Below, piece by piece: positions 1 through 64,000 of a DNA stretch of 64,000 nucleotides. This DNA is from Candidatus Sulfotelmatobacter sp. GTDB lineage: Bacteria; Acidobacteriota; Terriglobia; Terriglobales; Acidobacteriaceae. A program made the translations under genes and the position numbers. Below the pieces are notes generated by a model. The model worked only from the letters and a program-made list of their open reading frames with translations. It was not told the DNA's origin and ran no database searches. Where the stretch lies: NCBI GenBank assembly GCA_030041215.1, contig JASHOH010000033.1, positions 1 to 64,000 of the forward strand. Reading direction: 5' to 3'. The first letter of the stretch is position 1; each line of letters opens with the position of its first letter.

Positions 1-2
1 TT

Positions 3-599
3 ACTGATGCTGAATCCGGTAAGGCGGTCTTTCGAGAACAAAGGAGTGTCTCCGACCTAAGCAGCGACCTCACTCGCATGGCGACACACTTCCAATCTAT
101 GCGTGCCGACGCAATTGCGGACCAAGCGGCTACTGCGGCGGCAGCGGATGCCAGAGCGAAGGAGGAAGCCTTTCTTGCGAGTCTACCGAAACATTGGAAA
201 TTGGTACGAGAATGCAATCCTCCTGTGCAATGTTCAGATGGACCCTTTGTAGAAATATGGATAAGTGATGATGTACTTCACGAGTCCTCGATAGGGACAT
301 TTGAAGGGCAAGATTCGATCAAACGCGAAACGACCTGTTCGGTAAAACGAGGGGTCGACGAGTTTTCCCCGTGGGTTGGCGAATGCACCTACAATTTCAC
401 CTGGCCAAACTGGAGTAGGCCAACGTGCACAGTTCAGACCAAAGAGACCATAACAACAATCGGCTCGAAAGAGATTGCAGGGCGCTCGCAGAAGATCAAC
501 TACACTCCTTTGAGTCAAACGCCCACGAAATGCCCAGTGCCCGCCGATGAGGATGCAGATTTCAGGATGACTCCTGCACAGCTTGAAGCGACCCATTAA
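3..599 (+). CDS. Hypothetical protein, 5' end outside the window
   Basis: The reading frame is open from the first bases of the window: 25 sense codons precede the first in-frame ATG at 78, so the gene probably begins upstream and only its 3' part is visible. The visible part has an Ala-rich helical stretch just after the ATG, then a segment with six or more Cys residues and several Trp, which suggests an exported, disulphide-containing domain; no signal peptide can be seen because the start is missing. I do not recognise the family. It converges on the threonine dehydratase gene, whose stop lies 133 bases downstream. Confidence that it is coding comes only from the long open frame and protein-like composition. 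Confidence 0.5.
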   Translation, partial: TDAESGKAVFREQRSVSDLSSDLTRMATHFQSMRADAIADQAATAAAADARAKEEAFLASLPKHWKLVRECNPPVQCSDGPFVEIWISDDVLHESSIGTFEGQDSIKRETTCSVKRGVDEFSPWVGECTYNFTWPNWSRPTCTVQTKETITTIGSKEIAGRSQKINYTPLSQTPTKCPVPADEDADFRMTPAQLEATH

Positions 600-732
600 G
601 GTGTTTTGACATCTACAGCAACACCGCTCTCCGGTGCGCCCACTCGCCCGCGCATACCCCACCGCGGGGTAGGGGTGGAGCAAAATCCCCTCGGGTCATA
701 GTACCCCGTCAAACCGAGACCGGGCTGCCCAG

Positions 733-1683
733 TTATTGTTTCAGCACTTCCGGGTCTATGTTTCCCCCGCTGATGATGGCGACAGCTACTTTGGCCCGCG
801 GCAGTTCGGCAGCGTGAAAGATGAATCCGGCAGTGGCAACTGCGCCGCTCGGTTCCGCTACAGTGGCCGGATTGCGGCTCAGATACTGCGTCGCGCGGAG
901 GATTTCTTCTTCTGTGACGGTGATGATGTCGTCGACGTAGCGGCGGATGTGCTCGAAGTTGATGTCTCCGACGCACTGCGCGCGGAGGCCGTCGGCAATG
1001 GTGCGGACGACTTCGGGGGCAGGGAATTGAACAACATGCCCAGCTTTGAGGCTGGCGCTGGCATCGGCAGCGAGAGCGGGTTCGACTCCGACAACTTTTA
1101 CTGACGGTTTGGTCAATTTGATTGCAGTAGCGACGCCGCTGATAAGCCCTCCGCCGCCTACAGGGGCAAGAACCATTTCCACATCAGGCAGGTCTTCGAG
1201 AATTTCGAGGCCGATCGTGCCCTGGCCGGCGATGATTTGCTCGTCGGCGTAGGGAGGAATGATGACGTACCCGTGCTGTGCCGCGAGTTCTTCGGCTTTC
1301 AGCTGGCGCTCGATGCCGGTGGGGCCGACGAGAACGAGTTCCGCGCCGAGCGCTGCAGTTTTTTCGCGCTTAATGGCAGGCGCCGTAGCGGGCATAACGA
1401 TGATGGCCTTTACTCCGAGAGCGCGTGCAGCGTAAGCGACGCCTTGCGCGTGGTTGCCGCTGGAGTAGGTGATGACTCCGCGTCGGCGATCTTCTTCTGA
1501 AAGCTGCGAGATTTTGTTGTAGGCCCCGCGGAGCTTGAAGGCTCCGATAGGCTGTTGGTTTTCGGGCTTGAGGAACAGGCGGCGCGGATCCTCGGCGCAG
1601 AGCGGAAACTCGATCAGCGGCGTATGGACCGTGATACTCCGCAGACGCGTGCGGGCGGCATGGAGGTCGGCGAGGGTAATCAT
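733..1683 (-). CDS. ilvA: Threonine/serine dehydratase (PLP fold type II, no ACT domain)
   Basis: Deaminates L-threonine to 2-oxobutyrate or L-serine to pyruvate using pyridoxal phosphate; some relatives are serine racemases. The 316-residue protein shows the PLP-lysine motif with K50 inside FKLRGAYN, the SSGNHAQG substrate loop at 74-81 and the phosphate-binding GGGG run at 176-179. It stops after the catalytic domain, so it lacks the C-terminal regulatory ACT-like domain of biosynthetic IlvA and resembles the shorter catabolic (TdcB-like) or racemase form; which reaction dominates cannot be read from sequence. The start is ATG at 1683. It is divergent from the vapBC pair, with only about 60 bases between them. 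The ilvA symbol is used loosely. Confidence 0.88.
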   Translation of the reverse strand: MITLADLHAARTRLRSITVHTPLIEFPLCAEDPRRLFLKPENQQPIGAFKLRGAYNKISQLSEEDRRRGVITYSSGNHAQGVAYAARALGVKAIIVMPATAPAIKREKTAALGAELVLVGPTGIERQLKAEELAAQHGYVIIPPYADEQIIAGQGTIGLEILEDLPDVEMVLAPVGGGGLISGVATAIKLTKPSVKVVGVEPALAADASASLKAGHVVQFPAPEVVRTIADGLRAQCVGDINFEHIRRYVDDIITVTEEEILRATQYLSRNPATVAEPSGAVATAGFIFHAAELPRAKVAVAIISGGNIDPEVLKQ

Positions 1684-1709
1684 GCTCTCAGCTTAACAGA
1701 CGCTTCTAT

Positions 1710-1746
1710 TTGACATCATGATGCACCATCGTATAGCATCATGATG
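1710..1746 (+). promoter_or_regulatory. vapBC promoter with two identical palindromic operators
   Basis: A -35 box TTGACA (1710-1715) and a -10-like TATAGC (1732-1737) are separated by 16 bases. The perfect palindrome CATCATGATG occurs twice, at 1714-1723 and 1737-1746, 23 bases apart; the first overlaps the -35 box and the second overlaps the -10 end and the first base of the GTG start codon. This is the layout expected for autorepression by the RHH antitoxin. Predicted transcription would start within a few bases of the GTG, so the mRNA may be leaderless; no Shine-Dalgarno sequence is seen. Confidence 0.7.
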
Positions 1747-1988
1747 TGCGAACTACTGTCACGATTGACGACGACGTCGCAGCGTTGCTGAACAAGGAGA
1801 TGCGAAAGTCTGGCGAACCATTCAAGCAGGTGGTGAACCGGGCGATCCGGCTTGGACTGACCGCGCCGAAGCACCTCGCCAGAAAGCCGTTCAAGGTGAC
1901 GCCGATCAATCTTGGGCTGCCGCCGGACTTGAGTTATGACAACGTAGAAGAGTTGCTCGATCACCTGGAGGGGCCTTTCCGCCGGTGA
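1746..1988 (+). CDS. vapB: VapB-like antitoxin (ribbon-helix-helix)
   Basis: Small 80-residue DNA-binding antitoxin expected to neutralise the downstream PIN toxin and repress the operon. The N-terminus MRTTVTIDDDVAALL is a typical RHH beta-strand and first helix, followed by a second helix around 25-38 (FKQVVNRAIRLGL); the C-terminal half, with a YDNVEELLDHLEG segment, should wrap the toxin. The start is GTG at 1746, since no in-frame ATG exists and the upstream ATGs are in other frames. Its stop overlaps the toxin start (GTGA), so the two are translationally coupled. The twin palindromes immediately upstream are probable binding sites. Confidence 0.82.
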   Translation: MRTTVTIDDDVAALLNKEMRKSGEPFKQVVNRAIRLGLTAPKHLARKPFKVTPINLGLPPDLSYDNVEELLDHLEGPFRR

Positions 1989-2413
1989 TTGTCATTGACG
2001 CAAACCTTCTCCTCTACGCTTACTCAGCGCCTTCGCCCAAACAAAAAAAGGCGCTCACCTGGCTCGAGACAACCATCTCTCGCGGGGACCTGGTCGGCTT
2101 GCCGTGGCAAGTGATCTCGGCTTTCCTCCGAATTGCCAGCAGCCCGAGGCTGCCCCAATTGCGGCGTTCTGTGGAAGAGGTTGCGCGGGTCGTGGATGTG
2201 TGGCTGCAACAACCGAATGTGCGAGTGCTGGTTCCCGGGGACAATCATTGGAGCATATTCAGGCAGTTGATCGTGGAAGGGCAGGCCAGCGGTGACTTGG
2301 TCAGCGATGCGCAAGTGGCGGCATTAACGATCGAACATGGTGGTGTGCTCTACACAACAGACCGGGACTTTACGCGGTTTCCAGGGCTGAGGTGGGCAAA
2401 TCCGCTGGCGTAG
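1985..2413 (+). CDS. vapC: VapC-like PIN-domain toxin
   Basis: Predicted Mg-dependent ribonuclease toxin; known VapCs cut tRNA or rRNA to arrest growth. The 142-residue protein begins IVIDANLLLYAY with the first catalytic Asp at position 5, and ends with the PIN signature TTDRDFTRFPGLRW near the C-terminus, which supplies the last acidic residues. Length is normal for the family. It starts with GTG at 1985 inside the antitoxin stop codon. It converges on the RNase J gene, whose stop codon is about 40 bases away. The RNA target cannot be inferred. Confidence 0.88.
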   Translation: MIVIDANLLLYAYSAPSPKQKKALTWLETTISRGDLVGLPWQVISAFLRIASSPRLPQLRRSVEEVARVVDVWLQQPNVRVLVPGDNHWSIFRQLIVEGQASGDLVSDAQVAALTIEHGGVLYTTDRDFTRFPGLRWANPLA

Positions 2414-2454
2414 GACTGTGACGCAGACGCGGGGTATGGTTCCCCTGCTAGGCT

Positions 2455-4116
2455 TTAGATTTCCAATATCACCGGCATAATCAGCGGTCTTCGTTGCGTC
2501 TGCTTCGAGATATAGCGCTTTAAATCTGCTCGGATTTTCTCTTTGATCACACCATAGTCGGCTTTCTCTTCCTCGCTGGAAAACGCCAGCGTGTCTTCGA
2601 CGATGCGGCGCGCTCCTTCCAGCAAGCCATTTTCGCCGGGGTTGAAGCCGCGGGTGACGATCTCGGGAGTCGTTTCAACATTGCCCGTCAGCTTATTAAT
2701 CGCGATGATGGGCAACACGATACCATCTTCGCTCAAATGACGCCGGTCTTTGATGATGAGGTCTTCCACCACGTCGGTGCGATTGCCCGAGTCGATGCAG
2801 ACGCGGCCGACGTTGATGCGGGCGACTTTGCGGGCGCCGAGTTCGTCGAATTCGAGCACGTCTCCGCTTTCGATCAACATGACTTTCCCGACCGATCCGT
2901 GCATGGCGGCGGCCATTTCAGCGTGCAATTTCAGTTGCCGGTACTCGCCGTGGATGGGAATGAAATAGCGCGGCTTGACCAGATTGATGACCAGCTTGAG
3001 CTCTTCCTGGCTGGCGTGTCCGCTGACATGGACGGGGGGCGAGGTGCCATCTTCATAGACAACGTAAGCGTCGCGGCGGAAGAGATGATCGACCATGCGG
3101 TAGATCGTCTTTTCATTTCCGGGGATGATGCGGCTGGAGAGAACGACTGTATCGCCTTTTTCGATTTTCGCGTGCTTGTGATTGTCAACCGCGGCGCGGG
3201 AGAGCGCGGACATGGGCTCACCCTGGGTGCCGCTGATCATCACGCAGACTTTTTCAGGCGGGAAGTTTTTCATCTCGCCTGGGTTGATGATCAGGCCGTC
3301 GGGAATTTCGAGATAGCCGAGATCCTCGGCGATTTCGGCCGAGTTGTTCATGGAGCGGCCAACAAAGGTGACTTTGCGCCCGTGCTCCTGGGCGAGTTCG
3401 ACAGCGAGCTTGATGCGGTGGATTGAAGACGAAAAACATGAGATAAAAAGCCGCCGCTTGGTGTGCGCGAAGACTTCGTCGAATTTTCGGCGGACCGCGC
3501 GCTCGCTGGGCGTGTAGCCTTTGCGCTCGACGTTGGTGGAATCCTGAAAAAGCGCCAGCACGTTTTGTTTGCCGTATTCGGCGAAGGCGTGCAGATCGAA
3601 AAGATGATTGTCAGTGGGCGTGGGATCGACCTTAAAGTCGCCGGTGTGAATGACGATCCCGAGGGGAGTGTGAATTGCCAGCGCGACGCAATCGACCAGG
3701 CTGTGGGTCACGCGGATGGGATGAATGCTGAAGGCTCCAACCCGAAAGCTTTCCCCGGCGCGGATTTCGCGCAGATCGGCATCGTCGAGCAGGCCGTGCT
3801 CATCGAGCTTGTCTTCGACGTAAGCGAGCGTAAATTCCGTGCCCCACACAGGAACGTTGAGTTCGGAGAGGATCCAGGGAAGGCCACCAATGTGATCTTC
3901 GTGGCCGTGCGTGAGGACGATGCCGCGGACTTTTTGGCGATTTTCGATTAAGTAGGAAATGTCAGGAACGACGATATCGACACCGAGCAGTTCGGCTTCG
4001 GGGAACATGAGGCCGGCGTCGACGACCATGATGTCGTCAGCCCAGCGAAAGGCCATGCAGTTCATGCCAAATTCGCCGAGTCCGCCGAGGGGGATAGCTT
4101 GCAGTTTTCCGGGCAT
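2455..4116 (-). CDS. rnj: Ribonuclease J (metallo-beta-lactamase / beta-CASP)
   Basis: A 553-residue endo- and 5'-exoribonuclease used for mRNA turnover and rRNA maturation in the cytoplasm. The metallo-beta-lactamase zinc motif H70-G-H72-E-D74-H75 is intact, followed by the beta-CASP region with SGTQGEP and HVSGHASQEEL motifs and the conserved HGEYRQL motif, then the C-terminal domain. Length and N-terminus (LGGLGEFGMNC) match the family. It starts at ATG 4116. A repeat-filled gap of about 230 bases separates it from the divergent EcsC-family gene. No operon partner is visible. Confidence 0.95.
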   Translation of the reverse strand: MPGKLQAIPLGGLGEFGMNCMAFRWADDIMVVDAGLMFPEAELLGVDIVVPDISYLIENRQKVRGIVLTHGHEDHIGGLPWILSELNVPVWGTEFTLAYVEDKLDEHGLLDDADLREIRAGESFRVGAFSIHPIRVTHSLVDCVALAIHTPLGIVIHTGDFKVDPTPTDNHLFDLHAFAEYGKQNVLALFQDSTNVERKGYTPSERAVRRKFDEVFAHTKRRLFISCFSSSIHRIKLAVELAQEHGRKVTFVGRSMNNSAEIAEDLGYLEIPDGLIINPGEMKNFPPEKVCVMISGTQGEPMSALSRAAVDNHKHAKIEKGDTVVLSSRIIPGNEKTIYRMVDHLFRRDAYVVYEDGTSPPVHVSGHASQEELKLVINLVKPRYFIPIHGEYRQLKLHAEMAAAMHGSVGKVMLIESGDVLEFDELGARKVARINVGRVCIDSGNRTDVVEDLIIKDRRHLSEDGIVLPIIAINKLTGNVETTPEIVTRGFNPGENGLLEGARRIVEDTLAFSSEEEKADYGVIKEKIRADLKRYISKQTQRRPLIMPVILEI

Positions 4117-4150
4117 TGGGTACAGATGATGCTAGCACGTCGTGGGTCCT

Positions 4151-4296
4151 GAGTTGCGAGTATTGATTCAGCTACGAGCTACCAGAAAAGAGTAGGGGTG
4201 CCCCACTTCTCGCCGCTTTTGCAAGAAGTGGGATCGAAAGTGACGTACGAGTGCGGGCTGCTCACAACCACGGAGCTCGCTCGGTACTCGCAACTC
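4151..4296. repeat. Nested repeat: 12-bp inverted arms around a CCCACTTCTCGC hairpin element
   Basis: GAGTTGCGAGTA at 4151-4162 is matched exactly by its reverse complement at 4285-4296. Between them, 4195-4233 carries a hairpin of the form CCCACTTCTCGC / GCAAGAAGTGGG; a close copy of that hairpin lies at 53327-53366 and a variant at 55981-56019. No coding potential is evident. Confidence 0.7.
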
Positions 4297-4346
4297 GGTA
4301 TTCGTACTGGTGGCAATCTTGTTCGGCGTGAGTTAAGGTGAACTTA

Positions 4347-5045
4347 ATGGCGGAGTTGGGAAAGTCGTGGTTGCGCGGGCGGGTCGAGAAGGCGTTGATC
4401 CAGGGCTTGACGAAGGCTTATTCGACCGTGCAGGTCGATCCGCAAAAATTCCTGATCCAATTGCGAACGGCTTACCGGATGCCGATCAGCGGGTATCACG
4501 GCGTCTACTCGCTGGATGTCGGTGAGATCGATTCAGTAGCGGAAGATCTGATCCGCAGCGGAATGAGAGTAGCTGCGGTTGAAGGTGCAGGACTGGGTAT
4601 GGGCGGTTTGATTACGATCGTGCCCGATCTTGGGATTTTGTCGGCCATCACGATGCGGACGATTCAGAAGCTGAGCCTGGTGTACGGATTCCAGTTCAAT
4701 ACGGATACCGAAATTGCCGAATTGTGGATTGCCGCAGCGAGCGCGGCGGGAGTCGACCTAAGCCGCGAGCTGCTGGAAAAGGAAGTGGTGAATAAATTTG
4801 TGCCGCGCGTGATTCAGGCAATCGCAGCGAGAGCGAGCGCCGAGGTCGTGGAGAAGTGGGCGGGAAGAATGATTCCGCTGGTGAGTTCGGCGATCGGCGC
4901 GGGGTTGAACTACTGGTTCGTACGAGCGTGGGGCGATCGGGCCAAGGGGCACTTTCGCCGGCGGCATCTGATGATGCGTCAGAGGGCGCACGAGATAGTT
5001 GCTGGATCGGGGACAGAGCCGGCCTTGCCTTTACAAACCGGATGA
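4347..5045 (+). CDS. EcsC-family protein
   Basis: A 232-residue protein that I assign to the EcsC family, a poorly understood group named from a Bacillus gene next to an ABC transporter; the molecular role is unknown. The central part contains two Gly/Ala-rich amphipathic or membrane-inserting helices (around GLGMGGLITIVPDLG and MIPLVSSAIGAGLNYWF) typical of that family, and the C-terminus is strongly basic. I chose ATG 4347 because an AAGG sequence lies about 8 bases upstream; a GTG nine bases earlier (4338) would overlap that ribosome site. It is followed by the HAD phosphatase gene on the same strand after about 140 bases. Confidence 0.7.
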   Translation: MAELGKSWLRGRVEKALIQGLTKAYSTVQVDPQKFLIQLRTAYRMPISGYHGVYSLDVGEIDSVAEDLIRSGMRVAAVEGAGLGMGGLITIVPDLGILSAITMRTIQKLSLVYGFQFNTDTEIAELWIAAASAAGVDLSRELLEKEVVNKFVPRVIQAIAARASAEVVEKWAGRMIPLVSSAIGAGLNYWFVRAWGDRAKGHFRRRHLMMRQRAHEIVAGSGTEPALPLQTG

Positions 5046-5184
5046 TCGATCGAGCCGCTACGCCCTCTCTTGTTTCGCGGGAAACCTTGAAGCGCAAAGA
5101 TCGCGAAGAAATTCCGCAAAGGCCACCAAGAATAGTGCTCATCCGCTCCTGCATTCCATCGTCGGGCTGATATAACAGCTTGGA

Positions 5185-5835
5185 ATGACTAGTTTCTATT
5201 GTTCCGCCATTCTCTTCGATCTTGATGGAGTTCTCGTCGATTCTACGCGCTCGGTCGACCGGCAGTGGCGGATCTGGGCGCGAGAGCAGGGAATTGACGA
5301 GGAGAAGGTGGTCTCAGTCGCCCATGGCGTACGAACAGTCGAAGTAATTCGTCGCCTTGCCCCGCAGCTTGACGCCGAAGCTGAAGTTCACCGGCTGGAA
5401 GCACGGGAAGCGGCCGATCGTGATGGAGTGAGCGTGATGCCGGGCGCGGTTGAGTTGGTGCGGGCGATTCCGAAGGGCCGATGGTGCGTGGTGACGTCTG
5501 GCATGCGGCGGCTGGCTAGGGCAAGATTGCAGTTGGCAGAAATTGAAGTTCCTGCTGTGTTGGTTACGGCTGAGGACGTGACGGCAGGAAAGCCTGATCC
5601 GGCACCGTACTTGAGAGGGGCGGGGTTGCTGGGCGTACCTGCCGGAGAGTGTTTGGTCATAGAAGATGCGCCGGCAGGGATTCAGTCGGCCCATGCCGCA
5701 GGGATGAAAGTGATAGGTTTGACCAGCACATTTTCCGGACAGGCATTAAGCGAGGCAGACGCGGTTGTTCGGCAGCTGGCCGAAATTCAGGTTGCTAACA
5801 ACGATCGGCGGAGGCTGTTGGTAACGACCAGATGA
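5185..5835 (+). CDS. HAD-superfamily hydrolase (sugar-phosphatase-like)
   Basis: Haloacid-dehalogenase-type phosphatase of 216 residues. Motif I is FDLDGVLVDST near residues 11-21 with the nucleophile Asp and acid/base Asp; motif II is the VVTSG segment; motif III Lys lies in TAGKPDP; motif IV is VIEDAPAG. The cap between motifs I and II is the small helical type seen in sugar-phosphate phosphatases and beta-phosphoglucomutases. Substrate cannot be assigned; sugar-phosphatase (YfbT/GPP-like) is the best guess. It converges on dapD, whose stop lies 27 bases downstream. Confidence 0.85.
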   Translation: MTSFYCSAILFDLDGVLVDSTRSVDRQWRIWAREQGIDEEKVVSVAHGVRTVEVIRRLAPQLDAEAEVHRLEAREAADRDGVSVMPGAVELVRAIPKGRWCVVTSGMRRLARARLQLAEIEVPAVLVTAEDVTAGKPDPAPYLRGAGLLGVPAGECLVIEDAPAGIQSAHAAGMKVIGLTSTFSGQALSEADAVVRQLAEIQVANNDRRRLLVTTR

Positions 5836-5861
5836 TGCGACCTCCCATCCGGACTCGCTCG

Positions 5862-6689
5862 CTACCTAAGCCAAACTTCTAACTCGATCCCGCGGTCGGT
5901 TTTTTCGTCGCGGTACTTAACGATCACCGGCGCGTACAGCGAAATTCCGTGCTCGGCCGCTTTACCTTTTCTGACGGCGCGCGAGCCGGGAACCACTACG
6001 GCTCCTTCGGGGACTTCGAGAGGCGAGTCGGGCGTAGCACGGTAAACTTCGTCACGAACGAGATCGTAGAGAGGAGTGGAGCGCGTCAGAATCGTCCCCG
6101 CGCCTAGGACGGCGCGCGAGCGGACTAATGTTCCTTCATAAATTCCGCAGTTTCCTCCGACCAAAACATCATCCTCAATAATCACCGGAGCGGCGTTCAC
6201 TGGCTCGAGAACGCCTCCGATTTGGGCTGCGGCGCTGAGGTGGACGCGCTTGCCGATTTGTGCGCAGGAGCCGACGAGGGCATGGGAGTCGATCATGGTG
6301 CCTTCGTCGACGTAGGCGCCGACGTTAATGAACATGGGCGGCATGCAGATGACCGAGGGCGCAACATAGGCGCCGAGGCGGACAGACGAGCCGCCGGGCA
6401 CGACGCGCACGCGGTCAGAGAGAGAGAATTTGCGCGCTGGGAAAGTGTCTTTGTCAACAAAGCTGAGTGCGGTGCAGCCGGTCTCAGTGAGATCGCCGAG
6501 GCGGAAGCCGAGCAGGATGCCTTGTTTGACCCAGGTGTTGACGTGCCAGCGGCCTTCTATTTTCTCGGCGGCGCGGATTTTGCCTTGCGTGAGCGCGTCG
6601 CGGAATTCGAGGAAGATGGAGCGGGCTTCGGGACTCGGCGTGAGATCGCTCTGCGCGGCGAGGCGTTCGATGGACGTTTGGAGGTGCAT
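5862..6689 (-). CDS. dapD: Tetrahydrodipicolinate N-succinyltransferase
   Basis: Succinylates tetrahydrodipicolinate using succinyl-CoA, so this organism probably makes diaminopimelate by the succinylase route. The protein shows a helical N-terminal domain, the [17 protein letters not shown] region and the left-handed parallel beta-helix of hexapeptide repeats (for example [11 protein letters not shown] and [12 protein letters not shown]). Starting at 6689 ([10 protein letters not shown]) gives 275 residues, matching the usual length of about 274. The frame stays open for 24 more codons upstream, but those fall in an AATCA/TGATT repeat and are unlikely to be coding. It is the last gene of the lysine/DAP block; dapA lies just upstream across the repeat. 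Confidence 0.93.
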
Positions 6690-6690
6690 G

Positions 6691-6792
6691 CGGATTGTCG
6701 ATTGTTGATTGCTGATTGTCGATTTGTCAAAGGCGGGCGAAGGAATCGGAGCACAAGTCACTCAGCAATCACAAATCAACAATCAGCAATTG
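6691..6792. repeat. TGATT / AATCA inverted repeat between dapA and dapD
   Basis: A GATTGTTGATTGCTGATT-type arm (about 6691-6728) faces an imperfect reverse-complement arm of AATCA units (about 6761-6792), with some 35 bases between. Another such pair lies at 28281-28362 and a single arm at 47219-47246. It could fold as a hairpin between the two dap genes and affect transcript stability, but that is inference. Confidence 0.65.
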
Positions 6793-6794
6793 CC

Positions 6795-7925
6795 TCACAC
6801 GCACTTGCATTCGCTGCGAATAAGAATGCCGGTCATGGCGTGGGCGGCTTCGCGGCCGGCGGAGAGTGTGGCGTAGGGTCCGTGCCAACGGGAGTGGTTG
6901 GCATCGTGGCCGGCGGGACGTCCTTTGCCCTGGTTGCACTGGCCGCAGGTCGAACGGTGCAGGACGATTTTGTGCGGGCCTGCGGCCCAGTTCTCGTAAA
7001 TATAGAATTCGACAGCTTGCGGCGTAGCATGTTCAGGTTTTGCGATCAATCCCGCTTCACTTGCGATCTTTTGCAGTTTCGAGCGCGTGTCGCGGCGCAT
7101 GGGCAGCAGCGGCAGGCGGTAGTTTTCCTCGATCTTACCCATCATGGCGAGAACCGCTTTCACCGGCAGCGGGTTCGATTCGATGAAGTTCGCCTGCATC
7201 AACGCCAGATATTTGCGGTGGATGCTACGAGCCGTGGCCCAGTCATTGTTTAGGGCGGCGCGGGTCATCGTGGCCATTTCGTGTGGGATTTCATTGGAAG
7301 CCACCGAAATGATTCCTACTCCGCCCAGCGCGATTATTGGAAGGGTGACCGCATCGTCTCCGGAGAAAACTAGGAACGTCGCGGGCACGGCATTGATGGC
7401 TTCCGCAATTTGCGTCATGTTGCCGCTGGCCTCTTTGACGCCAACTATGTTGGGAACTTCGGCGAGGCGGGCGAGGGTTTGCGGCTCGATATTCGCGCCT
7501 GTACGGCCGGGAACGTTGTAAAGAATGATCGCCTTCTCCGGCACGGCCTCTGCGATCGCTTTGAAATGGCGGTACTGCCCCTCTTGCGTGGGCTTATTGT
7601 AGTAGGGTGAGGCGGTAAGAATGGCATCCACGCCGGGGCGTGCGGCGACTTCTTTTGCTTTCTCGACCGCGTCGCGGGTGGAGTTGGAAGTTGCTCCGGC
7701 GACGATGGGGACGCGCCCGGCGGCGACTTCAATGGTCGTGTCGATGACGTGCAGCCATTCGTCGTGCGTGAGCGTCGGCGTTTCGCCGGTGGTGCCGCAG
7801 GGAACGAGGAAGTCGATGCCTGATTCGATTTGCCAGGCGACGAGGTTGCGCAGGGCGGATTCGTCGATGGAGCCGTCCTGATGGAACGGAGTGACGAGTG
7901 CGGTGCCACAGCTGCGCAATTGCAT
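6795..7925 (-). CDS. dapA: 4-hydroxy-tetrahydrodipicolinate synthase with Cys/His-rich C-terminal extension
   Basis: Condenses pyruvate and aspartate semialdehyde, the first committed step to lysine/DAP. Residues 1 to about 300 are a standard TIM-barrel DapA: CGTTGETPTL at 43-52, Y136 in YNVPGRTG, and the Schiff-base Lys K164 in VGVKEASG. Normal DapA is about 290-300 residues; this one continues to 376. The extension (about 305-376) contains ENWAAGPHK, C327xxC330, several His, and a C373xC375 end, so it looks like a small metal-binding domain, similar in style to stand-alone small proteins I have seen in related bacteria (from memory, unverified). No start codon is evident at the junction, so this is either a true fusion or an ancestral stop lost. 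Start is ATG 7925. Confidence 0.92.
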   Translation of the reverse strand: MQLRSCGTALVTPFHQDGSIDESALRNLVAWQIESGIDFLVPCGTTGETPTLTHDEWLHVIDTTIEVAAGRVPIVAGATSNSTRDAVEKAKEVAARPGVDAILTASPYYNKPTQEGQYRHFKAIAEAVPEKAIILYNVPGRTGANIEPQTLARLAEVPNIVGVKEASGNMTQIAEAINAVPATFLVFSGDDAVTLPIIALGGVGIISVASNEIPHEMATMTRAALNNDWATARSIHRKYLALMQANFIESNPLPVKAVLAMMGKIEENYRLPLLPMRRDTRSKLQKIASEAGLIAKPEHATPQAVEFYIYENWAAGPHKIVLHRSTCGQCNQGKGRPAGHDANHSRWHGPYATLSAGREAAHAMTGILIRSECKCV

Positions 7926-7999
7926 GGTAATAAGATAGCGCGAATGGGCTGGGATGGGAAAATGGCAGCCTTGGGCAGTCGATGTCAGTTAGGGGCGGC

Positions 8000-8117
8000 G
8001 TCATCCCGGGCGAAGCCGTTCTTCAGGCGTAGGGAGGGATCTCCCATACCCATAACGAAGGGGGCCGCGCGAGATTCCTCGCCCGGCTAGTGAAAGCGCC
8101 GGGCTCGGAATGACGCC
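8000..8117 (+). repeat. Composite interspersed repeat, copy 1 (GTCATCC...GGAATGACGCC)
   Basis: About 118 bases starting GTCATCC and ending GGAATGACGCC, with an internal GATCTCCCATACCCA segment and a GAGATTCCTCGCCC ... GTGAAAGCGC segment. Two further full-length copies occur at 25944-26090 (opposite strand) and 33003-33118, and a fragment at 40923-41003. It lies between dapB and dapA and contains no gene. Confidence 0.75.
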
Positions 8118-8138
8118 TCTCATGCGGGTGGAAAAATG

Positions 8139-8843
8139 TTACAGCACCCGCCAAACGTCCTTGAAATCGTAGAAACCTTTCCGGCCTTGGAGCCACTCCG
8201 CCGCGCGAACCGCGCCCTTAGCAAACCCCTGCCTGGATTTGGCGTCGTGACATAGATAAATACGATCAGCCTCAGATTCGTAGACGATTTCGTGCATGCC
8301 CAGCACTTCGCCTTCGCGGAAGGAAGTGATTTCGAGGTTGGGATGTTTTTCTTTTCCGCTTTGATCAGCGAGCGCTTCGCTGATTGTGCGCTGAATGGCA
8401 AGGGCGGTGCCGGAGGGCGCGTCTTTTTTGTGAACGTGGTGGCGTTCGAAGATTTGTCCGATGTAGCCGTGCTGCAGAGCGGGAGCGGAGGCGCGGGCGA
8501 TGTCGAGAAATAGATTTACGCCCATGGAGAAGTTGGCGGCGTAGAGAAAGCCGGTGTTGCATTGCATCACCAGGTTTTGCACGCGCTCAATTTCTGCATA
8601 CCAGCCTGTGGTGCCGACGACCACGTTCTTTCCGGCGCGCACACACGCATCGATGTGGGCCAGCACGACCTGGGGCGTGGTGAAGTCGAGAACGATATCG
8701 ATGGCTTGAAGTTTATCTGGCGTAAGAGCGGCGCAAGCGGGGTTTTCTTTGGAGCCAACGACCTGGGTCGTATGGCCGCGCTGGCGGGCAACTTCGGCGA
8801 CGAGCGATCCGGTTTTGCCGCGGCCTAAGAGGAGGAGGTTCAT
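8139..8843 (-). CDS. dapB: 4-hydroxy-tetrahydrodipicolinate reductase
   Basis: NAD(P)H-dependent reductase producing tetrahydrodipicolinate for DapD. The protein is 234 residues, slightly short for the family (240-270). Seen motifs: N-terminal Rossmann start LLLGRGKTGSLVAEVA, the DFTTPQVVLAHIDAC segment, the VVGTTGWY turn, and the catalytic EIFERHHVHKKDAPSGTAL region with the His-His and Lys residues. The nucleotide-binding loop has GRGKTG rather than the usual GxxGRMG. It sits between lysC and dapA in the DAP block. Start is ATG 8843. Confidence 0.92.
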   Translation of the reverse strand: MNLLLLGRGKTGSLVAEVARQRGHTTQVVGSKENPACAALTPDKLQAIDIVLDFTTPQVVLAHIDACVRAGKNVVVGTTGWYAEIERVQNLVMQCNTGFLYAANFSMGVNLFLDIARASAPALQHGYIGQIFERHHVHKKDAPSGTALAIQRTISEALADQSGKEKHPNLEITSFREGEVLGMHEIVYESEADRIYLCHDAKSRQGFAKGAVRAAEWLQGRKGFYDFKDVWRVL

Positions 8844-8951
8844 TGATGCGTGCTCAACAAGGATTTAAACACAGAGGGGACGGGGTTACACAGGGTAAAG
8901 CGAAAGGCCCGCAGGTCCAGCAATAGACCGGAAAGTTGGCGAGAGGCCTCG

Positions 8952-10325
8952 CTAGGCGTAGACTTCCGGGTCCGGATCGGCAAAGAACACACCATGCAGG
9001 CGCTGGATCACTTCAGGCACTTCATCTTCTTCGATCACAAAAGTCAGGTTGATTTCCGACGCGCCTTGCGAGATCATGCGGATTTTTTTGTCACTCAGCT
9101 CGCGAAAGACGAGGGCGGCGACGCCGGATTTTTCGCGCAGGCTCTCGCCTACTAAACAGACAATCGCTTTGCGGCCTTCGTATTTCACATCGGCTAACTT
9201 GGCAAGATCGGCGGCCAGCGCGGGAATTGCCTGATTGGAATCGACCGTGAGCGAGACGCTTACTTCTGAGGTCGAGACCACGTCGACGGCGACTTTGTGG
9301 CGGTCGAAAGCTTCGAAGATGCTGCGCAGGAATCCGTGGGCGAGCAACATGCGCGGGGCGGCCACGTCGATGATGGTTATGCGCTTTTTGACGGCGATGG
9401 CTTTGAAAATATTGTTTCCTCGCGGCGCCTGCGTAGTGATTTTTGTGCCCTCACAACTCGGGTTGCGCGAGTTCAGAACGTAGACGGGGATATTTTTCTG
9501 TATCGCCGGGAGCACGGTTGCCGGGTGCAAAACTTTAGCTCCGAAGTAAGCTAATTCGGCGGCTTCGTCGAAGCTGATAACTTTTATGCGGCGCGCGTCG
9601 GGGCAGATGCGGGGATCGGTGGTGAGAATGCCGTCGACGTCGGTCCAGATATCGATGCGGTCGGCGCCGAGGCCAGCGCCGAAGAGAGCGGCAGAAAAAT
9701 CCGAGCCGCCGCGGCCGATGGTGGTGGTGATGCCGGCGCGGTTGGCGCCGATGAATCCGCCCATGACGGGGACGTGGCCGGAGTCGACGAGCGGCTTCAC
9801 TTTCGCTTGCAGGCGCTGATTGGTCTCTTCCGTTTGCGGGGCGGCGGACATGTAGTTGCTGTCGGTGACGAGGACCTCACGAGAATCTACGTGCTCGCTT
9901 TTGATTCCGTGTGACGAAAATGCGGCGGCGACGATTTTGCTGGAAAGCATTTCGCCGAACGCGGCGACGTGATCCGTGGTGCGGGGAGTGATTTCTCCGA
10001 CGGCGGAGATGCCGCGCAGAAGTTCATCGAGCAATTCGAAATCGCTGCCGAGTTCGGAGTGGAAATCGGTGAAGCGGGCGGTACCCAGCAGTTCGCTGGC
10101 GGTGTTGTAGTGGCGCTCTTGCAGTGAGCGGCAGAGTTTGAGAGCAGCTTTGCGATCTCCGGCGCCGGCGGCGCGGGCCATGGTGAGAAGAGTGTCGGTG
10201 ACCCTGGCCATGGCACTCACGACCACGACAGGCTTCTGCCCGATGCGGTCTTGGACGATCTCAGCGACGCGAGTTATGGCCTTGGCGTCTTCCACGGAAG
10301 TTCCACCGAATTTCATTACGATCAT
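8952..10325 (-). CDS. lysC: Aspartate kinase
   Basis: Phosphorylates aspartate, the entry step for lysine, methionine and threonine. The 457-residue protein has the amino-acid-kinase signature KFGGTSV near its N-terminus, the GRGGSDFSAALFGA and WTDVDGILTTDPR motifs of the catalytic domain, and two ACT repeats in the last 150 residues. Length resembles the single-chain E. coli LysC type rather than the shorter alpha/beta type with an internal start. The ACT domains imply end-product feedback inhibition, probably by lysine given the neighbours. I see no lysine riboswitch in the upstream gap. Start is ATG 10325. Confidence 0.94.
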   Translation of the reverse strand: MIVMKFGGTSVEDAKAITRVAEIVQDRIGQKPVVVVSAMARVTDTLLTMARAAGAGDRKAALKLCRSLQERHYNTASELLGTARFTDFHSELGSDFELLDELLRGISAVGEITPRTTDHVAAFGEMLSSKIVAAAFSSHGIKSEHVDSREVLVTDSNYMSAAPQTEETNQRLQAKVKPLVDSGHVPVMGGFIGANRAGITTTIGRGGSDFSAALFGAGLGADRIDIWTDVDGILTTDPRICPDARRIKVISFDEAAELAYFGAKVLHPATVLPAIQKNIPVYVLNSRNPSCEGTKITTQAPRGNNIFKAIAVKKRITIIDVAAPRMLLAHGFLRSIFEAFDRHKVAVDVVSTSEVSVSLTVDSNQAIPALAADLAKLADVKYEGRKAIVCLVGESLREKSGVAALVFRELSDKKIRMISQGASEINLTFVIEEDEVPEVIQRLHGVFFADPDPEVYA

Positions 10326-10487
10326 CGGCGTGGGGTCCTGGAATGGTGAAAGTGTGGTGCGGTTTTCATTTTGTGATCGTCATTTTGAAAATCCGGATGC
10401 AGACACTCTCAGCATTGTGACCGGGTCGTGGCGATCGCCGCTACAAGCAAAATGCATAGATCCTTCGCTTCGCTCAGGGTGACAACC

Positions 10488-11543
10488 CTAGGGACTGCCG
10501 AGGTAGCCCTTTGCTTTCAGTAATTCTGCATTCAGGAGGGCTGCGCCGGCGGCTCCGCGGATGGTGTTGTGCGAGAGAACTGTAAATTTCCAGTCGAGGA
10601 CGCCGCAGGGGCGCAGGCGGCCCACGGCGGCGGTCATGCCGGCGCCCATGTCGACGTCGAAGCGGGGCTGAGGACGGTCATTGGCATCGAGATAGACGAT
10701 CGGTTTCTCCGGCGCGCTAGGCAGCTTGAGTTCCTGCGGCTCCGCACGATAGCTGTTCCAGGCTTCGATGATTTCTTCAGGCCTGGCTTTGGCTTTCAGG
10801 CGAATGGAAACCGATTCGGTGTGGCCGTCTTCGACGGCGACGCGGTTGCATTGCGCACTCATAGCGAAGGGAGCGGGGATGATGCCGTGGCCGTTGAGCT
10901 GACCGAGCAGTTTGTGAGTTTCCTCCTCCATTTTTTCTTCTTCATTGCGAATGAAGGGAATCACGTTGCCAAGAATGTCGAGAGACGCCACGCCGGGATA
11001 TCCAGCACCGCTGACCGCTTGCATGGTGACGGCCATGACGGTATCGAGGCCGAATTTGCGGTGCAGCGGCGCGAGGGCAAGGACAAGGCCGATAGCGGAG
11101 CAGTTGGGGTTAGTGACGACGTATCCGCCCGATTTATTGCGCCAGAGTTGAGTATCGATGAGCTTGATGTGACTTGCGTTGACTTCGGGAACGACGAGTG
11201 GAACGTCAGATTTCATGCGTAGCGCGCTGGAATTCGAAACTACGGCGCAGCCGGCTTCGGCGAATTTTGGTTCCAATTCGGCTGCGATGGAAGCGTCGAG
11301 AGCGGCGAAGATGATTCTTGGCGCACCGTCAGGCGTGGCGGGCGAAACTTTCATGGCCGCAACTTTGGGCGGGACGGGGGTTTTCAGGCGCCAACGTACG
11401 GCTTCAGAATAATTCTTGCCCTCCGAGCGATCAGAAGCGGCGAGCCACGCCACTTCGAACCAGGGGTGGCGCTCGAGCATCTGGATAAATCTTTGCCCGA
11501 CGACGCCGGTAGCGCCGAGTATTCCTATTTGAAGTTTGCTCAT
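10488..11543 (-). CDS. asd: Aspartate-semialdehyde dehydrogenase (archaeal/fungal-like type)
   Basis: Reduces aspartyl phosphate to aspartate semialdehyde, the substrate of DapA. Start ATG 11543 gives 351 residues beginning SKLQIGILGATGVVGQRF, a Rossmann NADP-binding start; the longer open frame upstream would add 45 unlikely residues. The catalytic Cys lies in NPNCSAIG, and a TMQAVSGAGYPG segment follows. Overall length and the N-terminal region resemble the archaeal/fungal Asd branch. It is the first gene of the minus-strand order asd-lysC-dapB-dapA-dapD and is divergent from galT. Confidence 0.93.
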   Translation of the reverse strand: MSKLQIGILGATGVVGQRFIQMLERHPWFEVAWLAASDRSEGKNYSEAVRWRLKTPVPPKVAAMKVSPATPDGAPRIIFAALDASIAAELEPKFAEAGCAVVSNSSALRMKSDVPLVVPEVNASHIKLIDTQLWRNKSGGYVVTNPNCSAIGLVLALAPLHRKFGLDTVMAVTMQAVSGAGYPGVASLDILGNVIPFIRNEEEKMEEETHKLLGQLNGHGIIPAPFAMSAQCNRVAVEDGHTESVSIRLKAKARPEEIIEAWNSYRAEPQELKLPSAPEKPIVYLDANDRPQPRFDVDMGAGMTAAVGRLRPCGVLDWKFTVLSHNTIRGAAGAALLNAELLKAKGYLGSP

Positions 11544-11767
11544 ATGGGAATTACTGATTTTACAACAGGGTGCTGTTGGAGAAGAAAATGGCCGCCACCG
11601 GTGTAGTACTTGCGCCCGCCGCACTGGTGGGCGTACGTACGTAAGGCCCCTCTCGCGGTTGGCGCCGTTCAGGATCACTTCGGGTAGTTTAAATAGGGTT
11701 ATTCAGTACCTTTGGTCACATGCAGGGGTACGCACTTTCTGCCGATGAACGGCTCTGGAGGATTTTC

Positions 11768-12795
11768 ATGCCGGAGCTGCGTCAGAATTTTTTTACGAAA
11801 GAGTGGGTATTATTGCCACGGAGCGTGCGAAGCGGCCGGAAGAAATGGCCACGCACCGGTCGGCACAAAGCCTGCCGTCGTTTGTAGAGACTTGTCCGTT
11901 TTGTCCGGCCAATGAGAGTAAGACGCCTCCTGAAGTTACGCGGTTTCCGGCTGATGTGAATGAGCCCTGGGCAGTGCGGGTTTTCCCCAACAAATTTGCG
12001 GCGGTGTCGAGCGAGGTTGAACCCCGGCGCAATCTGCAACATTTGTGGCGGCGGGTAAATGGATTCGGATTTCATGAGGTGATCGTGGACAGTCCTGATC
12101 ATGCGGCTTGCATGGCGTTACTGCCGGATGCGCACGTCGCCAAAATTCTGGGAGTGTTCAAGGAGCGATTTAATGCACTTAGCTGCGATCATCGCATTAA
12201 TCACGTAACGATTTTTAAGAACCATGGGGCGGATGCGGGGGCGAGTTTGCAGCATCCGCATTCGCAGATTATTGCCACGCCCGTGATTCCGAGCCAGGTG
12301 CGGCACCGGCTGCACGAGGCGCTGCGGCACTTTGATGAAGTGGGCGAATGCATGTTTTGCCACATGGTGGAAGGAGAGGTGGCGGAGCAGACACGGGTCG
12401 TGCTGAAAACTGAGCTGTTTGTGGCCATGGAGGTGTTTGCTGCCGCGACGCCGTTCGCCACGCACATTTTTCCACTGCGACATATGGCAAGTTTTGGGGA
12501 GATTACCGCCGCGGAGATCTCGGATCTGGCGCGCGTGTTGCGAAGATTGCTGGCAAAGATTTACGTGGGATTGGAGAATCCGGATTTGAATTTCACGGTG
12601 CGCAGCGCGCCGTCAGACTATATGGGCGCTCGGCACTTTCACTGGTATGTTAGCGTGATTCCGCGGCTGACGCGGGTGGCGGGTTTCGAGTTGGGGTCGG
12701 GGATGTTTATCAATACCGTGCTGCCGGAAGCGGCGGCCGAGTTCTTGCGGGGAGTAAGTGTGGAGAAGGGCGCGGGTGCGGGCAGCGGGCAGTGA
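11768..12795 (+). CDS. galT: Galactose-1-phosphate uridylyltransferase, apparent one-base frameshift near the start
   Basis: Exchanges UMP between UDP-glucose and galactose-1-phosphate. The main frame from about 11806 to 12795 encodes nearly all of a GalT: the PFCPANE zinc region, NPDL-type core, and the active-site HPHSQ motif (HxH). The family N-terminus is encoded in a different frame: ATG 11768, with a good GGAGGA ribosome site five bases upstream, gives MPELRQNFFTKEW; the main frame resumes at IIATERAKRPEEM. One base seems to be missing around 11804-11808. It is therefore either a sequencing or assembly error, or an inactivated gene; the GTG at 11803 would give a protein lacking its N-terminal strand and has no ribosome site of its own. 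Confidence 0.85.
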
Positions 12796-12969
12796 ATGTG
12801 GGACCACCGGCAAGAAGCAGGTTACCGTCGGCTTCGCTCAGGGTAAGCCTCTCACCAGTCCCTTAGGACTGGTTCGAAATGACATCGCGGGTTGTACATG
12901 CCGGCTGAAATGACATCATGTTCGCACGCCACTTTTAAGTTGGCCATAAAGGCGAAGTCGCCCGCGTCT

Positions 12970-14055
12970 CTACTTTTTTAATTCGATTGGCTTGTGGCCC
13001 TCGAACTCCGTCAGGGGACCGAATTTTCGTTTTTCGTTGTACAGACGCCAGCGGCGGACGACGATTCGCAGTGTGGCCATGACGGGAATGGAGAGGAATA
13101 CGCCCAATATTCCCGCGATTTCGGCTCCGGCCATCACACCAAAAATTGCCGCCAGGGGATGCATTTCCATGCTGCGTCCCATGATGCGGGGGGAATTCAC
13201 GTAGTCCTGGATGAGGCGCCAGACACCGAGGAAAACGACGAGAGCGAGCCAGTGGGGATAGCTCATTAACAGAGCGACGATCACGATCGTGATCGCGGCG
13301 ACCAACGGTCCGATGACGGGGATGAATTCCAGCAGGCCACCGACTGTGCCGAGCACCAGCACATAGGGCACACGCATGATTGCCAAAAATGCGGATAACG
13401 CGCTAAAGGTCAAAGCCGCAAGCATCAATTGAGCGCGGATGAAGTGGGCGAGCATCTGGTTGAGATCGCTGAGCACGCCCTGAAGAAGTTCACGCTGGGG
13501 GCGAAAGGGAACGGCGTCGAGCAGGAATTCGCTGAAAGAGCTGCCATCTTTCAAGAAAAAAATTGAAAGCACCGGGATGACAACGAGCATCCATGCCTGG
13601 CCGGCGACATCGGCCACACGAAGGCCGATGCGCTTCCCGAGTTCAGTAATTTCATTGCTATGGTTCGCGATATAGCTGCGGACGAGTTCGACCACGCGCT
13701 GGTTCCAGCCATGTTCGTTTCCAATTCGTTCGGCAATCTGGCCCGAGCTGAGTTGAGTGAGGGAAGGCAATGACTGGACAAGATGGGCGCCTTCACGGCC
13801 AATGCGCGGTCCCGTCGACGCGAAGAAGAGCACTAGCAGTCCCAGCAGGAGCACGTAGATGACGCCGATCGCGAGGCCGCGGCTGTGCAGGAATTTTTCC
13901 AGGGAGGAAACGAGAGGGCTGATCAGATAGGCGAAGAAAATCGCGAACAGGAAAACTATGAGCGTCTCGCGGGCGAAGTAGAGAAATCCAAGGCCGAGCG
14001 CAAACAGCAGCGCTGTGAGCAGAATCCGTGCGGTACGTGCGTCGGTTATGGGCAA
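12970..14055 (-). CDS. AI-2E family permease
   Basis: A 361-residue inner-membrane protein of the AI-2E transporter (PerM/TqsA) family. About eight membrane segments are visible: two near the N-terminus (ILLTALLFALGLGFLYFA and LIVFLFAIFFAYLISPLVS), one around residue 70, and a cluster in the C-terminal half including a VLGTVGGLLEFIPVIGP motif that is characteristic of the family. Substrate is unknown; members export quorum signals, Na+ or other solutes, so the name should not be taken literally. Flanked by galT (convergent) and an unknown secreted protein gene upstream on the same strand. Confidence 0.88.
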   Translation of the reverse strand: MPITDARTARILLTALLFALGLGFLYFARETLIVFLFAIFFAYLISPLVSSLEKFLHSRGLAIGVIYVLLLGLLVLFFASTGPRIGREGAHLVQSLPSLTQLSSGQIAERIGNEHGWNQRVVELVRSYIANHSNEITELGKRIGLRVADVAGQAWMLVVIPVLSIFFLKDGSSFSEFLLDAVPFRPQRELLQGVLSDLNQMLAHFIRAQLMLAALTFSALSAFLAIMRVPYVLVLGTVGGLLEFIPVIGPLVAAITIVIVALLMSYPHWLALVVFLGVWRLIQDYVNSPRIMGRSMEMHPLAAIFGVMAGAEIAGILGVFLSIPVMATLRIVVRRWRLYNEKRKFGPLTEFEGHKPIELKK

Positions 14056-14181
14056 GACGTTAATCCATCACAAAACAATTTACAGCTTGCTATCCTGCGG
14101 CCAAAGTTGCGGGTACCTGGTCCCGGCATGGCGGCGCAGAAACGCAGCACTAGACAGTTAGCCAAGAAGCGCCGTTTCAAA

Positions 14182-15003
14182 CTATTCTCGGACGACTTCG
14201 GTATTATCGTCGGGAATTGCGACGCGCACCAGCTTGAATTGGTCTTTGTCATTGAGCCAAAGGGCCCAGGAAAATTCGTCGCCTTTCAAATTGAGGCGCA
14301 GCAGTTCGCGTTCGGCGCCGCGGATGTTTACCTTCTCCCGGCCCACCATTTCCATGCGTACGCGGAGGGAAATGCGATCCTGAGGAACGAGCACGCCATA
14401 TTCGTCGCTGGGTTTGCATTTCAGGTTGCCGCCTTCGTTCGAGCACGCTGATGCCAGATAGCGCCAGGCCAGCACTTCACGATGCACAAAGAAGTTATTA
14501 TCAAGGATTGCCGAGGTGCTGGGCATCAGGAACGGCTGTTCCGCGGGCTTGGATGAAGAGGGGGTAGTGATTTTTTCGATCAGGAACTCATTATTCGGTG
14601 TCACCACCAAAGAACTACTGCCATCATTCCATTCGTAGCGGATCAACTCGCCGGCAGCGGTCATGCGCAGTTCCGAGTTCTGAGCGGCAGAAGATGAGCC
14701 GTTTTGATGCAGGCTGGCTTTAACAATGCTGACGCCGTTTTCCTGCTGAATTGTGAAGTTTTCCGTGAGAACGCGCTGGCCCTTGACGAAAACCGCGAAT
14801 GAACCGGAGTCGACGTTTTGGGCGGACGGGGGTTTCTCTTTTTTGTCGGCGCCGAATGCGAGAACTGAGAGGACGAGCGGCAGAATGAAAAGCAGGTGCC
14901 TTTTGCCATGCGGCTCAGGGCAGACTCTTACCGATCTTTCGGATCGGTTCGGAATAAGATCGATTTCTTGATTCGGAGTGCTCCGGACTATCGAATGCGT
15001 CAA
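14182..15003 (-). CDS. Secreted hypothetical protein
   Basis: A 273-residue protein without a recognised family. After a polar N-terminus there is a hydrophobic stretch HLLFILPLVLSVLAFGA around residues 35-51, so the real start may be internal and this a signal peptide. The rest is strand-rich with short Ser-rich linkers (TTPSSSKPAEQP) and two Cys (ACSNEGGNLKC), typical of a periplasmic or outer-membrane-associated protein. The start overlaps the aroK stop by four bases (ATGA), so it is translationally coupled to aroK in the same operon. Confidence 0.65.
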   Translation of the reverse strand: MTHSIVRSTPNQEIDLIPNRSERSVRVCPEPHGKRHLLFILPLVLSVLAFGADKKEKPPSAQNVDSGSFAVFVKGQRVLTENFTIQQENGVSIVKASLHQNGSSSAAQNSELRMTAAGELIRYEWNDGSSSLVVTPNNEFLIEKITTPSSSKPAEQPFLMPSTSAILDNNFFVHREVLAWRYLASACSNEGGNLKCKPSDEYGVLVPQDRISLRVRMEMVGREKVNIRGAERELLRLNLKGDEFSWALWLNDKDQFKLVRVAIPDDNTEVVRE

Positions 15004-15722
15004 TGCGTTGCTCCTTGCTTGCCAGATTTACGTTCGAGGCCGAGAGCCTGAATGATCTCGGCGGCAATCTGCTCAGTGGTTTTTCCGGCTGTTTGCTGTG
15101 TAAGTGCAGCTTTCAGATAGTGCGGGCGGCGAGCGTGATAAAGGTCGCGAAAGCTCTCCAAGTTGCGCGCCAGAGGGCGATTAATTGCGTCGTGCTCGTC
15201 CTGGGCGCTGCATCGCCGCCATAGCTCGTCTACAGAAGCGTCTAGGAAAATTGTGGAAACCCCCGCAGATTCGATAAGACGGCAGTTCTCTTTCTGGACG
15301 AAAGCTCCGCCACCGAGAGCGATAATTTTGCCGCCGTGAATTTCTGGCTCGGTCAATAACTCTTCCAATGCTGAGTGTTCAGCGCGCCGAAAGAATGCCT
15401 CCCCAGAGTCGCGGAAGATCTCGGGTACCTTGCGGCGCTCGCGGCGTTCGATGCGGTTGTCGAGATCTTCGAAAGACCAGCCGAGCTGGTTGGCGAGTGT
15501 GCGGCCAACAGTGGTTTTGCCCGCGCCCATAAAACCGACGAGGACGAGGGCGCAGGGATTGGCATTTCGGCGGGTGGCGCGGGCGCGGCGTTTACGATTC
15601 GGCTTGAGCAAAGCCGGGATGGGTCGTGGCAAGACCGATAGTCCCTCAGCGGCTGAAGCCGCGATCTTTAGTGCACGCTTTGGCGACACGGCTGAAGCCG
15701 TGCCCTGATACGAACCATTCAC
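15000..15722 (-). CDS. aroK: Shikimate kinase
   Basis: Phosphorylates shikimate in aromatic amino-acid synthesis. The kinase begins around residue 57 with ALVLVGFMGAGKTTVG (P-loop), followed by the DLDNRIERR shikimate-binding Asp region and the IIALGGGAF motif. The frame shown starts at ATG 15722, but the first 30 or so codons run through a hairpin repeat (15647-15704) and are probably not coding; a TTG at 15632, preceded ten bases upstream by GAGGG, would give a protein nearer normal length. The aroK stop overlaps the next gene's start. aroB occurs elsewhere in the window (26 kb), not in this operon. Confidence 0.88.
   Translation of the reverse strand: MNGSYQGTASAVSPKRALKIAASAAEGLSVLPRPIPALLKPNRKRRARATRRNANPCALVLVGFMGAGKTTVGRTLANQLGWSFEDLDNRIERRERRKVPEIFRDSGEAFFRRAEHSALEELLTEPEIHGGKIIALGGGAFVQKENCRLIESAGVSTIFLDASVDELWRRCSAQDEHDAINRPLARNLESFRDLYHARRPHYLKAALTQQTAGKTTEQIAAEIIQALGLERKSGKQGATH
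15647..15704 (-). repeat. Paired-hairpin repeat (family A), copy at the 5' side of aroK
   Basis: On the minus strand two hairpins follow each other: GGCACGGCTTCAGCCGTG and GCGGCTTCAGCCGC, about 26 bases apart. The same two-hairpin order recurs at 19879-19985, 22107-22160 and 41329-41399, with partial copies at 24975-24992 and 38797-38827. Confidence 0.75.
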
Positions 15723-15730
15723 TGGCGATT

Positions 15731-16597
15731 CTATTGTTTATCGGCGCGTTTTCTGAGGTGGATTTTACCACTGAAGGTGCGCAGGACGACCGTGGAAGAC
15801 ACAGCGACACGGCCTACAGTACCAGCGAAGGCACGTCCCTTATCCATGGGGAACCAGCTGTGAGATTTCGGTTGCAGGGGGATGTCGTCGTGGACTTCGC
15901 CCTTCACCGACCGGGCGCTGACATCGGCGGAGGTCCACTCGGGGACGATGGCGTCGATGTCACCGCTGTGGCTGGTGAGGCGGTACTCGCCACTGTTGCC
16001 GAAATCGCCAATATAGTTGATCCGGCCACTGGTTGAGACAACCTGAACGAGCGGGCCAGTGACGCTGGTCATGGTGACATCTCCGCTGACTGAGTCGACC
16101 TCAACGTGGCCGTTCTGGATATTGTCGAGATTGACGGCACCGTTCATGGTCTTGACGTGGACGTGCGCATCGGAAACATCGCGAACATCGACGGCAGCGC
16201 CGGCTCCTTCAAGAGTGACATCGCCGCGGAGCTTTTCTGCATGAAGCGTGCCGGTGCTGCAATGTAGCGTGACGCTGGCATCGGCCGGAACCAAAACTTC
16301 GAAGTCGACGCGGCCGGATTCCGGGTCCGCGCCGGCAAGCAGGTGGGACTGAATGTCAACGCGGTTGCCGGTCTGATTCTGATCGATTTCAACTTTGTCG
16401 GAGTGCAAAACTGCGTTTACGACGACGGTGTTGTTCTGGGATGGCTTTACTGAAATGGAGCCGTAGGGGTTAGTGACGGAAACGCCGGCTCTTGGGCCGA
16501 CATTGAAGTGAAACTCCTTCTTGGTCTCGGCGATCAGCGTTCCGGCAGCAACGAGTACGCCCAAGAGCAAGAATTTTGTCGTCCGATTCCTCAACAT
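15731..16597 (-). CDS. DUF4097-type beta-helical exported protein
   Basis: A 288-residue protein with a signal peptide (FLLLGVLVAAGTLIAE) followed by many short beta-strand repeats of the DUF4097 kind (for example NGAVNLDNIQNGHVEVDSVS, SGRINYIGDFG, SGDIDAIVPE), predicted to build a parallel beta-helix. Start ATG 16597 is chosen because GGGGAG lies about seven bases upstream; ten further codons upstream lack such a site. It follows the anti-sigma gene by about 50 bases, and ECF/anti-sigma/DUF4097 sets are common in Acidobacteriota, so it may be a surface target or partner of that regulator. Biochemical role is unknown. Confidence 0.85.
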   Translation of the reverse strand: MLRNRTTKFLLLGVLVAAGTLIAETKKEFHFNVGPRAGVSVTNPYGSISVKPSQNNTVVVNAVLHSDKVEIDQNQTGNRVDIQSHLLAGADPESGRVDFEVLVPADASVTLHCSTGTLHAEKLRGDVTLEGAGAAVDVRDVSDAHVHVKTMNGAVNLDNIQNGHVEVDSVSGDVTMTSVTGPLVQVVSTSGRINYIGDFGNSGEYRLTSHSGDIDAIVPEWTSADVSARSVKGEVHDDIPLQPKSHSWFPMDKGRAFAGTVGRVAVSSTVVLRTFSGKIHLRKRADKQ

Positions 16598-16645
16598 ATA
16601 CACTCCCCTACGCTCCCCACCACGCACCTGTAGAAAACTTCTCCA

Positions 16646-17266
16646 TTATGGCAGGGTATGGTCCATTGCCATTTCGAACAGCATGGATTTCTGCTGGTAA
16701 GCATCCATCAGCGAATGCCGCGCCTCGGCGTCGTTAGGGCTCTCCCGCACCCATCCCTGGGTGTCACGAATCGATTCATTGACTTGGCGCAGATTTTCTT
16801 CAAACTGAGTTTTCATGGCCGGCGAGTTGTCGGCGATCTCCTGAAGCAACTCTTCATCGTTCAGGTCTGCGGTGGCAACATTGGGCGCGTAAGTGGGCGC
16901 CTGACGAGCAATGATGTTTGTTGGCTTGGTCGACTGCTGGTGAAGGTAGATTCCGAAGCTGAGCAACAACATGGCTGCTGCGGGAACCAGCCAGCCGAAC
17001 GTACCCCATCGAGCGCCGAAAGAAGATGGGATATGACGTGGTGCGGGGCGGATGAGCCCTTCCTCCCGCAAGGTGGCTTCGATGTTATTCCATACCCTGG
17101 GACTGGGCTCATCCGCCTCTCGCAGATCGCCGGCGGCGGAGGCGATAAGATTCAATTCCTTTACCAGCGCTGCGCATGATGGACAAGTCCGAAGATGTGC
17201 GCGCTGCTCGGCGGTACTGGCATCTTCCACTTCCGCCAAGCTGTGCTGTAGCTCAACGCAATTCAT
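16646..17266 (-). CDS. Anti-sigma factor with zinc-finger (zf-HC2) and one membrane segment
   Basis: Predicted membrane anti-sigma factor holding the neighbouring ECF sigma factor. Starting at ATG 17266 (ribosome site GGGGAGAGG a few bases upstream) the N-terminus has a Cys at position 3 and the ZAS motif HLRTCPSC (Hx3CxxC), then a cytoplasmic linker, one membrane helix (FGWLVPAAAMLLLSFGIYLH, about 110-128) and a periplasmic helical domain ending in NDAEARHSLMDAYQQK. A longer frame to 17320 adds an Arg-rich stretch with no support. It is 215 bases downstream of the sigma gene and upstream of the DUF4097 gene. Confidence 0.88.
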   Translation of the reverse strand: MNCVELQHSLAEVEDASTAEQRAHLRTCPSCAALVKELNLIASAAGDLREADEPSPRVWNNIEATLREEGLIRPAPRHIPSSFGARWGTFGWLVPAAAMLLLSFGIYLHQQSTKPTNIIARQAPTYAPNVATADLNDEELLQEIADNSPAMKTQFEENLRQVNESIRDTQGWVRESPNDAEARHSLMDAYQQKSMLFEMAMDHTLP

Positions 17267-17481
17267 AACCTCTCCCCGAGTCAACCTGCGGCGAAAACCG
17301 CAGCTCGTACGCCCCTGCACAGGTTAAGTATCTCGTTGCTGAAGAGTGTGATGCTTCCTTCGGGCTGGAAGCCTTACACCGGTCATCTTTGGTAGCATGG
17401 CCGAAGCCGCACTGCAAAAGGTGACCGCCGAGATAGCCTCTTTCAGTTAGTTCAGCAATTGCTGCTTGCTTTCTTCACCCC

Positions 17482-18096
17482 TTACCCTGCTTTCGAGCGT
17501 CCGGCCTTTACGGCTCTATCCGCCTTGAGCAGGTCACGCAACTTCATGCGCGCTTTGTGCAACTGGGACTTGCTGTTGCCTATCGAACATCCCACAATTT
17601 TTGCGATTTCATTATGCTCGTAACCTTCCACATCGTGAAGCACAAAAATCATTTTGTAGCCGGGCGGCAGGCTGTCCACAGCTCGCCGCAAGTGCATACG
17701 GTCGATCGAACCGGCCAGCATTACGTCTTTGGCACCAAAGTCCTTTTTCGGCGACTCATCCTCTGTGCTCTGCGTAGTCTCTTCCAGCGAAACCACGGGC
17801 AAACTTTTCTTGCGCAGGTGCATGAGCACGACGTTGACTGAAAGCCGGTGCAGCCAGGTGGAGAACGCCGACTCGCCGCGAAATGTCGCGATCTTGCGAT
17901 AGAGCTGCAAGAAGGCTTCCTGGGCCAGGTCTTCCGCCTCCGCCGTGTTCGCCGTCATGCGCAGACACAGCGAATAAACCCGCCGCTTGTGCTTGTCATA
18001 GAGCGCCTGGAACGCATGCGCGTCCCCGTGCTTGGCCCGCTCGATAGCCTCGGCTTCGTTAAATTCTTTAGCGGATTGCTGTCGTGGCTCGGTCAA
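17482..18096 (-). CDS. ECF RNA polymerase sigma factor (RpoE-like)
   Basis: A 204-residue extracytoplasmic-function sigma factor. Region 2 is visible as AFQALYDKHKRRVYSLCLRMT...AEDLAQEAFLQLYRKI with the -10-reading helix (AFSTWLHRLSVNVVLMHLRKK), and region 4 as LPPGYKMIFVLHDVEGYEHNEIAKIVGCSIGNSKSQLHKAR. A short linker rich in Glu and Ser separates them. It is expected to be released from the downstream anti-sigma factor by an envelope signal and to transcribe its own operon. The start (18096) follows a gap of about 310 bases towards the MFS gene. Confidence 0.93.
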   Translation of the reverse strand: MTEPRQQSAKEFNEAEAIERAKHGDAHAFQALYDKHKRRVYSLCLRMTANTAEAEDLAQEAFLQLYRKIATFRGESAFSTWLHRLSVNVVLMHLRKKSLPVVSLEETTQSTEDESPKKDFGAKDVMLAGSIDRMHLRRAVDSLPPGYKMIFVLHDVEGYEHNEIAKIVGCSIGNSKSQLHKARMKLRDLLKADRAVKAGRSKAG

Positions 18097-18406
18097 GCTG
18101 CCTTTTCCGGCCGCACTCTCTGGGATGCGGCATAAGTAGTTTGTGTTGTATCGTTTGCGTGACTTCGGTGCGAACCGGGGAACAGCGGCAGCTCCGAAAT
18201 ATTAGATCAAATATACCGATCTGCGGAGATACAGCAAAACTGTGTTTCGCTGCAATTGGCCGCAGGGAAGACCTTTGCATTCGCAGATTTGGAACACTTC
18301 TAGCCCTGAATTACTTAAACCCTGCTGAAGACAAAGAGTCGCAGCCTACTGAAAATGGTAGCGTTTAATCGAAGTGGGACTCATAAAGACTTTGGTAACC
18401 TCCCCG
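18097..18406. other. Intergenic region upstream of the ECF sigma gene
   Basis: About 310 bases between the sigma gene and the stop of the MFS gene. Open frames here have no ribosome site or family resemblance. I see no convincing promoter by eye; the sigma operon promoter should lie in the half nearest 18097. Confidence 0.5.
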
Positions 18407-19765
18407 CTAAGCTGCCGCCTTCGCGGTTGTAATTGTTTCCAGTCCATGGCCGTGCGGCCCAAGTTCGCGCTGTCGCAGCAGGAAAGCGAAGGTGAAGCCT
18501 AAGAAGCCGAGGACCGAGAATATCCACATGCCCAGGTTGTAACCGCTGGGGTTATTGGGGCCGGCATGTTTGTAATCGTTGGCCCATCCAACCAGAAGAT
18601 TGAATCCAGCGAGTCCGATGTTCTGAATCATAGTCATCAGCCCATAAGCGGTCCCTAATTTCGACTGATCCACGAGATAGGCCACTGAGGGCCACATCAC
18701 AGCGGGGATCAGCGAGAAAGCGATTCCCATCATGGCCATGGTCAAAAGAAGGATGGGCGGCAGATGGTGAGCGATGAATGCGAAGTGGCCTTCGGCCGAG
18801 GACGGCAGATACACCGTGACGTAATTCGCAGACCGGATGTACGCCATCATCAGGTATACGGGGATAAGCAGCAGCGAACCGAGCATCATCAGCAGGGCGC
18901 GCTTGCCGAGCTTGTCGACGAAAAGGCCGAAAAGCGGCGTGCCGAACATTGTAAACAAGGTGAGCATGCCGACCAGATCGCCTCCAGCCTCACGCGTGAC
19001 GTGGTGGGCATCCATAAAGAATTGGTAGGCGAAGGTTTCGAAGGGGAAGATTGCGGAATAGAACGTGACGCAGAGCGCGACGATGTACCAGTAGGAAAGA
19101 CCGAAGGTCTTGATGTCGCTGAAGACGACTTTGTCGGTGGCTCCTGCGGGGCCGACTTGGTATCTCTTTTCCGCATACACTTCGAGAGCCCAGTAGATGA
19201 TTGCGCCGATTACGCACAGCGAGCCGAAGCCGACAGAAATCAGCAGGGGATTGCGCCAATAGTTGTAGGCAAATCCAGCCCACGAGGGCGATTGCTGCGC
19301 CAGTAGGGAACCGAACCGCGAAATCATCAGGTTGATGCCGAAGGCGAAGCTGAGTTCCTTTCCGCGGAACCACTTGGCGATTGCTGTGGTGACCGCCACG
19401 ATGAGCGATTCAGCGCCGAGGCCAAAAACGAGGCGCCCGGTTGCCATCAGGCCTAACGCGGAAGACAAAGTCGTCACGCCTGCCCCGATGAAGCATAGCG
19501 TTCCAAATATGAAGATAGCTTTGCGCGTGCCGATGCGATCGACGATGTAGCCGCCGATCAAGACCATAAATACATTCGGAATGCTGTAGATCGCCTGCAA
19601 GAGCCCGATGTTTGATTCGGAGAAGTGGAGTTGTTTGGCGAGCAGGTCGGCAATTGGGGCGATGCAGTCGTAGACGTAGTAGTTCCCGAACATCGTGAGG
19701 CTGACACATATCAGCACCAGCCAGCGAAATGTACGGCTGGGTTCAGGACGTGGCGTTGTGGTCAT
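18407..19765 (-). CDS. Major facilitator superfamily transporter
   Basis: A 452-residue, twelve-helix permease. The cytoplasmic loop after helix 2 has DRIGTRKA (the MFS motif A region), helix 4 begins GRLVFGLGAESLIVA, and the second half has LFVDKLGKRALL at the equivalent position. A His/Gly C-terminal tail follows helix 12. The pattern resembles the MFSD1-like / general sugar-phosphate-type permeases, but the substrate is not assignable. It stands alone, with a repeat-rich gap of nearly 800 bases upstream. Confidence 0.85.
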   Translation of the reverse strand: MTTTPRPEPSRTFRWLVLICVSLTMFGNYYVYDCIAPIADLLAKQLHFSESNIGLLQAIYSIPNVFMVLIGGYIVDRIGTRKAIFIFGTLCFIGAGVTTLSSALGLMATGRLVFGLGAESLIVAVTTAIAKWFRGKELSFAFGINLMISRFGSLLAQQSPSWAGFAYNYWRNPLLISVGFGSLCVIGAIIYWALEVYAEKRYQVGPAGATDKVVFSDIKTFGLSYWYIVALCVTFYSAIFPFETFAYQFFMDAHHVTREAGGDLVGMLTLFTMFGTPLFGLFVDKLGKRALLMMLGSLLLIPVYLMMAYIRSANYVTVYLPSSAEGHFAFIAHHLPPILLLTMAMMGIAFSLIPAVMWPSVAYLVDQSKLGTAYGLMTMIQNIGLAGFNLLVGWANDYKHAGPNNPSGYNLGMWIFSVLGFLGFTFAFLLRQRELGPHGHGLETITTAKAAA

Positions 19766-19878
19766 TGGATCTCTTTGTCGTGGATTTCACGCACTGCGAA
19801 GCAGGAAGATTAGCAGATGTGGCACCAAACGGAGAAGGACTCAAGCCTTAAAGCGCCTGTCAAAGATCCTTTTGGAGG

Positions 19879-19985
19879 GGCACGGCTTCCAGCCGTGCCG
19901 TTAAAGGCCACCGAAACAGCCACCGCTTCAGCCGCCCCGAGCGAATGATCTACCGTGGAAGAGCGGCGCTTCAGCGCCGCGTGGA
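19879..19985 (+). repeat. Paired-hairpin repeat (family A) with an extra hairpin
   Basis: GGCACGGCTTCCAGCCGTGCC at 19879-19899 forms one hairpin, a CCGCTTCAGCCGCC arm follows, and a GCGGCGCTTCAGCGCCGC hairpin lies at 19963-19980. The sequence around the last (CCGTGGAAGAGCGGCG) recurs at 24966-24981. Confidence 0.75.
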
Positions 19986-20126
19986 CTGATCTTCAGGAAC
20001 AAGAATTTGCGCCTGCGATAACGCGCGGCCGCCTCCCGACTGTGAGAACGTGGGGACGGCAAAAAGCAGAACCAGAAGATTGCAAAGCATCACAGCGGAA
20101 AAGGTCTTATTTGTGAGTCTGCACAT
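19971..20126 (-). CDS. Small secreted protein, 51 residues
   Basis: A short frame with ATG at 20126 preceded by AGGAGA eight bases upstream. The product starts MCRLTNKTFSAVMLCN, has a hydrophobic core LLVLLFAVPTFSQS typical of a signal peptide with a cleavage-like Ser-Gln-Ser end, and then about 22 polar residues. Its stop codon lies within the hairpin repeat at 19963-19980, so the C-terminus may have been changed by repeat insertion. No family recognised. Evidence for being real is the ribosome site plus the signal-peptide pattern only. Confidence 0.45.
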   Translation of the reverse strand: MCRLTNKTFSAVMLCNLLVLLFAVPTFSQSGGGRALSQAQILVPEDQSTRR

Positions 20127-20540
20127 ATGCGAAGTCTCCTGAAAGATTGGTCAATATGCCCCACACTAGCTGGCTGAGTGGGACGTCGAAGGGTTATCGG
20201 TGTCTTTGTTTCAGCGTCAGATTCAGCGCCGCTCGATTCGAGGAACAGCGCACTTCGTGGGCGTCTTAACAAAAAGAAACAACACTGTGCAAGGCCCACA
20301 ATTACGCTCTCTGAATGCAACATTACAATAGGAATTTGTAATGGAAAAACTTTTGCAGTAAAGAAGCACAATGTTGCGTTAGGTAGGGGGGCCGACTCTT
20401 TGCTCCACCAAATCGGCATACGGCGGACCGAGGCCGTCATCATGGTGCCGTAGCTGGATCTGGTGGCTGAGTCGAACAACCCTCTCGACTTCCGCTCTGT
20501 ATTGACTTGCCCGCGCCCACCCCCAATAATCAAACCTGCG
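20127..20540. other. Intergenic region with an AT-rich palindrome
   Basis: About 414 bases between divergent genes. ATTACAA (20322-20328) and TTGTAAT (20336-20342) form a perfect 7-bp inverted repeat with a 7-base spacer, and GCAACATT (20318-20325) pairs with AATGTTGC (20370-20377). These may be operators for XdhC or just secondary structure. No convincing gene is seen; a minus-strand open frame across the region has no ribosome site. Confidence 0.5.
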
Positions 20541-21410
20541 ATGGACATCTACGAGCAAATCGTGCAGCTCCGCCGCGACGGCCGCCGCGGCGCTGTAGCC
20601 ACCATCGTCAATGTGCGCGGATCCATTCCTTCGTTCCGCACTGCGAAAATGCTCGTACGCGACGACGGTTCCATCGTCGGCACCATCGGCGGAGGCTGCG
20701 TCGAGGCCGACGTCTGGCAGGCTGCGCGCGAGGTGATGGAATCCGAAAAGCCTCGCACGCTCACCTTCGATCTTAATCAGGATCCCAAATACGACACCGG
20801 TCTCGTTTGCGGAGGGACGCTCGAAGTCTTCGTCGAACCGATCCTGCCTCAAGCATTACTTTATCTGTTCGGTGCAGGGCATGTTGCCTTTAACGTCTGT
20901 CAGACAGCAGCGAATGCCGGCTTTGACGTCATTGTGATCGACGACCGAAGCTCCTACGCGACCAAAGAACGCTTCCTTGCCGCCCGCGAAGTTCACGCGC
21001 TCGACTTCGACGAAGCCATGCGCAAGTTCGAGCCCATCGAAGACTCCTACATCGTCATCGTCACCCGCGGACACCGCGACGATATGCGCATTCTCCGCTG
21101 GGCGGTTGAAACCCGCGCCCGTTACATCGGCATGATCGGCTCGAAGCGCAAAGTTATCGGAATTTTCAAGACCCTTCAGCAGGAAGGCGTGCCGGCGCAT
21201 CTGTTTGAGCGCGTCCACGCTCCCATAGGGATTGATATCGGCGCCATCACGCCCGAAGAAATTGGCGTTGCGATCACAGCCGAGTTGATCGCCGTCCGCC
21301 GCCATTCCGAGGCGAAACTTCCGCACATGAGCTGGTTCAAAAGCGGTAGGCCGGAACATGGTTCCGACGACGAGCGCAGCGCACGTTCCTGCTGCGAAGA
21401 ACACGAATAA
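20541..21410 (+). CDS. xdhC: XdhC/CoxI-family molybdoenzyme maturation protein
   Basis: Predicted to bind the molybdenum cofactor, help its sulphuration and insert it into a xanthine-dehydrogenase-type enzyme. The N-terminal XdhC/CoxI domain has the IVNVRGSIPSFRTAKMLV and GTIGGGCVEADVW motifs; the C-terminal part is a Rossmann-like domain (LLYLFGAGHVAFNVC, VIVIDDRS) ending in the YIGMIGSKRK and GIDIGAITPEEIGVAI segments. Start ATG 20541 (MDIYEQIVQL) is preferred to the frame opening at 20463, which adds 26 unlikely residues. The MocA-like gene follows 30 bases later; no structural dehydrogenase genes are in the window. Confidence 0.9.
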   Translation: MDIYEQIVQLRRDGRRGAVATIVNVRGSIPSFRTAKMLVRDDGSIVGTIGGGCVEADVWQAAREVMESEKPRTLTFDLNQDPKYDTGLVCGGTLEVFVEPILPQALLYLFGAGHVAFNVCQTAANAGFDVIVIDDRSSYATKERFLAAREVHALDFDEAMRKFEPIEDSYIVIVTRGHRDDMRILRWAVETRARYIGMIGSKRKVIGIFKTLQQEGVPAHLFERVHAPIGIDIGAITPEEIGVAITAELIAVRRHSEAKLPHMSWFKSGRPEHGSDDERSARSCCEEHE

Positions 21411-21440
21411 ATCGTCCTCTATTCCTGATATGCTCTGCGC

Positions 21441-22079
21441 ATGACTCGCGCCCCCGGTTTCGCTGGCGTCATTCTGGCTGCCGGGGAATCCTCGCGCATG
21501 GGCCGCGATAAAGCTTTGCTGCCGTGGCCACCACTGCCGGCGGGCCAGTCGCCGTCGAATGAAACGTTTTTGTCAGCGACAATCCGATCGCTCTCGTCGG
21601 CAACTGAGTTCGTTCTTGTTGTGGTCGGAAAAAATGAAGCGGCTCTGGCCCCGATCATCTACAGCAATGGCGCTTCTCTTGTCGTAAATCCCGATCCGAC
21701 GCGTGGACAGTTCAGTTCGTTACAAACTGGCCTCCGTGCAGTGCTTGATCACGGACGCGATGCCGCCATCATAACTCTGGTCGACCGCCCTCCTGCCAGC
21801 GACAAAACGATCGAAAAACTCCGCCACACGTTCGACTCTGCCGAGGAAAACATCTGGGCGGTGGTGCCGGAGTTCTCCGGCAAACACGGGCACCCCTACG
21901 TCATTGGCCGCGAAATGATCGAAGCCTTTCTGCGCGCGCCGGCCACATGGACGGCCCGCGACGTTGAACACCAGTGTCAATCTCATATCCAATATGTGCC
22001 GGTGGATGACCCTTTCGTTGCGGTCAACATCAACACGCCGGAGGAGTACGAGGCCCTTGCGCCGGGAAAATGTGACTAG
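21441..22079 (+). CDS. mocA: MocA/MobA-like nucleotidyltransferase
   Basis: A 212-residue nucleotidyltransferase likely to convert molybdopterin to its cytosine dinucleotide form. It begins GVILAAGESSRMGRDKALLPW, the signature LAAGxSxRMGxxK of the family, and has the PDPTRGQFSSLQTGL and IITLVDRPPAS segments of the GT-A fold; the catalytic Asp of the usual LxDxP motif appears as VDRP. Co-directional with xdhC, 30 bases apart, which supports a molybdenum hydroxylase maturation role. The cytidylyl versus guanylyl specificity is inferred from the neighbour only. Confidence 0.85.
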   Translation: MTRAPGFAGVILAAGESSRMGRDKALLPWPPLPAGQSPSNETFLSATIRSLSSATEFVLVVVGKNEAALAPIIYSNGASLVVNPDPTRGQFSSLQTGLRAVLDHGRDAAIITLVDRPPASDKTIEKLRHTFDSAEENIWAVVPEFSGKHGHPYVIGREMIEAFLRAPATWTARDVEHQCQSHIQYVPVDDPFVAVNINTPEEYEALAPGKCD

Positions 22080-22106
22080 GCGGGTTCTTATAAACAGTTT
22101 TGAAAG

Positions 22107-22165
22107 GGCGCGGCTTTCAGCCGCGCCACCAGGGGCCAATAAAAATCCCGGCTTTAGCCGCTGAG
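22107..22165 (+). repeat. Paired-hairpin repeat (family A)
   Basis: GGCGCGGCTTTCAGCCGCGCC at 22107-22127 is a long hairpin; CGGCTTTAGCCGCTGAGGAA follows about 22 bases later. Same order and spacing as at 41329-41399. The remaining gap to the next gene (22376) shows nothing else I can name. Confidence 0.75.
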
Positions 22166-22376
22166 GAATGAGCGGTCTCTTCAGAACCATCTATTGGCGA
22201 GTTGAGCTTGCCGACAAGAGTGAAATCTGACGCCGCGCTCGGTACTGATCGGAATCGACGAAATTAGATCAGTACCCCGCGCTCGGCCCGCCCTCACAAA
22301 ATCAACGTTTATGCTACGATGCTAGGTTCGGTTTTAGCAGACTTCCTGAAGTAACCAATCCTGGAGGAATCTTCGT

Positions 22377-23825
22377 ATGCGTGCGAGTTGGCTGATGTGT
22401 GTGTTTATGGGAGCGCTCGTCTGGGGACAGGCGACTGGAACCGCTCCCGCAAAACCAGAGGAAAAGGCAAGCCCAGCGGCTGCGGGGCAAAGTGCGACGA
22501 CCCTAGCAAGTTCAGCTCCGGCCGCCCAAAATGCTGCGCCCATGGGCGGCGCGGCGCAGGCTCCGGCTGCCCAGAAAGAAGGTGAGGAGAAACCTGCCGT
22601 AAAACCGGAACCTCCCAAGGAAGTGCCCATGGATGCGGTGGTGCTGACCATCAAGGGCGTCTGCCCTGCCACCGGATCCACCGCAAAAGCAGCCGCGGGC
22701 TCCAAAGCGACTGCAGCCTCCGCAAAGACCGCCGCGGCAAAGAAGCCTGCTGACTGCGAAACCAAAATCACGCGGGCGCAGTTCGAAAAAATTGCCAACG
22801 GCTTGTCTCCGAACGTGACCCCGCAATTGAAGCGGCAATTGCAACAGGCGCTGCCTCGCTTCATGGCCATGTCGGAAATCGCGAAAAAGAAAGGCCTCGA
22901 GAACACTGAGAATTACAAGGAAACGCTGAAGCTCGCGAAGATGCAGATTCTGACCCAGGAACTGCAACGCCAGGTACAGGAAGATGCCGATAAGATTCCT
23001 GCCCAGGAAGTCGAGAAGTATTACAAAGACAATGCTGAAGCCTACGAGCAGTTCTCGCTCGACCGGATCTTCGTCCCGCGCTACAAAACCGTGACGCCGG
23101 CCGGTGAGAAAGAAGAAGCGGAAGAAAAAGAAGAGAATAAGGACCAGAAAGAGCTGACCGAGGAGCAGCAGAAGAAAAAAGAAGAGGAAGAAAAATCCAA
23201 AGAAGCCAGAGACAAGGAATTGCGCGAGAAAGGCGAGCAGGAGTTGAACAAGCTCGCCGACGGCTTGCGCGCGCGCGCCGCCAATGGCGAGGATTTCGCT
23301 ACGCTGCAGAAGGAAGCCTTCGCGGCAGCCGGAACAAAGGTGGAAAATCCGACGGTCAATTTGCCCAAGGTACGCCGGACCGGGCTGCCTCCTGCGCATT
23401 CCGCAGTCTTCGATCTGAAGCCGGGCGAGGTGTCGCAGGTGATTAGCGACAATGGCGGACACTACATCTACAAGGTGGTGAGCAAGCAAGAACTGCCCTT
23501 CGACCAGGTGAAGGATGAGATCCACAACAAGCTGAAGAGCGAGAGCCTGAAGAAACAAATGGACGACTACAACAACTCGTACCAGGTTGTAGCGAACGAC
23601 CAATACTTTGGCCCGGCGGCCGGCCCGGGAGGTCCGCAAAGGATGCGTCCGGGCATGATGGGAGGACGGCCGACGCCGCCGGGCGCAGCCGTTCCAGCGC
23701 CGCCACAGGGTGCACCGGCGCCGTCCGCGCCAGCGTCGCAGGGCGCAGGGCCGCAAGCTGCGCCGCCTGCACAAGCTCCGGCACAGCCGCCGGCGCAGAC
23801 GGCTCCTCCATCGAAGCCGAACTGA
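22377..23825 (+). CDS. Periplasmic peptidyl-prolyl isomerase (PpiC/SurA-like)
   Basis: A 482-residue exported parvulin-type isomerase, probably an outer-membrane-protein chaperone. It has a signal peptide (ASWLMCVFMGALVWGQ), an Ala/Pro-rich linker, an N-terminal SurA-like helical segment (RAQFEKIANGL...QLQQALPRFMAMSEIAKKKGLE) and a parvulin domain ending LKPGEVSQVISDNGGHYIYKVVSKQ. The parvulin domain is split by a highly charged Glu/Lys insertion of about 60 residues (around 238-300). The last 60 residues are Pro/Ala/Gly-rich. Start ATG 22377 has a good TGGAGGA site. Its stop overlaps the next gene's start by one base (TGATG). Confidence 0.88.
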   Translation: MRASWLMCVFMGALVWGQATGTAPAKPEEKASPAAAGQSATTLASSAPAAQNAAPMGGAAQAPAAQKEGEEKPAVKPEPPKEVPMDAVVLTIKGVCPATGSTAKAAAGSKATAASAKTAAAKKPADCETKITRAQFEKIANGLSPNVTPQLKRQLQQALPRFMAMSEIAKKKGLENTENYKETLKLAKMQILTQELQRQVQEDADKIPAQEVEKYYKDNAEAYEQFSLDRIFVPRYKTVTPAGEKEEAEEKEENKDQKELTEEQQKKKEEEEKSKEARDKELREKGEQELNKLADGLRARAANGEDFATLQKEAFAAAGTKVENPTVNLPKVRRTGLPPAHSAVFDLKPGEVSQVISDNGGHYIYKVVSKQELPFDQVKDEIHNKLKSESLKKQMDDYNNSYQVVANDQYFGPAAGPGGPQRMRPGMMGGRPTPPGAAVPAPPQGAPAPSAPASQGAGPQAAPPAQAPAQPPAQTAPPSKPN

Positions 23826-24910
23826 TGGTGAGCGAAAAACCTGTCGTCGTAGTCACAGGCATCGCGGGAAACCTGGGATCCAGGCTGCTGCCGCTGCTCG
23901 GCGACTACTCTGTGATTGGGGTGGACATGCGTCCACCCCAAACTGCTTTTCCCTTGCAATTTGAGAAATTCGATTTAGGCGAAGAGCCTTCTACGCGCGC
24001 ACTTTATGAACTGCTGCGCGATACGCGCCCGGTTGCCGTGGTGCATCTCGCATTTGTGATTGATCCCGTGCGCACAGGCGTACTTGATGTCGAGCGCATG
24101 TGGCAGATCAACGTGGCGGGCACCGCGCGGGTGATGGAGGCCGCCACCGAAGCCAATCGTACCTCTGAGACTCCGATCGGGAAGTTTATTTTTCCCAGCA
24201 GTGTCTCAGCATATGGCTCGAACCTTCGGGCTCCAGCAACGGAGAGTTCGCCACTGGACGCACACACGCTGCCCTACGCAATCCATAAAAAACAATCAGA
24301 CGAAGTCGTGCAGCAGCGAGCGTCGGCATTGCGCGGGTGCAGCGTGTATATTCTGCGTCCGCATATTTTTGCGGGCGCGAGCGTGGAAAATTACCTGCTC
24401 GGCGCCTTTCGCGGAACTCCGAACGGAAAAAGCGCACGAGCGAAAAAAATGCGCGCTGCAGGCAAGCGGCTGCCTTGCATGTTACCTCGTGGCCAGAAAT
24501 ATCTCGATAACAAGATTCAGTTCGTGCACGTCGACGACATGGCGCGGCTGATCACGCACATTCTAAAGCGCGATCCCGAAGCGCAGCGGCTGACGATTCT
24601 TAACGTGGCTGGCCGCGGCGAAGCCCTTACCTTCGAAAGATGCATCGAAATGGCGCAGGCCAAGCTCGTGCGCGTGCCCGGAAAATGGGCCATGCGCACC
24701 GTTCTGCGCTATCTGTGGAACCGCGGCATTTCTGCGGTACCGCCCGAGGCCCTGCCCTACATGACCGGGGAGTACATCATGAATACCGGCAAGCTGCGCG
24801 CATTTTTGGGCGGCGAGTACGAGAACGTAATGCGCTATACGATTGCCAACGCGTTTGCCGACAGCTTCCGGCCCGTCGGAGAGCACGCCGCCAGTGCGGC
24901 CGGAAAATAG
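23825..24910 (+). CDS. NAD-dependent epimerase/dehydratase (extended SDR)
   Basis: A 361-residue SDR protein with the N-terminal nucleotide motif VTGIAGNLGSRLLPLL (GxxGxxG type), then the FPSSVSAYGSN active-site Ser region and a YAIHKKQSDEVV segment carrying the catalytic YxxxK. These are the features of sugar-nucleotide epimerases and related enzymes; the substrate is not assignable. The start codon overlaps the stop of the isomerase gene by one base, so the two are probably translated from one message, although their functions have no obvious link. Confidence 0.85.
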   Translation: MVSEKPVVVVTGIAGNLGSRLLPLLGDYSVIGVDMRPPQTAFPLQFEKFDLGEEPSTRALYELLRDTRPVAVVHLAFVIDPVRTGVLDVERMWQINVAGTARVMEAATEANRTSETPIGKFIFPSSVSAYGSNLRAPATESSPLDAHTLPYAIHKKQSDEVVQQRASALRGCSVYILRPHIFAGASVENYLLGAFRGTPNGKSARAKKMRAAGKRLPCMLPRGQKYLDNKIQFVHVDDMARLITHILKRDPEAQRLTILNVAGRGEALTFERCIEMAQAKLVRVPGKWAMRTVLRYLWNRGISAVPPEALPYMTGEYIMNTGKLRAFLGGEYENVMRYTIANAFADSFRPVGEHAASAAGK

Positions 24911-25046
24911 TCAAACTGGCCAGGCGAGAAGGTCTGCTGCGGCCGTGGGCTCAACGCCCGAAGTTCCGTGGAAGAGCGGCGATTCAGGGCCGCGTAAAGA
25001 TTGCCTCTCTAGGACCAGGCCTTAGCCCCATTTATCTCTCCGCAGC

Positions 25047-25826
25047 CTACTTTTTCCCGCGATACAACCCGGCAATTCCGAAAGTGTAAGGCGTCCAACT
25101 CGCTTCGCGGAATCCAGCCTGCCTCATGCGGGCCAGCATTTCCTCCGGCTCTGGAAACCGCTCGACTGAACTGGGAAGATACGAGTACGGACCTCGAACC
25201 CCAGAAATCATCGTGCCTATTCGTGGCAGAATTTTCTTGAAATAAAAACGATAGACGTGTCCGATGACTCCTCGTGGCTCACCGAAGTCAAGGATGCCGC
25301 ATTCCCCGTCAGGCCTCAGCACCCGCACGATCTCGCGCAGACCAGCGTCGTAGTCGGCAAGATTGCGAAACCCGAAAGCGAAGGTCACGAGATTGAAGTG
25401 CACATCAGGAAACGGCAGGTTAAGGGCGTCGGCCTCGATCCAGCGAGGCGAATTCCTTTGACCTAACGATTTTGAGCGGGCGCGGCTGAGCATGGCGTGA
25501 GAGAAATCTGCTCCCAGGATTTGCGGCGCATTCCCGCCTGCTCGCTTCCGCAATGCGAATGTCATGTCCCCGGTGCCGCAGCACAGATCGAGAACCCGCG
25601 CATCAGGCTGATTCAGAATGTCAGCGAATGTACGTGCCGTGCGCCGCCACCAGAGACGATCGACATTGAACGAAAGCAAATGGTTCAGCAGGTCATAGCG
25701 CGGAGCAATTGACGTGAACATTTCCCGCACGGTGCGCGCGGCCGAGCGGGCGTCGCTCGCGCCCTCGGGAGCAGCGCCAAGAATGGGATTGGAGGATGTG
25801 GGCATTCTTTGCGCCCTTTGCGGCAT
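25047..25826 (-). CDS. menG: Demethylmenaquinone methyltransferase
   Basis: A 259-residue SAM-dependent methyltransferase of the UbiE/MenG family, the last step of menaquinone synthesis at the membrane face. Seen motifs: MFTSIAPRYDLLNHLLSFNVD near the N-terminus, the SAM loop VLDLCCGTGDMTFAL, the ADFSHAML acid loop, and FAFGFRNLADYDAGLREIVRVLRPDGECGILDFGEP. All are strongly conserved in UbiE/MenG. Ubiquinone versus menaquinone use cannot be decided here; menaquinone is usual in Acidobacteriota. It lies upstream of a repeat and aroB on the same strand. Confidence 0.9.
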   Translation of the reverse strand: MPQRAQRMPTSSNPILGAAPEGASDARSAARTVREMFTSIAPRYDLLNHLLSFNVDRLWWRRTARTFADILNQPDARVLDLCCGTGDMTFALRKRAGGNAPQILGADFSHAMLSRARSKSLGQRNSPRWIEADALNLPFPDVHFNLVTFAFGFRNLADYDAGLREIVRVLRPDGECGILDFGEPRGVIGHVYRFYFKKILPRIGTMISGVRGPYSYLPSSVERFPEPEEMLARMRQAGFREASWTPYTFGIAGLYRGKK

Positions 25827-25943
25827 TTCTTAGGTGAAGCCATGTAGGGACAGCCGCCTCGGCTGTCCGGTCGAGCGAAGCTCGACTAGTCTTCGCGGTT
25901 CAAGATCTCCAGCTGCGCCTCAATTTGAAATCGCCCTAGCAGC

Positions 25944-26090
25944 GGCGTCATCCCGAAACCCCGCGTTTTCACCAACGGGGCGAGGAATCTCCCCGAGAGT
26001 GGTCTGTGGGTAGGGAGATCCCTTCGCCATGCGGCTCAGGGCAGGCTGGCCCTTCGCTCCGCCTTCAAAACCAGCTACGCTCAGGACGAC
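25944..26090 (-). repeat. Composite interspersed repeat, copy 2
   Basis: Reverse-strand copy of the element at 8000-8117: on the minus strand it starts with a TCGTCCTGAGCG end, passes through GGATCTCCCTACCCACAG, GAGATTCCTCGCCCC and GTGAAAACGCGGGG, and ends GGGATGACGCC. It fills most of the gap between aroB and menG. Confidence 0.75.
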
Positions 26091-26111
26091 ACCATGCAAC
26101 AAAGTCCGCCC

Positions 26112-27221
26112 CTACTTTCCCCACCCTCCCCGCGAAAGCCGCCGCAATTCTTCCACCGCGTTGATGATCACGTTGTCCGGCACGTCGGCGGCAATTTCTA
26201 CTTTGCCGATCTCACGCGGCAAAACGAAGTGCACGACTCCGCCCTGCGTTTTCTTATCGGCCTGAAGGCGGGCAAGAATCTTGCGCGGATTCACCTTGAT
26301 TTCAGGCAAGCGCCCAAGCCCCAGCACGGCATCGGCGATGCGGCCGGCGGTAACGCTGTCGGTGCGCCCGACAGTCAGCGCTATGTTGGTGGCAGCGATC
26401 AGCCCCCAGGCGACGGCTTCGCCGTGAAGCAGAGTTTTGTATCCAGTTTCAGCTTCAAGAGCGTGGCCGATTGTGTGTCCAAGATTCAAGACGCGGCGCA
26501 AGCCACCTTCATGCTCGTCGGCCGAGACGACTTCAGCTTTCAGCTTTACCGATTGCGCGATGATGCCTTCGATTTCGACCGGGTCGCGCTTGAGAATTTG
26601 CCCACGGTTGGTTTCAAAGCGCAGAAAAAGATCGAGATCGCCGATGATGCCGCACTTAAGAGCCTCGTACAGACCAGCGCGGAATGCGCGGTTGGTCAAC
26701 GTGCTGAGCAGTTCGGGATCGATGAGAACTGTTCGCGGATGATAAAAGGTGCCCAGCAAGTTCTTGCCTGTTGCAAGATTCACTCCCGTCTTGCCACCAA
26801 TCGAGGCATCCAGTTGCGCCAAGATGGTCGTCGGAATCTGCACGAACTCGACCCCGCGCATGTAGAGCGAGGCCAGCAGGCCGGTCACATCGCCGACGAC
26901 ACCTCCGCCGAAGGCGATGAAAACAGCTTTGCGGTCGGCGCCGAGGCGGACAAGCCTCTCAGCGAGCGTTTCGATGGTCTTCAGGTTCTTGGCGCGCTCG
27001 CCGTCGGGCATCTGGATAATCTGAGGTTTGAATCCCGCTGAGTGGAGCGAGCGCAGTAGCTTTGTGCCCCAGCGGCGGCGCACGGGCGGAACCGTCACCA
27101 CGAAAATCTTGCTGGCGTGGGGAACCACATCTGCAAGAAGCGTGCCCGCGCGAGCGAGCAGGCCGTTTTCAATGCGGGCCTGATACGACCGGGGCGGAAT
27201 GTGGATGGTAACCTGCGCCAT
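26112..27221 (-). CDS. aroB: 3-dehydroquinate synthase
   Basis: Converts DAHP to 3-dehydroquinate with NAD+ and a divalent metal, the second step of the shikimate pathway. Start ATG 27221 (MAQVTIHIPPRSY) gives 369 residues, the normal size; the frame open to 27263 adds 14 residues. Motifs seen: FGGGVVGDVTGLLASLYMRG (NAD loop), QIPTTILAQLDASIGGKTGVN with the conserved Lys, GLYEALKCGII, and the metal-binding HTIGHALE and HGEAVAWG. The upstream side is a 28-bp inverted repeat shared with the terC end. Confidence 0.94.
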   Translation of the reverse strand: MAQVTIHIPPRSYQARIENGLLARAGTLLADVVPHASKIFVVTVPPVRRRWGTKLLRSLHSAGFKPQIIQMPDGERAKNLKTIETLAERLVRLGADRKAVFIAFGGGVVGDVTGLLASLYMRGVEFVQIPTTILAQLDASIGGKTGVNLATGKNLLGTFYHPRTVLIDPELLSTLTNRAFRAGLYEALKCGIIGDLDLFLRFETNRGQILKRDPVEIEGIIAQSVKLKAEVVSADEHEGGLRRVLNLGHTIGHALEAETGYKTLLHGEAVAWGLIAATNIALTVGRTDSVTAGRIADAVLGLGRLPEIKVNPRKILARLQADKKTQGGVVHFVLPREIGKVEIAADVPDNVIINAVEELRRLSRGGWGK

Positions 27222-27271
27222 CGGGATTCCATAATAGCGTATCGGCTTCGCGCGCCCGAGCAAAAGACTTT

Positions 27272-27366
27272 TTCACCACAGAGACACAGAGGCACAGAGA
27301 AAAACCAAAACATTTGAAGGTAACCTTTCTATGATTTCCTCTGTGTCTCTGTGTCTCTGTGGTGAA
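27272..27366. repeat. 28-bp inverted repeat, CACAGAGACACAGAG type
   Basis: Left arm 27272-27299 starts TTCACCACAGAGACACAGAG; right arm 27339-27366 ends CTCTGTGGTGAA. The arms are reverse complements with one mismatch in 28 and a 39-base spacer. The right arm lies inside the last codons of the TerC frame. It may act as a bidirectional terminator or be a mobile repeat; no T-tract follows. Confidence 0.8.
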
Positions 27367-28273
27367 TTGGTTCTGATTGCTTGGGAAATCCCAGCGACGC
27401 CGCGATGGAAATCATCAGGATCAGCACAACTATTCCAAGGGTGACCGGAGTCGAAATGGGGAAGCGATCAGCAGTTAGCATTTTTACTCCCACCAACACG
27501 AGCAGCAGCGCCAGCCCGTAGTTCAGGAAGCGAAATGCTTTCATCAGTCCGGAGACAGCAAAGTAGAGTGCCCGCAGCCCCAGTATGGCAAAGACGTTAG
27601 ACGTGTATACGATAAAGGCGTTGAGAGTAACGGCCAGCACTGCGGGAATAGAATCGATCGCAAACAGAACATCTGTAGTTTCGATGACGCCGAGAACAAT
27701 TAACAACGGCGTGGCATAAAAGCCGGTACAGCCGCGCCAGTCGCGAACAAAGAAATGGCCGTCCTGATATTCATCTGTGACCGGCAGGAAATGGCGCACG
27801 GCTCTCACTACCGGATTGTGCGCCGGATCGACACGATGCGGGCCAGTGAATCCCAGGCGCACTCCGCTGTAAATGAGCAACGCGCCGAAACCGTAGAGAA
27901 TCCAGTGAAAGCGGTGAATCAGGCCGACGCCGCTGAGAATGAAGATGCCGCGCATCAGCATGGCTCCGAGGATTCCCCAGAAAAGAACTCGGTGCTGTTC
28001 GGCTTCAGGCACAGCGAAATAGCGAAAAATCACAACAAAGAGAAAAAGATTGTCCACGCTAAGTGAAAGCTCAAGAACATAACCGGTGACGAATTCGAGT
28101 GCGGGCTGTCGCCCTTGCCAGAAGAACAGCAGTGCCGCGAAAGCGGCAGCGAGACAGATCCAGAAGGCTGTGCGGGCGATGGCATGCCGCGGGCTGCTGG
28201 GAGCGCCCAGGCGAAGGTCGAGCGCCAGCATAGCCAGCGCGAAGAGATTGAAGAGCAGCCAGGCAAATAGCAA
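27329..28273 (-). CDS. TerC-family integral membrane protein
   Basis: Membrane protein of the TerC/Alx family (manganese or tellurite-related ion handling) with about nine hydrophobic segments, the conserved LELSLSVDNLFLFVVIFRYF motif in the first third, and the matching ETTDVLFAIDSIPAVLAVT motif in the second half. I place the start at TTG 28273 (LLFAWLLFNLFALAMLALD), because codons from 28339 to 28274 run through an AATCA/TGATT repeat. Likewise the last residues HHRDTETQRKS are encoded by the 28-bp repeat at 27339-27366, so the native C-terminus is probably near SLGFPKQ. Both ends of the open frame thus appear modified by repeats. Confidence 0.88.
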   Translation of the reverse strand: MLFAWLLFNLFALAMLALDLRLGAPSSPRHAIARTAFWICLAAAFAALLFFWQGRQPALEFVTGYVLELSLSVDNLFLFVVIFRYFAVPEAEQHRVLFWGILGAMLMRGIFILSGVGLIHRFHWILYGFGALLIYSGVRLGFTGPHRVDPAHNPVVRAVRHFLPVTDEYQDGHFFVRDWRGCTGFYATPLLIVLGVIETTDVLFAIDSIPAVLAVTLNAFIVYTSNVFAILGLRALYFAVSGLMKAFRFLNYGLALLLVLVGVKMLTADRFPISTPVTLGIVVLILMISIAASLGFPKQSEPIHHRDTETQRKS

Positions 28274-28280
28274 GGTTGTC

Positions 28281-28362
28281 GGAATTTCTGATTTCTGATT
28301 GTTGATTGATAAGCTGACTGCCCGGGCTCCAATCAGCAATCACAAATCAACATCAGCAATTC
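28281..28362. repeat. TGATT / AATCA inverted repeat between M28 and TerC genes
   Basis: A TTTCTGATTTCTGATTGTTG arm (about 28285-28312) faces an AATCAGCAATCACAAATCAA arm (28331-28361). Same family as 6691-6792. It directly abuts the stop of the M28 peptidase gene. Confidence 0.65.
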
Positions 28363-29381
28363 TACTTGGGTGGCAACGGTTCCATCTTGTCGAGAATGCG
28401 GATAGTTTCCAGTATCGTGCTGCCGGTGATCTCAAGACTCTTCGGACTGAGCTTGTCGACCGTGTCCTGCGGAGTATGCCAGAACACGTTGTCGTAACCG
28501 TAGCTGAAATCGATAAGGTCAGCGCACGCTACGCCGCGTTTCAGGAAAGGAAGATGGTCGTCGCTGATTTGCATCGTGCGCGCGAAGAAATGAGATTGAT
28601 AACCCAGACGAGTGGCAGCCTCGTAGACTACATCTTCCAGCCAGGGCGTCGAATTCGATTCGCGCTCGATCTCGAGATCGGCATCGCCGATCATATCAGC
28701 CAGGAGAAAAGCTTTTATTTTTTTCAGAGTTCCGTCGGACTCCCACTTCTCTGCCAGGTGTTTGATTCCATATAAAGCATCTTGCTCAAAAGGGATCTCC
28801 GTATCCGGGCGGATCGATTCCTCGGCATCATCCCAAACCAGCCAGATGCTAAAGCCGTCGTTGGGTTTGCCGCGAAGCTGATTGGCGATTTCGAGCAGCA
28901 GCGCGCTGGAGGAAGCGCCATCGTTGGCGCCAATGTATGACGTGTTGCGCAGCGGGTAATTTGTGTCGTAGTGGCTGGCCACGACGATGATGCCATCTTT
29001 CTGGCCGGGAAATTTGGCGATGATGTTGTGAACGGGAAATTTGCCCTCCGGAGTGTCGGCGGTGAACACGTCGTTTTCGACGTTGTCGGATTTCAAGCGT
29101 GCGAGGAGATAATCCTCGACTTTCTTGTGGTTGGCGCTACCGATGGGCCGCGGACCTAAAGCGACAATTTCTTTCACGTATTGCATGGCGCGCTCGCCAT
29201 CGAACTTGGGAGGCGGGCTCGTATCCGGCGGGAAATTGAGCTTCGGCGTGATCGCGTCGGCGGGGTTATTCGCGGGCGGAGTTTGAACCGTCTCCTTGCT
29301 GCTGGTTTTATCTTGATCGCAGGCAATGGCGATCAGAGCGAGCGCGAGAAGAATAGTCGTGATTTTGATTGAGCGTGGCAC
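28362..29381 (-). CDS. M28-family zinc peptidase lipoprotein, glutaminyl-cyclase-like
   Basis: A 339-residue exported protein with a lipoprotein signal peptide (ITTILLALALIAIAC, Cys 21 as lipidation site). The M28 catalytic core is visible: ASHYDTN (metal His, Asp), IGANDGASSSALLLEIA (second Asp), WLVWDDAEES with the Glu pair, DMIGDADLEI, and a late FWHTPQDTVDKLS with the last metal His. The short insertions, the IGANDGAS motif and the DMIG segment resemble the glutaminyl-peptide cyclotransferase branch more than aminopeptidases, but activity is not certain. Start is ATG 29381. Confidence 0.85.
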   Translation of the reverse strand: MPRSIKITTILLALALIAIACDQDKTSSKETVQTPPANNPADAITPKLNFPPDTSPPPKFDGERAMQYVKEIVALGPRPIGSANHKKVEDYLLARLKSDNVENDVFTADTPEGKFPVHNIIAKFPGQKDGIIVVASHYDTNYPLRNTSYIGANDGASSSALLLEIANQLRGKPNDGFSIWLVWDDAEESIRPDTEIPFEQDALYGIKHLAEKWESDGTLKKIKAFLLADMIGDADLEIERESNSTPWLEDVVYEAATRLGYQSHFFARTMQISDDHLPFLKRGVACADLIDFSYGYDNVFWHTPQDTVDKLSPKSLEITGSTILETIRILDKMEPLPPK

Positions 29382-29480
29382 CAGATGTCCTCAGAGATTT
29401 TTATAACAGCTTCCAAGGCGATGCAGAAATCTCACTGCGTCGGGCGTAACTTCGGTGCCTAAAGGCCGTACGCAGGCAGA

Positions 29481-29831
29481 TCACAAGGCATTCTGGATGA
29501 CCCTTACTGCCGCCTCTGGGTCAGCCACTTCAATGACCAGCTCATTGAATTGCTCGTCGTGCAAATCAATCACTATGGTTTTCTCCGGGTGATGCACGTC
29601 CCAGAAGACTCGCTTGCCATCCTGATGGAAAGTTCCCGCAGTGATGACTCCGGGCACATTAGTCCCAGGCATTCTGATCCCGTGATACCATCCGCGCCCG
29701 ATCTCCGCGTCTGCCCGGACACGCGCAATGTGAACTAACGGTATTTCGAGACTACTCTTGAAGGACCAGAGCTTGTCAGCCCCTCGGACGTGCAACACCA
29801 ATTTGCCTTCCGCTATCGACAGATCAACCAA
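29481..29831 (-). CDS. Small hypothetical protein, PH-domain-like
   Basis: A 116-residue all-beta protein with segments GKLVLHVRGADKLWSFKSSLEIPLVHI, GIRMPGTNVPGVITAG, and VFWDVHHPEKTIVIDLHDEQFNELVIEV, followed by a C-terminal helix. This order resembles small bacterial PH-like domains; identification is by pattern only. No signal peptide or membrane helix. It lies between the M28 gene and the tat operon, about 75 bases from tatC. Confidence 0.7.
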   Translation of the reverse strand: MVDLSIAEGKLVLHVRGADKLWSFKSSLEIPLVHIARVRADAEIGRGWYHGIRMPGTNVPGVITAGTFHQDGKRVFWDVHHPEKTIVIDLHDEQFNELVIEVADPEAAVRVIQNAL

Positions 29832-29905
29832 CTTATCGCCTCAATGATTTAATGTTCCTCTCTTGCGTGGCTCGCTGCGGTTTCTTAAATTTGGGCAGCA
29901 AACTT

Positions 29906-30715
29906 CTACGAAGCTTGCTTCTCCCTGCGCGCCCGTCGCTGGCTGGGATGAACAGCCCAAGCAATGACGATACTGACCACGTACAAAGCCACCATGGGCG
30001 CGGCGAAAATACACATGCTTAAAACATCGGGCGTGGGCGTAACGATCGCGGCCACGATGAAAATCAACAGGATGGCATAACGAAAATTCTTCAACATGAA
30101 ACCGGCCGAGACGATGCCCATAAGCGCCAAAAAGAAAATAAGAATCGGCATCTCGAAGATCAGCCCCATGCCCAGAATAATGCTGAGAAACAGAGACGTG
30201 TATTCGGAGATCGTGATCATGGGCTGGAACTGCCGGCCGAAATGAATCAGGAATCCCAAAGCCTGCGGGTAGACGATTTTGTAGCCGAAGTACCCGCCAG
30301 TGACGAACAGGACGATTGTCGAAAACATGAAGGGCACCACGTAGCGCTTTTCATGGCGGTAAAGGCCGGGTGAAATGAACATCCAGACCTGATAAAGGAC
30401 GAAGGGCGAGGTAACAAACAGGCCGGCGAGCGCGGCGATCTTCAAGTAAAGGTTGAAGGGCTCGACGGGATTCAGGTAGACGAGTTTTTCCGACATGCCA
30501 TTGGCTTTGAGGGCATCGAGAATGGGGCGCTGCATAATGTCGTAGATCCACTCGACTTTCCACCAGCAGGCGAAGAAACCAACCGCCACCGCAGCGATGG
30601 AATAAACCAGCCGTCGGCGAAGCTCCTCAAGGTGATCGAGGAAGCCCATCGTGGGCATCGCTTCGGGCTTTTCTTCCTGCTGCTGCCTCGAAGCTTCCAC
30701 GGCATTGTCAAACAT
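29906..30715 (-). CDS. tatC: Twin-arginine translocase subunit TatC
   Basis: Polytopic receptor of the Tat system that recognises twin-Arg signal peptides and exports folded proteins. The 269-residue protein carries the FLDHLEELRRRL signature after a short cytoplasmic N-terminus, six membrane helices, and the conserved FYxSPGLYxHE-type segment (ISPGLYRHEKRY). Its start overlaps the tatB stop by eight bases, giving a tatB-tatC operon. Confidence 0.95.
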   Translation of the reverse strand: MFDNAVEASRQQQEEKPEAMPTMGFLDHLEELRRRLVYSIAAVAVGFFACWWKVEWIYDIMQRPILDALKANGMSEKLVYLNPVEPFNLYLKIAALAGLFVTSPFVLYQVWMFISPGLYRHEKRYVVPFMFSTIVLFVTGGYFGYKIVYPQALGFLIHFGRQFQPMITISEYTSLFLSIILGMGLIFEMPILIFFLALMGIVSAGFMLKNFRYAILLIFIVAAIVTPTPDVLSMCIFAAPMVALYVVSIVIAWAVHPSQRRARREKQAS

Positions 30716-31103
30716 GCGACTCCTGCTGAGCCGCCGCCGTGGCTACCTCAGGCGATGGTTGAGGGGCGGCAGCCGGCGGTGAATCCGAAGCCGCAGCGCC
30801 CCCAGAATCAGCGGCCGGCTGAATCGAAGGCTCGGCCAGTGTTGCAGGTTCCTTCTGGCGCGGGATGGATTGCTCTGGCACCGGGTTGAGGTTCGCGGCA
30901 CTCAAAGCAGGTTGCGAGGCGCTACGGCTCTTCTCGACTTCTAGGTGTGCGATTTCGCTCTCGATCTGCGATCGAAATTCATTAGAGGCACGGCGCAGTT
31001 CAGCGAGCAGGCGTCCAGCCTGGCGAGCGATCTCCGGCAGTTTTTTCGGCCCAAACAGAATCAGGACCAGAAAGAACAGGAAAATGGTGTCGGAGAAGCT
31101 CAT
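30708..31103 (-). CDS. tatB: Twin-arginine translocase subunit TatB/TatA
   Basis: Membrane-anchored Tat component. Start ATG 31103 gives MSFSDTIFLFFLVLILFGPKKLPEIARQ: one N-terminal membrane helix, the conserved FGPKKLPE hinge and an amphipathic helix. The remainder is a long Pro/Ala-rich tail, making it 131 residues, longer than a TatA, so TatB is the better label. The frame upstream to 31178 is open but adds 25 residues including an unlikely second hydrophobic stretch. It is divergent from the S41 protease gene. Confidence 0.9.
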   Translation of the reverse strand: MSFSDTIFLFFLVLILFGPKKLPEIARQAGRLLAELRRASNEFRSQIESEIAHLEVEKSRSASQPALSAANLNPVPEQSIPRQKEPATLAEPSIQPAADSGGAAASDSPPAAAPQPSPEVATAAAQQESHV

Positions 31104-31316
31104 TGGCACAATGATAATGCGGCAGGAAAAAAGCGGCAACGGATGCATTTTCCGGAACTTCCCTGCTCGCGAACGCATCTCAAATAAAGGAGTTTTCTGC
31201 GCTGATTACCATGGTGACGACCGTGGTCCGAAGCAGCATATAAAAATGATATACTGCGTTCATTCAGCGCGGCATCTGGGGTGAAGCAGCAACCCCGAAA
31301 AGAAGGACAATTTACG

Positions 31317-32921
31317 ATGGTTCGTAGTTCTCGCCGATCTCTTTTCCTGGTAGTTTTTTTTCTCCTTGCCTGCGGTTTTCTGGGCATCCTTTTTGCCCAG
31401 CGAACTGGTCAGCAGACGTCGCTCAGCAGCGACTCCGATGTCAAAGACAGCCTCAAGGAGTTCTCCGACGTCTACGCCATTGTCGAGGAGAACTACGCCG
31501 AGCCGGTCAATCCCGACAAGGCCATTTACAACGGCGCTATCCCAGGCATGCTGCACGCGCTCGATCCGCACTCGAACTTCTTTGATCCCAAGTCTTATGC
31601 CCTGATGCGCGAAGACCAGCGCGGCAAATACTACGGCGTGGGTATGACCGTCGGGCCGCGCAACAACAAAGTCATCGTGATTTTCCCATTCGTCGGCACA
31701 CCGGCCTATAAGGCGGGAATTCACCCCGGCGACGTGATCATTGCCGTCGACGGCAAGTCGACCGAAAACATGTCCACACCTGATGTGGCCGACATGCTGA
31801 AGGGGCCAAAGGGAACTACGGTTCATATCAGCATCGCGCGCGAGGGCGTGGAGAAGCCCATGGAATTCACCCTGGTGCGCGATGAGATCCCGCGCTACAG
31901 CGTCGATGTTCACTTCATGATCCGGCCGGGCATCGGATACATGCACGTGACCGGGTTCAACGAGACTACGGAAGAAGAAGTATCTAAGGCACTCGATGAA
32001 TTCGGCGATCTGAAGGGCCTGATTCTCGATCTGCGCGGCAACCCCGGCGGCCTGCTCAGCGAAGGCGTGGGAGTGGCCGACAAGTTCCTGAAGAAGAATC
32101 AGCTAATCGTCTCTCATCACGGCCGCGCATCGGCGGAAAAGCGCTATGTGGCGCAACACGGAAATGGCGGCAAGGATTATCCGCTGGTCGTGCTGGTGAA
32201 TCGACTCACGGCATCGGCCGCCGAGATCGTTTCCGGTGCGATTCAAGACCACGACCGCGGCCTGATCGTGGGTGAAGTCACGTTCGGCAAAGGCCTCGTG
32301 CAGACGGTCTACCCGTTGGCCGAGAACACCGGGCTGGCCCTGACGACTGCGCACTACTACACCCCGAGCGGACGTCTGATTCAACGCGACTACAGCAATA
32401 TCTCGCTATACGACTACTACTACAACCGCGACTCCGATGTAGCCAACAACACGGCCAACCGTGAAGTAAAGCTCACCGACAGCGGTCGCACGGTTTATGG
32501 CGGTGGTGGAATAACCCCGGACGTAATCATTCCTCCGGTGAAAAGCAATCACTTCCAGGACACGCTGCTGCAGCACTACGCGTTCTTCAACTTCGCCAAG
32601 CGCTATGTCGTGAATCATCATCCGACCAAGAGCTTTGAAGTCGATGATGCGGTGATGCAGGAGTTCCGGAAATCACTGGACGAAGAAGGCATTACCTACA
32701 CGCAGGCCGATCTGCTCGACAACGCAGACTGGTTGAAATCGAACATCAAGGCCGAAATCTTCGTGGACGCCTTCGGTCAGGATGAAGGCCTGAAGGTCCG
32801 CGCCGAAACCGATCCCGAAGTAATGAAGGGACTGGAGCTGCTGCCGCAAGCCAAAGCGCTGGTCGACAATGCGAAGAAGATTGTGGCCGAGCACAACGCA
32901 GCAGGCGCATTCAATAGATAG
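31317..32921 (+). CDS. ctpA: S41-family C-terminal processing protease
   Basis: Periplasmic serine protease. Start ATG 31317 has AAGGA nine bases upstream; the N-terminus is a signal anchor (RSLFLVVFFLLACGFLGILFA). A PDZ domain follows (MTVGPRNNKVIVIFPFVGTP...IIAVDGKST), then the tail-protease catalytic domain with GLILDLRGNPGGLL, NRLTASAAEIVSGAIQDHDRG holding the catalytic Ser, and the VTFGKGLVQT motif with the catalytic Lys. The 180-residue C-terminal part after GGITPD is longer than in E. coli-independent CtpA types and resembles the CtpA/Prc variants of Acidobacteriota. A terminator-like hairpin follows at 32960. Confidence 0.92.
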   Translation: MVRSSRRSLFLVVFFLLACGFLGILFAQRTGQQTSLSSDSDVKDSLKEFSDVYAIVEENYAEPVNPDKAIYNGAIPGMLHALDPHSNFFDPKSYALMREDQRGKYYGVGMTVGPRNNKVIVIFPFVGTPAYKAGIHPGDVIIAVDGKSTENMSTPDVADMLKGPKGTTVHISIAREGVEKPMEFTLVRDEIPRYSVDVHFMIRPGIGYMHVTGFNETTEEEVSKALDEFGDLKGLILDLRGNPGGLLSEGVGVADKFLKKNQLIVSHHGRASAEKRYVAQHGNGGKDYPLVVLVNRLTASAAEIVSGAIQDHDRGLIVGEVTFGKGLVQTVYPLAENTGLALTTAHYYTPSGRLIQRDYSNISLYDYYYNRDSDVANNTANREVKLTDSGRTVYGGGGITPDVIIPPVKSNHFQDTLLQHYAFFNFAKRYVVNHHPTKSFEVDDAVMQEFRKSLDEEGITYTQADLLDNADWLKSNIKAEIFVDAFGQDEGLKVRAETDPEVMKGLELLPQAKALVDNAKKIVAEHNAAGAFNR

Positions 32922-32959
32922 TGTTGGAAGTAAAGGTTTCAAAGTTTCAAAGACACGGA

Positions 32960-32986
32960 GGTCCGGGAATTTTCCGGGCCTTTGTT
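32960..32986 (+). terminator. Terminator-like hairpin after the S41 protease gene
   Basis: GGTCCGG pairs with CCGGGCC (one G-T wobble), loop GAATTTT, followed by TTTGTT. It sits about 40 bases after the protease stop codon. Confidence 0.55.
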
Positions 32987-33002
32987 GCTTCTGCTCTTTG
33001 GC

Positions 33003-33118
33003 GTCATCCTGAGCGGAGCCGTTTCTCATGCGGAGCGAAGGATCTCCTTGCCCACAGCTCAATGGGCGTTGCGATTCCTCACCCCACCGGTGAAAGCGCG
33101 GGGCTTCGGAATGACGCC
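33003..33118 (+). repeat. Composite interspersed repeat, copy 3
   Basis: Starts GTCATCCTGAGCGGAGCC and ends TTCGGAATGACGCC; internal GATCTCCTTGCCCACAG, GATTCCTCACCCC and GTGAAAGCGCGGGG segments match the copies at 8000-8117 and 25944-26090. Confidence 0.78.
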
Positions 33119-33206
33119 TCAGCTGTCGGGGTTTAGGCCGCCTCTGAAACCTTGAAACTTTGAAACCTCTATGTGACAATCCGCCACAGAAGCGGATGGA
33201 GCAGGC

Positions 33207-33740
33207 TTGAGGTCAATCACACTGGCACTGGCGGTCGCATTGGCGTTGCTTGCCGGTTGGACCGATTGGCGCTGGCGGCGAATCCCCAACTGGCTGACTG
33301 TACCGGGATTTGTGGCGGGTCTTGCAGTGAACTCGGCCACCGCCGGCTGGGGCGGATTGAAAACCTCCCTGCTCGGCACCGGCTTGGGGTTGTTGTTGTT
33401 GCTGCCTTTTGTGCTGTTGCACAGCTTGGGCGCAGGCGATTGGAAGCTGGCTGGCGCTTTAGGTGCGCTCGTTGGTCCGGCCGTCCTGGCCGATGTGCTC
33501 ATGGGGTCAGTTTTTGTCGCCGGACTGATGGCCTTCGCGCTCGTGATCTACAAACGGCGCATTAAGGAAACGCTGCGCAATATCGGGGCCATGCTGGCGT
33601 CCATGGTTCGCCTGCGCATGCCCGGAGTGGAGGTTTCGCTGGACAATCCGCAATCGTTGAAAGTCCCCTACGGAGTGGCGCTGGCATTGAGCACGGTGCT
33701 TTACGGCGTGTGGAGTTTGAAGATGCGGGGAGCGCATTAG
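33207..33740 (+). CDS. Prepilin peptidase (A24, TadV/CpaA-like)
   Basis: Inner-membrane aspartyl protease that trims Flp/Tad prepilins. The 177-residue protein has about five hydrophobic helices; the two catalytic Asp residues are in GWTDWRWRRIPNWL near the N-terminus and in LGAGDWKLAGALG in the middle. Short length without the N-terminal methylase domain fits the TadV class. Start is TTG 33207, since the ATG just upstream leads to an immediate stop in another frame. The TadE-like gene begins three bases after its stop, so they form one operon. Confidence 0.88.
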   Translation: MRSITLALAVALALLAGWTDWRWRRIPNWLTVPGFVAGLAVNSATAGWGGLKTSLLGTGLGLLLLLPFVLLHSLGAGDWKLAGALGALVGPAVLADVLMGSVFVAGLMAFALVIYKRRIKETLRNIGAMLASMVRLRMPGVEVSLDNPQSLKVPYGVALALSTVLYGVWSLKMRGAH

Positions 33741-33742
33741 CC

Positions 33743-34336
33743 ATGAAGAAATGGAACATGAAAGTGCGCAATCTGGCCCAGGATACAAGCGCAAGCGAGA
33801 TCGCGGAGTTCGCTGCCGTCCTGCCGATTCTGCTCATGATCCTGATCGGGATTTTCTGGTTCGGGCAGGCCTTCCGCATTTACGGCACGATCACTCACGC
33901 GGCACGCGAAGGTGCCAGGGCGGCCGTAGCTCCGCTATGCGCGACTTGCTCCGGTACAAACAATGCATCACAGAACGCCTGGACCGCGGTGCAGTCCGCG
34001 CTGAACGCCGCCAACCTGGATCCAACCCAATCACAGCAGCCAACCGTTCTCCCGCCCGTCTGCCCATGCGGCGCAGGATCTTCCGCCACAGCCTGCTCGG
34101 GAACTGGAACCGCGCCGCAACCGGCGAGCTGCGACAGTTCGCAAGCCAACATCTGTGTTCAGGGCACGATGGGCCAAACAGTCGCCCTGTCGACATCCGC
34201 GTCAGGCGGTGCTGGTACTTGCGGAGTATCGGTCAGTCTTCAGTATCCTTACACGTTTTGGCTGCCGGGGGCTTCCATCGGAAATCGGACCATTTACCTG
34301 CGGGCGCAGGCCGAGATGAGGTCTGAAAGTCAATGA
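33743..34336 (+). CDS. tadE: TadE-like minor pilin / pilus assembly protein
   Basis: A 197-residue protein with a TadE-like N-terminus: a polar leader, then SEIAEFAAVLPILLMILIGIFWFGQAF, whose Glu-containing start of the hydrophobic segment is the usual prepilin cleavage context. The rest is Cys/Ser/Thr-rich (eight or more Cys) and ends in a pilin-like strand. Start ATG 33743 follows the peptidase stop directly. The next gene's ATG overlaps its stop (ATGA), showing translational coupling. Confidence 0.85.
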   Translation: MKKWNMKVRNLAQDTSASEIAEFAAVLPILLMILIGIFWFGQAFRIYGTITHAAREGARAAVAPLCATCSGTNNASQNAWTAVQSALNAANLDPTQSQQPTVLPPVCPCGAGSSATACSGTGTAPQPASCDSSQANICVQGTMGQTVALSTSASGGAGTCGVSVSLQYPYTFWLPGASIGNRTIYLRAQAEMRSESQ

Positions 34337-34956
34337 GCGGTATTTTTCATCGACGGCTATCGAGTGCCTTCTTAACTCGGCTGCGTACCCAGGAACGTGC
34401 CACTCAGGTAGCTGAATTCGCTCTCTCCGTGCCGCTCTTGGTGATCTTCGTCGTCGGCATTTACGATTTCAGCGGAGCCATCGCCCTAAAGCAAAAACTG
34501 ACCAACGCCGCGCGCGAGGGAGCCAGAATAGCCGCCGCTGACCCCTCGAATGATGTGAGCGCGCCGTCCTCGGCAATGCCGGCATCCGTAAGCGACGCGT
34601 TCCAGGTAATCGATAACTATCTGCTGTCTGAGAAGCTCAATGACTGCGGGTTGAGCAGTTCCTCGCCCACGCTCTCCTCCAATGTCATCTGGACCTTCAC
34701 GGCAAATGGCTGTAGCGGTGCCAGCCTGACGCTCACCATCAACCGTGGCTATTACTTGTCACCAAGCACAAATGCCGCGGCCCCGGTCAGTTGTACACCG
34801 ACTGCCGTGGGAGGTAGTCAGGCTATCATTGCAACCTGTGTCACCATTCAGTATCCGTACGTGTGGAAATTCAGCAGCGTCTCGGGATTTTTCGGTGGAA
34901 GCTTTCTTGGCCCAAGTACGATCACGACTACGGCAGTCATGTTCAACGAGAACTGA
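34333..34956 (+). CDS. TadE/TadF-like minor pilin
   Basis: A 207-residue TadE-domain protein. After a basic leader it has TQVAEFALSVPLLVIFVVGIYDFSGAIALKQKLTNAAREGAR, the standard TadE hydrophobic segment and the downstream NAAREGARIAA motif shared with the preceding gene. The periplasmic part contains several Cys. Coupled by a four-base overlap to the first TadE-like gene and followed by the TadG-like gene after nine bases. Confidence 0.85.
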   Translation: MSGIFHRRLSSAFLTRLRTQERATQVAEFALSVPLLVIFVVGIYDFSGAIALKQKLTNAAREGARIAAADPSNDVSAPSSAMPASVSDAFQVIDNYLLSEKLNDCGLSSSSPTLSSNVIWTFTANGCSGASLTLTINRGYYLSPSTNAAAPVSCTPTAVGGSQAIIATCVTIQYPYVWKFSSVSGFFGGSFLGPSTITTTAVMFNEN

Positions 34957-34965
34957 ACCAAAACC

Positions 34966-36363
34966 ATGCGAGCGCCTTTCATTCAACGCCGAAGCAAGCC
35001 AGCCTTCTCTCGCAAGAGCGAGCGCGGAGCCACCATGGCGCTGGTCGCCATTGCAATGTTTGGCGTCATTGCCATGGCAGGTGTCTCGATTGATATCGGC
35101 ACGCTCTATCAAGCTAGCGCGGAAGCGCAACGGTCGGCAGATGCCGCGGCCTTGGCAGCGGCGCGCACCATTTCGATGTCGGGGCTGACCACCGATCCAA
35201 CCAACTCTTCACTTTTCTGGTCGCAAATTTGCGGAGGTGCAAGCAGCCCCGCGACCCAGGCAGCCATCGCCACAGCACAGCAGAACTCGGTGGCTGGCGC
35301 GTCAAACATGACGGTCACGGTGATCTATTCGGCCAACGGTGGCGCCAATGCTTCCGCTGATTGCTCGGTCGTGGGTGCACCGTTTGGCGTCAACCCCCTG
35401 GTTACGGTCACCGTGCGACAGTCGAACCTGCCGGTTTATTTCTTACGCGTATGGGGAGCATCGCCAAGCACCGTGACTGCCACCGCAACGGCAGAGGCGT
35501 TCAACGCCTCGGCGGGCAGCTACGCAACCTGGCCGAGATGCGTGAAGCCATGGGTCGTGCCGAATTTAGATCCCGACCACCTGAACCCCCGCAACTACAC
35601 GAGCCAACCATTTCTCAGTAGTGGTGCTATTCAAAACCCCGGTACTGTCGCCAACAACGGCGTGGTTGGCGAGACGTTTACTTTGACCCCTGACTGCCAC
35701 CATCACGGAAGCGGTTGCACGTTAAGAAACCCCCCCCAGGCCAATCCCAGCCCGCCCACCCTGCAGTACGTTCCCGGTCAGGTGTCGAGTGCGACCGCAA
35801 TCCCTGCGTGCACAACCACGCCACTCGCTGACGCATACGCCCAAGCCATTGCCGGCTGCGATCAATCGACGCAATACCAATGTGGAGTCACGAATGCAAA
35901 TAGTGTCGATTTGTCGGAGAATCCAGTTCATGGCTTTGGCGGCGGTGATACAACAAATGGGGCGCAATGTCTGATTCATCAAGCGGCAGGCACCGACTCA
36001 GTCAACAACGGACAGGATGGGCTGGCGCCAATTGGAGGAACCCCGCCGAATTATCCATTTCAAATTCAGGCGGGAAGCAGTAATCCCGTGGTGGCTGAAG
36101 GATTGACCGCCGGCAGCGCGATTACGAGCAGCACATCGATCGTCACCGTTCCCATCTATGATCAGACGCAAACCCAGCTCCTTAACCCAACGGGCGTCAC
36201 GCAAGTTACGATCATCGGCTTCCTCCAGGTCTTCATAAACTACGTCGACGACACGGGGGACGTGAACGTGACGGTAATGAATGTGGTCGGCTGCGGCTCC
36301 AGCCCGGGCACAATTTTCAACGGAACTTCCCCTGTGCCAGTGCGCCTCGTCACGCAGCAATAG
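34966..36363 (+). CDS. TadG-like pilus assembly protein
   Basis: A 465-residue protein with a leader, the hydrophobic segment ATMALVAIAMFGVIAMAGVSIDIGTLYQ and the SADAAALAAARTIS motif that is diagnostic of TadG N-termini (Flp pilus-assembly TadG-like). The long exported part is Asn/Thr/Ser-rich with scattered Cys and no recognisable von Willebrand domain, so it is a shorter TadG variant. Third gene of the Tad minor-pilin set; the tad ATPase, platform and secretin genes are not in this window and must lie elsewhere. Confidence 0.82.
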   Translation: MRAPFIQRRSKPAFSRKSERGATMALVAIAMFGVIAMAGVSIDIGTLYQASAEAQRSADAAALAAARTISMSGLTTDPTNSSLFWSQICGGASSPATQAAIATAQQNSVAGASNMTVTVIYSANGGANASADCSVVGAPFGVNPLVTVTVRQSNLPVYFLRVWGASPSTVTATATAEAFNASAGSYATWPRCVKPWVVPNLDPDHLNPRNYTSQPFLSSGAIQNPGTVANNGVVGETFTLTPDCHHHGSGCTLRNPPQANPSPPTLQYVPGQVSSATAIPACTTTPLADAYAQAIAGCDQSTQYQCGVTNANSVDLSENPVHGFGGGDTTNGAQCLIHQAAGTDSVNNGQDGLAPIGGTPPNYPFQIQAGSSNPVVAEGLTAGSAITSSTSIVTVPIYDQTQTQLLNPTGVTQVTIIGFLQVFINYVDDTGDVNVTVMNVVGCGSSPGTIFNGTSPVPVRLVTQQ

Positions 36364-36391
36364 TTAGGGGCCAGTTCGAACGACTCGATTC

Positions 36392-37393
36392 CTAGTCGGG
36401 GACATCGTTATTCGCTGGCTTTTTCTCGGGAGCGGCAGGGTCGCCCGGCTGATTAGTGTGATCCGTCGCGCCGGGATCAGTCCCAGGCGCGGGTGGAACT
36501 CCGGGGGCGGGACGAACTTGTGCGGCGGACACGCCAGGCTGCGGTTCCGAATCCTCCTCATCGTTCTCCGCAACCATCTGGCGCTGCGGGCTTGGAGCAA
36601 GTATCGCCCCTTCCGGCCGCGAACTCAGGATCACGCGATCGAGAATTCGCGGATCGCTTGACGAACTCAGAATCAAGAAATTGAATCTTGATCCGTTCAG
36701 CAGGCGAGAAAGAACTTCCGGAGCGGGAGCAGGCCCTAGTTCGGCCACGACCTGTTCCTGCTCTGCCCCCGCGGGAATGGCGACCTCTGCCCCGGTGCGC
36801 TGGTGAACGGCAAACAGAACTTCTGAAAGGTTGACTTTGTTAGCGCTAATGGTGAGCAGCCCGTCGCGAAATGACACCGCCAGGGCCGGCCGCGGAGGAG
36901 AAGGAACCTCTACCGACAGGTGCGCATCTGCGGCCGAGTAATTTGTATTGGTCAGCACCGGCCCCGAGCTGGGATGAAACGCTGCCGATTCAGCTCCCGC
37001 ACCGGCCCCGACTTTCACAATCACGGTTCTTCCCGATGGAAAAACCTGGTAGGGCTGCGGCCCGGACAAATCCAGCACGATCCTCGTAACCGGCGGGTTC
37101 GTAGAGAACAGGCCCACGCGCAAGCTTTTGACCTCGGCGCGATTCACAGCCTGGCTGTGAAGCTCGGCGCCGGGAACCGCGTTAACAAAATCGACGACCA
37201 GCCGGTCAGGATTCCTCAAAAGATTGGTCTGCGGGATTATGCGGTCGCTGGCTTCAACTTCGATCTCGACCTGTCCGCTGGTGCGCAATATCTTCACCCT
37301 GCGAATTGAGGGGTGCGTCTGAGCGGTTGCGTGAGCGGAGAAACACGCTACCACCAGCGACAAAACAGCAGCGGCGCTGAAAAAGCGCTTCAT
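36392..37393 (-). CDS. AMIN-domain exported protein
   Basis: A 333-residue protein with a signal peptide (SAAAVLSLVVACFSAHATAQ). Residues about 31-130 are an AMIN domain (VKILRTSGQVEIEVEASDRI, RLVVDFVNAVPGAE, VTRIVLDLSGPQPYQVFPSG), the cell-wall-binding module of PilQ secretins and amidases. A second region around 165-245 (LAVSFRDGLLTISANKVNLSEVLFAVHQRTGAEVAIP) resembles the secretin/STN fold. The tail is Pro-rich and disordered. It lacks the secretin pore, so it may be a PilQ-like accessory protein. It converges with the TadG-like gene. Confidence 0.85.
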   Translation of the reverse strand: MKRFFSAAAVLSLVVACFSAHATAQTHPSIRRVKILRTSGQVEIEVEASDRIIPQTNLLRNPDRLVVDFVNAVPGAELHSQAVNRAEVKSLRVGLFSTNPPVTRIVLDLSGPQPYQVFPSGRTVIVKVGAGAGAESAAFHPSSGPVLTNTNYSAADAHLSVEVPSPPRPALAVSFRDGLLTISANKVNLSEVLFAVHQRTGAEVAIPAGAEQEQVVAELGPAPAPEVLSRLLNGSRFNFLILSSSSDPRILDRVILSSRPEGAILAPSPQRQMVAENDEEDSEPQPGVSAAQVRPAPGVPPAPGTDPGATDHTNQPGDPAAPEKKPANNDVPD

Positions 37394-37559
37394 GCAAACG
37401 GTGAGCGGAAGTTGCTTTAGCGCGATTTTAGCAGTGATTTCGGAACTTCCCGCTTACGGAAGGATTACAACTTTGGGTCATGGACCGTCCATTCGTACAA
37501 TGCAAAGGTAGGAACTACGCTTCCGCAGGCAGGCTAGGGAGTGTGGATTCGGCTACGTC

Positions 37560-38528
37560 TCACGTACTAGAGACCTTGTGCCGGAAGCGCCAGGCGATCA
37601 GCGCCAGACCCGACCCGAACAGAATCCAGGTTCCGGGCTCGGGCACGACGGAGGAACTGCCGCATGGGCCGATCGGTTTTTTCTTTTTTCCAACATCTAC
37701 CGCGATTTCGGGGGCCGTCCCCTTCTTCTTTACGGGAGGGCACAAACCCTCGGGCAAAGGCGGCACAGCCACGCTTACAAAATTTCCACCGCCGAACGGG
37801 GAGTACGGAGTCAAAGGACCCACCGCGCCAAAATCTGGCACCTGCGGCCGGTTCAGCAACGCTGACTGAAAGTTTGCAGGAGGCGCTTGCATGGCCGTGC
37901 CTTGTCCGCTGCGCTCCGGCTGGTTGAGCTGCTCTTCGGTAGGCTCGGTCGCTTCGGCCTGCTGTTGCTGCGGAGTTTCCTCTACGCGATTGGCGCAGCG
38001 CGTGCGCGCGGCGATTCTGCCGTCGGTAATCAGCTTCTCGCCCTTGTGCAACGTGACGCGGTGGCTGGTCCAGTAGATGTGGTTGCCGATTCGATAAGAA
38101 ACATAAACCGTTCGCGCCAGCGTGAGACGTACGATCTGCGCGTGAGCATAGTCAAACCCGGCATAGTGGGCCCCGACAACCGGATCATGCTCCGCGACCC
38201 ATTTAAGTTCCTTTGCATCTTCAACCCCGCCCGAAACCACAGAATAGGGATAGACAGGACGCGCCTGGACTTGCGCCTGAGAAAGAATTTGATCCAAAAC
38301 CGGCGCGCGGCCAGGAAGAGCTGCCGAAGCCTGTATGCGTACCACTTGCGGCTCGGCGCGAAATAACTGAGGAATCAAGTATTGAGCTGTCAACGCCGCC
38401 GTCGTCGCGACAAGCACAAGCGCGGTATAGCCAAGGCCGCGCCGGATCATCCGATGGCGGCGATGACGACGCTTACGTCGACGCCGAACTACTACCCTGG
38501 TAATCCCACCCTGGGAGTCGGGCACCAA
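37560..38528 (-). CDS. PEP-CTERM protein with N-terminal membrane helix
   Basis: A 322-residue protein ending in VPEPGTWILFGSGLALIAW followed by basic residues: a PEP-CTERM sorting signal recognised by an exosortase. Unusually, the N-terminus is an Arg/His-rich stretch (about 25 residues) followed by one membrane helix (GLGYTALVLVATTAALTAQYLIP) without a typical signal-peptide cleavage site. The middle has a YVSYRIGNHIYWTSHRVTLHKGE segment reminiscent of a small beta domain, and a Pro/Gln-rich linker. Start TTG 38528 or GTG 38525. No exosortase gene is in the window. Confidence 0.82.
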   Translation of the reverse strand: MVPDSQGGITRVVVRRRRKRRHRRHRMIRRGLGYTALVLVATTAALTAQYLIPQLFRAEPQVVRIQASAALPGRAPVLDQILSQAQVQARPVYPYSVVSGGVEDAKELKWVAEHDPVVGAHYAGFDYAHAQIVRLTLARTVYVSYRIGNHIYWTSHRVTLHKGEKLITDGRIAARTRCANRVEETPQQQQAEATEPTEEQLNQPERSGQGTAMQAPPANFQSALLNRPQVPDFGAVGPLTPYSPFGGGNFVSVAVPPLPEGLCPPVKKKGTAPEIAVDVGKKKKPIGPCGSSSVVPEPGTWILFGSGLALIAWRFRHKVSST

Positions 38529-38867
38529 CCACTCCTGCCTGCGGCGGGCTGTCCTGGGCTCCTAGGATCAAGGCAGACCGCCACGCAAAACATAGCCGCA
38601 GTTTGAATGCCAAACCGTCGCCAGCAAAGTTCAATGAATCAAAAGCGATAGCGCCTTTCTGCGGATAATCGTAGCAGAAGTGCGAAACCGTTTGCAGACA
38701 AATGCTGTGGATTTCTTGGAAAAGCGCCGAGTCAGACATGGAGCGTGATTCGCCGCCAGTTCGCGAAGCCTTAGAAGCCTTTAGGAAATACGTGACTTGG
38801 CTTGAAAGGGCGTGGCTTCAGCCCGCCAACATCATGTGCCACATTACTTGCTAATCCGCTTTCGTTC
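38529..38867. other. Intergenic region with a partial hairpin repeat
   Basis: About 340 bases between the PEP-CTERM and hydratase genes. A family-A fragment (GAAAGGGCGTGGCTTCAGCCC) lies near 38805-38825. A minus-strand open frame of 88 codons (to 38739) has no ribosome site and no family resemblance; nothing else was identified. Confidence 0.5.
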
Positions 38868-39695
38868 CTACGTGAATCGCAGCGTCAAAGGTGGCAAGGC
38901 CAGCCCTTCAATTTCGACCTTCCACTTATCGCCCGCCGCTGTGAGGTGTCCCGCGGTCAGAGTGCCTGAACTGACAATCTCGCCTGCACTCAGGGGTTCG
39001 ACAGGAAATCGCCGGGCAACCGCAGCCCCGAGTTCGGCCAGACAGAGGGCAGGACTCTTCAAAGAGTTTCTCCCCGAGCCTTCCTCAACAAATTCCCCCG
39101 CTCTAAACATTTTCACTTTGAATCGCGGCAACTGTTCGGCGAGTTGAGGGATAAGCTCGGGCCGCACTTGTACTCGTTCGCCAATGACCAGTGCGGCGTG
39201 TAGTCCGAACGAGGCGACAAAGTCGCTGGGCTGAAATTTCCAGTCGGGATAAGGGCAATCGATAATTTCGAAACCAATGGCGAGCCAGTCGCAGGCAGCA
39301 AGCGCGGCGGCAGCGTCGGAGGGATCGCCGGTAACCCGCTGCTTCAGACCGAAGACAATCTCCGGTTCGACTTTAAGAGATCGCGAGTGAGCTAGGGCTA
39401 ACGCGCCTGAGTTGCCTTTAGTTTGATGAACGGTGTCGTCATACATGTGGCCCCACACCAGCGTCTCCAACTTGAGCACGCGCCACATCGCTTTATTGCC
39501 ATAACCCACCTTGCGGCCAACGGACTTGTGCCCCGCAGCTTCACGCCAGTGCTTGAGAATCCCTTCCACCTGGTAGGCAGTGTCCAGATCGAAGCCCGGG
39601 CGAGTAGAGGGCGGCGGGTCAACCATTTTTCCTGATTCGCTAGCCGAGAGTAACTCCCGCGCCAAAGATTCGGACTCGCTTGACCCCATAGGCAT
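38868..39695 (-). CDS. 2-keto-4-pentenoate hydratase-like / FAH-family protein
   Basis: A 275-residue protein of the fumarylacetoacetase-hydratase superfamily, MhpD/HpaH-like. The metal site is seen in LKVEPEIVFGL (Glu-x-Glu), with IGFEIIDCPYPDWKF and DFVASFGLHAALVIG after it, and a C-terminal SSGTLTAGHLTAAGD segment typical of hydratases and 4-oxalocrotonate decarboxylases. The substrate is an unknown 2-keto-dienoate; no meta-cleavage genes are nearby. Divergent from the PstS-like gene, 132 bases between start codons. Confidence 0.85.
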   Translation of the reverse strand: MPMGSSESESLARELLSASESGKMVDPPPSTRPGFDLDTAYQVEGILKHWREAAGHKSVGRKVGYGNKAMWRVLKLETLVWGHMYDDTVHQTKGNSGALALAHSRSLKVEPEIVFGLKQRVTGDPSDAAAALAACDWLAIGFEIIDCPYPDWKFQPSDFVASFGLHAALVIGERVQVRPELIPQLAEQLPRFKVKMFRAGEFVEEGSGRNSLKSPALCLAELGAAVARRFPVEPLSAGEIVSSGTLTAGHLTAAGDKWKVEIEGLALPPLTLRFT

Positions 39696-39827
39696 ATGCG
39701 GCTGAGATGCCGATTATTCAACAGCCAACGAAACGTTAGTAACTTTACCACGATCACTTTAGTTGTTAGTTTCCGCTTAGGAACATACGGCTGTGTTGAG
39801 GTAATGTCGCCTTCGCGGAGAAACAGA

Positions 39828-40898
39828 ATGGAAACAAGGCCAAAAAGATCGAAACCGCAGTGCAAAGCAAATTTGCCCATCCTTTCCCTCTGTGTGTGGT
39901 TGCTGTTACTGCTTTCGTTTGGCATCTGCGCAGGTTCTGCCCGCGCGCAGAATGGTGTCGTGGTGGTCGGATCAGGGTCCAGCGTTCCTGCGCCTCTTTA
40001 CACCCGCTTGGCACAGGAATTTGGCAAGCAAAACACAAGCATTCAAATGCGGTATCTTCCAGTCGGCACCAGCGAAGGCATCAAACAGATTTCTCACGGC
40101 GCGGGCGATTTTGCTGCCGGAGAAGCGCAATTGACTGAGACTCAGCGCAAAGAGGGCAGCCTGATTGAGCTGCCGCTCGTGCTCATCGCAATCGTCCCCA
40201 TCTACAATCTTCCCCAGGTTCACGCGGAACTCCGCCTCTCGGGAGAAGTTCTGGCTGACATTTACCTCGGCGAAATAAAGACGTGGAATGCGCCCCAAAT
40301 CGCGAGACTGAATCCTGACGTCAGCTTGCCAAACATGCCCATTCAGGTAGTGAACCGGCCGGCGGGCAAAGGCTCGAACTACGTTTTCACCGAATTTCTC
40401 TCGAAGGTAAGCTCGAAATTCCGGTCTCAGGTTGGCGTAAGCCCGTCACCTAACTGGCCGGTGGGCGAGCCGGCAGAGCGTAGCTCTGATATGGCCGATA
40501 AGGTGAAAAACATTCCCGGTGCGATCGGCTATGTCGAATACCAATACGCGATAAAGAACGACATTGCTCAGGCCGCGATCCTCAATGCAGCGGGGAAATT
40601 CGTGAGAGCTTCAGCAGAAAGTATCGGCGCAGCGTGCCAGGCCGTGGAGGCTCCGCAATGGAACCGCTTCTCTGCCTCGCTGACAAACGCAGCCGGCGCA
40701 AACTCATTTCCCATTACCAGCTTCAGTTGGCTTTACCTGCCATTGAAATCCGCAGATTCATCTCGGGGAGCCGCCTTGAGTGATCTACTGAACTGGATGT
40801 ACAGCGATGGCCAGCACTTCGCCGCACAGGAAGGCTACGCCGAGCTGCCCTCCCCATTGCTCGCCGCAGTGAAGAAGAAAGTCAGAGAACTGCGGTAA
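39828..40898 (+). CDS. PstS-like phosphate-binding periplasmic protein
   Basis: A 356-residue exported binding protein. Start ATG 39828 has GCGGAG about seven bases upstream; the signal peptide is ILSLCVWLLLLLSFGICAGSARAQ. It matches the PstS fold: GSGSSVPAPLYTRLAQEF, the GTSEGIKQISHGAGDFAAGEA anion-site region, the IYLGEIKTWNAPQIARLNP segment, and RPAGKGSNYVFTEFLS near the middle. The spacing fits PstS, but no pstCAB genes follow, so it may serve as an orphan sensor or a different anion binder. Its 5' region is divergent from the hydratase gene. Confidence 0.85.
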   Translation: METRPKRSKPQCKANLPILSLCVWLLLLLSFGICAGSARAQNGVVVVGSGSSVPAPLYTRLAQEFGKQNTSIQMRYLPVGTSEGIKQISHGAGDFAAGEAQLTETQRKEGSLIELPLVLIAIVPIYNLPQVHAELRLSGEVLADIYLGEIKTWNAPQIARLNPDVSLPNMPIQVVNRPAGKGSNYVFTEFLSKVSSKFRSQVGVSPSPNWPVGEPAERSSDMADKVKNIPGAIGYVEYQYAIKNDIAQAAILNAAGKFVRASAESIGAACQAVEAPQWNRFSASLTNAAGANSFPITSFSWLYLPLKSADSSRGAALSDLLNWMYSDGQHFAAQEGYAELPSPLLAAVKKKVRELR

Positions 40899-40922
40899 TT
40901 GGCCGATTTTCGGCTAATCCAG

Positions 40923-41003
40923 ACGGCGCCATTCCGAAGCCCGCGCTTTAGGTAGAAGCCGGCTTTCAACGGGGGCGGCGAAGCCGCGGGGCGAGGAGTC
41001 TCG
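40923..41003 (-). repeat. Composite-repeat fragment
   Basis: Minus-strand fragment related to the composite interspersed repeat: GAGACTCCTCGCCCC, a GAAAGC linker, and GGCTTCGGAATGGCGCC. It lacks the GTCATCCTGAGC end of the full copies. Confidence 0.6.
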
Positions 41004-41095
41004 CGTGTAGCGCAAAGCGTCCACGTGCGCAACCGAACCACTCCATGAAGTTAGCCCGAATTTGACTCTGAATTCTCCCCCTGCCATGATGAGCA

Positions 41096-41308
41096 GTGCC
41101 CGACCGCAAGCTCATCATCGTCCGGTTCATCGGCACAACCCCAAGCACCGCCTATTGCGATGTGTGCCGGCTGGCGTTTCGCACCCGCCAGGAATTTCTG
41201 CTCGACGCCGACAAGGCCAAAGAACAGCTTCAGGCCGAGTTCGAAAAACACGAATGCAAGCCGGAAGAGAGCGCCGTCAATGACGTGCTCACCCAAATTC
41301 AACTCTAG
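41096..41308 (+). CDS. Small CxxC protein, 70 residues
   Basis: Starts at GTG 41096 (MPDRKLIIVRFIGTTPSTAYC). It has a CDVC pair at about 21-24 and a later EKHECKPEE Cys, consistent with a small metal-binding fold, and a helical KAKEQLQAEF region between. Short proteins of this style occur in related genomes (from memory, unverified). No clear ribosome site and no neighbour coupling; a hairpin repeat follows it. Moderate confidence that it is expressed. Confidence 0.55.
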   Translation: MPDRKLIIVRFIGTTPSTAYCDVCRLAFRTRQEFLLDADKAKEQLQAEFEKHECKPEESAVNDVLTQIQL

Positions 41309-41328
41309 TTCCCATCTCACAAATGGTC

Positions 41329-41399
41329 TTGAAAAGGCAGGGCTTCCAGCCGCGCCGTCCGGAGCCAGAAAAGACGCGGGCTTCAGTCGCTGAGGAAAA
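41329..41399 (+). repeat. Paired-hairpin repeat (family A)
   Basis: GAAAAGGCAGGGCTTCCAGC and, about 33 bases later, GCGGGCTTCAGTCGCTGAGG. Same order as the copy at 22107-22165. Confidence 0.72.
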
Positions 41400-41544
41400 G
41401 GGCCGTCGGCCAGAAAACCGACTTATGAGATGGATTCTCGTCTCCAGCGTCAAGATCCCGTTATCAGTGCCCCCGCCCGGCATCATTTTTGCGCTAGGAT
41501 AGTCATTTGCTGTAATGGACTGAAGTTCAGCTAGAGGATTGCCC

Positions 41545-43116
41545 ATGCCTTTGCACACCCAGAATTCAATCGTTCAATCCATGAACTACGCTCCGGCGAA
41601 CCTGAATCCCGAAAAAGATCTCCCCAAAGGCTTCATGGACTTCCTCGCTCCCCTGCACAAACAATTCACGCCCTGGCAGCAGAAGCTGGTTGCGAACCGG
41701 GCGAAGGTGCTGGAGGCATCGCATCACGGAAAGCCACCAGATTACTTGCCGCCATCGGAAGCAACCACAACCGAGTGGAAGATCGAAACGCCCGACTGGT
41801 GCGCCGACCAGCGCAATCAGATGACCGGCCCCGCTGACGACGCCGAGCTGACCGTGAAGCTGCTGATTTCAGGATCGCCTGCCGTGATGGTGGACCTTGA
41901 AGATTCCACTGCCAATGCATGGGAGCACATCCTGCTGGCGGTGAAGAACACGATCGCCGCCTACAAATATGAGCTGAGCTACGACGATGCCAAGCGGAAC
42001 AAGAAAGTCACGGTACAAAAGTCAAAAACCGTGACCTGGGTGCGCCCACGCGGTCTGCATTTGAGCCAGGGCGGAGTCTTCAAGAATGAAATCACGTCAG
42101 CTTCGCTGTTCGATGTGGCGCTGATCTGGTATCAGATTGATCCCGCATGGTTGCCGCACAATTTCTCGGTCTACATCCCCAAAAGCGAGTCAGCGGAAGA
42201 AGCTTTCTGGTGGCGCGATCTGTTCCAGGCCCTGGCAAGGCACAAAGGCCTGCCCAAGAACTACATCAAGTGCATGGCCTTGGTGGAAGCCCATCCGCTC
42301 GCATATCAGATGGAAGAATTCCTGTTCAATCTGCATGAACACTGCTTGGGATTGAATCTTGGCCGCTGGGATTACATGGCCTCGCTGATTCATTTCATGC
42401 TTGAGGATCCCAACTGGATTCTTCCCGATCGCAACACGATCCCGCATGATGTGCCGTTCTTTCAGAATTTTCGGACTCTGATGCCGGAGATCTGCCACAA
42501 GCACGGAGTGCATGCAATTGGCGGAATGACAGCGCTCTATCCGAGTCGCACTGACAAAGAACTGAACGACCGCGCGCTGAAGGTGCTGGAGCAAGATAAG
42601 AAAAACGAAGCCAACTGCCTGATGGATGGCGCGTGGACGGGACATCCTGACCAAAACGAGATCGCGGTGGCGCAGTTCCCGTACCCAAACCAGATTGCCA
42701 AGCGGCCGAAGCTGGCGAGCAAGCATCCCGATCTGCGGCCTCTGCCAAAAGGCGTTGGCAAAATCAGTCTCGATGGTACGAGGGCGGCGGCGCGCACCGT
42801 GATTCGTTATCGCAATGGAGTTCTGAATGGCAAAGGCGCAAGCCTGCTCGACGGTTACATGGAGGATTTAGCCACGGATCGCATTTACCGGCTGATGATC
42901 GCGCAGCGCGTGCGGCACAAGGTCAAAGTGCAGGGCGATAACGGAAGACCGGTTGAACACTCCTTTGAGCTGATGAGCCGCATTTTCGATGAGGAGCTGG
43001 CGAAAATTCAACGCGACCTGCCGGCAGAGATTGACCGCAAGGCGGCCGAGACATTGCCCGAAGCCCGTCGCATCGCCGAACAGATGATCATGCAAGGCCA
43101 TCATTCGCCAATTTAG
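41545..43116 (+). CDS. aceB: Malate synthase
   Basis: Condenses glyoxylate and acetyl-CoA to malate. The 523-residue protein is malate synthase A-like: catalytic region VMVDLEDSTANAWEH, the VTWVRPRGLHL motif, YIPKSES and NCLMDGAWTGHPDQ segments, and the GLNLGRWDYM region. Start ATG 41545 has AGAGGA six bases upstream. It is the first gene of the plus-strand oxalate/glyoxylate block. No isocitrate lyase gene is nearby, which suggests that glyoxylate comes from another source such as oxalate, glycolate or purines. Confidence 0.94.
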   Translation: MPLHTQNSIVQSMNYAPANLNPEKDLPKGFMDFLAPLHKQFTPWQQKLVANRAKVLEASHHGKPPDYLPPSEATTTEWKIETPDWCADQRNQMTGPADDAELTVKLLISGSPAVMVDLEDSTANAWEHILLAVKNTIAAYKYELSYDDAKRNKKVTVQKSKTVTWVRPRGLHLSQGGVFKNEITSASLFDVALIWYQIDPAWLPHNFSVYIPKSESAEEAFWWRDLFQALARHKGLPKNYIKCMALVEAHPLAYQMEEFLFNLHEHCLGLNLGRWDYMASLIHFMLEDPNWILPDRNTIPHDVPFFQNFRTLMPEICHKHGVHAIGGMTALYPSRTDKELNDRALKVLEQDKKNEANCLMDGAWTGHPDQNEIAVAQFPYPNQIAKRPKLASKHPDLRPLPKGVGKISLDGTRAAARTVIRYRNGVLNGKGASLLDGYMEDLATDRIYRLMIAQRVRHKVKVQGDNGRPVEHSFELMSRIFDEELAKIQRDLPAEIDRKAAETLPEARRIAEQMIMQGHHSPI

Positions 43117-43270
43117 CGCGGAGAGGCTCGCGCTCGAAGTGCCATGTTCTTAGCGCCCTTTGCGGAAGTTCTTAGCGAACTCTGCGGTTTAAGATGTTAG
43201 AGAAACAATCCAGAGAGATCGCGAGAAACAATCCTGCTAGTCTGTTTGCGATTAGAATCGAGGAACTCAT

Positions 43271-44428
43271 ATGAGCGTTACTGAACAAGCTACTGCCACT
43301 CTTCACTTCCCTCCCTTGCAACCACCGAAGCGCTATCTCTTCGGTCCAGGACCGACAATGGTCGATCCACGCGTCTATGCGGCTCTGTCGAAACCGATCA
43401 TCGGCCACCTCGACGCCTACTTCATCCAGGTCATGGGCGACGTTCAACAACTGGTAAAGATGGTGTATGGAACCACCGAAGGCTCCACTCTCGTGATCTC
43501 GGGCACCGGTAGCGCCGGCATGGAAGCGGCGATCAGCAACTTCGTTGAACCGGGAGCAAAGTTCGCCGTATTTGCCAATGGATATTTCTCCGACCGGCTT
43601 ACCGAAATGGCGAAGCGTCATGGAGCGAACATCGCGCGTTTTGAAAAGCCGTGGGGTGAAGTTTACTCCGATGATGAAGCGCGCGACTTCATCAAGCGCG
43701 AGAAACCGCAGGTCGTGGCCTACGTTCACGCTGAAACGTCCACTGGCGCGCTGCAAAAAGGCAATGCGATCTGCGAGGCAGCGCACGAAGTGGGCGCATT
43801 GGTGATTGGAGATTGCGTGACTTCGCTCGGCGCCATGCCGGTGAATTTCGACGACACCGGAATCGATGTCGCCTACAGTTGCACGCAAAAAGGACTGAGC
43901 TGCCCACCGGGTTTGTCTCCCATGGCGATTTCCGAGCGCGCCATGAACTGGCTGCGGGCCCGCACAACTCCGCCCCGAAGCTGGTATCTCGACCTCAAGC
44001 TAATTTACGACTATTCCACCGTCTCGCATCGCTATCACCACACTGCGCCTATCTCCATGTTCTATGCGCTGCGCGAGGCGCTGATGGTGATTGCCGAAGA
44101 AGGCGTCGAGAACCGCTGGGAGCGCCATCGCCGCGCCAACAGGTCTTTCGTCGGCGGAATCGAAGCCATGGGCCTGAAGATGCACGTGCCCGCCGAGCAC
44201 CGCATCGCCAATCTCAATACAGTTCGCGTGCCCGAGGGCATCGACGAAGCCAAGGTCCGTAAACACCTTTTAGATGGTCCCGGCATCGAAATCGCGGGCG
44301 GTTTTGGGCCACTGGCAGGCAAAGTATTCCGCATCGGCGTCATGGGGCCGCTGGCGACGGAGGAGAATGTCCAATTCTTCCTGAGGGAGTTCAAAAAAGC
44401 TCTGGACGCTGCCGGTTATTCCATCTAG
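43271..44428 (+). CDS. Alanine/serine-glyoxylate aminotransferase (class V)
   Basis: PLP-dependent transaminase that interconverts glyoxylate and glycine with alanine or serine as partner. The 385-residue protein begins with the RYLFGPGPTMVDPRVYAAL family signature; GTGSAGMEAAISNFV and VAYVHAETSTGALQ follow, the DCVTSLGAMPV region holds the cofactor Asp, and the PLP Lys is in YSCTQKGLSCPPGLSPM. Start ATG 43271 has GAGG upstream. Located between malate synthase and the acyl-CoA ligase, it offers a second use for glyoxylate. Amino donor cannot be decided from sequence. Confidence 0.92.
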   Translation: MSVTEQATATLHFPPLQPPKRYLFGPGPTMVDPRVYAALSKPIIGHLDAYFIQVMGDVQQLVKMVYGTTEGSTLVISGTGSAGMEAAISNFVEPGAKFAVFANGYFSDRLTEMAKRHGANIARFEKPWGEVYSDDEARDFIKREKPQVVAYVHAETSTGALQKGNAICEAAHEVGALVIGDCVTSLGAMPVNFDDTGIDVAYSCTQKGLSCPPGLSPMAISERAMNWLRARTTPPRSWYLDLKLIYDYSTVSHRYHHTAPISMFYALREALMVIAEEGVENRWERHRRANRSFVGGIEAMGLKMHVPAEHRIANLNTVRVPEGIDEAKVRKHLLDGPGIEIAGGFGPLAGKVFRIGVMGPLATEENVQFFLREFKKALDAAGYSI

Positions 44429-44619
44429 GCTTGTTCCACAGTTTTTTGTGGTTGCTCTGCTTTGCGGCCTTCACGGCATTTCTTTGCGAACCTTGCGGTT
44501 AAAGCGTCTCCAGCCGCGGAGTGCGAAGAGGCCCCAAAGAGCGCAAGGAACCAGATCGCATCGCTTTGTGGTCTGGCCGCGGGGGTGCCGTTTTCCAAGA
44601 CAAGCCAAGGCAATTAAGA

Positions 44620-46137
44620 ATGAGACTGAAGTCCGTCGACACACTCTCGGACGTTTTACATTTTGCTGATAGCCACACGGCTGTAATCATCCCCGAACTC
44701 AGCCTGCACGTCAGCTACGACTCGCTGCGGCAGCAGGTTCTCGAGATGGCTGACGCGCTGGCCTCGTTCGGCATTCGCCGCGGCGACGCCGTCGCCATGG
44801 CGCTGCCCAATGGCTTGCGGGCGATCGTCGGCTTTCTTGCGGCCTCGATCGCCGGAACCGCAGCGCCGTTAAACCCAGCGTATCCCTACGAAGAATTTCA
44901 TTTCTTCCTCGGCGATACCAACGCCAAAGTTCTGCTTTGCCCTCCAGTCGGGGCCGAGTACGCCCGCACCGCCGCTCTCGATCGCAAGATTCCCGTCCTA
45001 TCTGTGGAGATGAACGAGCAAGGCAAAGTCAGCATCGCCAGTGCTCCGTCTGGCGTGAAAGCAACTGAACCGAAAGCCGACGATATTGCTTTGATCCTGC
45101 ACACCAGCGGCAGCACCGGCCGGCCCAAGCGCGTCCCGCTGCGGCATTTCAATCTCGCGGTATCGGCGGCGAACATCGCAAATACTTATTCCCTTTCTGA
45201 AAACGATGTTTCCCTCTGCATCATGCCGCTTTTTCATATTCACGGCTTGATGGCATCGACCATGGCCACTCTGCTTTCCGGCGGAGCCGTGGTAGTTCCG
45301 GGCAAGTTCAACGCGCTCACTTTCTGGCGAACCGTAAAAGAGCACCGTGTCACATGGTATTCCGGCGTGCCCACCATGCATCAGCTCCTGCTTGCACGGG
45401 CGCACAACAAACCGCTGGAGGCCCGAACCCTTCGTTTCATCCGCTCGTGCAGCGCGCCGCTTTCCGCCCAGTTGATCCACAAAATCGAAGACATGTTCGG
45501 CGTACCCTTCGTAGAAGCCTATGGAATGACAGAAGCGTCCCACCAGATGACCTCCAATCCGCTGCCTCCGCGCCATCGCAAGAGCGGGTCGGTAGGAGTG
45601 GGTACCGGCCTGCGCATCCGCATCATGGATAAAGACGGCAATTCGCTGGAAAACAACCAGCGCGGCGAAATCGCGATTCAGGGCGCCAACGTATTTCGCG
45701 GATACGAAAACAATCCCGAGGCCAATGCCCGCGCTTTCGTGAATGGATGGTTTCGCACCGGCGATGAAGGCTATCTCGACCAGGATTGCTATCTGCACCT
45801 GACCGGCCGCATCAAGGACATCGTTATTCGCGGCGGAGAAAACATTGCGCCCCATGAGATCGATGAGGTTCTGTTAAAGCATCCCGCAGTAGCGGCGGCG
45901 GTGACGTTTGGCTACGCGCATCCGACCCTGGGCGAAGAAGTGGCAGCGGCGGTGGTGTTGCACGAACCGCATGGTGCCACGGAAGCCGCGCTGATCAAGC
46001 ATTGCCGTGAGTTTCTCGCTGAATATAAGTGTCCCAAGAAGATTTATATGGTAAAGAGCATTCCTACCACAGCCACAGGGAAAATCCGCCGGCGTGCAGT
46101 TGCCGCCGCGCTTGTGGATAATCAACAACGCGGATGA
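44620..46137 (+). CDS. AMP-forming acyl-CoA ligase, oxalate-CoA-ligase-like
   Basis: ANL-superfamily ligase of 505 residues starting at ATG 44620; the frame open to 44521 adds 33 Arg-rich residues with no ribosome site. Seen: P-loop LHTSGSTGRPKRVPL, YGMTEASHQM, GWFRTGDEGYLD, the hinge RIKDIVIRGGENIAPHEID, and the C-terminal catalytic Lys in TATGKIRRRA. Short size and overall pattern resemble the plant AAE3/yeast Pcs60 oxalate:CoA ligases. Within this gene block, activation of oxalate to oxalyl-CoA is the best reading; a general short-chain acyl-CoA ligase is the alternative. Confidence 0.78.
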   Translation: MRLKSVDTLSDVLHFADSHTAVIIPELSLHVSYDSLRQQVLEMADALASFGIRRGDAVAMALPNGLRAIVGFLAASIAGTAAPLNPAYPYEEFHFFLGDTNAKVLLCPPVGAEYARTAALDRKIPVLSVEMNEQGKVSIASAPSGVKATEPKADDIALILHTSGSTGRPKRVPLRHFNLAVSAANIANTYSLSENDVSLCIMPLFHIHGLMASTMATLLSGGAVVVPGKFNALTFWRTVKEHRVTWYSGVPTMHQLLLARAHNKPLEARTLRFIRSCSAPLSAQLIHKIEDMFGVPFVEAYGMTEASHQMTSNPLPPRHRKSGSVGVGTGLRIRIMDKDGNSLENNQRGEIAIQGANVFRGYENNPEANARAFVNGWFRTGDEGYLDQDCYLHLTGRIKDIVIRGGENIAPHEIDEVLLKHPAVAAAVTFGYAHPTLGEEVAAAVVLHEPHGATEAALIKHCREFLAEYKCPKKIYMVKSIPTTATGKIRRRAVAAALVDNQQRG

Positions 46138-46168
46138 ACCTTTCGATAATCCCCATGGGTGAGCACGA

Positions 46169-47140
46169 ATGAGATACCTGATCGCCGGAGCGGGCGCGAT
46201 CGGCGCATACATCGGTGCGCGCATGGCGCGGGTGGGTTATGATGTCACGCTGTTCGCCCGCGGCCCGCATCTGCGCGCCATGCAGGAAAAAGGCGTGCAG
46301 GTCAAAAGCGCGGAAGGCGATTTCACCGCGAAACCACAGGTGATCGGAAGCTTCGAAAACGCCGGCATATTCGACGTCGTCTTTCTTGGCGTGAAGGCGC
46401 ACGCGCTCACGCAGCTTGCTCCGCAATTAAAACCGGTGCTCGATCCGCAAACCACAGTGGTCAGCACGCAGAATGGAGTTCCCTGGTGGTACTTCCAGGG
46501 CTTCGGCGGCGAGTTCGATGGGATGCATCTCGAGCGGGTCGATCCCGGCGGCGTGATTTTCGCCTCGATTGACGCGGAGAGCGTGCTGGGCTCAATCGTC
46601 TACTTCGCAACGGAAATCTCTGAGCCGGGCGTCGTACGGCATATCGAAGGCAATCGCATCACCCTGGGCGAGCCCGATGGCACGCGCTCCGACCGCTCCC
46701 GCAAAATCGCTGAGGCCCTGATTGCCTCCGGTCTGCGCGCGCCGATCACAACACGCATCCGTCACGAAATCTGGGTCAAGGTCCTGGGAAATGCGTCGTT
46801 CAATCCAGTAAGTGCGCTCACACGGGCAACGCTGGCGCAAATGGCGCGCGATCCGGGAGCGGCCCGGGTGATCCGCAGCATCATGCAGGAAGTCGAAGCG
46901 GTTTCCCACAGGCTGGGCATGGAGTTGCCAGTTTCGATCGATCAGCGAATCGCCGGAGCGGAGAAAGTCGGCGAGCACAAAACTTCGATGTTGCAGGATC
47001 TCGAAGCCGGCCGGCCGATGGAGCTTGAGGCTCTCGTGGGTGCCGTGGTTGAGATCGGCGAGCGCGTAGGCCTCCCGATGACGTGCACTCGAACCGTATA
47101 TGAATGTGTAAAATTATTAGGAAAAACGGCAGTGTCCTGA
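46169..47140 (+). CDS. Ketopantoate reductase family protein (PanE/ApbA)
   Basis: A 323-residue NADP-dependent reductase. The N-terminus MRYLIAGAGAIGAYIGARMA is the Rossmann motif, followed by VVFLGVKAHAL, the VVSTQNGVPWW segment with the conserved Asn-Gly, and a C-terminal all-helical domain with KVLGNASFNPVSALT carrying the catalytic Lys. These are PanE/ApbA features, but the family also includes other 2-keto acid reductases, and position in the oxalate/glyoxylate block suggests a role there. Ribosome site GGTGAG precedes ATG 46169. Follows the ligase by 31 bases. Confidence 0.85.
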   Translation: MRYLIAGAGAIGAYIGARMARVGYDVTLFARGPHLRAMQEKGVQVKSAEGDFTAKPQVIGSFENAGIFDVVFLGVKAHALTQLAPQLKPVLDPQTTVVSTQNGVPWWYFQGFGGEFDGMHLERVDPGGVIFASIDAESVLGSIVYFATEISEPGVVRHIEGNRITLGEPDGTRSDRSRKIAEALIASGLRAPITTRIRHEIWVKVLGNASFNPVSALTRATLAQMARDPGAARVIRSIMQEVEAVSHRLGMELPVSIDQRIAGAEKVGEHKTSMLQDLEAGRPMELEALVGAVVEIGERVGLPMTCTRTVYECVKLLGKTAVS

Positions 47141-47218
47141 ATTCGCCATCACAAAGGGCTTTACCCCATGTAACCGCGCGTTGCCTGTGGTTTAAAGGGT
47201 TTTCCTTCCGCCGGCACT

Positions 47219-47246
47219 CAACGATCAACAATCAAAAATCAGCCAT
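47219..47246 (+). repeat. AATCA-type repeat arm
   Basis: CAACGATCAACAATCAAAAATCAGCC region with the same AATCA units as at 6761-6792 and 28331-28361, but no facing arm visible. It lies in the gap before the FadR-type regulator promoter. Confidence 0.5.
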
Positions 47247-47291
47247 CCTGTCTGGCTCCTAATCCTCCCAAAAATTATTCGCTTCCCGCCC

Positions 47292-47354
47292 TTGACAATC
47301 GACTCGACAACGGGCGTATACTCCCTCTGTTTGCTGGTCCACTTATCAGACCAG
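47292..47354 (+). promoter_or_regulatory. Promoter and operator-like palindrome of the FadR-type regulator
   Basis: TTGACA at 47292-47297 and TATACT at 47317-47322 (19-base spacer, longer than optimal). Just downstream, CTGGTC (47334-47339) and GACCAG (47349-47354) form a perfect 6-bp inverted repeat with a 9-base spacer. TGGT/ACCA half-sites are typical of GntR/FadR-type operators, although the spacer is longer than the classical three bases. The site lies where transcription should start, fitting autorepression. Confidence 0.65.
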
Positions 47355-47369
47355 TTGGAGGTTTCAAGG

Positions 47370-48080
47370 TTGCCCACCGCAGCCAAAACCGAATTTGAGG
47401 TTATCCGTAGAAACAAAGTCTACGAGGAAGTAGCCAAGCAGATCGAACGGTTGATCCTGAAGAAGCTGCGGCCTGGGGACAAGCTACCCTCCGAGCGCGA
47501 GCTGGCGGAAACGCTGAGAGTTAGCCGCAGTTCAATTCGGGACGCAATCCGCAGTTTGGAGCTGATGGGACTGGTGGAACCGCGGCAGGGGGCCGGAACG
47601 ATCGTCCGCGAAGTCACATCCGGGTCGGTAGTCAACTCGTTCGAGAATGCACTGATGCGGCGGCGCGAATTGGTCAGCGAGCTTCTGGATTTTCGCCGCA
47701 TGCTCGAACCGCCGCTGGCTGCGCGGGCTGCAATCCACGCCTCTGAAGCCGATGTCTCCGAGATGGAAGACATTCTTCAGCGGCAATATGAAAAGCAACG
47801 CCGGGGGGAGCCTGCCGTCGCCGAAGATGCCGAATTTCACTACGCCATTGCGCTCGCTTCCGACAACAGCGTTGTCCTGAAAGTCATCGACATTCTCATG
47901 GATCTGCTGCGTGAGTCGCGCGAGCGGTCGCTGCAGGTCGAAGGTCGCGCGCAAAAATCGCTTGCCGGGCATCGGCGCATTCTGGCGGCCATCAAGCGCC
48001 GCGACGCCGAAGCGGCAAAAGATGCCATGCGGCACCACATCGAAGACGTCGAAGAAATCGTGCTGAACAAGGTCTATTAA
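47370..48080 (+). CDS. FadR-type GntR transcriptional regulator
   Basis: A 236-residue regulator starting at TTG 47370, chosen because GGAGG lies eight bases upstream; the frame upstream is open but crosses the promoter. The N-terminal winged helix is clear (VYEEVAKQIERLILKKLRPGDKLPSERELAETLRVSRSSIRDAIRSLELMGLV), and the all-helical FCD ligand domain contains the metal-type FRRMLEP, FHYAIALAS and HRRILAAI segments. Members sense organic acids such as lactate, glycolate or oxalate-related compounds. Located directly upstream of the oxidoreductase genes, it probably regulates them. Confidence 0.9.
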   Translation: MPTAAKTEFEVIRRNKVYEEVAKQIERLILKKLRPGDKLPSERELAETLRVSRSSIRDAIRSLELMGLVEPRQGAGTIVREVTSGSVVNSFENALMRRRELVSELLDFRRMLEPPLAARAAIHASEADVSEMEDILQRQYEKQRRGEPAVAEDAEFHYAIALASDNSVVLKVIDILMDLLRESRERSLQVEGRAQKSLAGHRRILAAIKRRDAEAAKDAMRHHIEDVEEIVLNKVY

Positions 48081-48101
48081 ATATGCACAGGGAGGACTGG
48101 C

Positions 48102-49274
48102 ATGGGCCGGCTATTCGCAATTGAGATTATTTATCGCGGTATTTTTCAAAAAACTCTGGCGACAAGAATCAGCCGGACAATCGTGCTAGCCGCCCATCAG
48201 GAAGGTAAGATGGGCATTTCTTTTGGCCGCTATGGCGACAGCCCCGAGCGCAACGGCATCCCGGCCAAAAACTTCGCCATCGTCGCCACCGACGAGCAAA
48301 CCCTGCAAGAAGGCATGGCCAAGTATGAGCCGAAAGAAGTCGACGTCACCATCGTAGTCGACGACACGCTGTGCAAAGGCGTCGAATCCTGGGCCTGGTA
48401 CGGACTGCAGCCTGTCAATCGCCTCCTCAAATCCGGCGGCACGCTGATCGTCACTTCGCGCGAGACTCCCGAAACCATTATTGCGATGACCCATCGCAAA
48501 CAGACTCCTTACAACCTGTCGATTCTCAAGGGCACAGTGAGCTTCTCGGGACTATGGGTCTACAAAGACGATCACACTGACGTTCGCATTCTCGGCGCGA
48601 TCGCGAAGATTCTGCCCGATCTCTTCAGCTTGCAATCGGTGCAGAAGGCCATCATCTCCGAATGGAAATCGGAACTCAAGGCGATCTCGGCAGCCAATGC
48701 ACACGAGCGCACGACCTCGATTCCAGTAAAACCGAATCAGGGCAATCCCGAGGTGCCATATCACTTCACATTGCCGAAGTGGCATGAAATGCGAGAAGGC
48801 ATTTCCATCCCCAGCATTCCGGCTGGACACGAGATGGATGATCCGAAGACTCACGCCGAAGGTGGCTTCCAGCCCGACCGGAATCCGACCTTCCTGAAAT
48901 TCAGCACGCGCACCATGCGGCCGGTGGTCAACTTCGATACCTGCATCAAGTGCACGCTGTGTTGGTTGCAGTGCCCCGATTCCTGCTTCGACGTCACCCC
49001 CGAGGGCCTGTATGACGCGAATATGAAGGCCTGCTGTGGATGCGGGGTCTGCGAGGCGGTGTGCCCGGTCAAGAATTGCGTCACCATGGTCAACGAGACC
49101 GAATTCACAGACAACAGCAGTCAGTGGGAAAGCTGGCGCAAAGACAAGCACAGCTACAAAGTTTGGCTCGAGGAAAAAATAAAGAATCCCGCAGAGCGCT
49201 CGCATGGCTTCCGCTATCGTGGTCAGTACGAGGAGCAGATTCCGGAGATGCTGGAGATCGCCAGCGGGAAATGA
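48102..49274 (+). CDS. Oxalate oxidoreductase-like 2-oxoacid:ferredoxin oxidoreductase, fused gamma-delta subunit
   Basis: A 390-residue fusion. Residues about 1-200 are the gamma (catalytic-partner) domain of the 2-oxoacid oxidoreductase family (GRYGDSPERNGIPAKNFAIV, VDVTIVVDDTLCKG, LKSGGTLIVTSR). After a linker, residues about 275-325 are a delta ferredoxin domain with two complete 4Fe-4S motifs: C281xxC284xxC287xxxC291P and C311xxC314xxC317xxxC321P. This gamma-delta fusion is the organisation described for Moorella oxalate oxidoreductase. Start ATG 48102 has GGGAGG six bases upstream; the gap to the regulator is only 21 bases. Confidence 0.85.
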   Translation: MGRLFAIEIIYRGIFQKTLATRISRTIVLAAHQEGKMGISFGRYGDSPERNGIPAKNFAIVATDEQTLQEGMAKYEPKEVDVTIVVDDTLCKGVESWAWYGLQPVNRLLKSGGTLIVTSRETPETIIAMTHRKQTPYNLSILKGTVSFSGLWVYKDDHTDVRILGAIAKILPDLFSLQSVQKAIISEWKSELKAISAANAHERTTSIPVKPNQGNPEVPYHFTLPKWHEMREGISIPSIPAGHEMDDPKTHAEGGFQPDRNPTFLKFSTRTMRPVVNFDTCIKCTLCWLQCPDSCFDVTPEGLYDANMKACCGCGVCEAVCPVKNCVTMVNETEFTDNSSQWESWRKDKHSYKVWLEEKIKNPAERSHGFRYRGQYEEQIPEMLEIASGK

Positions 49275-49380
49275 TTACCGCGATCATCTTCTTGAGATGT
49301 CATTCCGAACCGACCTGAAAGGGTCGGTCAGGAACCTGCTTTCTTGGGCGAATGACTAACAGCTTCATAGGAGAACCACC

Positions 49381-50613
49381 ATGGCCGTGGCAACCGTAAT
49401 CGAAGAACAGAAAAAGAGAACTGAAGAAACTGCGCTAATCACGGGCAGCGAAGCCATTGCGGTCGCCTGCAAGCTGGCCGATGTCGACGTGATTACGGCT
49501 TACCCCATCCGGCCGTACGACACCGTCATGCAGTACGTTTGCAAGCTGGTCGCGAACGGCGAAATGGACTGTGAATACATCTGCGCCGAAGGCGAGCACT
49601 CGCAGTTTGAAATCGTCAAGCACGCCTCCGCCTGCGGCGCGCGCGTGTTCTGCGGATCCAGCGGCGTCGGCTGGATGTACGCCATGGAAGCGCTCACCGT
49701 CACGCCGGCGCTCCGCATTCCCATGATTGCCATGGTCGGCAACCGCGCCCTCGACGACCCCGGCGCCTTCGGCGTCGAGCACAACGACGCGCTCGCGGTG
49801 CGCGATCTCGGCTGGCAACTCGTCTGGGTCGATACTGCGCAGGAAGCCCTCGACACTGCGCTCATTGCCTATCGCGTCGCGGAAGATCGCCGCGTGTTCT
49901 TGCCGCTGGCCATCAGCTGCGACGGAGCGTTCCTCACCCACTCCCAGGCTCTGGTAAAAATTCCGACGCAAAAGAAGGTGAACGAGTTCCTCCCTCCATA
50001 TAATCGTGGTGACCTGCTCCTGCACCCGGATAATCCCATCACCGTCGCACCCCAGGGCAACGAAGACTGGGTCATGGAAATCCGCCGCCAGAATTACGCA
50101 GCAATGGAGCGCTCGTATCAAGTCGTCAAAGAAGCCTACGCCGACTTCGAGCGCATCTTCGGCCGCTCGTACGGTAATCCATTCTTCGAGGAGTACATGA
50201 CCGAAGATGCCGACATCGTTCTCGTCGGCATGGGAACGTTGTCGATTCCGGTGAAAGTGGCGATCCGCCAGATGCGGAAAGAAGGCAAGCGGGTTGGATT
50301 TGTGCGCATGCGCTGGTTCCGTCCGTTCGCCGCCGAGGAGCTGTCGAAGTCGCTGCAACGCTTCTCCGCCATCGGAGTAATCGATCGCGATTATTCGTTC
50401 GGTTCGCCCTATCTCGGCGGCGTGCTGGCCGGCGAAGTTCGTCACGCGCTGTATCCGGGCAACGGCAAGAAGCCGCCGGTGGTTGGCTTCATCTGCGGAC
50501 TCGGCGGCCGCGAAGTTACGGTGCCCAATGTCGAGCAGATGGCCAATGCGGTGTACAACGCGGCTGATGGCAAGGCGCAGCCGCTGACTCAGTGGATCGG
50601 ATTGCGCGAGTAG
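49381..50613 (+). CDS. Oxalate oxidoreductase-like alpha subunit
   Basis: A 410-residue alpha subunit of the 2-oxoacid:acceptor oxidoreductase family. The substrate-binding motif, YPITP in pyruvate enzymes, is Y41-P-I-R44-P here. Arg44, Arg122 (VGNRALDD) and Phe130 (DPGAFGVEH) sit at a constant offset of 13 from Arg31, Arg109 and Phe117, which I recall as active-site residues of Moorella oxalate oxidoreductase. This favours oxalate over pyruvate as substrate. C-terminal domains (VLVGMGTLSIPVKVAIRQMRKEG) are normal. Start ATG 49381 follows AGGAGA; the interval before it contains a GTCATTCCGA-type repeat. Confidence 0.85.
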   Translation: MAVATVIEEQKKRTEETALITGSEAIAVACKLADVDVITAYPIRPYDTVMQYVCKLVANGEMDCEYICAEGEHSQFEIVKHASACGARVFCGSSGVGWMYAMEALTVTPALRIPMIAMVGNRALDDPGAFGVEHNDALAVRDLGWQLVWVDTAQEALDTALIAYRVAEDRRVFLPLAISCDGAFLTHSQALVKIPTQKKVNEFLPPYNRGDLLLHPDNPITVAPQGNEDWVMEIRRQNYAAMERSYQVVKEAYADFERIFGRSYGNPFFEEYMTEDADIVLVGMGTLSIPVKVAIRQMRKEGKRVGFVRMRWFRPFAAEELSKSLQRFSAIGVIDRDYSFGSPYLGGVLAGEVRHALYPGNGKKPPVVGFICGLGGREVTVPNVEQMANAVYNAADGKAQPLTQWIGLRE

Positions 50614-50716
50614 TCGTCCTCGCATTTGTCATTTCGACGTGCGAGCGAAGCGAGACAGGAGGAATCTCCTGAAGCAGCAGTTAGTGGCCAACTAGTTTAT
50701 CGAGAGGAAAAAGATT

Positions 50717-51745
50717 ATGGATACCTACGTACAAGTCGATCCCACCCAGCAGCTTGATGCCTACAAGGCAGTCAAGAAGATTCCGCTCGAAGAGTTTTTC
50801 ACCTCCGGCCACCGCACCTGCCAGGGCTGCGAATCGGCGCTAGTCATGAAGATGATGGCCAAGGCCGCCGGCCCGCGCACCATCGTGCTCGGCAGCACCG
50901 GCTGCATGTATGTCGCAAACACGACATACTACAGCACCTCCTGGGTGCTTCCCTGGATGCACACGCAACTCGGCAGCAGCGGATCAGCCGCGCTGGGTGC
51001 GGCTGCCGCATTCAAGGCTCTCATGCGCAAGGGCAAGATGAAGAAAGAGCCCATCAATGTGATAGCCTTCTGCGGCGATGGTGGCGGCGCAGATATGGGC
51101 GTGGGCGCAATCTCGGCAACTCTGACCCATCCCGACTACAACTGCCTCATCCTCATGTACGATAACGAGTCTTACGCAAATACAGACATTCAGCTTTCAG
51201 GCAGCACGCCGTGGGGCGCCAACACCACGTTCAGCACGCCCGGCAAGGTAAGGAGAATAATGCACCGGCGCTGGAAAAAGAACATGGCCGGCATGATGGC
51301 CGCCGGACATCCCACCTGCCGTTATGTCGCAACCGTTTGCATGTCCTACGGCCTGGCGGCAATGAATTCCATCCGCAAGGCGCTGGCCATTGGCGGCCCG
51401 ACTTTTATCCACTCCCTCGATCCCTGTCCAAAGGGTTGGGATTACGATCCTTATCTCTCCCACGAACTGGGCGAACTGGCCGTCAATACCGGGGTTTGGC
51501 CGCTTTATGAAGTGGAAGACGGTGTGCTGAAACTTACTGGTAGGACGCAGCAGATTGCTGCCAAAAAAGTCCCCCGGCAACCGGTTCGAGATTATCTGTT
51601 GAAGCAAGGCCGCTTCGCCCACTTCACCAACGATGACATCGATTACTTCCAGAGCAAGGTCGATGAAATGTGGGAAAAGTGGCTGATTCCCGGTGTCATT
51701 CCCTTCCGGGCAGAAGTGGAATCCGACGCTCCCCCATCATCCTAG
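50717..51745 (+). CDS. Oxalate oxidoreductase-like beta subunit (ThDP-binding)
   Basis: A 342-residue subunit that binds thiamine diphosphate and the proximal 4Fe-4S cluster. Cys35 and Cys38 (HRTCQGCES), Cys63 (TGCMYV) and a late Cys in LDPCPKGWD supply the cluster ligands; the ThDP/Mg motif runs from GDGGGADMGVG (120-130) to NESYANT (150-156). It lacks a CoA-binding-type insertion that I can recognise, in keeping with a CoA-independent reaction, though absence is weak evidence. A GAGAGGAAAAAG site precedes ATG 50717. The three genes are in the order gamma-delta, alpha, beta. Confidence 0.85.
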   Translation: MDTYVQVDPTQQLDAYKAVKKIPLEEFFTSGHRTCQGCESALVMKMMAKAAGPRTIVLGSTGCMYVANTTYYSTSWVLPWMHTQLGSSGSAALGAAAAFKALMRKGKMKKEPINVIAFCGDGGGADMGVGAISATLTHPDYNCLILMYDNESYANTDIQLSGSTPWGANTTFSTPGKVRRIMHRRWKKNMAGMMAAGHPTCRYVATVCMSYGLAAMNSIRKALAIGGPTFIHSLDPCPKGWDYDPYLSHELGELAVNTGVWPLYEVEDGVLKLTGRTQQIAAKKVPRQPVRDYLLKQGRFAHFTNDDIDYFQSKVDEMWEKWLIPGVIPFRAEVESDAPPSS

Positions 51746-51864
51746 GGCGGCGCTTGAGAAATATGTAGCGAAAACACCTCTGCCGGAAGCCGCTGTCGAG
51801 TAGGAGTCGGCGGTTCCGAAATAAGCCGTAACTTTAAAGCGCGCCGTTCAAGAAGGTGATTCTT

Positions 51865-53214
51865 ATGGCTTCAGCAACAGCAGCGGTGAACGAGCCCAAA
51901 ATCGTCAACCGCTGGATTCAGATGTTGGCCTGCATCATCGCGATGATGGCCATCGCAAACCTGCAGTATGCCTGGACCTTATTTACCAAACCACTAACAG
52001 CGGGCTTGCACGCTACTCTGGCGGCGGTACAAATCGCCTTCGCTGCTTTCATCTTCTGCGAAACCTGGCTGGTTCCGTTCGAGGGCTATCTGATTGATCT
52101 TCTCGGCCCCCGGCTGGTCATCGGCATCGGCGGCCTGCTCGTCGGCGCCGGCTGGATCGGGTCCGGTTACGCTACCACCGCCACCGGCCTCTACATTTGG
52201 TACGCTATCGGCGGCATCGGCGCTGGCGCGGTTTACGGAGGTTGCACCGGCAACGTGCTCAAGTGGTTTCCCGATCACCGCGGCCTCTGTGCCGGCGTAG
52301 TTTCTGGCGCCTATGGCATAGGCACCGCAGTTACCGTAGCCCCGATCGAAGACATGATCAAAGCTTCCGGCTACCAGCATGCCTTTATCTTTTGGGGCAT
52401 CGTCCAAGGCATCATCGTAACCTTGGCTGCCATGTTCATCGTCGCACCACCAAAAGGTTGGATGCCCAAGAACTTCAAGCCCGCCGCCAAGGTGCGTCAA
52501 AGTATGGTCGACATGACCTGGTGGGAGATGCTGCACCAACCCTCCTTCTATGTCATCTACGTCATGATGACGCTGGTCGCGTTCGGCGGACTCGTCGTTA
52601 CTGCTCAACTGAAGGAAATCGCCGGCTTCTACAACGTGGACAGAGTGATCGTCGCTTGGGGCCTTTCCGCTTCCATCCTGGCAATTCAGTTGAATCGAAT
52701 CGTCAACGGAGTGACTCGCCCGCTGTGGGGCTGGATTTCCGATCACATTGGCCGCGAGAACGCCATGTTCTCCGCCTTCCTCATCGAAGGCTTCGCCATC
52801 TGGGCCTGGTTGCAAACCATTAGTAGACCGGTCATGTTTGTCCTTTTATCGAGCCTGGTGTTCTTCGCCTGGGGCGAGATCTTCTCCCTGTTCCCGTCAA
52901 TCACCGCCGATTTATTCGGCAGGCGATGGGCCACGACCAACTACGGTATCGTTTACACGTCTAAGGGAACGGCCTCGATCTTCTCCGCTCCCGTTGCCGC
53001 CTACGTTATGTTGAAGACCGGATCATGGGTGCCGGTTTTCTACGTCATGATCGCTTGCGATGTGATCGCGGCCCTTATGGCCTTGTTCTGGTTGAAACCC
53101 CTGGCCAGGCGCTGTGCCGATGAATCGAACAGCGGACTCGTCGGAGTAGGTGCGCAGGGTCCTCCCGGAATAGCTGCGAAGGAACCTCCGGTCAAGGTTC
53201 GCGGAGCAGCCTGA
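51865..53214 (+). CDS. oxlT: OxlT-like oxalate:formate antiporter family MFS transporter
   Basis: A twelve-helix MFS protein of 449 residues from ATG 51865 (GAAGG eight bases upstream). It shows the OFA-family opening NLQYAWTLFTKPL, FPDHRGLCAGVVSGAYGIG after helix 4, and two residues at positions expected for substrate-binding basic residues of OxlT: Arg285 in NGVTRPLWG and Lys367 in YTSKGTAS, 82 residues apart versus 83 in Oxalobacter OxlT (Arg272 and Lys355, as I recall). It directly follows the oxidoreductase beta gene, which supports oxalate uptake. Exchange partner (formate or other) is unknown. Confidence 0.85.
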   Translation: MASATAAVNEPKIVNRWIQMLACIIAMMAIANLQYAWTLFTKPLTAGLHATLAAVQIAFAAFIFCETWLVPFEGYLIDLLGPRLVIGIGGLLVGAGWIGSGYATTATGLYIWYAIGGIGAGAVYGGCTGNVLKWFPDHRGLCAGVVSGAYGIGTAVTVAPIEDMIKASGYQHAFIFWGIVQGIIVTLAAMFIVAPPKGWMPKNFKPAAKVRQSMVDMTWWEMLHQPSFYVIYVMMTLVAFGGLVVTAQLKEIAGFYNVDRVIVAWGLSASILAIQLNRIVNGVTRPLWGWISDHIGRENAMFSAFLIEGFAIWAWLQTISRPVMFVLLSSLVFFAWGEIFSLFPSITADLFGRRWATTNYGIVYTSKGTASIFSAPVAAYVMLKTGSWVPVFYVMIACDVIAALMALFWLKPLARRCADESNSGLVGVGAQGPPGIAAKEPPVKVRGAA

Positions 53215-53629
53215 GGCAAATCGAGCCGCTCTCCCGCCCTTCCACCCCTTTTGCGAACCGGGTGCCCCATCCGCAGCCTGCCCTGAGTGTCCATGGGCCC
53301 ACGGGCCCACCGAAGGAAATGAAACTGGGGTGGCCCACTTCTCGCCGCTTTTGCGAGAAGTGGGAGTTTAGACACAGCGAAGTCGAAAGGCAGTTTTCGA
53401 AGAGTGGGCGGCGGCCCGCGAGCTTGAGCGGTAGTGTTCTAAAAGTGCGCTGCTGAGTTCGGATTTCGTAACGGGGAACCATAGCGGTAAAGAGGATAAC
53501 TGCAGGCAAATGTAAAAATTCGCAACAGGGGCGTAGGAAGGCAGCGCCAAAATGCAGCGGCAATTATTGGGGTCTGACCGTACCTCTTTAGAGAAATGGC
53601 TTGAAACTCTAGCAGTGGTTCTGATCATC
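53215..53629. repeat. Repeat-filled gap with a CCCACTTCTCGC hairpin
   Basis: Over 400 bases without a gene. 53327-53366 is a hairpin (CCCACTTCTCGC / GCGAGAAGTGGG) closely matching 4195-4233; CACGGGCCCACCG and GAAGAGTGGGCGG pieces flank it. Open frames here have no ribosome sites. Confidence 0.6.
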
Positions 53630-53956
53630 CTAGGTCTTGCAGTCGCACTCACAAGATGATCTGCCACTTTCCGCCTTCTGCCAGTGAGAATACGTCCTGC
53701 CGCAGCCCAGTTTCAGCACCTGCATAACCAGCGAGGGGCTGCCCACCTCCGGTTCGGTGAGCAGAAGGTGAACGTGTTCGGGCATGACCACGTAACCGAC
53801 GACCACGAAACGGTACTTCAACCGCGTCTGGTCGGAAGTGGAGAGGAAGCGGTCGCGGGCCCGAGCGGAATCGAACAAAGGAATCCGTCGATAGCAGGAA
53901 CTGGTGATAAAGTGCAGATGATGAGCGCCGTAGGTGCGATGCAGGCCCGCAGGTAT
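53630..53956 (-). pseudogene. Decayed REP-associated tyrosine transposase (RAYT, IS200-like)
   Basis: About 108 residues with a RAYT core: YGAHHLHFITSSCYRRIPLF, YRFVVVGYVVMPEHVHLLL (the HxH of the HUH nuclease), and VMQVLKLG. The family start codon seems lost (an ATA precedes PAGLHRTYGAHH), and the C-terminal half with the rest of the catalytic helix is missing or frameshifted. The open frame running upstream to 54118 is repeat-derived sequence. It is a remnant beside several REP-like hairpins, which such enzymes can mobilise in other bacteria. Confidence 0.75.
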
Positions 53957-54134
53957 GACAAACCCATGGTATCGCCAGCATCGGGCCCGCCCTCGCCAAA
54001 AACGCGAGAGCCTGCCCTGAGCGCAGTCGAAGGGACGGAGCACCCACGGTGCTATAACGGGAAAGAGAAACCACAAGGGGGCGGGCCACCCGTCCGTTCC
54101 TGTGCGAAAACTGCCCAACCACGCAGGGGCAATG

Positions 54135-55799
54135 TTAATCCGTGACTACAAAAGAGCGAGAGGACGTGGCCGTCCCGCCGGGAGTGGCCACTACGATCTT
54201 CCCGGTTAACGCTCCAGTGGGTACGGTGAGGGTCACTTGGGTATTGGAGTTCACGATGAAGGCTACCGCCAGGCCGTCGAGGGTGACAGCGCTGATCTGG
54301 CTGAGGCTGTCGCCGCTGACGGTAACTTCCGTGCCTGTCGGACCTCGCTCCGGATGGAAGGAAGTAATCTGCGGAGTCACGCGAAAGGCCACGTTGCTGG
54401 CTAGGGTCTGGCCGGGAGTTACGACAGAAATGGTCTCAGTGGTGGCACCCTGCGGCACGGTGGCAACGATGTGAGAACTGGACACAACCGTGAACTCCGC
54501 GCTCACATTCCCGCCGAAGGTCACCGAGGTGGCGCCGGTCAGGTTCGATCCGAGAATTTCGATCTTTTCGTTCACCTTACCGAAAGCGGGAACGGTCTCG
54601 ACGAAAGGCGTGACCTGAGTATTTAAAGAATAAATGCAGCCCGTACTCCAGAAGCTGCCCAAAGTCTCGCCGTAGAAGACGCCGTCGGTTCCCTCGACTA
54701 CGCCTGCATAGGTTTGTCCATCCTCGCAAGTCGACTGAGTGCAAAAGTTGTGAAGAACAGTTAGAGCGCCCTGCGGTGTTACTTCAAAGAGCGTGCCTGC
54801 CCCGTAGAGCCCGCCCCATGCAGTGGTGCCATAGAAATTGCCGTCGCTGGCCTGAATCAATCCCCCGTTGGGGTTACTGCCGTCGGCACAGTCGGCCAGC
54901 GAGCAAAACTGGTAGAGGACGGTCAACGCGCCGGATGGAGTCAGCTGGAATAACGTGCCAGCGCTGTTAAGCCCTCCCACGAAGGTAGTGCCGTAGAAGT
55001 TGCCGTCGCTGCCCTGGATCACGCCAGAATACTGGTTGGAGCCGTCGGCGCAGTTGGGTTGAGAACAGAAGGAATAGACAGTGGTGAGCTGGCCGGCGGG
55101 CGTGATCTTGAAGACGGTGCCTGCGCCATAGAGCCCTCCTGCCGAAGTGGTGCCGTAAAAGTTGCCGTCGGTTGCAAAGACCAATCCCGGCTCGGCCCAG
55201 GGGACGTCGCCGTCGGCGCAGTTGGGCAGTGCGCAGAAACTATAGAGGGTGGTCAACTTGCCGGCGGGGGTCATTTTGAAAACAGTGCCACCATTAACAC
55301 AGCACTGAGCGCTGCCGTAGGCGCCGCCGTAAGAGGTGGTGCCATAGAAGTTGCCGGCCGCATCCTGGGCCAGCGGTTGGGCGGGGTTGTAGCCGTCGGC
55401 GCAGTTCGGAAGCGAACAAAAGTTATAGAGCGTGGTCAGTTCGCCGGTGGTGCTGATTCTGTAGACGGTTCCGGCAGCGCCGTTCAGCCCGGTGCCGCCA
55501 AAAAACGCGGTTCCGTATAGTCCGCGTCTGGTCTGAATCAGCCCGGCGTAAGGTTCGGCGTCGCCAAGGCTGTAAAACCTCACTTTACCCGCCGGTGACA
55601 TTCGGAAAACACTGCCAAGGGAGAAAGTGGTTCCATAGAAATTGCCATCGAAACTCTGAACCGGGGAGCTGTACCAAGGCTGGCCGTAGGGGCCGCTATT
55701 GAAAGAGTAGAGAATATTGAAGGTTTGTGCGCGAGAAGCGAGGGGCGCTGCCGCGCATACCAGAATCAACACTCGGATCACTTTTGTGAGGTTCCTCAT
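54135..55799 (-). CDS. Exported choice-of-anchor-type repeat protein with IPT/TIG domains
   Basis: A 554-residue secreted protein, start ATG 55799 with GGGAGGG upstream and signal peptide VIRVLILVCAAAPLASRAQ. It consists of about seven repeats of roughly 50 residues containing DGNFYGTT, GAGTVFKITPAG, LTTLYSFC and ADG motifs; at least five units carry a CxxxxC pair (C-SLPN-C), probably disulphides. Two C-terminal IPT/TIG-like domains follow (ILGSNLTGATSVTFGG and VSGDSLSQISAVTLDG). The repeats suggest a beta-propeller; such proteins are frequent in Acidobacteriota. The role (surface recognition or polysaccharide binding) is unknown. Confidence 0.85.
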   Translation of the reverse strand: MRNLTKVIRVLILVCAAAPLASRAQTFNILYSFNSGPYGQPWYSSPVQSFDGNFYGTTFSLGSVFRMSPAGKVRFYSLGDAEPYAGLIQTRRGLYGTAFFGGTGLNGAAGTVYRISTTGELTTLYNFCSLPNCADGYNPAQPLAQDAAGNFYGTTSYGGAYGSAQCCVNGGTVFKMTPAGKLTTLYSFCALPNCADGDVPWAEPGLVFATDGNFYGTTSAGGLYGAGTVFKITPAGQLTTVYSFCSQPNCADGSNQYSGVIQGSDGNFYGTTFVGGLNSAGTLFQLTPSGALTVLYQFCSLADCADGSNPNGGLIQASDGNFYGTTAWGGLYGAGTLFEVTPQGALTVLHNFCTQSTCEDGQTYAGVVEGTDGVFYGETLGSFWSTGCIYSLNTQVTPFVETVPAFGKVNEKIEILGSNLTGATSVTFGGNVSAEFTVVSSSHIVATVPQGATTETISVVTPGQTLASNVAFRVTPQITSFHPERGPTGTEVTVSGDSLSQISAVTLDGLAVAFIVNSNTQVTLTVPTGALTGKIVVATPGGTATSSRSFVVTD

Positions 55800-55980
55800 C
55801 TTGCCCTCCCAGCAGCGGGCCGCTGCCAATGGTCTTCCGTGAGCTAGTGAGTTCGTGGTAAGCAAAATCGAGAGGAAACAACTTCCTGTTAATTCTAAGC
55901 GCATCACTGGCCGGGAGTCTGTGACTCACATCACGCGGGCGGGTGGCCCATCCTTATTTTGTTGAGTTCGCCACGGCTGA

Positions 55981-56019
55981 GGGTGCCCCACCCTTCGTGG
56001 TTTTCGAAGGGTGGGCGGC
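55981..56019 (+). repeat. CCCACCCTTCG hairpin repeat
   Basis: CCCCACCCTTCG and CGAAGGGTGGG form a hairpin with a GTGGTTTT loop; variant of the repeat at 4195-4233 and 53327-53366. It lies about 50 bases from the left end of the insertion sequence. Confidence 0.6.
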
Positions 56020-56066
56020 AGAGTGCGTGAGCCTTAACCCAAGAGCTTTTTCCACAGCTCTCCAAA

Positions 56067-56074
56067 CACTATTT
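56067..56074 (+). repeat. Target-site duplication, left copy
   Basis: CACTATTT immediately outside the left inverted repeat; the identical octamer lies at 58838-58845. Eight bases is the size expected for the IS1595 family. Confidence 0.9.
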
Positions 56075-56099
56075 GGCAATAATATACTTGACTAACCCA
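56075..56099 (+). repeat. Left terminal inverted repeat of the IS1595 element
   Basis: Twenty-five bases ending TTGACTAACCCA; mismatches to the right end at two positions. Confidence 0.9.
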
Positions 56100-56122
56100 C
56101 GCATTTTTGCTATCGTTTTTAC

Positions 56123-57127
56123 ATGGAACCGAAAACACTGCAAGACGCCGTTAAATACTTCTCCGACGAGCAAAGCTGTATTGATGCGGTAGCTGAGGCA
56201 CGCTGGCCCAAAGGCGCTGTTTGTCCGCACTGCGAAGCGAAAGAGCCTTACTACCTTAAGACTCAAAAACGGTGGAAATGTCGGGCTTGCCGCAAGCAAT
56301 TTTCTGTGAAGGTTGGCACTATTTTCGAGGAATCATTATTGCCTTTGCAGAAGTGGATGCCTGCCTTGTGGATGTTGACCAACTGTCGCAATGGAGTGAG
56401 CAGCCATGAGATTGGACGAACTTTGGGGATCACCCAGAAGTCAGCGTGGTTCGTACTCCATCGACTGAGATTGGCGATGCAGAAGGGGAGTTTTGAAAAG
56501 TTCGGTGGGCCGGGGAGCGCGGTCGAAGCTGATGAGAGTTACGTTGGCGGACGTGCAACCAACATGCACAAAGCGAAACGAGCGATGTTCAAGACCGCAC
56601 GCGAGTCTGCTGTGATGATGGGTGACGCACAGGTGGTCAACAAAGCGGCGGTCTGGGGTGTACTAGATCGCAAGCAGCGGAAAGTGCGTGCTACCGTCGT
56701 GCCGAAGATCAATCGGGAATCTTTGCAAACTGCTGTGCTCAATCACGTCGAGTATGGTTCACAAATCTACACCGATCAGGCGACAGTTTACAAATCGCTA
56801 CCGAAGGAATACACGCACGAATTTGTGAATCATCTTGAGCGGTACGTCAATGGGCAGGTTCACACAAACGGGCTTGAGAACTTCTGGAGCCTGACAAAGC
56901 GGACATTGCACGGAACCTATGTTGCGGTTGAGCCATTCCACTTGCATCGCTACATGGATGAAGCAATGTTCCGTTACAACAATCGCAAGGACGAAAATGG
57001 GCGCAAGTTGAGCGACGGTGAACGATTCAGTCTGGCCCTGTCACAGATCGTTGGCAAACGTCTTACCTACGCGGAGTTGACTGGCAAGACAGATGATGCG
57101 AGGACTACGACGCCTGAGCCTTTCTAA
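56123..57127 (+). CDS. IS1595-family transposase (ISXO2-like DDE)
   Basis: A 334-residue transposase. The N-terminal zinc ribbon has two CxxC pairs (CPHC, CRAC) joined by a Lys/Trp-rich linker; a helix-turn-helix-like segment follows (GVSSHEIGRTLGITQKSAWFVLHRLR). The DDE-type catalytic domain shows EADESYVGG, the IYTDQATVY segment and the NGLENFWSLTKRTLHGTYV segment with the last acidic residue. Length is normal and no frameshift is visible, so it is probably active. It begins 24 bases after the left inverted repeat. Confidence 0.95.
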   Translation: MEPKTLQDAVKYFSDEQSCIDAVAEARWPKGAVCPHCEAKEPYYLKTQKRWKCRACRKQFSVKVGTIFEESLLPLQKWMPALWMLTNCRNGVSSHEIGRTLGITQKSAWFVLHRLRLAMQKGSFEKFGGPGSAVEADESYVGGRATNMHKAKRAMFKTARESAVMMGDAQVVNKAAVWGVLDRKQRKVRATVVPKINRESLQTAVLNHVEYGSQIYTDQATVYKSLPKEYTHEFVNHLERYVNGQVHTNGLENFWSLTKRTLHGTYVAVEPFHLHRYMDEAMFRYNNRKDENGRKLSDGERFSLALSQIVGKRLTYAELTGKTDDARTTTPEPF

Positions 57128-57327
57128 TCCCCATCGCTTGAAACGTGGCCCGAAACCGAAGAATGACGTTTAGGGCCACGTTTCGGCTTGCCTTTGCGCG
57201 AATCCTGGTAGTCCTTTTCACGCCTTTGCAGTTCGGTTTTCGAGACAGTGAGAACCTGCCGCAAGGCGTTCTGGAAGCGCCTGATTTTTTGCGTCGGCGT
57301 CGTGTCGGGGTCCGGTATAGACTTCAT
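57124..57327 (-). CDS. Small basic hypothetical protein, IS passenger
   Basis: A 67-residue protein starting ATG 57327 (MKSIPDPDTTPTQKIRRFQN) with the pattern ALRQVLTVSKTELQRREKDY and a Lys/Arg/Gly-rich tail (GKPKRGPKR). Small proteins of this VSKxELxRRE type recur in other bacteria, often unannotated. It overlaps the transposase stop by four bases on the opposite strand and is divergent from the next small gene. Ribosome site is weak. Confidence 0.55.
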   Translation of the reverse strand: MKSIPDPDTTPTQKIRRFQNALRQVLTVSKTELQRREKDYQDSRKGKPKRGPKRHSSVSGHVSSDGD

Positions 57328-57356
57328 GCGCTCATCATAACGCAGGGAGGTTTCGC

Positions 57357-57566
57357 ATGACAGAGAACTTGACGGACGTTCTTGCGCTTGTGCGACAGGT
57401 AATGGAGATATGTGCTCAAACAGGGACGAGAGCGGAGGCATTGGAATCCCTGCTGCTGCGTAAAGGCGTCGTAACGGAGGCAGAACTCCAACAAGAAATC
57501 GCCGCATTATCGCAGAGTAGGAAGAAACTGGCGGATTCTCTCGGCTCCACTCAGCATGAGGCTTAG
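57357..57566 (+). CDS. Small hypothetical protein, IS passenger
   Basis: A 69-residue acidic, helical protein (LTDVLALVRQVMEICAQTG, ALESLLLRKGVVTEAELQQEI) with GGGAGG seven bases before ATG 57357. The ALESLLxxKGVVTxAELQ pattern resembles the short helix-loop modules of small regulatory or toxin-linked proteins, but no family is assigned. Inside the IS1595 element. Confidence 0.65.
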   Translation: MTENLTDVLALVRQVMEICAQTGTRAEALESLLLRKGVVTEAELQQEIAALSQSRKKLADSLGSTQHEA

Positions 57567-57651
57567 AGTGCACGAGAAAATAATTGTTTATTTGCGCGAA
57601 AAACGCAAACCACAATATCTTGTGGTCAGTTGAAAATGAAAGGAAACGAGA

Positions 57652-57891
57652 ATGCAGAAAATTACGATCTACCTTGCCATCGCAGGGCTTGTCACAGGAA
57701 TTGCAATTCAGAACGGTCGCGCACAATCACCCAAGACGCATGTTTATATCGTTCCGGTGTTCATGCCAGATGCAAAGACTCCATCTCCGCAAGATTTAGC
57801 GGGGTCTAGAGTCGTGGGAATTTCCTGTATCTCTCATCCACTTCCGAAAGCTCCAGACGCGGCGGTATGTTACGTGGCAACTAGTCCGTAA
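57652..57891 (+). CDS. Small secreted hypothetical protein, IS passenger
   Basis: A 79-residue protein with a signal peptide (ITIYLAIAGLVTGIAIQNGRAQ) and a polar 50-residue body containing two Cys (GISC, AVCYV), which could form one disulphide. AGGA lies near ATG 57652. Inside the insertion sequence. Family not recognised. Confidence 0.6.
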   Translation: MQKITIYLAIAGLVTGIAIQNGRAQSPKTHVYIVPVFMPDAKTPSPQDLAGSRVVGISCISHPLPKAPDAAVCYVATSP

Positions 57892-57941
57892 GGTTATCGG
57901 GGGAATCGAAGGGCTTCCTCGCTCGTTTTCGAGTAAGCATT

Positions 57942-58679
57942 TCATTTAACGGGATGCGAAAGCGGAAACCTCAAAAAGTGCCCTATGTCTCCCATTAGTT
58001 CTGGATGTTGTGCAATCGTGCGCTTGATAACCTTTCGCAGCGTTTCACGCTCTGGCACAAGCCCAAATGCGGGTTGCTTGTTTTGCAGAATTGGCTCTGA
58101 CCATCTGTACTTCTTGCTAGTTTGATCGCGGAATCCTTGAAGCAGGGCAAAAGACAAATAATCCGCTGGCTGAGTCAGTACGGAACTATCCTTCGGAATG
58201 TATTCGATTCCGGCCAGTTTCGGCTCGCCAGACGGAGTTTTGTGATTACTGGAATTAAAGATTATGCGAGTGCCTTTCTCGTATTCATCCTGCTGCTCGA
58301 AAACCAGTTTCACTCTCTCATCTTTCGGGATTCTCTTCACGATGGTGTCAATTATTGAAATGACGGACAGGTAATAACCTTTAACAAGTTTTTCCGCCAT
58401 TGTCCCATTCACGAGATCGCTGTAGTAGTTAACTGGTGTAACCGACATAATTGCCCGCAATCCGCAATCGTGCGGAATCGCCCCAAGGGTTTCGAGCATC
58501 CGCCGGATACCGAACTTGTTAAACCGCAATTTCTTCATGTGCAGGTAGCGGCGCTGTGGTCCTAAACCTTTTCGCCACAGTTCCGCACACTGCGTCCATT
58601 GCTCATCGTTTCCAAGGAATCCAGCCACGATCACCAAATCGGACTCGTGGCCGCTTTCGTCCAAATAGGCGGTTAGCAT
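57942..58679 (-). CDS. DUF3800 domain protein, IS passenger
   Basis: A 245-residue protein starting at ATG 58679 (MLTAYLDESGHESD), where GAGG precedes the start; the frame open to 58751 adds 24 residues. It has the DUF3800 hallmark YLDESG at the N-terminus, an internal IIDTIVKRIPKDERVKLVFEQQDEY segment and a late AGIEYIPKDSSVLTQPADYLSFALLQGF, the typical second acidic region. DUF3800 proteins are thought to be RNase H-like nucleases and are often found in mobile or defence islands. It is the last gene before the right inverted repeat, facing inward. Confidence 0.85.
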   Translation of the reverse strand: MLTAYLDESGHESDLVIVAGFLGNDEQWTQCAELWRKGLGPQRRYLHMKKLRFNKFGIRRMLETLGAIPHDCGLRAIMSVTPVNYYSDLVNGTMAEKLVKGYYLSVISIIDTIVKRIPKDERVKLVFEQQDEYEKGTRIIFNSSNHKTPSGEPKLAGIEYIPKDSSVLTQPADYLSFALLQGFRDQTSKKYRWSEPILQNKQPAFGLVPERETLRKVIKRTIAQHPELMGDIGHFLRFPLSHPVK

Positions 58680-58812
58680 GAGCAACCACCTCGGGGGGCG
58701 ATCATGAGGACTTGCCAGAAAATCTCTGACATCTGTGTGCCATTCTTGCACGCATTAAAATTCCTGCTTTCTGGTTAATGTGCAATGATTTAGGGATTTT
58801 ACCCAACAGCAA

Positions 58813-58837
58813 TGGGTTAGTCAACTATATCATTGCC
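58813..58837 (-). repeat. Right terminal inverted repeat of the IS1595 element
   Basis: Reverse complement reads GGCAATGATATAGTTGACTA followed by ACCCA; 23 of 25 positions match the left end. Confidence 0.9.
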
Positions 58838-58845
58838 CACTATTT
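58838..58845 (+). repeat. Target-site duplication, right copy
   Basis: CACTATTT, identical to 56067-56074. The 265 bases from here to the next gene are AT-rich with no gene seen. Confidence 0.9.
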
Positions 58846-59110
58846 TCTTGACATAGCTAATTGAAAATATATGATTATAAATTGATGTTTTTAGAAACTT
58901 AAGCGATCTTTGCCTCAACCCGGTTCCACAACTGGGCTGATCTGCTTTGTTTGCTGATATTTACGTATAAGTCGTTACGGCTCTAATATTTGCAGACAAT
59001 TTCTCCCTAACTCGATGAAACTAAACGAGAGCATAGGGGGAGGAGGGAGGGGAAGTAACTAGATAGTAAAAATAGCTCCTGGTTAAAGCTCACTTAACTC
59101 GCAAGGGACT

Positions 59111-60439
59111 TTACCTCGGCAACTGCTGCCCGCGCGTCTCTGCCCCGAAGGGAATCAGTAGCAGGCCAACTGCGAAGGCGATCGACGTAAGGGCGACCGG
59201 CACGCCCAGCGATCCGTAGTGGCGCACGCCATATCCGACCAGAAATGTGATGCCGGCGCCGCCGAATCGTGCAAATGACGTGGCGAAAGCAAACGCGCTG
59301 GCGCGGCATTCCGTGGGATATTGCTCCGGCAGCCAGAGTGTGTAAACGGCGAAGTTCGCCCCGCCCAGCCCCAAGAAAAACAAACAGACAAAGAATAGCG
59401 CCAACGCGCTCGGGCCCATGTAGAAGACTTTGCCGAACGTAAGCGCAATGAAGATCAGCATCAGGCTGAAGAAAAACGCCAACGCGCCGCGGCGTCCTAA
59501 ACGCTCAGCCAGGAACGGCATACAGAAGCAGCCGATAATCGTCGCGAAAGAGACCAGCATCATCCCGTAAGAAGCGATCTGAGCGGCGGCTGGAGCTGAG
59601 CGCCCTCCAGCCTGGGCCAATGTGGTGATCGCAGTTGGAACATACACCGTACCTGCCCACAATCCGCAAATCGAGGCCAGCATGAACAGTGCATTCAGAA
59701 TGGTGCGCCGCCGCCATTGCGATGTGAACAGCGCCGCAAACGGACGCCAGATTGCCCATGAACGCACCACGCTCTCTTTCTTTTTCCAGGTGCTTGGTTC
59801 GGTGACTCCATGCCGCAGCCACGCCAGCAGCAACGCCGGCAATCCGCCGACGATGAACATGGCGCGCCATCCATAATGGCTGCCGATGGCGTAGTTCGCC
59901 AGCGACGCGAGAAAGAAGCCGACGTAGTACCCGGTGTGCATGAAACCTGCACCCATGCGGCGGCGGTCCTCCGGCCACTCTTCGGCGACGAAGGTTCCTC
60001 CCATCGCCCACTCGCCGCCAATGCCAATACCGGCCAGCAGCCGCAAAATCGCAAGCTGCCACACATTCGTGACGAATGCGCTCAGGAACGTGAATGCTGA
60101 ATACCACACGATGGTGAGCATCAGCGTGCGCACGCGGCCGAACTTATCGCCAATCGGTCCCCACAGAAACGCCAGGCCCCAGCCGACCAGAAAAAGGGCG
60201 AACGATAATGATCCGTAGTAGCCGACGTTCCCTTTGGTGGCGGGAATGCCTGAGCGCGGCAGCAGCGCCGTCATCGCCGGCACAAGCACGAGCGCGTAGA
60301 CAACGGAGTCCATGCCGTCGAGCGTCCATCCGCCCCACGAGGCCCAGAAGCCGCGGATCTGGTTGCGGGTGAGGGAGCTTGACGTGGGGATGGCAACAAG
60401 CTCGGGACCGATCGTGGGGTTCCTCGCGGCGCTGGGCAT
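59111..60439 (-). CDS. MFS metabolite:proton symporter
   Basis: A 442-residue, twelve-helix permease from ATG 60439. Features of the sugar/aromatic-acid:H+ symporter groups: DGMDSVVYALVLVPAM in helix 1, GPIGDKFGRVRTLML motif A, RLLAGIGIGGEWAMGGTFVAEEWPEDRR after helix 4 and the matching AERLGRRGAL in the second half. The G-G-E-W-x-x-G pattern is typical of the group that includes lactate and sialic-acid carriers. Substrate is not assignable. It is preceded by pckG on the same strand, about 170 bases upstream. Confidence 0.88.
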   Translation of the reverse strand: MPSAARNPTIGPELVAIPTSSSLTRNQIRGFWASWGGWTLDGMDSVVYALVLVPAMTALLPRSGIPATKGNVGYYGSLSFALFLVGWGLAFLWGPIGDKFGRVRTLMLTIVWYSAFTFLSAFVTNVWQLAILRLLAGIGIGGEWAMGGTFVAEEWPEDRRRMGAGFMHTGYYVGFFLASLANYAIGSHYGWRAMFIVGGLPALLLAWLRHGVTEPSTWKKKESVVRSWAIWRPFAALFTSQWRRRTILNALFMLASICGLWAGTVYVPTAITTLAQAGGRSAPAAAQIASYGMMLVSFATIIGCFCMPFLAERLGRRGALAFFFSLMLIFIALTFGKVFYMGPSALALFFVCLFFLGLGGANFAVYTLWLPEQYPTECRASAFAFATSFARFGGAGITFLVGYGVRHYGSLGVPVALTSIAFAVGLLLIPFGAETRGQQLPR

Positions 60440-60611
60440 GACAGTGCGCAAATATAGCAAAAATGTGCGGAAATACTAGGGGAAAAATAGCGACCAGGCT
60501 GAATGAATCGGAGCTTAGAGTGACATGTACACCAAGCCCGCCAAATTGCCCTCGCGGCAGCCACTCAGGACAGCCGAGGGCCGCTGTCGCCACATCGGCA
60601 GGAGCGATTTT

Positions 60612-62444
60612 CTACGACCGGGCCGCCTTGAGGCGATCTTCTAGATTCTGTAGCTCTGCGTTCAATTCTTGCGGCAAACGGTCGCCGAACTTGGCGAAGT
60701 GCTCTTTGATTCGCGGCACCTCTTCCAGCCAGCCGTGAACATCAACGCTGAGCAGTTCCTGTACGTGTAGGGCGTCAATGGTAAGGCCGCTGATGTCGAG
60801 ATCGAGAACCTCGGGAATGCGGCCGATGGGCGTTTCCTTGGCGTGAACTTTGCCATCGCAGCGCTGGAAGATCCACTTCAGCACGCGGCTGTTTTCGCCG
60901 TAGCCCGGCCACATGAATTTGCCGTTCTCGTCCCGGCGAAACCAGTTGACGTAGAAAATCTTGGGCAGTCTGGCGCCGGCGTGTTTGCCCATCTTGAGCC
61001 AGTGGCCGAAATAATCCCCCATGTTGTAGCCGCAGAAAGCAAGCATGGCCATGGGATCGCGGCGCAACTGGCCGACTTTGCCGGCAATCGCCGCGGTGGT
61101 CTCGCTGCTCTGGGCTGCGCCGAGAAACGTTCCGTGCTGCCAGTTGAAAGCCTCGGTCACGAGTGGGACAATCCCGCCGCGGCGGCCGCCGAACAGGATG
61201 GCATCGATCGGCACACCTTTAGGATCCTCCCACTCGGGAGCGATCACCGGGCATTGCGAGGCCAGAACTGTAAAGCGTGCGTTGGCATGGGCGGCAGGGC
61301 GGCCCGATTCCGGGGTCCAGGGGCGGCGCAGCCAGTCGATCAATTTCGCCGGTTTGTCCGCGGTCATTCCCTCCCACCAGACATCGCCTTCCATGGTCAT
61401 GGCGCAGTTGGTGAAGACGGAATTGCGGTTCACCGTGAGCATCGCATTTGGGTTCGACTTCATGCTCGTGCCAGGCGCCACGCCGAAAAAGCCATATTCA
61501 GGATTGATCGCGTAAAGCCGTCCGTCGGAACCAAACTTCATCCATGCGATGTCGTCGCCTATGGTTTCGACCTTCCAGTCGGGAATGGTTGGAATCACCA
61601 TCGACAGATTGGTCTTGCCGCAGGCGGAAGGAAACGCACCGGTAAAGTACTTCACCTGGCCGGAGGGGCTGGTCATTTTCAAAATCAGCATGTGCTCGGC
61701 CATCCAGCCTTCATCGCGCGCCTGTACGGAGGCGATGCGCAGGGCGTGGCATTTTTTGGCCAGCAGCGCGTTGCCGCCGTAGCCGGAACCGAACGACCAG
61801 ATTTCGCGGGTTTCCGGAAAATGACAAATCCATTTGTTCTCGGCGTTGCAACGCCAGGTTAAGTCGGGTTGATTCGGACCGAGCGGCGCGCCTACCGAAT
61901 GCAATCCGCGAACAAACTCGCCATCGGGACCAAGCGCCTCGAGCACGTGCATGCCGACGCGCGTCATGATATGCATGCTGGCGACAACATAGGCCGAATC
62001 TGTGATCTCAACACCAATTCGCGCAATATGTGAGCCGATCGGACCCAGACTATACGGGACGACGTACATCGTGCGGCCGACCATCGAGCCTGAGAACAAG
62101 CCCGTGAGCTTCTGCTTCATCTTGGCAGGATCTTCCCAGTTGTTCGTAGGACCGGCATCTTCGCGGCTGCGGGAGCAGATGAAAGTCTGGTCTTCGACGC
62201 GGGCGACGTCGGCGGGATCGGAGCGCACTAGATAGCTGTTGGGGCGCTTCGCCGCGTCCAGCGGGATAGCCGTGCCGGTGAGCACCAGCAACCGCAACAT
62301 GGACTCGTATTCTTCTGCCGATCCATCGCACCAGTGGATGCGATCGGGTTTGCACATCCGGGCCATCTCTTCGACCCAGCGCTCGAGTTTAGCGTGGTGT
62401 GGCTGACCCGCTGCGGCTTCGACTTCAATCGTAGTTGCAGCCAT
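60612..62444 (-). CDS. pckG: Phosphoenolpyruvate carboxykinase (GTP)
   Basis: Converts oxaloacetate to PEP with GTP, the first step of gluconeogenesis. The 610-residue protein has the PEPCK(GTP) signature [12 protein letters not shown] (P-loop with the hyper-reactive Cys), [26 protein letters not shown], the [29 protein letters not shown] region, and an N-terminal substrate motif with Arg in [23 protein letters not shown]. Length and motif order are normal for the GTP class. Relevant to the upstream glyoxylate block: malate from malate synthase would enter gluconeogenesis through this enzyme. Start ATG 62444. Confidence 0.95.
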
Positions 62445-62704
62445 AAGGGCAGATATCTCCGGTAGCGCGGCGCCCGCTCACAAAATTCGGCTGCACGCTT
62501 GGCGGGCTGGAAGCGAGAAAAGCCAAAATCCGTCAACAGCCCGGGTGTGCAGCCTTAATTGCCAGCAACGGCCTTCTTCAAGCACAGGTTTATTATTTTC
62601 TCGCACTTGCCGACATTATGCCAGCAAATGATGGTCACACTACCACAGGCGGACACTGGCTGATGTGATGCGGGTCACAAAAGAAAAGTGGAGCAGAACT
62701 GCCG

Positions 62705-63076
62705 TCAGGCAACGACTTCGAGCGTATGATCGCCGCTTTCCCAGATGTCTTTGCGGACAACGAGGGGCAGAACAAGGCGATTGCCGATTGGTGCTTCAGA
62801 CTGTCCGCTATCGTCTCCGGCAATCACGAATCCTTCACGATCGAAGGTTTTGTTGTCGATGTAAGGCTCGAGGCGGAGCACGTAGGGGCCGTGGCTCGCG
62901 TTATCTTCGGGCGGGCCGACAATGTCCCACAGGCCCCAGGGTATGGGCCCCAAAGCAAACATCGTCTGGGCGCAGGGAGCATTCCTCCCGGCACCGCAGC
63001 CGGAGTAACCTACGCCCGCCACCACGCCGCGCCGGTCGCGCAGGATGCCGGTGGATTGTTGATAGTTCCAGCTCAT
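62705..63076 (-). CDS. DUF2778-like (Tlde1-type) small protein lacking the His/Cys catalytic pair
   Basis: A 123-residue protein beginning MSWNYQQSTGILRDRRG, then VAGVGYSGCGAGRNAPC and GLWDIVGPPEDNASHGPYVLRL, a pattern of the DUF2778/Tlde1 L,D-transpeptidase-like domain. In that family a HGDS...GC motif carries the catalytic His and Cys; here the equivalent region reads FVIAGDDSGQSEAPIGNRLVLPL with neither, so the enzyme activity is likely lost or different. Start ATG 63076; it is divergent from the TetR gene, and a palindrome lies 34 bases upstream. Confidence 0.7.
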   Translation of the reverse strand: MSWNYQQSTGILRDRRGVVAGVGYSGCGAGRNAPCAQTMFALGPIPWGLWDIVGPPEDNASHGPYVLRLEPYIDNKTFDREGFVIAGDDSGQSEAPIGNRLVLPLVVRKDIWESGDHTLEVVA

Positions 63077-63109
63077 CGCGTTCCGTTAAAATCGAGAGAG
63101 ATTCGATAT

Positions 63110-63131
63110 TTATATAGTGTTCGCTATATAA
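63110..63131. promoter_or_regulatory. Operator-like palindrome, site 1
   Basis: TTATATAG-TGTTCG-CTATATAA: perfect 8-bp arms, six-base spacer. It lies between the divergent DUF2778 and TetR genes. A related site lies at 63165-63186. Confidence 0.72.
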
Positions 63132-63144
63132 TGTGTAACAGTTG

Positions 63145-63173
63145 TTGCCAGTTGAAGTCAAGATTTGTATAGT
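63145..63173 (+). promoter_or_regulatory. TetR gene promoter
   Basis: TTGCCA at 63145-63150 and TATAGT at 63168-63173, 17 bases apart, both close to the sigma-70 consensus. The -10 box lies inside the second operator-like palindrome. Confidence 0.65.
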
Positions 63174-63186
63174 GATCTCTACAGAA
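63165..63186. promoter_or_regulatory. Operator-like palindrome, site 2
   Basis: TTGTATAGTGATCTCTACAG and following AA match site 1 at 17 of 22 positions and cover the -10 box of the TetR promoter, 55 bases from site 1 (about five turns). It fits autorepression. Confidence 0.6.
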
Positions 63187-63196
63187 AGAGAACCGC

Positions 63197-63829
63197 ATGA
63201 CGCCGCTGGGGCGACCCCGCACTTTTGACCGCGCGCTTGCCTTGCGCAACGCGATGGAAGTGTTCTGGGCGCTGGGTTACGAAGGCGCCACCCTCACCGA
63301 TCTTCAGAAGGCCATGGGCGGACTCACGCCGCCCAGTTTGTACGCGGCCTTTGGTTCCAAAGAAGAGTTGTTCCGCGAAGCGGTTGAGCTCTACAGCCGC
63401 ACGCTCGGGGACCCCATGAAGAAAGCGTTGGATGAGACCCCAACGGCGCGCGCGGCGATTGAGGCCCTGTTGCACGCGGCCGTGCAGGCATTCTGCAAAC
63501 CCGGCGCGCCCCGCGGTTGCATGCTTGTACAGGGAGCGATGGGAACATCCACAAGCAGCAGTGTAGAGCAATATCTGCGCCGCCTGCGCACCCGCCGGCG
63601 AAAACTGATTCAGCAGCGGCTGGAGCGCGCGGTGGAGCAGGACGAATTGCCACCAGGACTCGATCTTGCTGGCATTGCCTCGTTCTATACAACGGTCATC
63701 GACGGACTGGCATTACAAGCCCGCAGCGGCGCATCGCGCAAGTCCCTAAATTTTGCGGCCAGTTGTGCCCTGGCCGCATGGGACGCAATAATCACGCAAA
63801 ATCTGTCTGATCACAAAACGCGATCTTAA
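63197..63829 (+). CDS. TetR-family transcriptional regulator
   Basis: A 210-residue repressor. The N-terminal HTH is clear: TFDRALALRNAMEVFWALGYEGATLTDLQKAMGGLTPPSLYAAFGSKEELFREAV. The C-terminal ligand domain contains TARAAIEALLHAAVQAFCKPGAPRGCM and a helix with LRTRRRKLIQQRLERAVEQ, and resembles the YbiH/AcrR-like subgroup with one Cys. Start ATG 63197. Two similar palindromes precede it. A DinB-type gene follows 13 bases later, so both are probably in one operon. Confidence 0.9.
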   Translation: MTPLGRPRTFDRALALRNAMEVFWALGYEGATLTDLQKAMGGLTPPSLYAAFGSKEELFREAVELYSRTLGDPMKKALDETPTARAAIEALLHAAVQAFCKPGAPRGCMLVQGAMGTSTSSSVEQYLRRLRTRRRKLIQQRLERAVEQDELPPGLDLAGIASFYTTVIDGLALQARSGASRKSLNFAASCALAAWDAIITQNLSDHKTRS

Positions 63830-63842
63830 GGGGAGGCAGGAA

Positions 63843-64000
63843 ATGGAAATTCGCGACCTCGGCATTTTTCTCGATTACTTCGACAAAGTTCACGAGCGGA
63901 CGATGCGGGTTGCCCGCTGCATTCCTCCAGACAAAGTGGACTACTCATATCGTGAGGGAAAATTCACCCTGGGCGACATCGCCCGACATATTGCGCTCGC
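63843..64000 (+). CDS. DinB-like domain protein, 3' end outside the window
   Basis: Only the first 52 codons are present: MEIRDLGIFLDYFDKVHERT, MRVARCIPPDKVDYSYREGKFT, LGDIARHIALA. This is the typical DinB start, where the last His of LGDIARHIA is one metal ligand. A strong GGGGAGGCAGGAA site precedes ATG 63843. It follows the TetR gene and is probably co-transcribed. Confidence 0.8.
   Translation, partial: MEIRDLGIFLDYFDKVHERTMRVARCIPPDKVDYSYREGKFTLGDIARHIAL

Follow-up and report, generated by a model that had tools for sequence, protein, structure and literature searches.

The genes at 41539–53214 of the window probably encode an oxalate utilisation system, in which oxalate would be imported, oxidized in part to CO2 and reduced in part to glyoxylate for biosynthesis. 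The window is the whole stretch of 64,000 nucleotides analysed here, positions 1 to 64,000 of the forward strand of contig JASHOH010000033.1 (Candidatus Sulfotelmatobacter sp., assembly GCA_030041215.1). Four plus-strand open frames of 390, 410, 342 and 452 amino acids occupy 48102–53214, and Shine–Dalgarno-like stretches lie 5′ of the first three, the gamma-delta, alpha and beta genes. An earlier note had read this segment as fused gamma-delta, alpha and beta genes followed by an OxlT-like transporter, an order that matches the frames. As a description of the locus, its proposed setting of an oxalate oxidoreductase (OOR) plus OxlT was too narrow, since the cluster reaches upstream to 41539 and the half at 41539–47140 had been overlooked. 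Gene content and order are read directly from the DNA:

41539..43116, plus strand: malate synthase-like protein, diverged (Pfam MS_TIM-barrel, PDB 3cuz)
43271..44428, plus strand: class V aminotransferase, probable alanine/serine:glyoxylate aminotransferase (PDB 1vjo)
44521..46137, plus strand: AMP-forming oxalate–CoA ligase (oxalyl-CoA synthetase; PDB ranking)
46169..47140, plus strand: ApbA/PanE-family reductase, candidate oxalyl-CoA reductase (Pfam ApbA, homologue neighbourhoods)
47292..48080, plus strand: GntR/FCD-family regulator (Pfam GntR and FCD)
48102..49274, plus strand: W-type OOR gamma-delta, with the gamma domain in one chain with a delta domain for two [4Fe-4S] clusters (PDB 5c4i_B)
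49381..50613, plus strand: W-type OOR alpha (PDB 5c4i_A, motifs, tree, fold)
50717..51745, plus strand: W-type OOR beta, predicted to bind TPP and the proximal FeS cluster (PDB 5c4i_C, beta tree)
51856..53214, plus strand: predicted OxlT-type MFS oxalate transporter (TIGR04259, PDB 8hpj)

We use W-type for the family of the window enzyme and M-type for the canonical-motif OORs of its relatives. All three subunits have chains of the Moorella OOR as their best PDB match: alpha 5c4i_A (E = 2.1e-99, 336 bits, 43% identity), beta 5c4i_C (3e-82, 280 bits) and gamma-delta 5c4i_B (9e-20, with a weak gamma half of 23 bits). The NCBIfam OOR models rank top for alpha, beta and delta; their cut-offs are missed (381/500, 332/590 and 94/230 bits, respectively), and the margin of the OOR alpha model over PorA_Arch is small (381 vs 349 bits). 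The alpha fold is nearest to 5c4i_A (TM-score 0.89/0.92), with the pyruvate enzyme 9bt4_A close (0.88/0.90). The missed cut-offs and the near-equal fit to a pyruvate enzyme are points against the oxalate reading. For gamma-delta, OOR chains take every one of Foldseek ranks 1–8, with E-values between 2.4e-21 and 4.1e-19 (the following match has 1.6e-11), at TM-scores of only 0.41–0.44 by query length. The subunit make-up is that of OOR, with alpha, beta and fused gamma-delta carrying TPP and three [4Fe-4S] sites, and the eight cysteines of the delta domain are invariant in 36 aligned rows. The FeS-cluster and TPP sites were read off the translations by motif rules.

The available part of PMC5020499 describes the motif YPIRP as unique to the Moorella enzyme (MtOOR), Arg31 as its oxalate-binding residue and Asp116 as part of a bait-and-switch loop. 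The window alpha keeps YPIRP, with Arg44 equivalent to Arg31. The motif is found in 89 of the 91 W-type alphas (one has YAIRP and one is truncated) and in 5/5 M-type alphas, whereas all 14 other OFOR alphas of the alpha tree have YPITP. Arg122, the equivalent of Moorella Arg109 (carboxylate), is invariant in 41/41 aligned rows; since it is common to other OFORs, it is not diagnostic alone. Asp116 is replaced by alanine, Ala129 in the window and Ala in 91/91 W-type alphas, which speaks against the oxalate reading. The switch loop also has a new aspartate at 113 (Pro113 to Asp) and reads RALDDPGAF in 91/91 W-type rows, compared to RTLDPPGDF in 5/5 M-type rows. In beta, the TGCMYVANT motif common to Moorella OOR is present in 86/86 sequences.

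Ninety window-family rows, Moorella and four canonical-motif acidobacterial rows form one alpha clade of 95 (SH-aLRT 100), against an outgroup of 16 rows (15 from Acidobacteriota and one archaeal POR) in a tree for which the program flagged long branches. The beta tree agrees (83 vs 20 rows, support 100/100). In both trees the W-type is sister to the Moorella plus M-type clade and stands apart from the sampled PFOR-like rows. The placement of alpha and beta had been chosen beforehand as the test that could refute the OOR assignment; both group with Moorella OOR, within the limits of this outgroup. By clade and key residues, the window enzyme is a sister variant of OOR, not a proven OOR. The earlier note's oxalate oxidoreductase is thus supported, with a qualification: the trees, the YPIRP arginine and the acidobacterial-group neighbours favour it, and because the switch loop is altered and the curated cut-offs are missed, ‘OOR’ is a functional prediction.

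Within the acidobacterial group, the W-type genes sit in a cluster with oxalate genes. Thirty loci have 2.8 kb or more of sequence downstream of alpha (14 shorter loci were set aside); in 26 of them OxlT follows alpha within 10 kb, and in one more locus, L044, it lies upstream of alpha. Of the 38 acidobacterial-group loci whose sequence reaches 2.2 kb or more upstream of alpha, 37 have a GntR homologue within the stretch retrieved, and the GntR protein may regulate the cluster. Among 250 family genomes, alpha was found in 25, the ligase in 29 and both in 19 (Fisher 1.9e-16, uncorrected for kinship; counts at the E limits used), and the ligase is present in 11/15 W-only genomes (vs 10/225). More widely, close relatives of the W-type enzyme occur in many uncultured microbes, and its carriers span eleven named phyla, including some archaea. 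Outside the acidobacterial group, oxalate enzymes are rare neighbours: just 4 of the 47 W-type loci have one nearby (L098, L099, L104 and L120), a scarcity that counts against the oxalate reading; none is near any of 13 Rokubacteria or 8 SAR202-type loci. FRC exceeds its cut-off near L098, L099 and L104. In L120, from an alphaproteobacterial bin, the order TctCBA-GntR-OXC-FRC-gamma-delta-alpha-beta places oxc-frc directly before the W-type genes (OXC 1023 bits, cut-off 739; FRC 665, cut-off 504).

The transporter exceeds the cut-off of TIGR04259 (oxalate/formate antiporter; 450 vs 335 bits), and its best PDB match is OxlT 8hpj (202 bits). Its Arg288 and Lys370 map to OxlT Arg272 and Lys355, residues conserved throughout the OFA family according to the available part of PMC10070484. 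Like the Oxalobacter oxalate:formate antiporter (8hpj, 8hpk), it passes the family model and keeps the substrate-binding Arg and Lys. OxlT exchanges formate, yet neither OXC nor FRC, the route from oxalate to formate, was found above cut-off in the window genome, a further point against the oxalate reading. Because this route was not found, the counter-ion or coupling of the window transporter is probably not formate.

In the upstream half, the ligase has oxalate–CoA ligases at PDB ranks 1–4 (435, 424, 377 and 287 bits; next 239), and none of the 25 NCBIfam matches listed is an equivalog that exceeds its cut-off. For most relatives the alignment starts at about residues 27 to 42, and the true start of the ligase is probably nearer 44620 (Met34). 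The ApbA/PanE-family protein is a candidate oxalyl-CoA reductase that would convert oxalyl-CoA to glyoxylate; precedents are PanE2 and ApbA2, as described in the available parts of PMC8411744 and PMC7486775. Among PanE homologues on plasmids, the nearer ones adjoin oxc, frc, oxlT or ligase genes in 10/11 loci and the more distant ones in 0/8; these loci were hand-picked, 11 from H1–H18 and 8 from H19–H30, from the best 30 of 57 records. The aminotransferase best matches 1vjo (alanine–glyoxylate aminotransferase, 354 bits), has no NCBIfam equivalog over cut-off and is also found in the corresponding cluster of L054, L056, L058 and L127. The malate synthase-like protein matches Pfam MS_TIM-barrel (182 bits) and malate synthase A 3cuz (229 bits, best PDB match) and falls under the NCBIfam malate synthase A cut-off (311 vs 594.5 bits), a divergence that also weighs against the oxalate reading. 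It may form malate from glyoxylate and acetyl-CoA, and its gene appears to belong to the cluster's transcription unit.

The earlier note had called the genome acidobacterial and aerobic-style; the nearest named relatives agree, and four COX1 genes exceed the cut-off, so that this acidobacterium probably breathes oxygen. Five other POR_N places show that the genome is not short of ferredoxin-linked oxidoreductases: one is a 1232-aa fused frame, and one is a second W-type copy (L043, on C233) with no OxlT, ligase or PanE nearby. That bare copy stands against the oxalate reading, and so does the finding that the cluster shows no ferredoxin acceptor.

On the oxalate reading, the OxlT-like protein at 51856 would import oxalate, and the TPP-dependent W-type enzyme (gamma-delta, alpha and beta) would oxidize it to two CO2 without CoA, as in Moorella OOR, passing two low-potential electrons via its FeS clusters to ferredoxin. 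In parallel, the ligase would make oxalyl-CoA and the PanE-type reductase glyoxylate, from which malate synthase and aminotransferase would yield malate and glycine. One oxalate burned would provide reductant for assimilating another. We infer the substrate, the CoA-independence, the ferredoxin acceptor and the direction of the PanE step from sequence.

It is rather unlikely that the W-type acts in oxalate/glyoxylate metabolism on another small acid, for example by oxidizing glyoxylate with CoA to yield formyl-CoA and CO2, as a complement to a true OOR or OXC and not a substitute for it. W- and M-type genes lie side by side in L058 and L059, and L120 combines the W-type with OXC and FRC, so the W-type could do something complementary; the uniform exchange of Asp116 for Ala, and an FMN-dependent 2-hydroxyacid dehydrogenase after the W-type genes in SAR202-type L102, fit this too. 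Nevertheless, the described oxalate-binding Arg31 is kept, whereas glyoxylate has no second carboxylate; the ligase is about as frequent in W-only as in M-only genomes (4/6 in the latter); and OxlT is the usual acidobacterial-group neighbour, with a tripartite tricarboxylate transporter in 10/13 Rokubacteria loci. Even less probable is a reverse route from glyoxylate through oxalyl-CoA to oxalate, with the OOR-like enzyme disposing of internally made oxalate. While the available part of PMC7486775 describes Cupriavidus necator ApbA2 (PanE2-type) as an oxidative-direction CoA-acylating glyoxylate dehydrogenase, the cluster holds an oxalate-transporter-type OxlT and an ATP-using oxalate–CoA ligase, and its malate synthase-like and aminotransferase genes would consume glyoxylate. 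It is hardly credible that the enzyme is a plain ferredoxin-linked oxidoreductase for pyruvate or branched-chain 2-oxoacids that merely sits next to a transporter. Superfamily membership, the PorA_Arch score and the fit to 9bt4_A favour this reading, but the trees, YPIRP in place of YPITP, the OOR-like TGCMYVANT of beta, the separate 1232-aa fused POR frame and the neighbourhoods argue against it.

Compared to the Moorella thermoacetica OOR (5c4i, 5exd, 5exe), the window enzyme shares its subunits, YPIRP, Arg109 and TGCMYVANT, and differs in its sister-clade position and its Ala116 and Asp113 loop residues; its host is an acidobacterium with four COX1 genes, not an acetogen, and its cluster includes putative oxalate assimilation genes. 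M-type OORs (in L048, of the same genus, and as the second copy of L058) share the cluster of ligase, PanE, GntR and OxlT, and in L048 the M-type genes lie inside it. They have the full Moorella alpha switch motif, and the L048 alpha passes the NCBIfam cut-off (590 vs 500) whereas beta fails (443 vs 590). Their gamma is separate and their delta forms a single chain with a GltD-like NAD(P)H flavoprotein, which suggests NAD(P) as acceptor, in contrast to the ferredoxin-type gamma-delta of the window enzyme. Pyruvate:ferredoxin oxidoreductases (Methanosarcina acetivorans 9bt4, Moorella 6cin, D. africanus 1b0p) share the superfamily fold and the TPP and FeS sites, but 9bt4 has YPITP, the alpha score is 207 vs 336 bits and the clade is separate. 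The reductase is homologous to PanE2 (Methylobacterium extorquens, a likeness by family and literature) and ApbA2 (C. necator); here it accompanies an oxalate–CoA ligase and glyoxylate-using enzymes, and the OOR-like enzyme would stand in for OXC and FRC.

Oxalate, an acid common in plants and fungi, is plentiful wherever these organisms live, and the OOR enzyme type is best known from oxygen-avoiding acetogens. With slightly less than even confidence, we propose that the W-type makes up a second class of OOR, widespread and CoA-independent, whose switch loop has been rebuilt and which, in respiring bacteria and some archaea, replaces or accompanies oxalyl-CoA decarboxylase. Here it would be paired with an oxalyl-CoA synthetase and reductase in a self-contained oxalotrophy, so that electrons from one oxalate would help to assimilate another; literature searches found no oxalotrophy of this make-up. 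A 2023 survey of oxalotrophy (PMC10192776) follows oxdC, oxc, frc and oxlT, and the words ‘ferredoxin’ and ‘oxidoreductase’ are absent from its available part. The W-type enzymes provide naturally occurring switch-loop variants with which to probe the bait-and-switch mechanism, and the data set also offers relatives with an apparently NAD(P)-linked OOR. If the W-type oxidizes oxalate, oxalate turnover would have been overlooked in acidobacteria and perhaps in other carrier groups, and respiring cells would be using an enzyme class that is known chiefly from acetogens.

The gene order reported in the earlier note, an oxalate oxidoreductase (OOR)-like 2-oxoacid:ferredoxin oxidoreductase (OFOR) with fused gamma-delta, alpha and beta subunits followed by a transporter resembling the oxalate:formate antiporter (OxlT), is present on the plus strand of the window at 48102–53214. 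That note did not mention the genes starting at 41539 to 47292, which lie upstream on the same strand and extend the cluster as follows.

Genes of the cluster (window coordinates, strand, best evidence)
41539, plus strand: malate synthase-like, diverged (311 bits; cut-off 594.5)
43271, plus strand: class V aminotransferase; best structure, alanine:glyoxylate aminotransferase
44521, plus strand: AMP-forming ligase; four best structures all oxalate-CoA ligases (435, 424, 377 and 287 bits), next structure 239 bits
46169, plus strand: PanE/ApbA-family reductase
47292, plus strand: GntR/FCD regulator
48102–49274, plus strand: OFOR fused gamma-delta subunit; best structure, Moorella OOR (74 bits; next 39)
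49381–50613, plus strand: OFOR alpha subunit; best structure, Moorella OOR (336 bits; runner-up, Methanosarcina pyruvate enzyme, 207)
50717–51745, plus strand: OFOR beta subunit; best structure, Moorella OOR (280 bits; next 196)
51856–53214, plus strand: MFS transporter, OxlT-like; oxalate/formate antiporter model 450 bits (cut-off 335); best structure, OxlT

A generic MFS carrier was ruled out for the OxlT homologue because the family model exceeds its cut-off and key residues are kept. Shine-Dalgarno-like stretches precede the gamma-delta, alpha and beta genes; no RNA family exceeded its gathering score at 41000–54500, and promoter- or terminator-like sites at 43000–54000 were no commoner than in shuffled sequence. 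Just downstream of the cluster, two overlapping minus-strand frames (53630–54122), possibly frame-shifted, carry a motif by which we take them to resemble pieces of a REP-associated transposase; an open frame with a zinc-ribbon start at 56123–57127 resembles an IS1595-type transposase.

In Moorella OOR, oxalate is described as bound by Arg31 of a YPIRP motif unique to this enzyme; Arg109 is common to it and other OFORs, and Arg31 together with Asp116 serves a bait-and-switch mechanism (PMC5020499). YPIRP is present in 89 of the 91 alphas of the window's own family (W-type), the others being one YAIRP and one truncated sequence. The switch loop reads RALDDPGAF in W-type alphas, whereas Moorella and the OORs of relatives with the full Moorella switch motif (M-type) have RTLDPPGDF; the position of Asp116 is alanine in all 91 W-type alphas. 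The Moorella beta motif TGCMYVANT occurs in 86 of 86 W-type betas and NESYANT in 76 of them, and the corresponding stretches read TGCMYVANS and NEQYANT in all four M-type betas. In the alpha tree, W-type sequences (90 rows), Moorella OOR and four acidobacterial M-type sequences form a clade of 95 set apart from 16 other OFORs (SH-aLRT 100), with outgroups mostly from Acidobacteriota and long branches flagged by the program. This tree took in 14 of 18 other-OFOR loci (L019–L036; L026 left out) and, as its archaeal row, the pyruvate oxidoreductase of Methanosarcina acetivorans (9bt4), and was built without the partial L050, L051, L070 and L127. The beta tree, from which betas of ≤280 or ≥420 residues were omitted, gave the same split (83 versus 20; support 100/100) and placed the W-type as sister to Moorella and the M-type. 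On the strength of trees and motifs, we rejected an ordinary pyruvate or branched-chain oxidoreductase. The assignment in the earlier note thus stood as regards a clade with Moorella OOR, but all three window subunits fall short of the NCBIfam OOR cut-offs, which we counted against the oxalate reading; judged by sequence, we place the W-type as a variant sister to OOR and not as a proven member.

The predicted alpha subunit first matched 5c4i_A (E 2.4e-44, TM-score 0.89/0.92, 43% identity), with the pyruvate enzyme 9bt4_A a close second (E 3.8e-36, TM-score 0.88/0.90), so that the alpha fold alone settles little; the switch region (126–135) has a model pLDDT below 50. For predicted gamma-delta, ranks one to eight are all taken by OOR chains (E from 2.4e-21 to 4.1e-19, the match after them at 1.6e-11); their TM-scores are low (0.41–0.44), which for this model we put down to domain orientation.

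Neighbours of the 91 W-type loci, 44 from the Acidobacteriota–Myxococcota–Armatimonadota group and 47 from elsewhere, were counted from the phmmer table or by frame-independent tblastn, because the gene caller had overlooked some of them, among others a beta gene and several gamma-delta genes. Within the group, OxlT lies ≤10 kb 3′ of alpha in 26 of the 30 loci whose downstream stretch measures 2.8 kb or more; L044 additionally has it upstream of alpha, and none was seen in L043, L059 and L067. Fourteen shorter group loci, three of them with OxlT, were left out of this count. After OxlT, a locus from a same-family genome carries a formamidase/acetamidase-family gene (L040:4506–5681), and similar genes are found in L038, L039, L063 and L065.

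Across 250 genomes of the same family, alpha of either type (E ≤ 1e-85) was found in 25, the ligase (E ≤ 1e-150) in 29, and the two co-occurred in 19 (Fisher 1.9e-16, without correction for kinship); in 10 of these 19, the two genes share a contig and lie less than 7 kb apart. The ligase is present in 11 of 15 genomes with the W-type only, versus 10 of 225 without alpha. The reductase (E ≤ 1e-80) occurs in 32 of the 250 genomes, including all 29 with the ligase. For PanE2 of Methylobacterium extorquens, a putative role as oxalyl-CoA reductase has been reported (PMC8411744). The Cupriavidus necator protein ApbA2, which shares 51% identity with PanE2 and is encoded near frc-oxc, is described as probably a CoA-acylating glyoxylate dehydrogenase (PMC7486775). 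Plasmid homologues of the window PanE were taken from the best 30 of 57 matching records, with loci hand-picked to see the nearest branch: 11 of 18 nearer ones (H1–H18, 39–48% identity) and 8 of 12 more distant ones (36–38%). Oxalyl-CoA decarboxylase (OXC), formyl-CoA transferase (FRC), OxlT or the ligase lies within the fetched 7–10 kb in 10 of the 11 nearer loci, the exception being Skermanella L148 (7-kb flanks), and in none of the 8 more distant loci hand-picked among the matches listed. Genes for pyruvate, phosphate dikinase are found repeatedly close to W-type genes or to PanE/OxlT oxalate genes (L058:1139–3928, nine Rokubacteria loci, L126 and Azospirillum L150–L152). Oxalate inhibits this dikinase, and the recurring gene may be a resistant or gluconeogenic copy.

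In L048, a locus from the window's genus, the ligase–PanE–GntR…OxlT cluster carries an M-type OOR (L048:7157–11974) in place of the W-type; its alpha passed the cut-off (590 bits; cut-off 500) and its beta missed it (443; 590). W-type and M-type adjoin each other in L058 and L059 (M-type at L058:12454–17331 and L059:6364–11261). In this M-type set, gamma stands alone and a delta-like FeS domain is carried by a GltD-like NAD(P)H flavoprotein of 610 aa, next to alpha and beta; it would seem to be an oxalate oxidoreductase linked to NAD(P) within the same kind of oxalate cluster. The window's own genome holds a second W-type set (L043; G000:C233:2500–22000), whose alpha is 75% identical to the window's and has AESENSQFE in place of AEGEHSQFE; tblastn of this locus found no OxlT, ligase or PanE nearby, which we counted against the oxalate reading. 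A short-chain fatty acid transporter gene lies near this set.

Also counted against it is the scarcity of oxalate enzymes outside the group, where one exceeds its cut-off near 4 of the 47 W-type loci. In an alphaproteobacterial bin (L120, 1377–12216), an operon runs TctC-TctB-TctA, GntR, OXC (1023 bits; cut-off 739), FRC (665; cut-off 504) and W-type gamma-delta-alpha-beta; FRC over the cut-off was also found in L098, L099 and L104. No oxalate enzyme was found near the other 43 loci, some of them short, which include every one of the 13 Rokubacteria and 8 SAR202-type loci. As an identity for the TPP enzyme near W-type genes, oxc was rejected in L098 (216 bits versus 739), in SAR202-type loci (OXC was missing from the 25 families listed for each of L102 and L103) and in Rokubacteria; of all the loci examined, L120 alone passed the OXC cut-off. 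The SAR202-type double CoA-transferase was likewise rejected as Frc (292 and 289 bits; cut-off 504). That the SAR202-type CoA-transferase and TPP enzyme are not Frc and Oxc, by cut-off in the scanned loci, again weighs against oxalate. In one paper that mentions oxalate and SAR202, two cultured Dehalococcoidia are reported not to use oxalate. Next to their W-type genes, 10 of 13 Rokubacteria loci, 2 of 4 Methylomirabilota loci and the sole Acetothermia locus carry a homologue of TctA (tripartite tricarboxylate transporter); this is a carboxylate transporter and no proof of oxalate. In a SAR202-type dehalococcoidial locus (L102:12393–14070), two genes follow W-type beta, one for a protein of 165 aa that matches no Pfam family and one for a 2-hydroxyacid dehydrogenase dependent on FMN; oxidation of glycolate via glyoxylate to oxalate is conceivable. 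Two actinomycetotal loci (L123:5052–6614 and L125:12714–14225) have after beta a membrane protein of about 11 spans (504–521 aa; the L125 protein matches no Pfam family at E 1e-8), possibly a carboxylate transporter of a new kind.

W-type alphas come from records named to at least 11 phyla (80 loci kept of 159), all but L125 being metagenome bins, so some phylum placements may be binning errors. We found no report of such a cluster in the literature covered, mostly titles and abstract openings with subscription papers largely outside its scope, and in the open literature no paper containing both 'oxalate oxidoreductase' and 'Acidobacteri'.

Neither OXC (best 163 bits; cut-off 739) nor FRC (161; 504) is over its cut-off in the window's own genome. 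The textbook formyl-CoA route therefore seems to be missing, and the energy-yielding step would fall to the OOR-like enzyme. Oxalate would be imported by the OxlT-like carrier, which, lacking an OXC/FRC route to formate, would need a non-formate partner or formate from elsewhere. One share would be oxidised by the OOR-like enzyme to two CO2, with electrons passing to ferredoxin; the other would be activated with CoA and reduced to glyoxylate, entering metabolism as malate and glycine. With regard to the re-oxidation of ferredoxin, the W-type genes of the gammaproteobacterial L098 come after a ferredoxin-like gene (FdxA model 120 bits, against a cut-off of 135) and one for a weakly GltD-like protein, and in the M-type of L048 the delta-like domain is fused to the GltD-like flavoprotein. 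Four COX1 genes in the window's own genome suggest that the electrons would finally be taken up by respiration.
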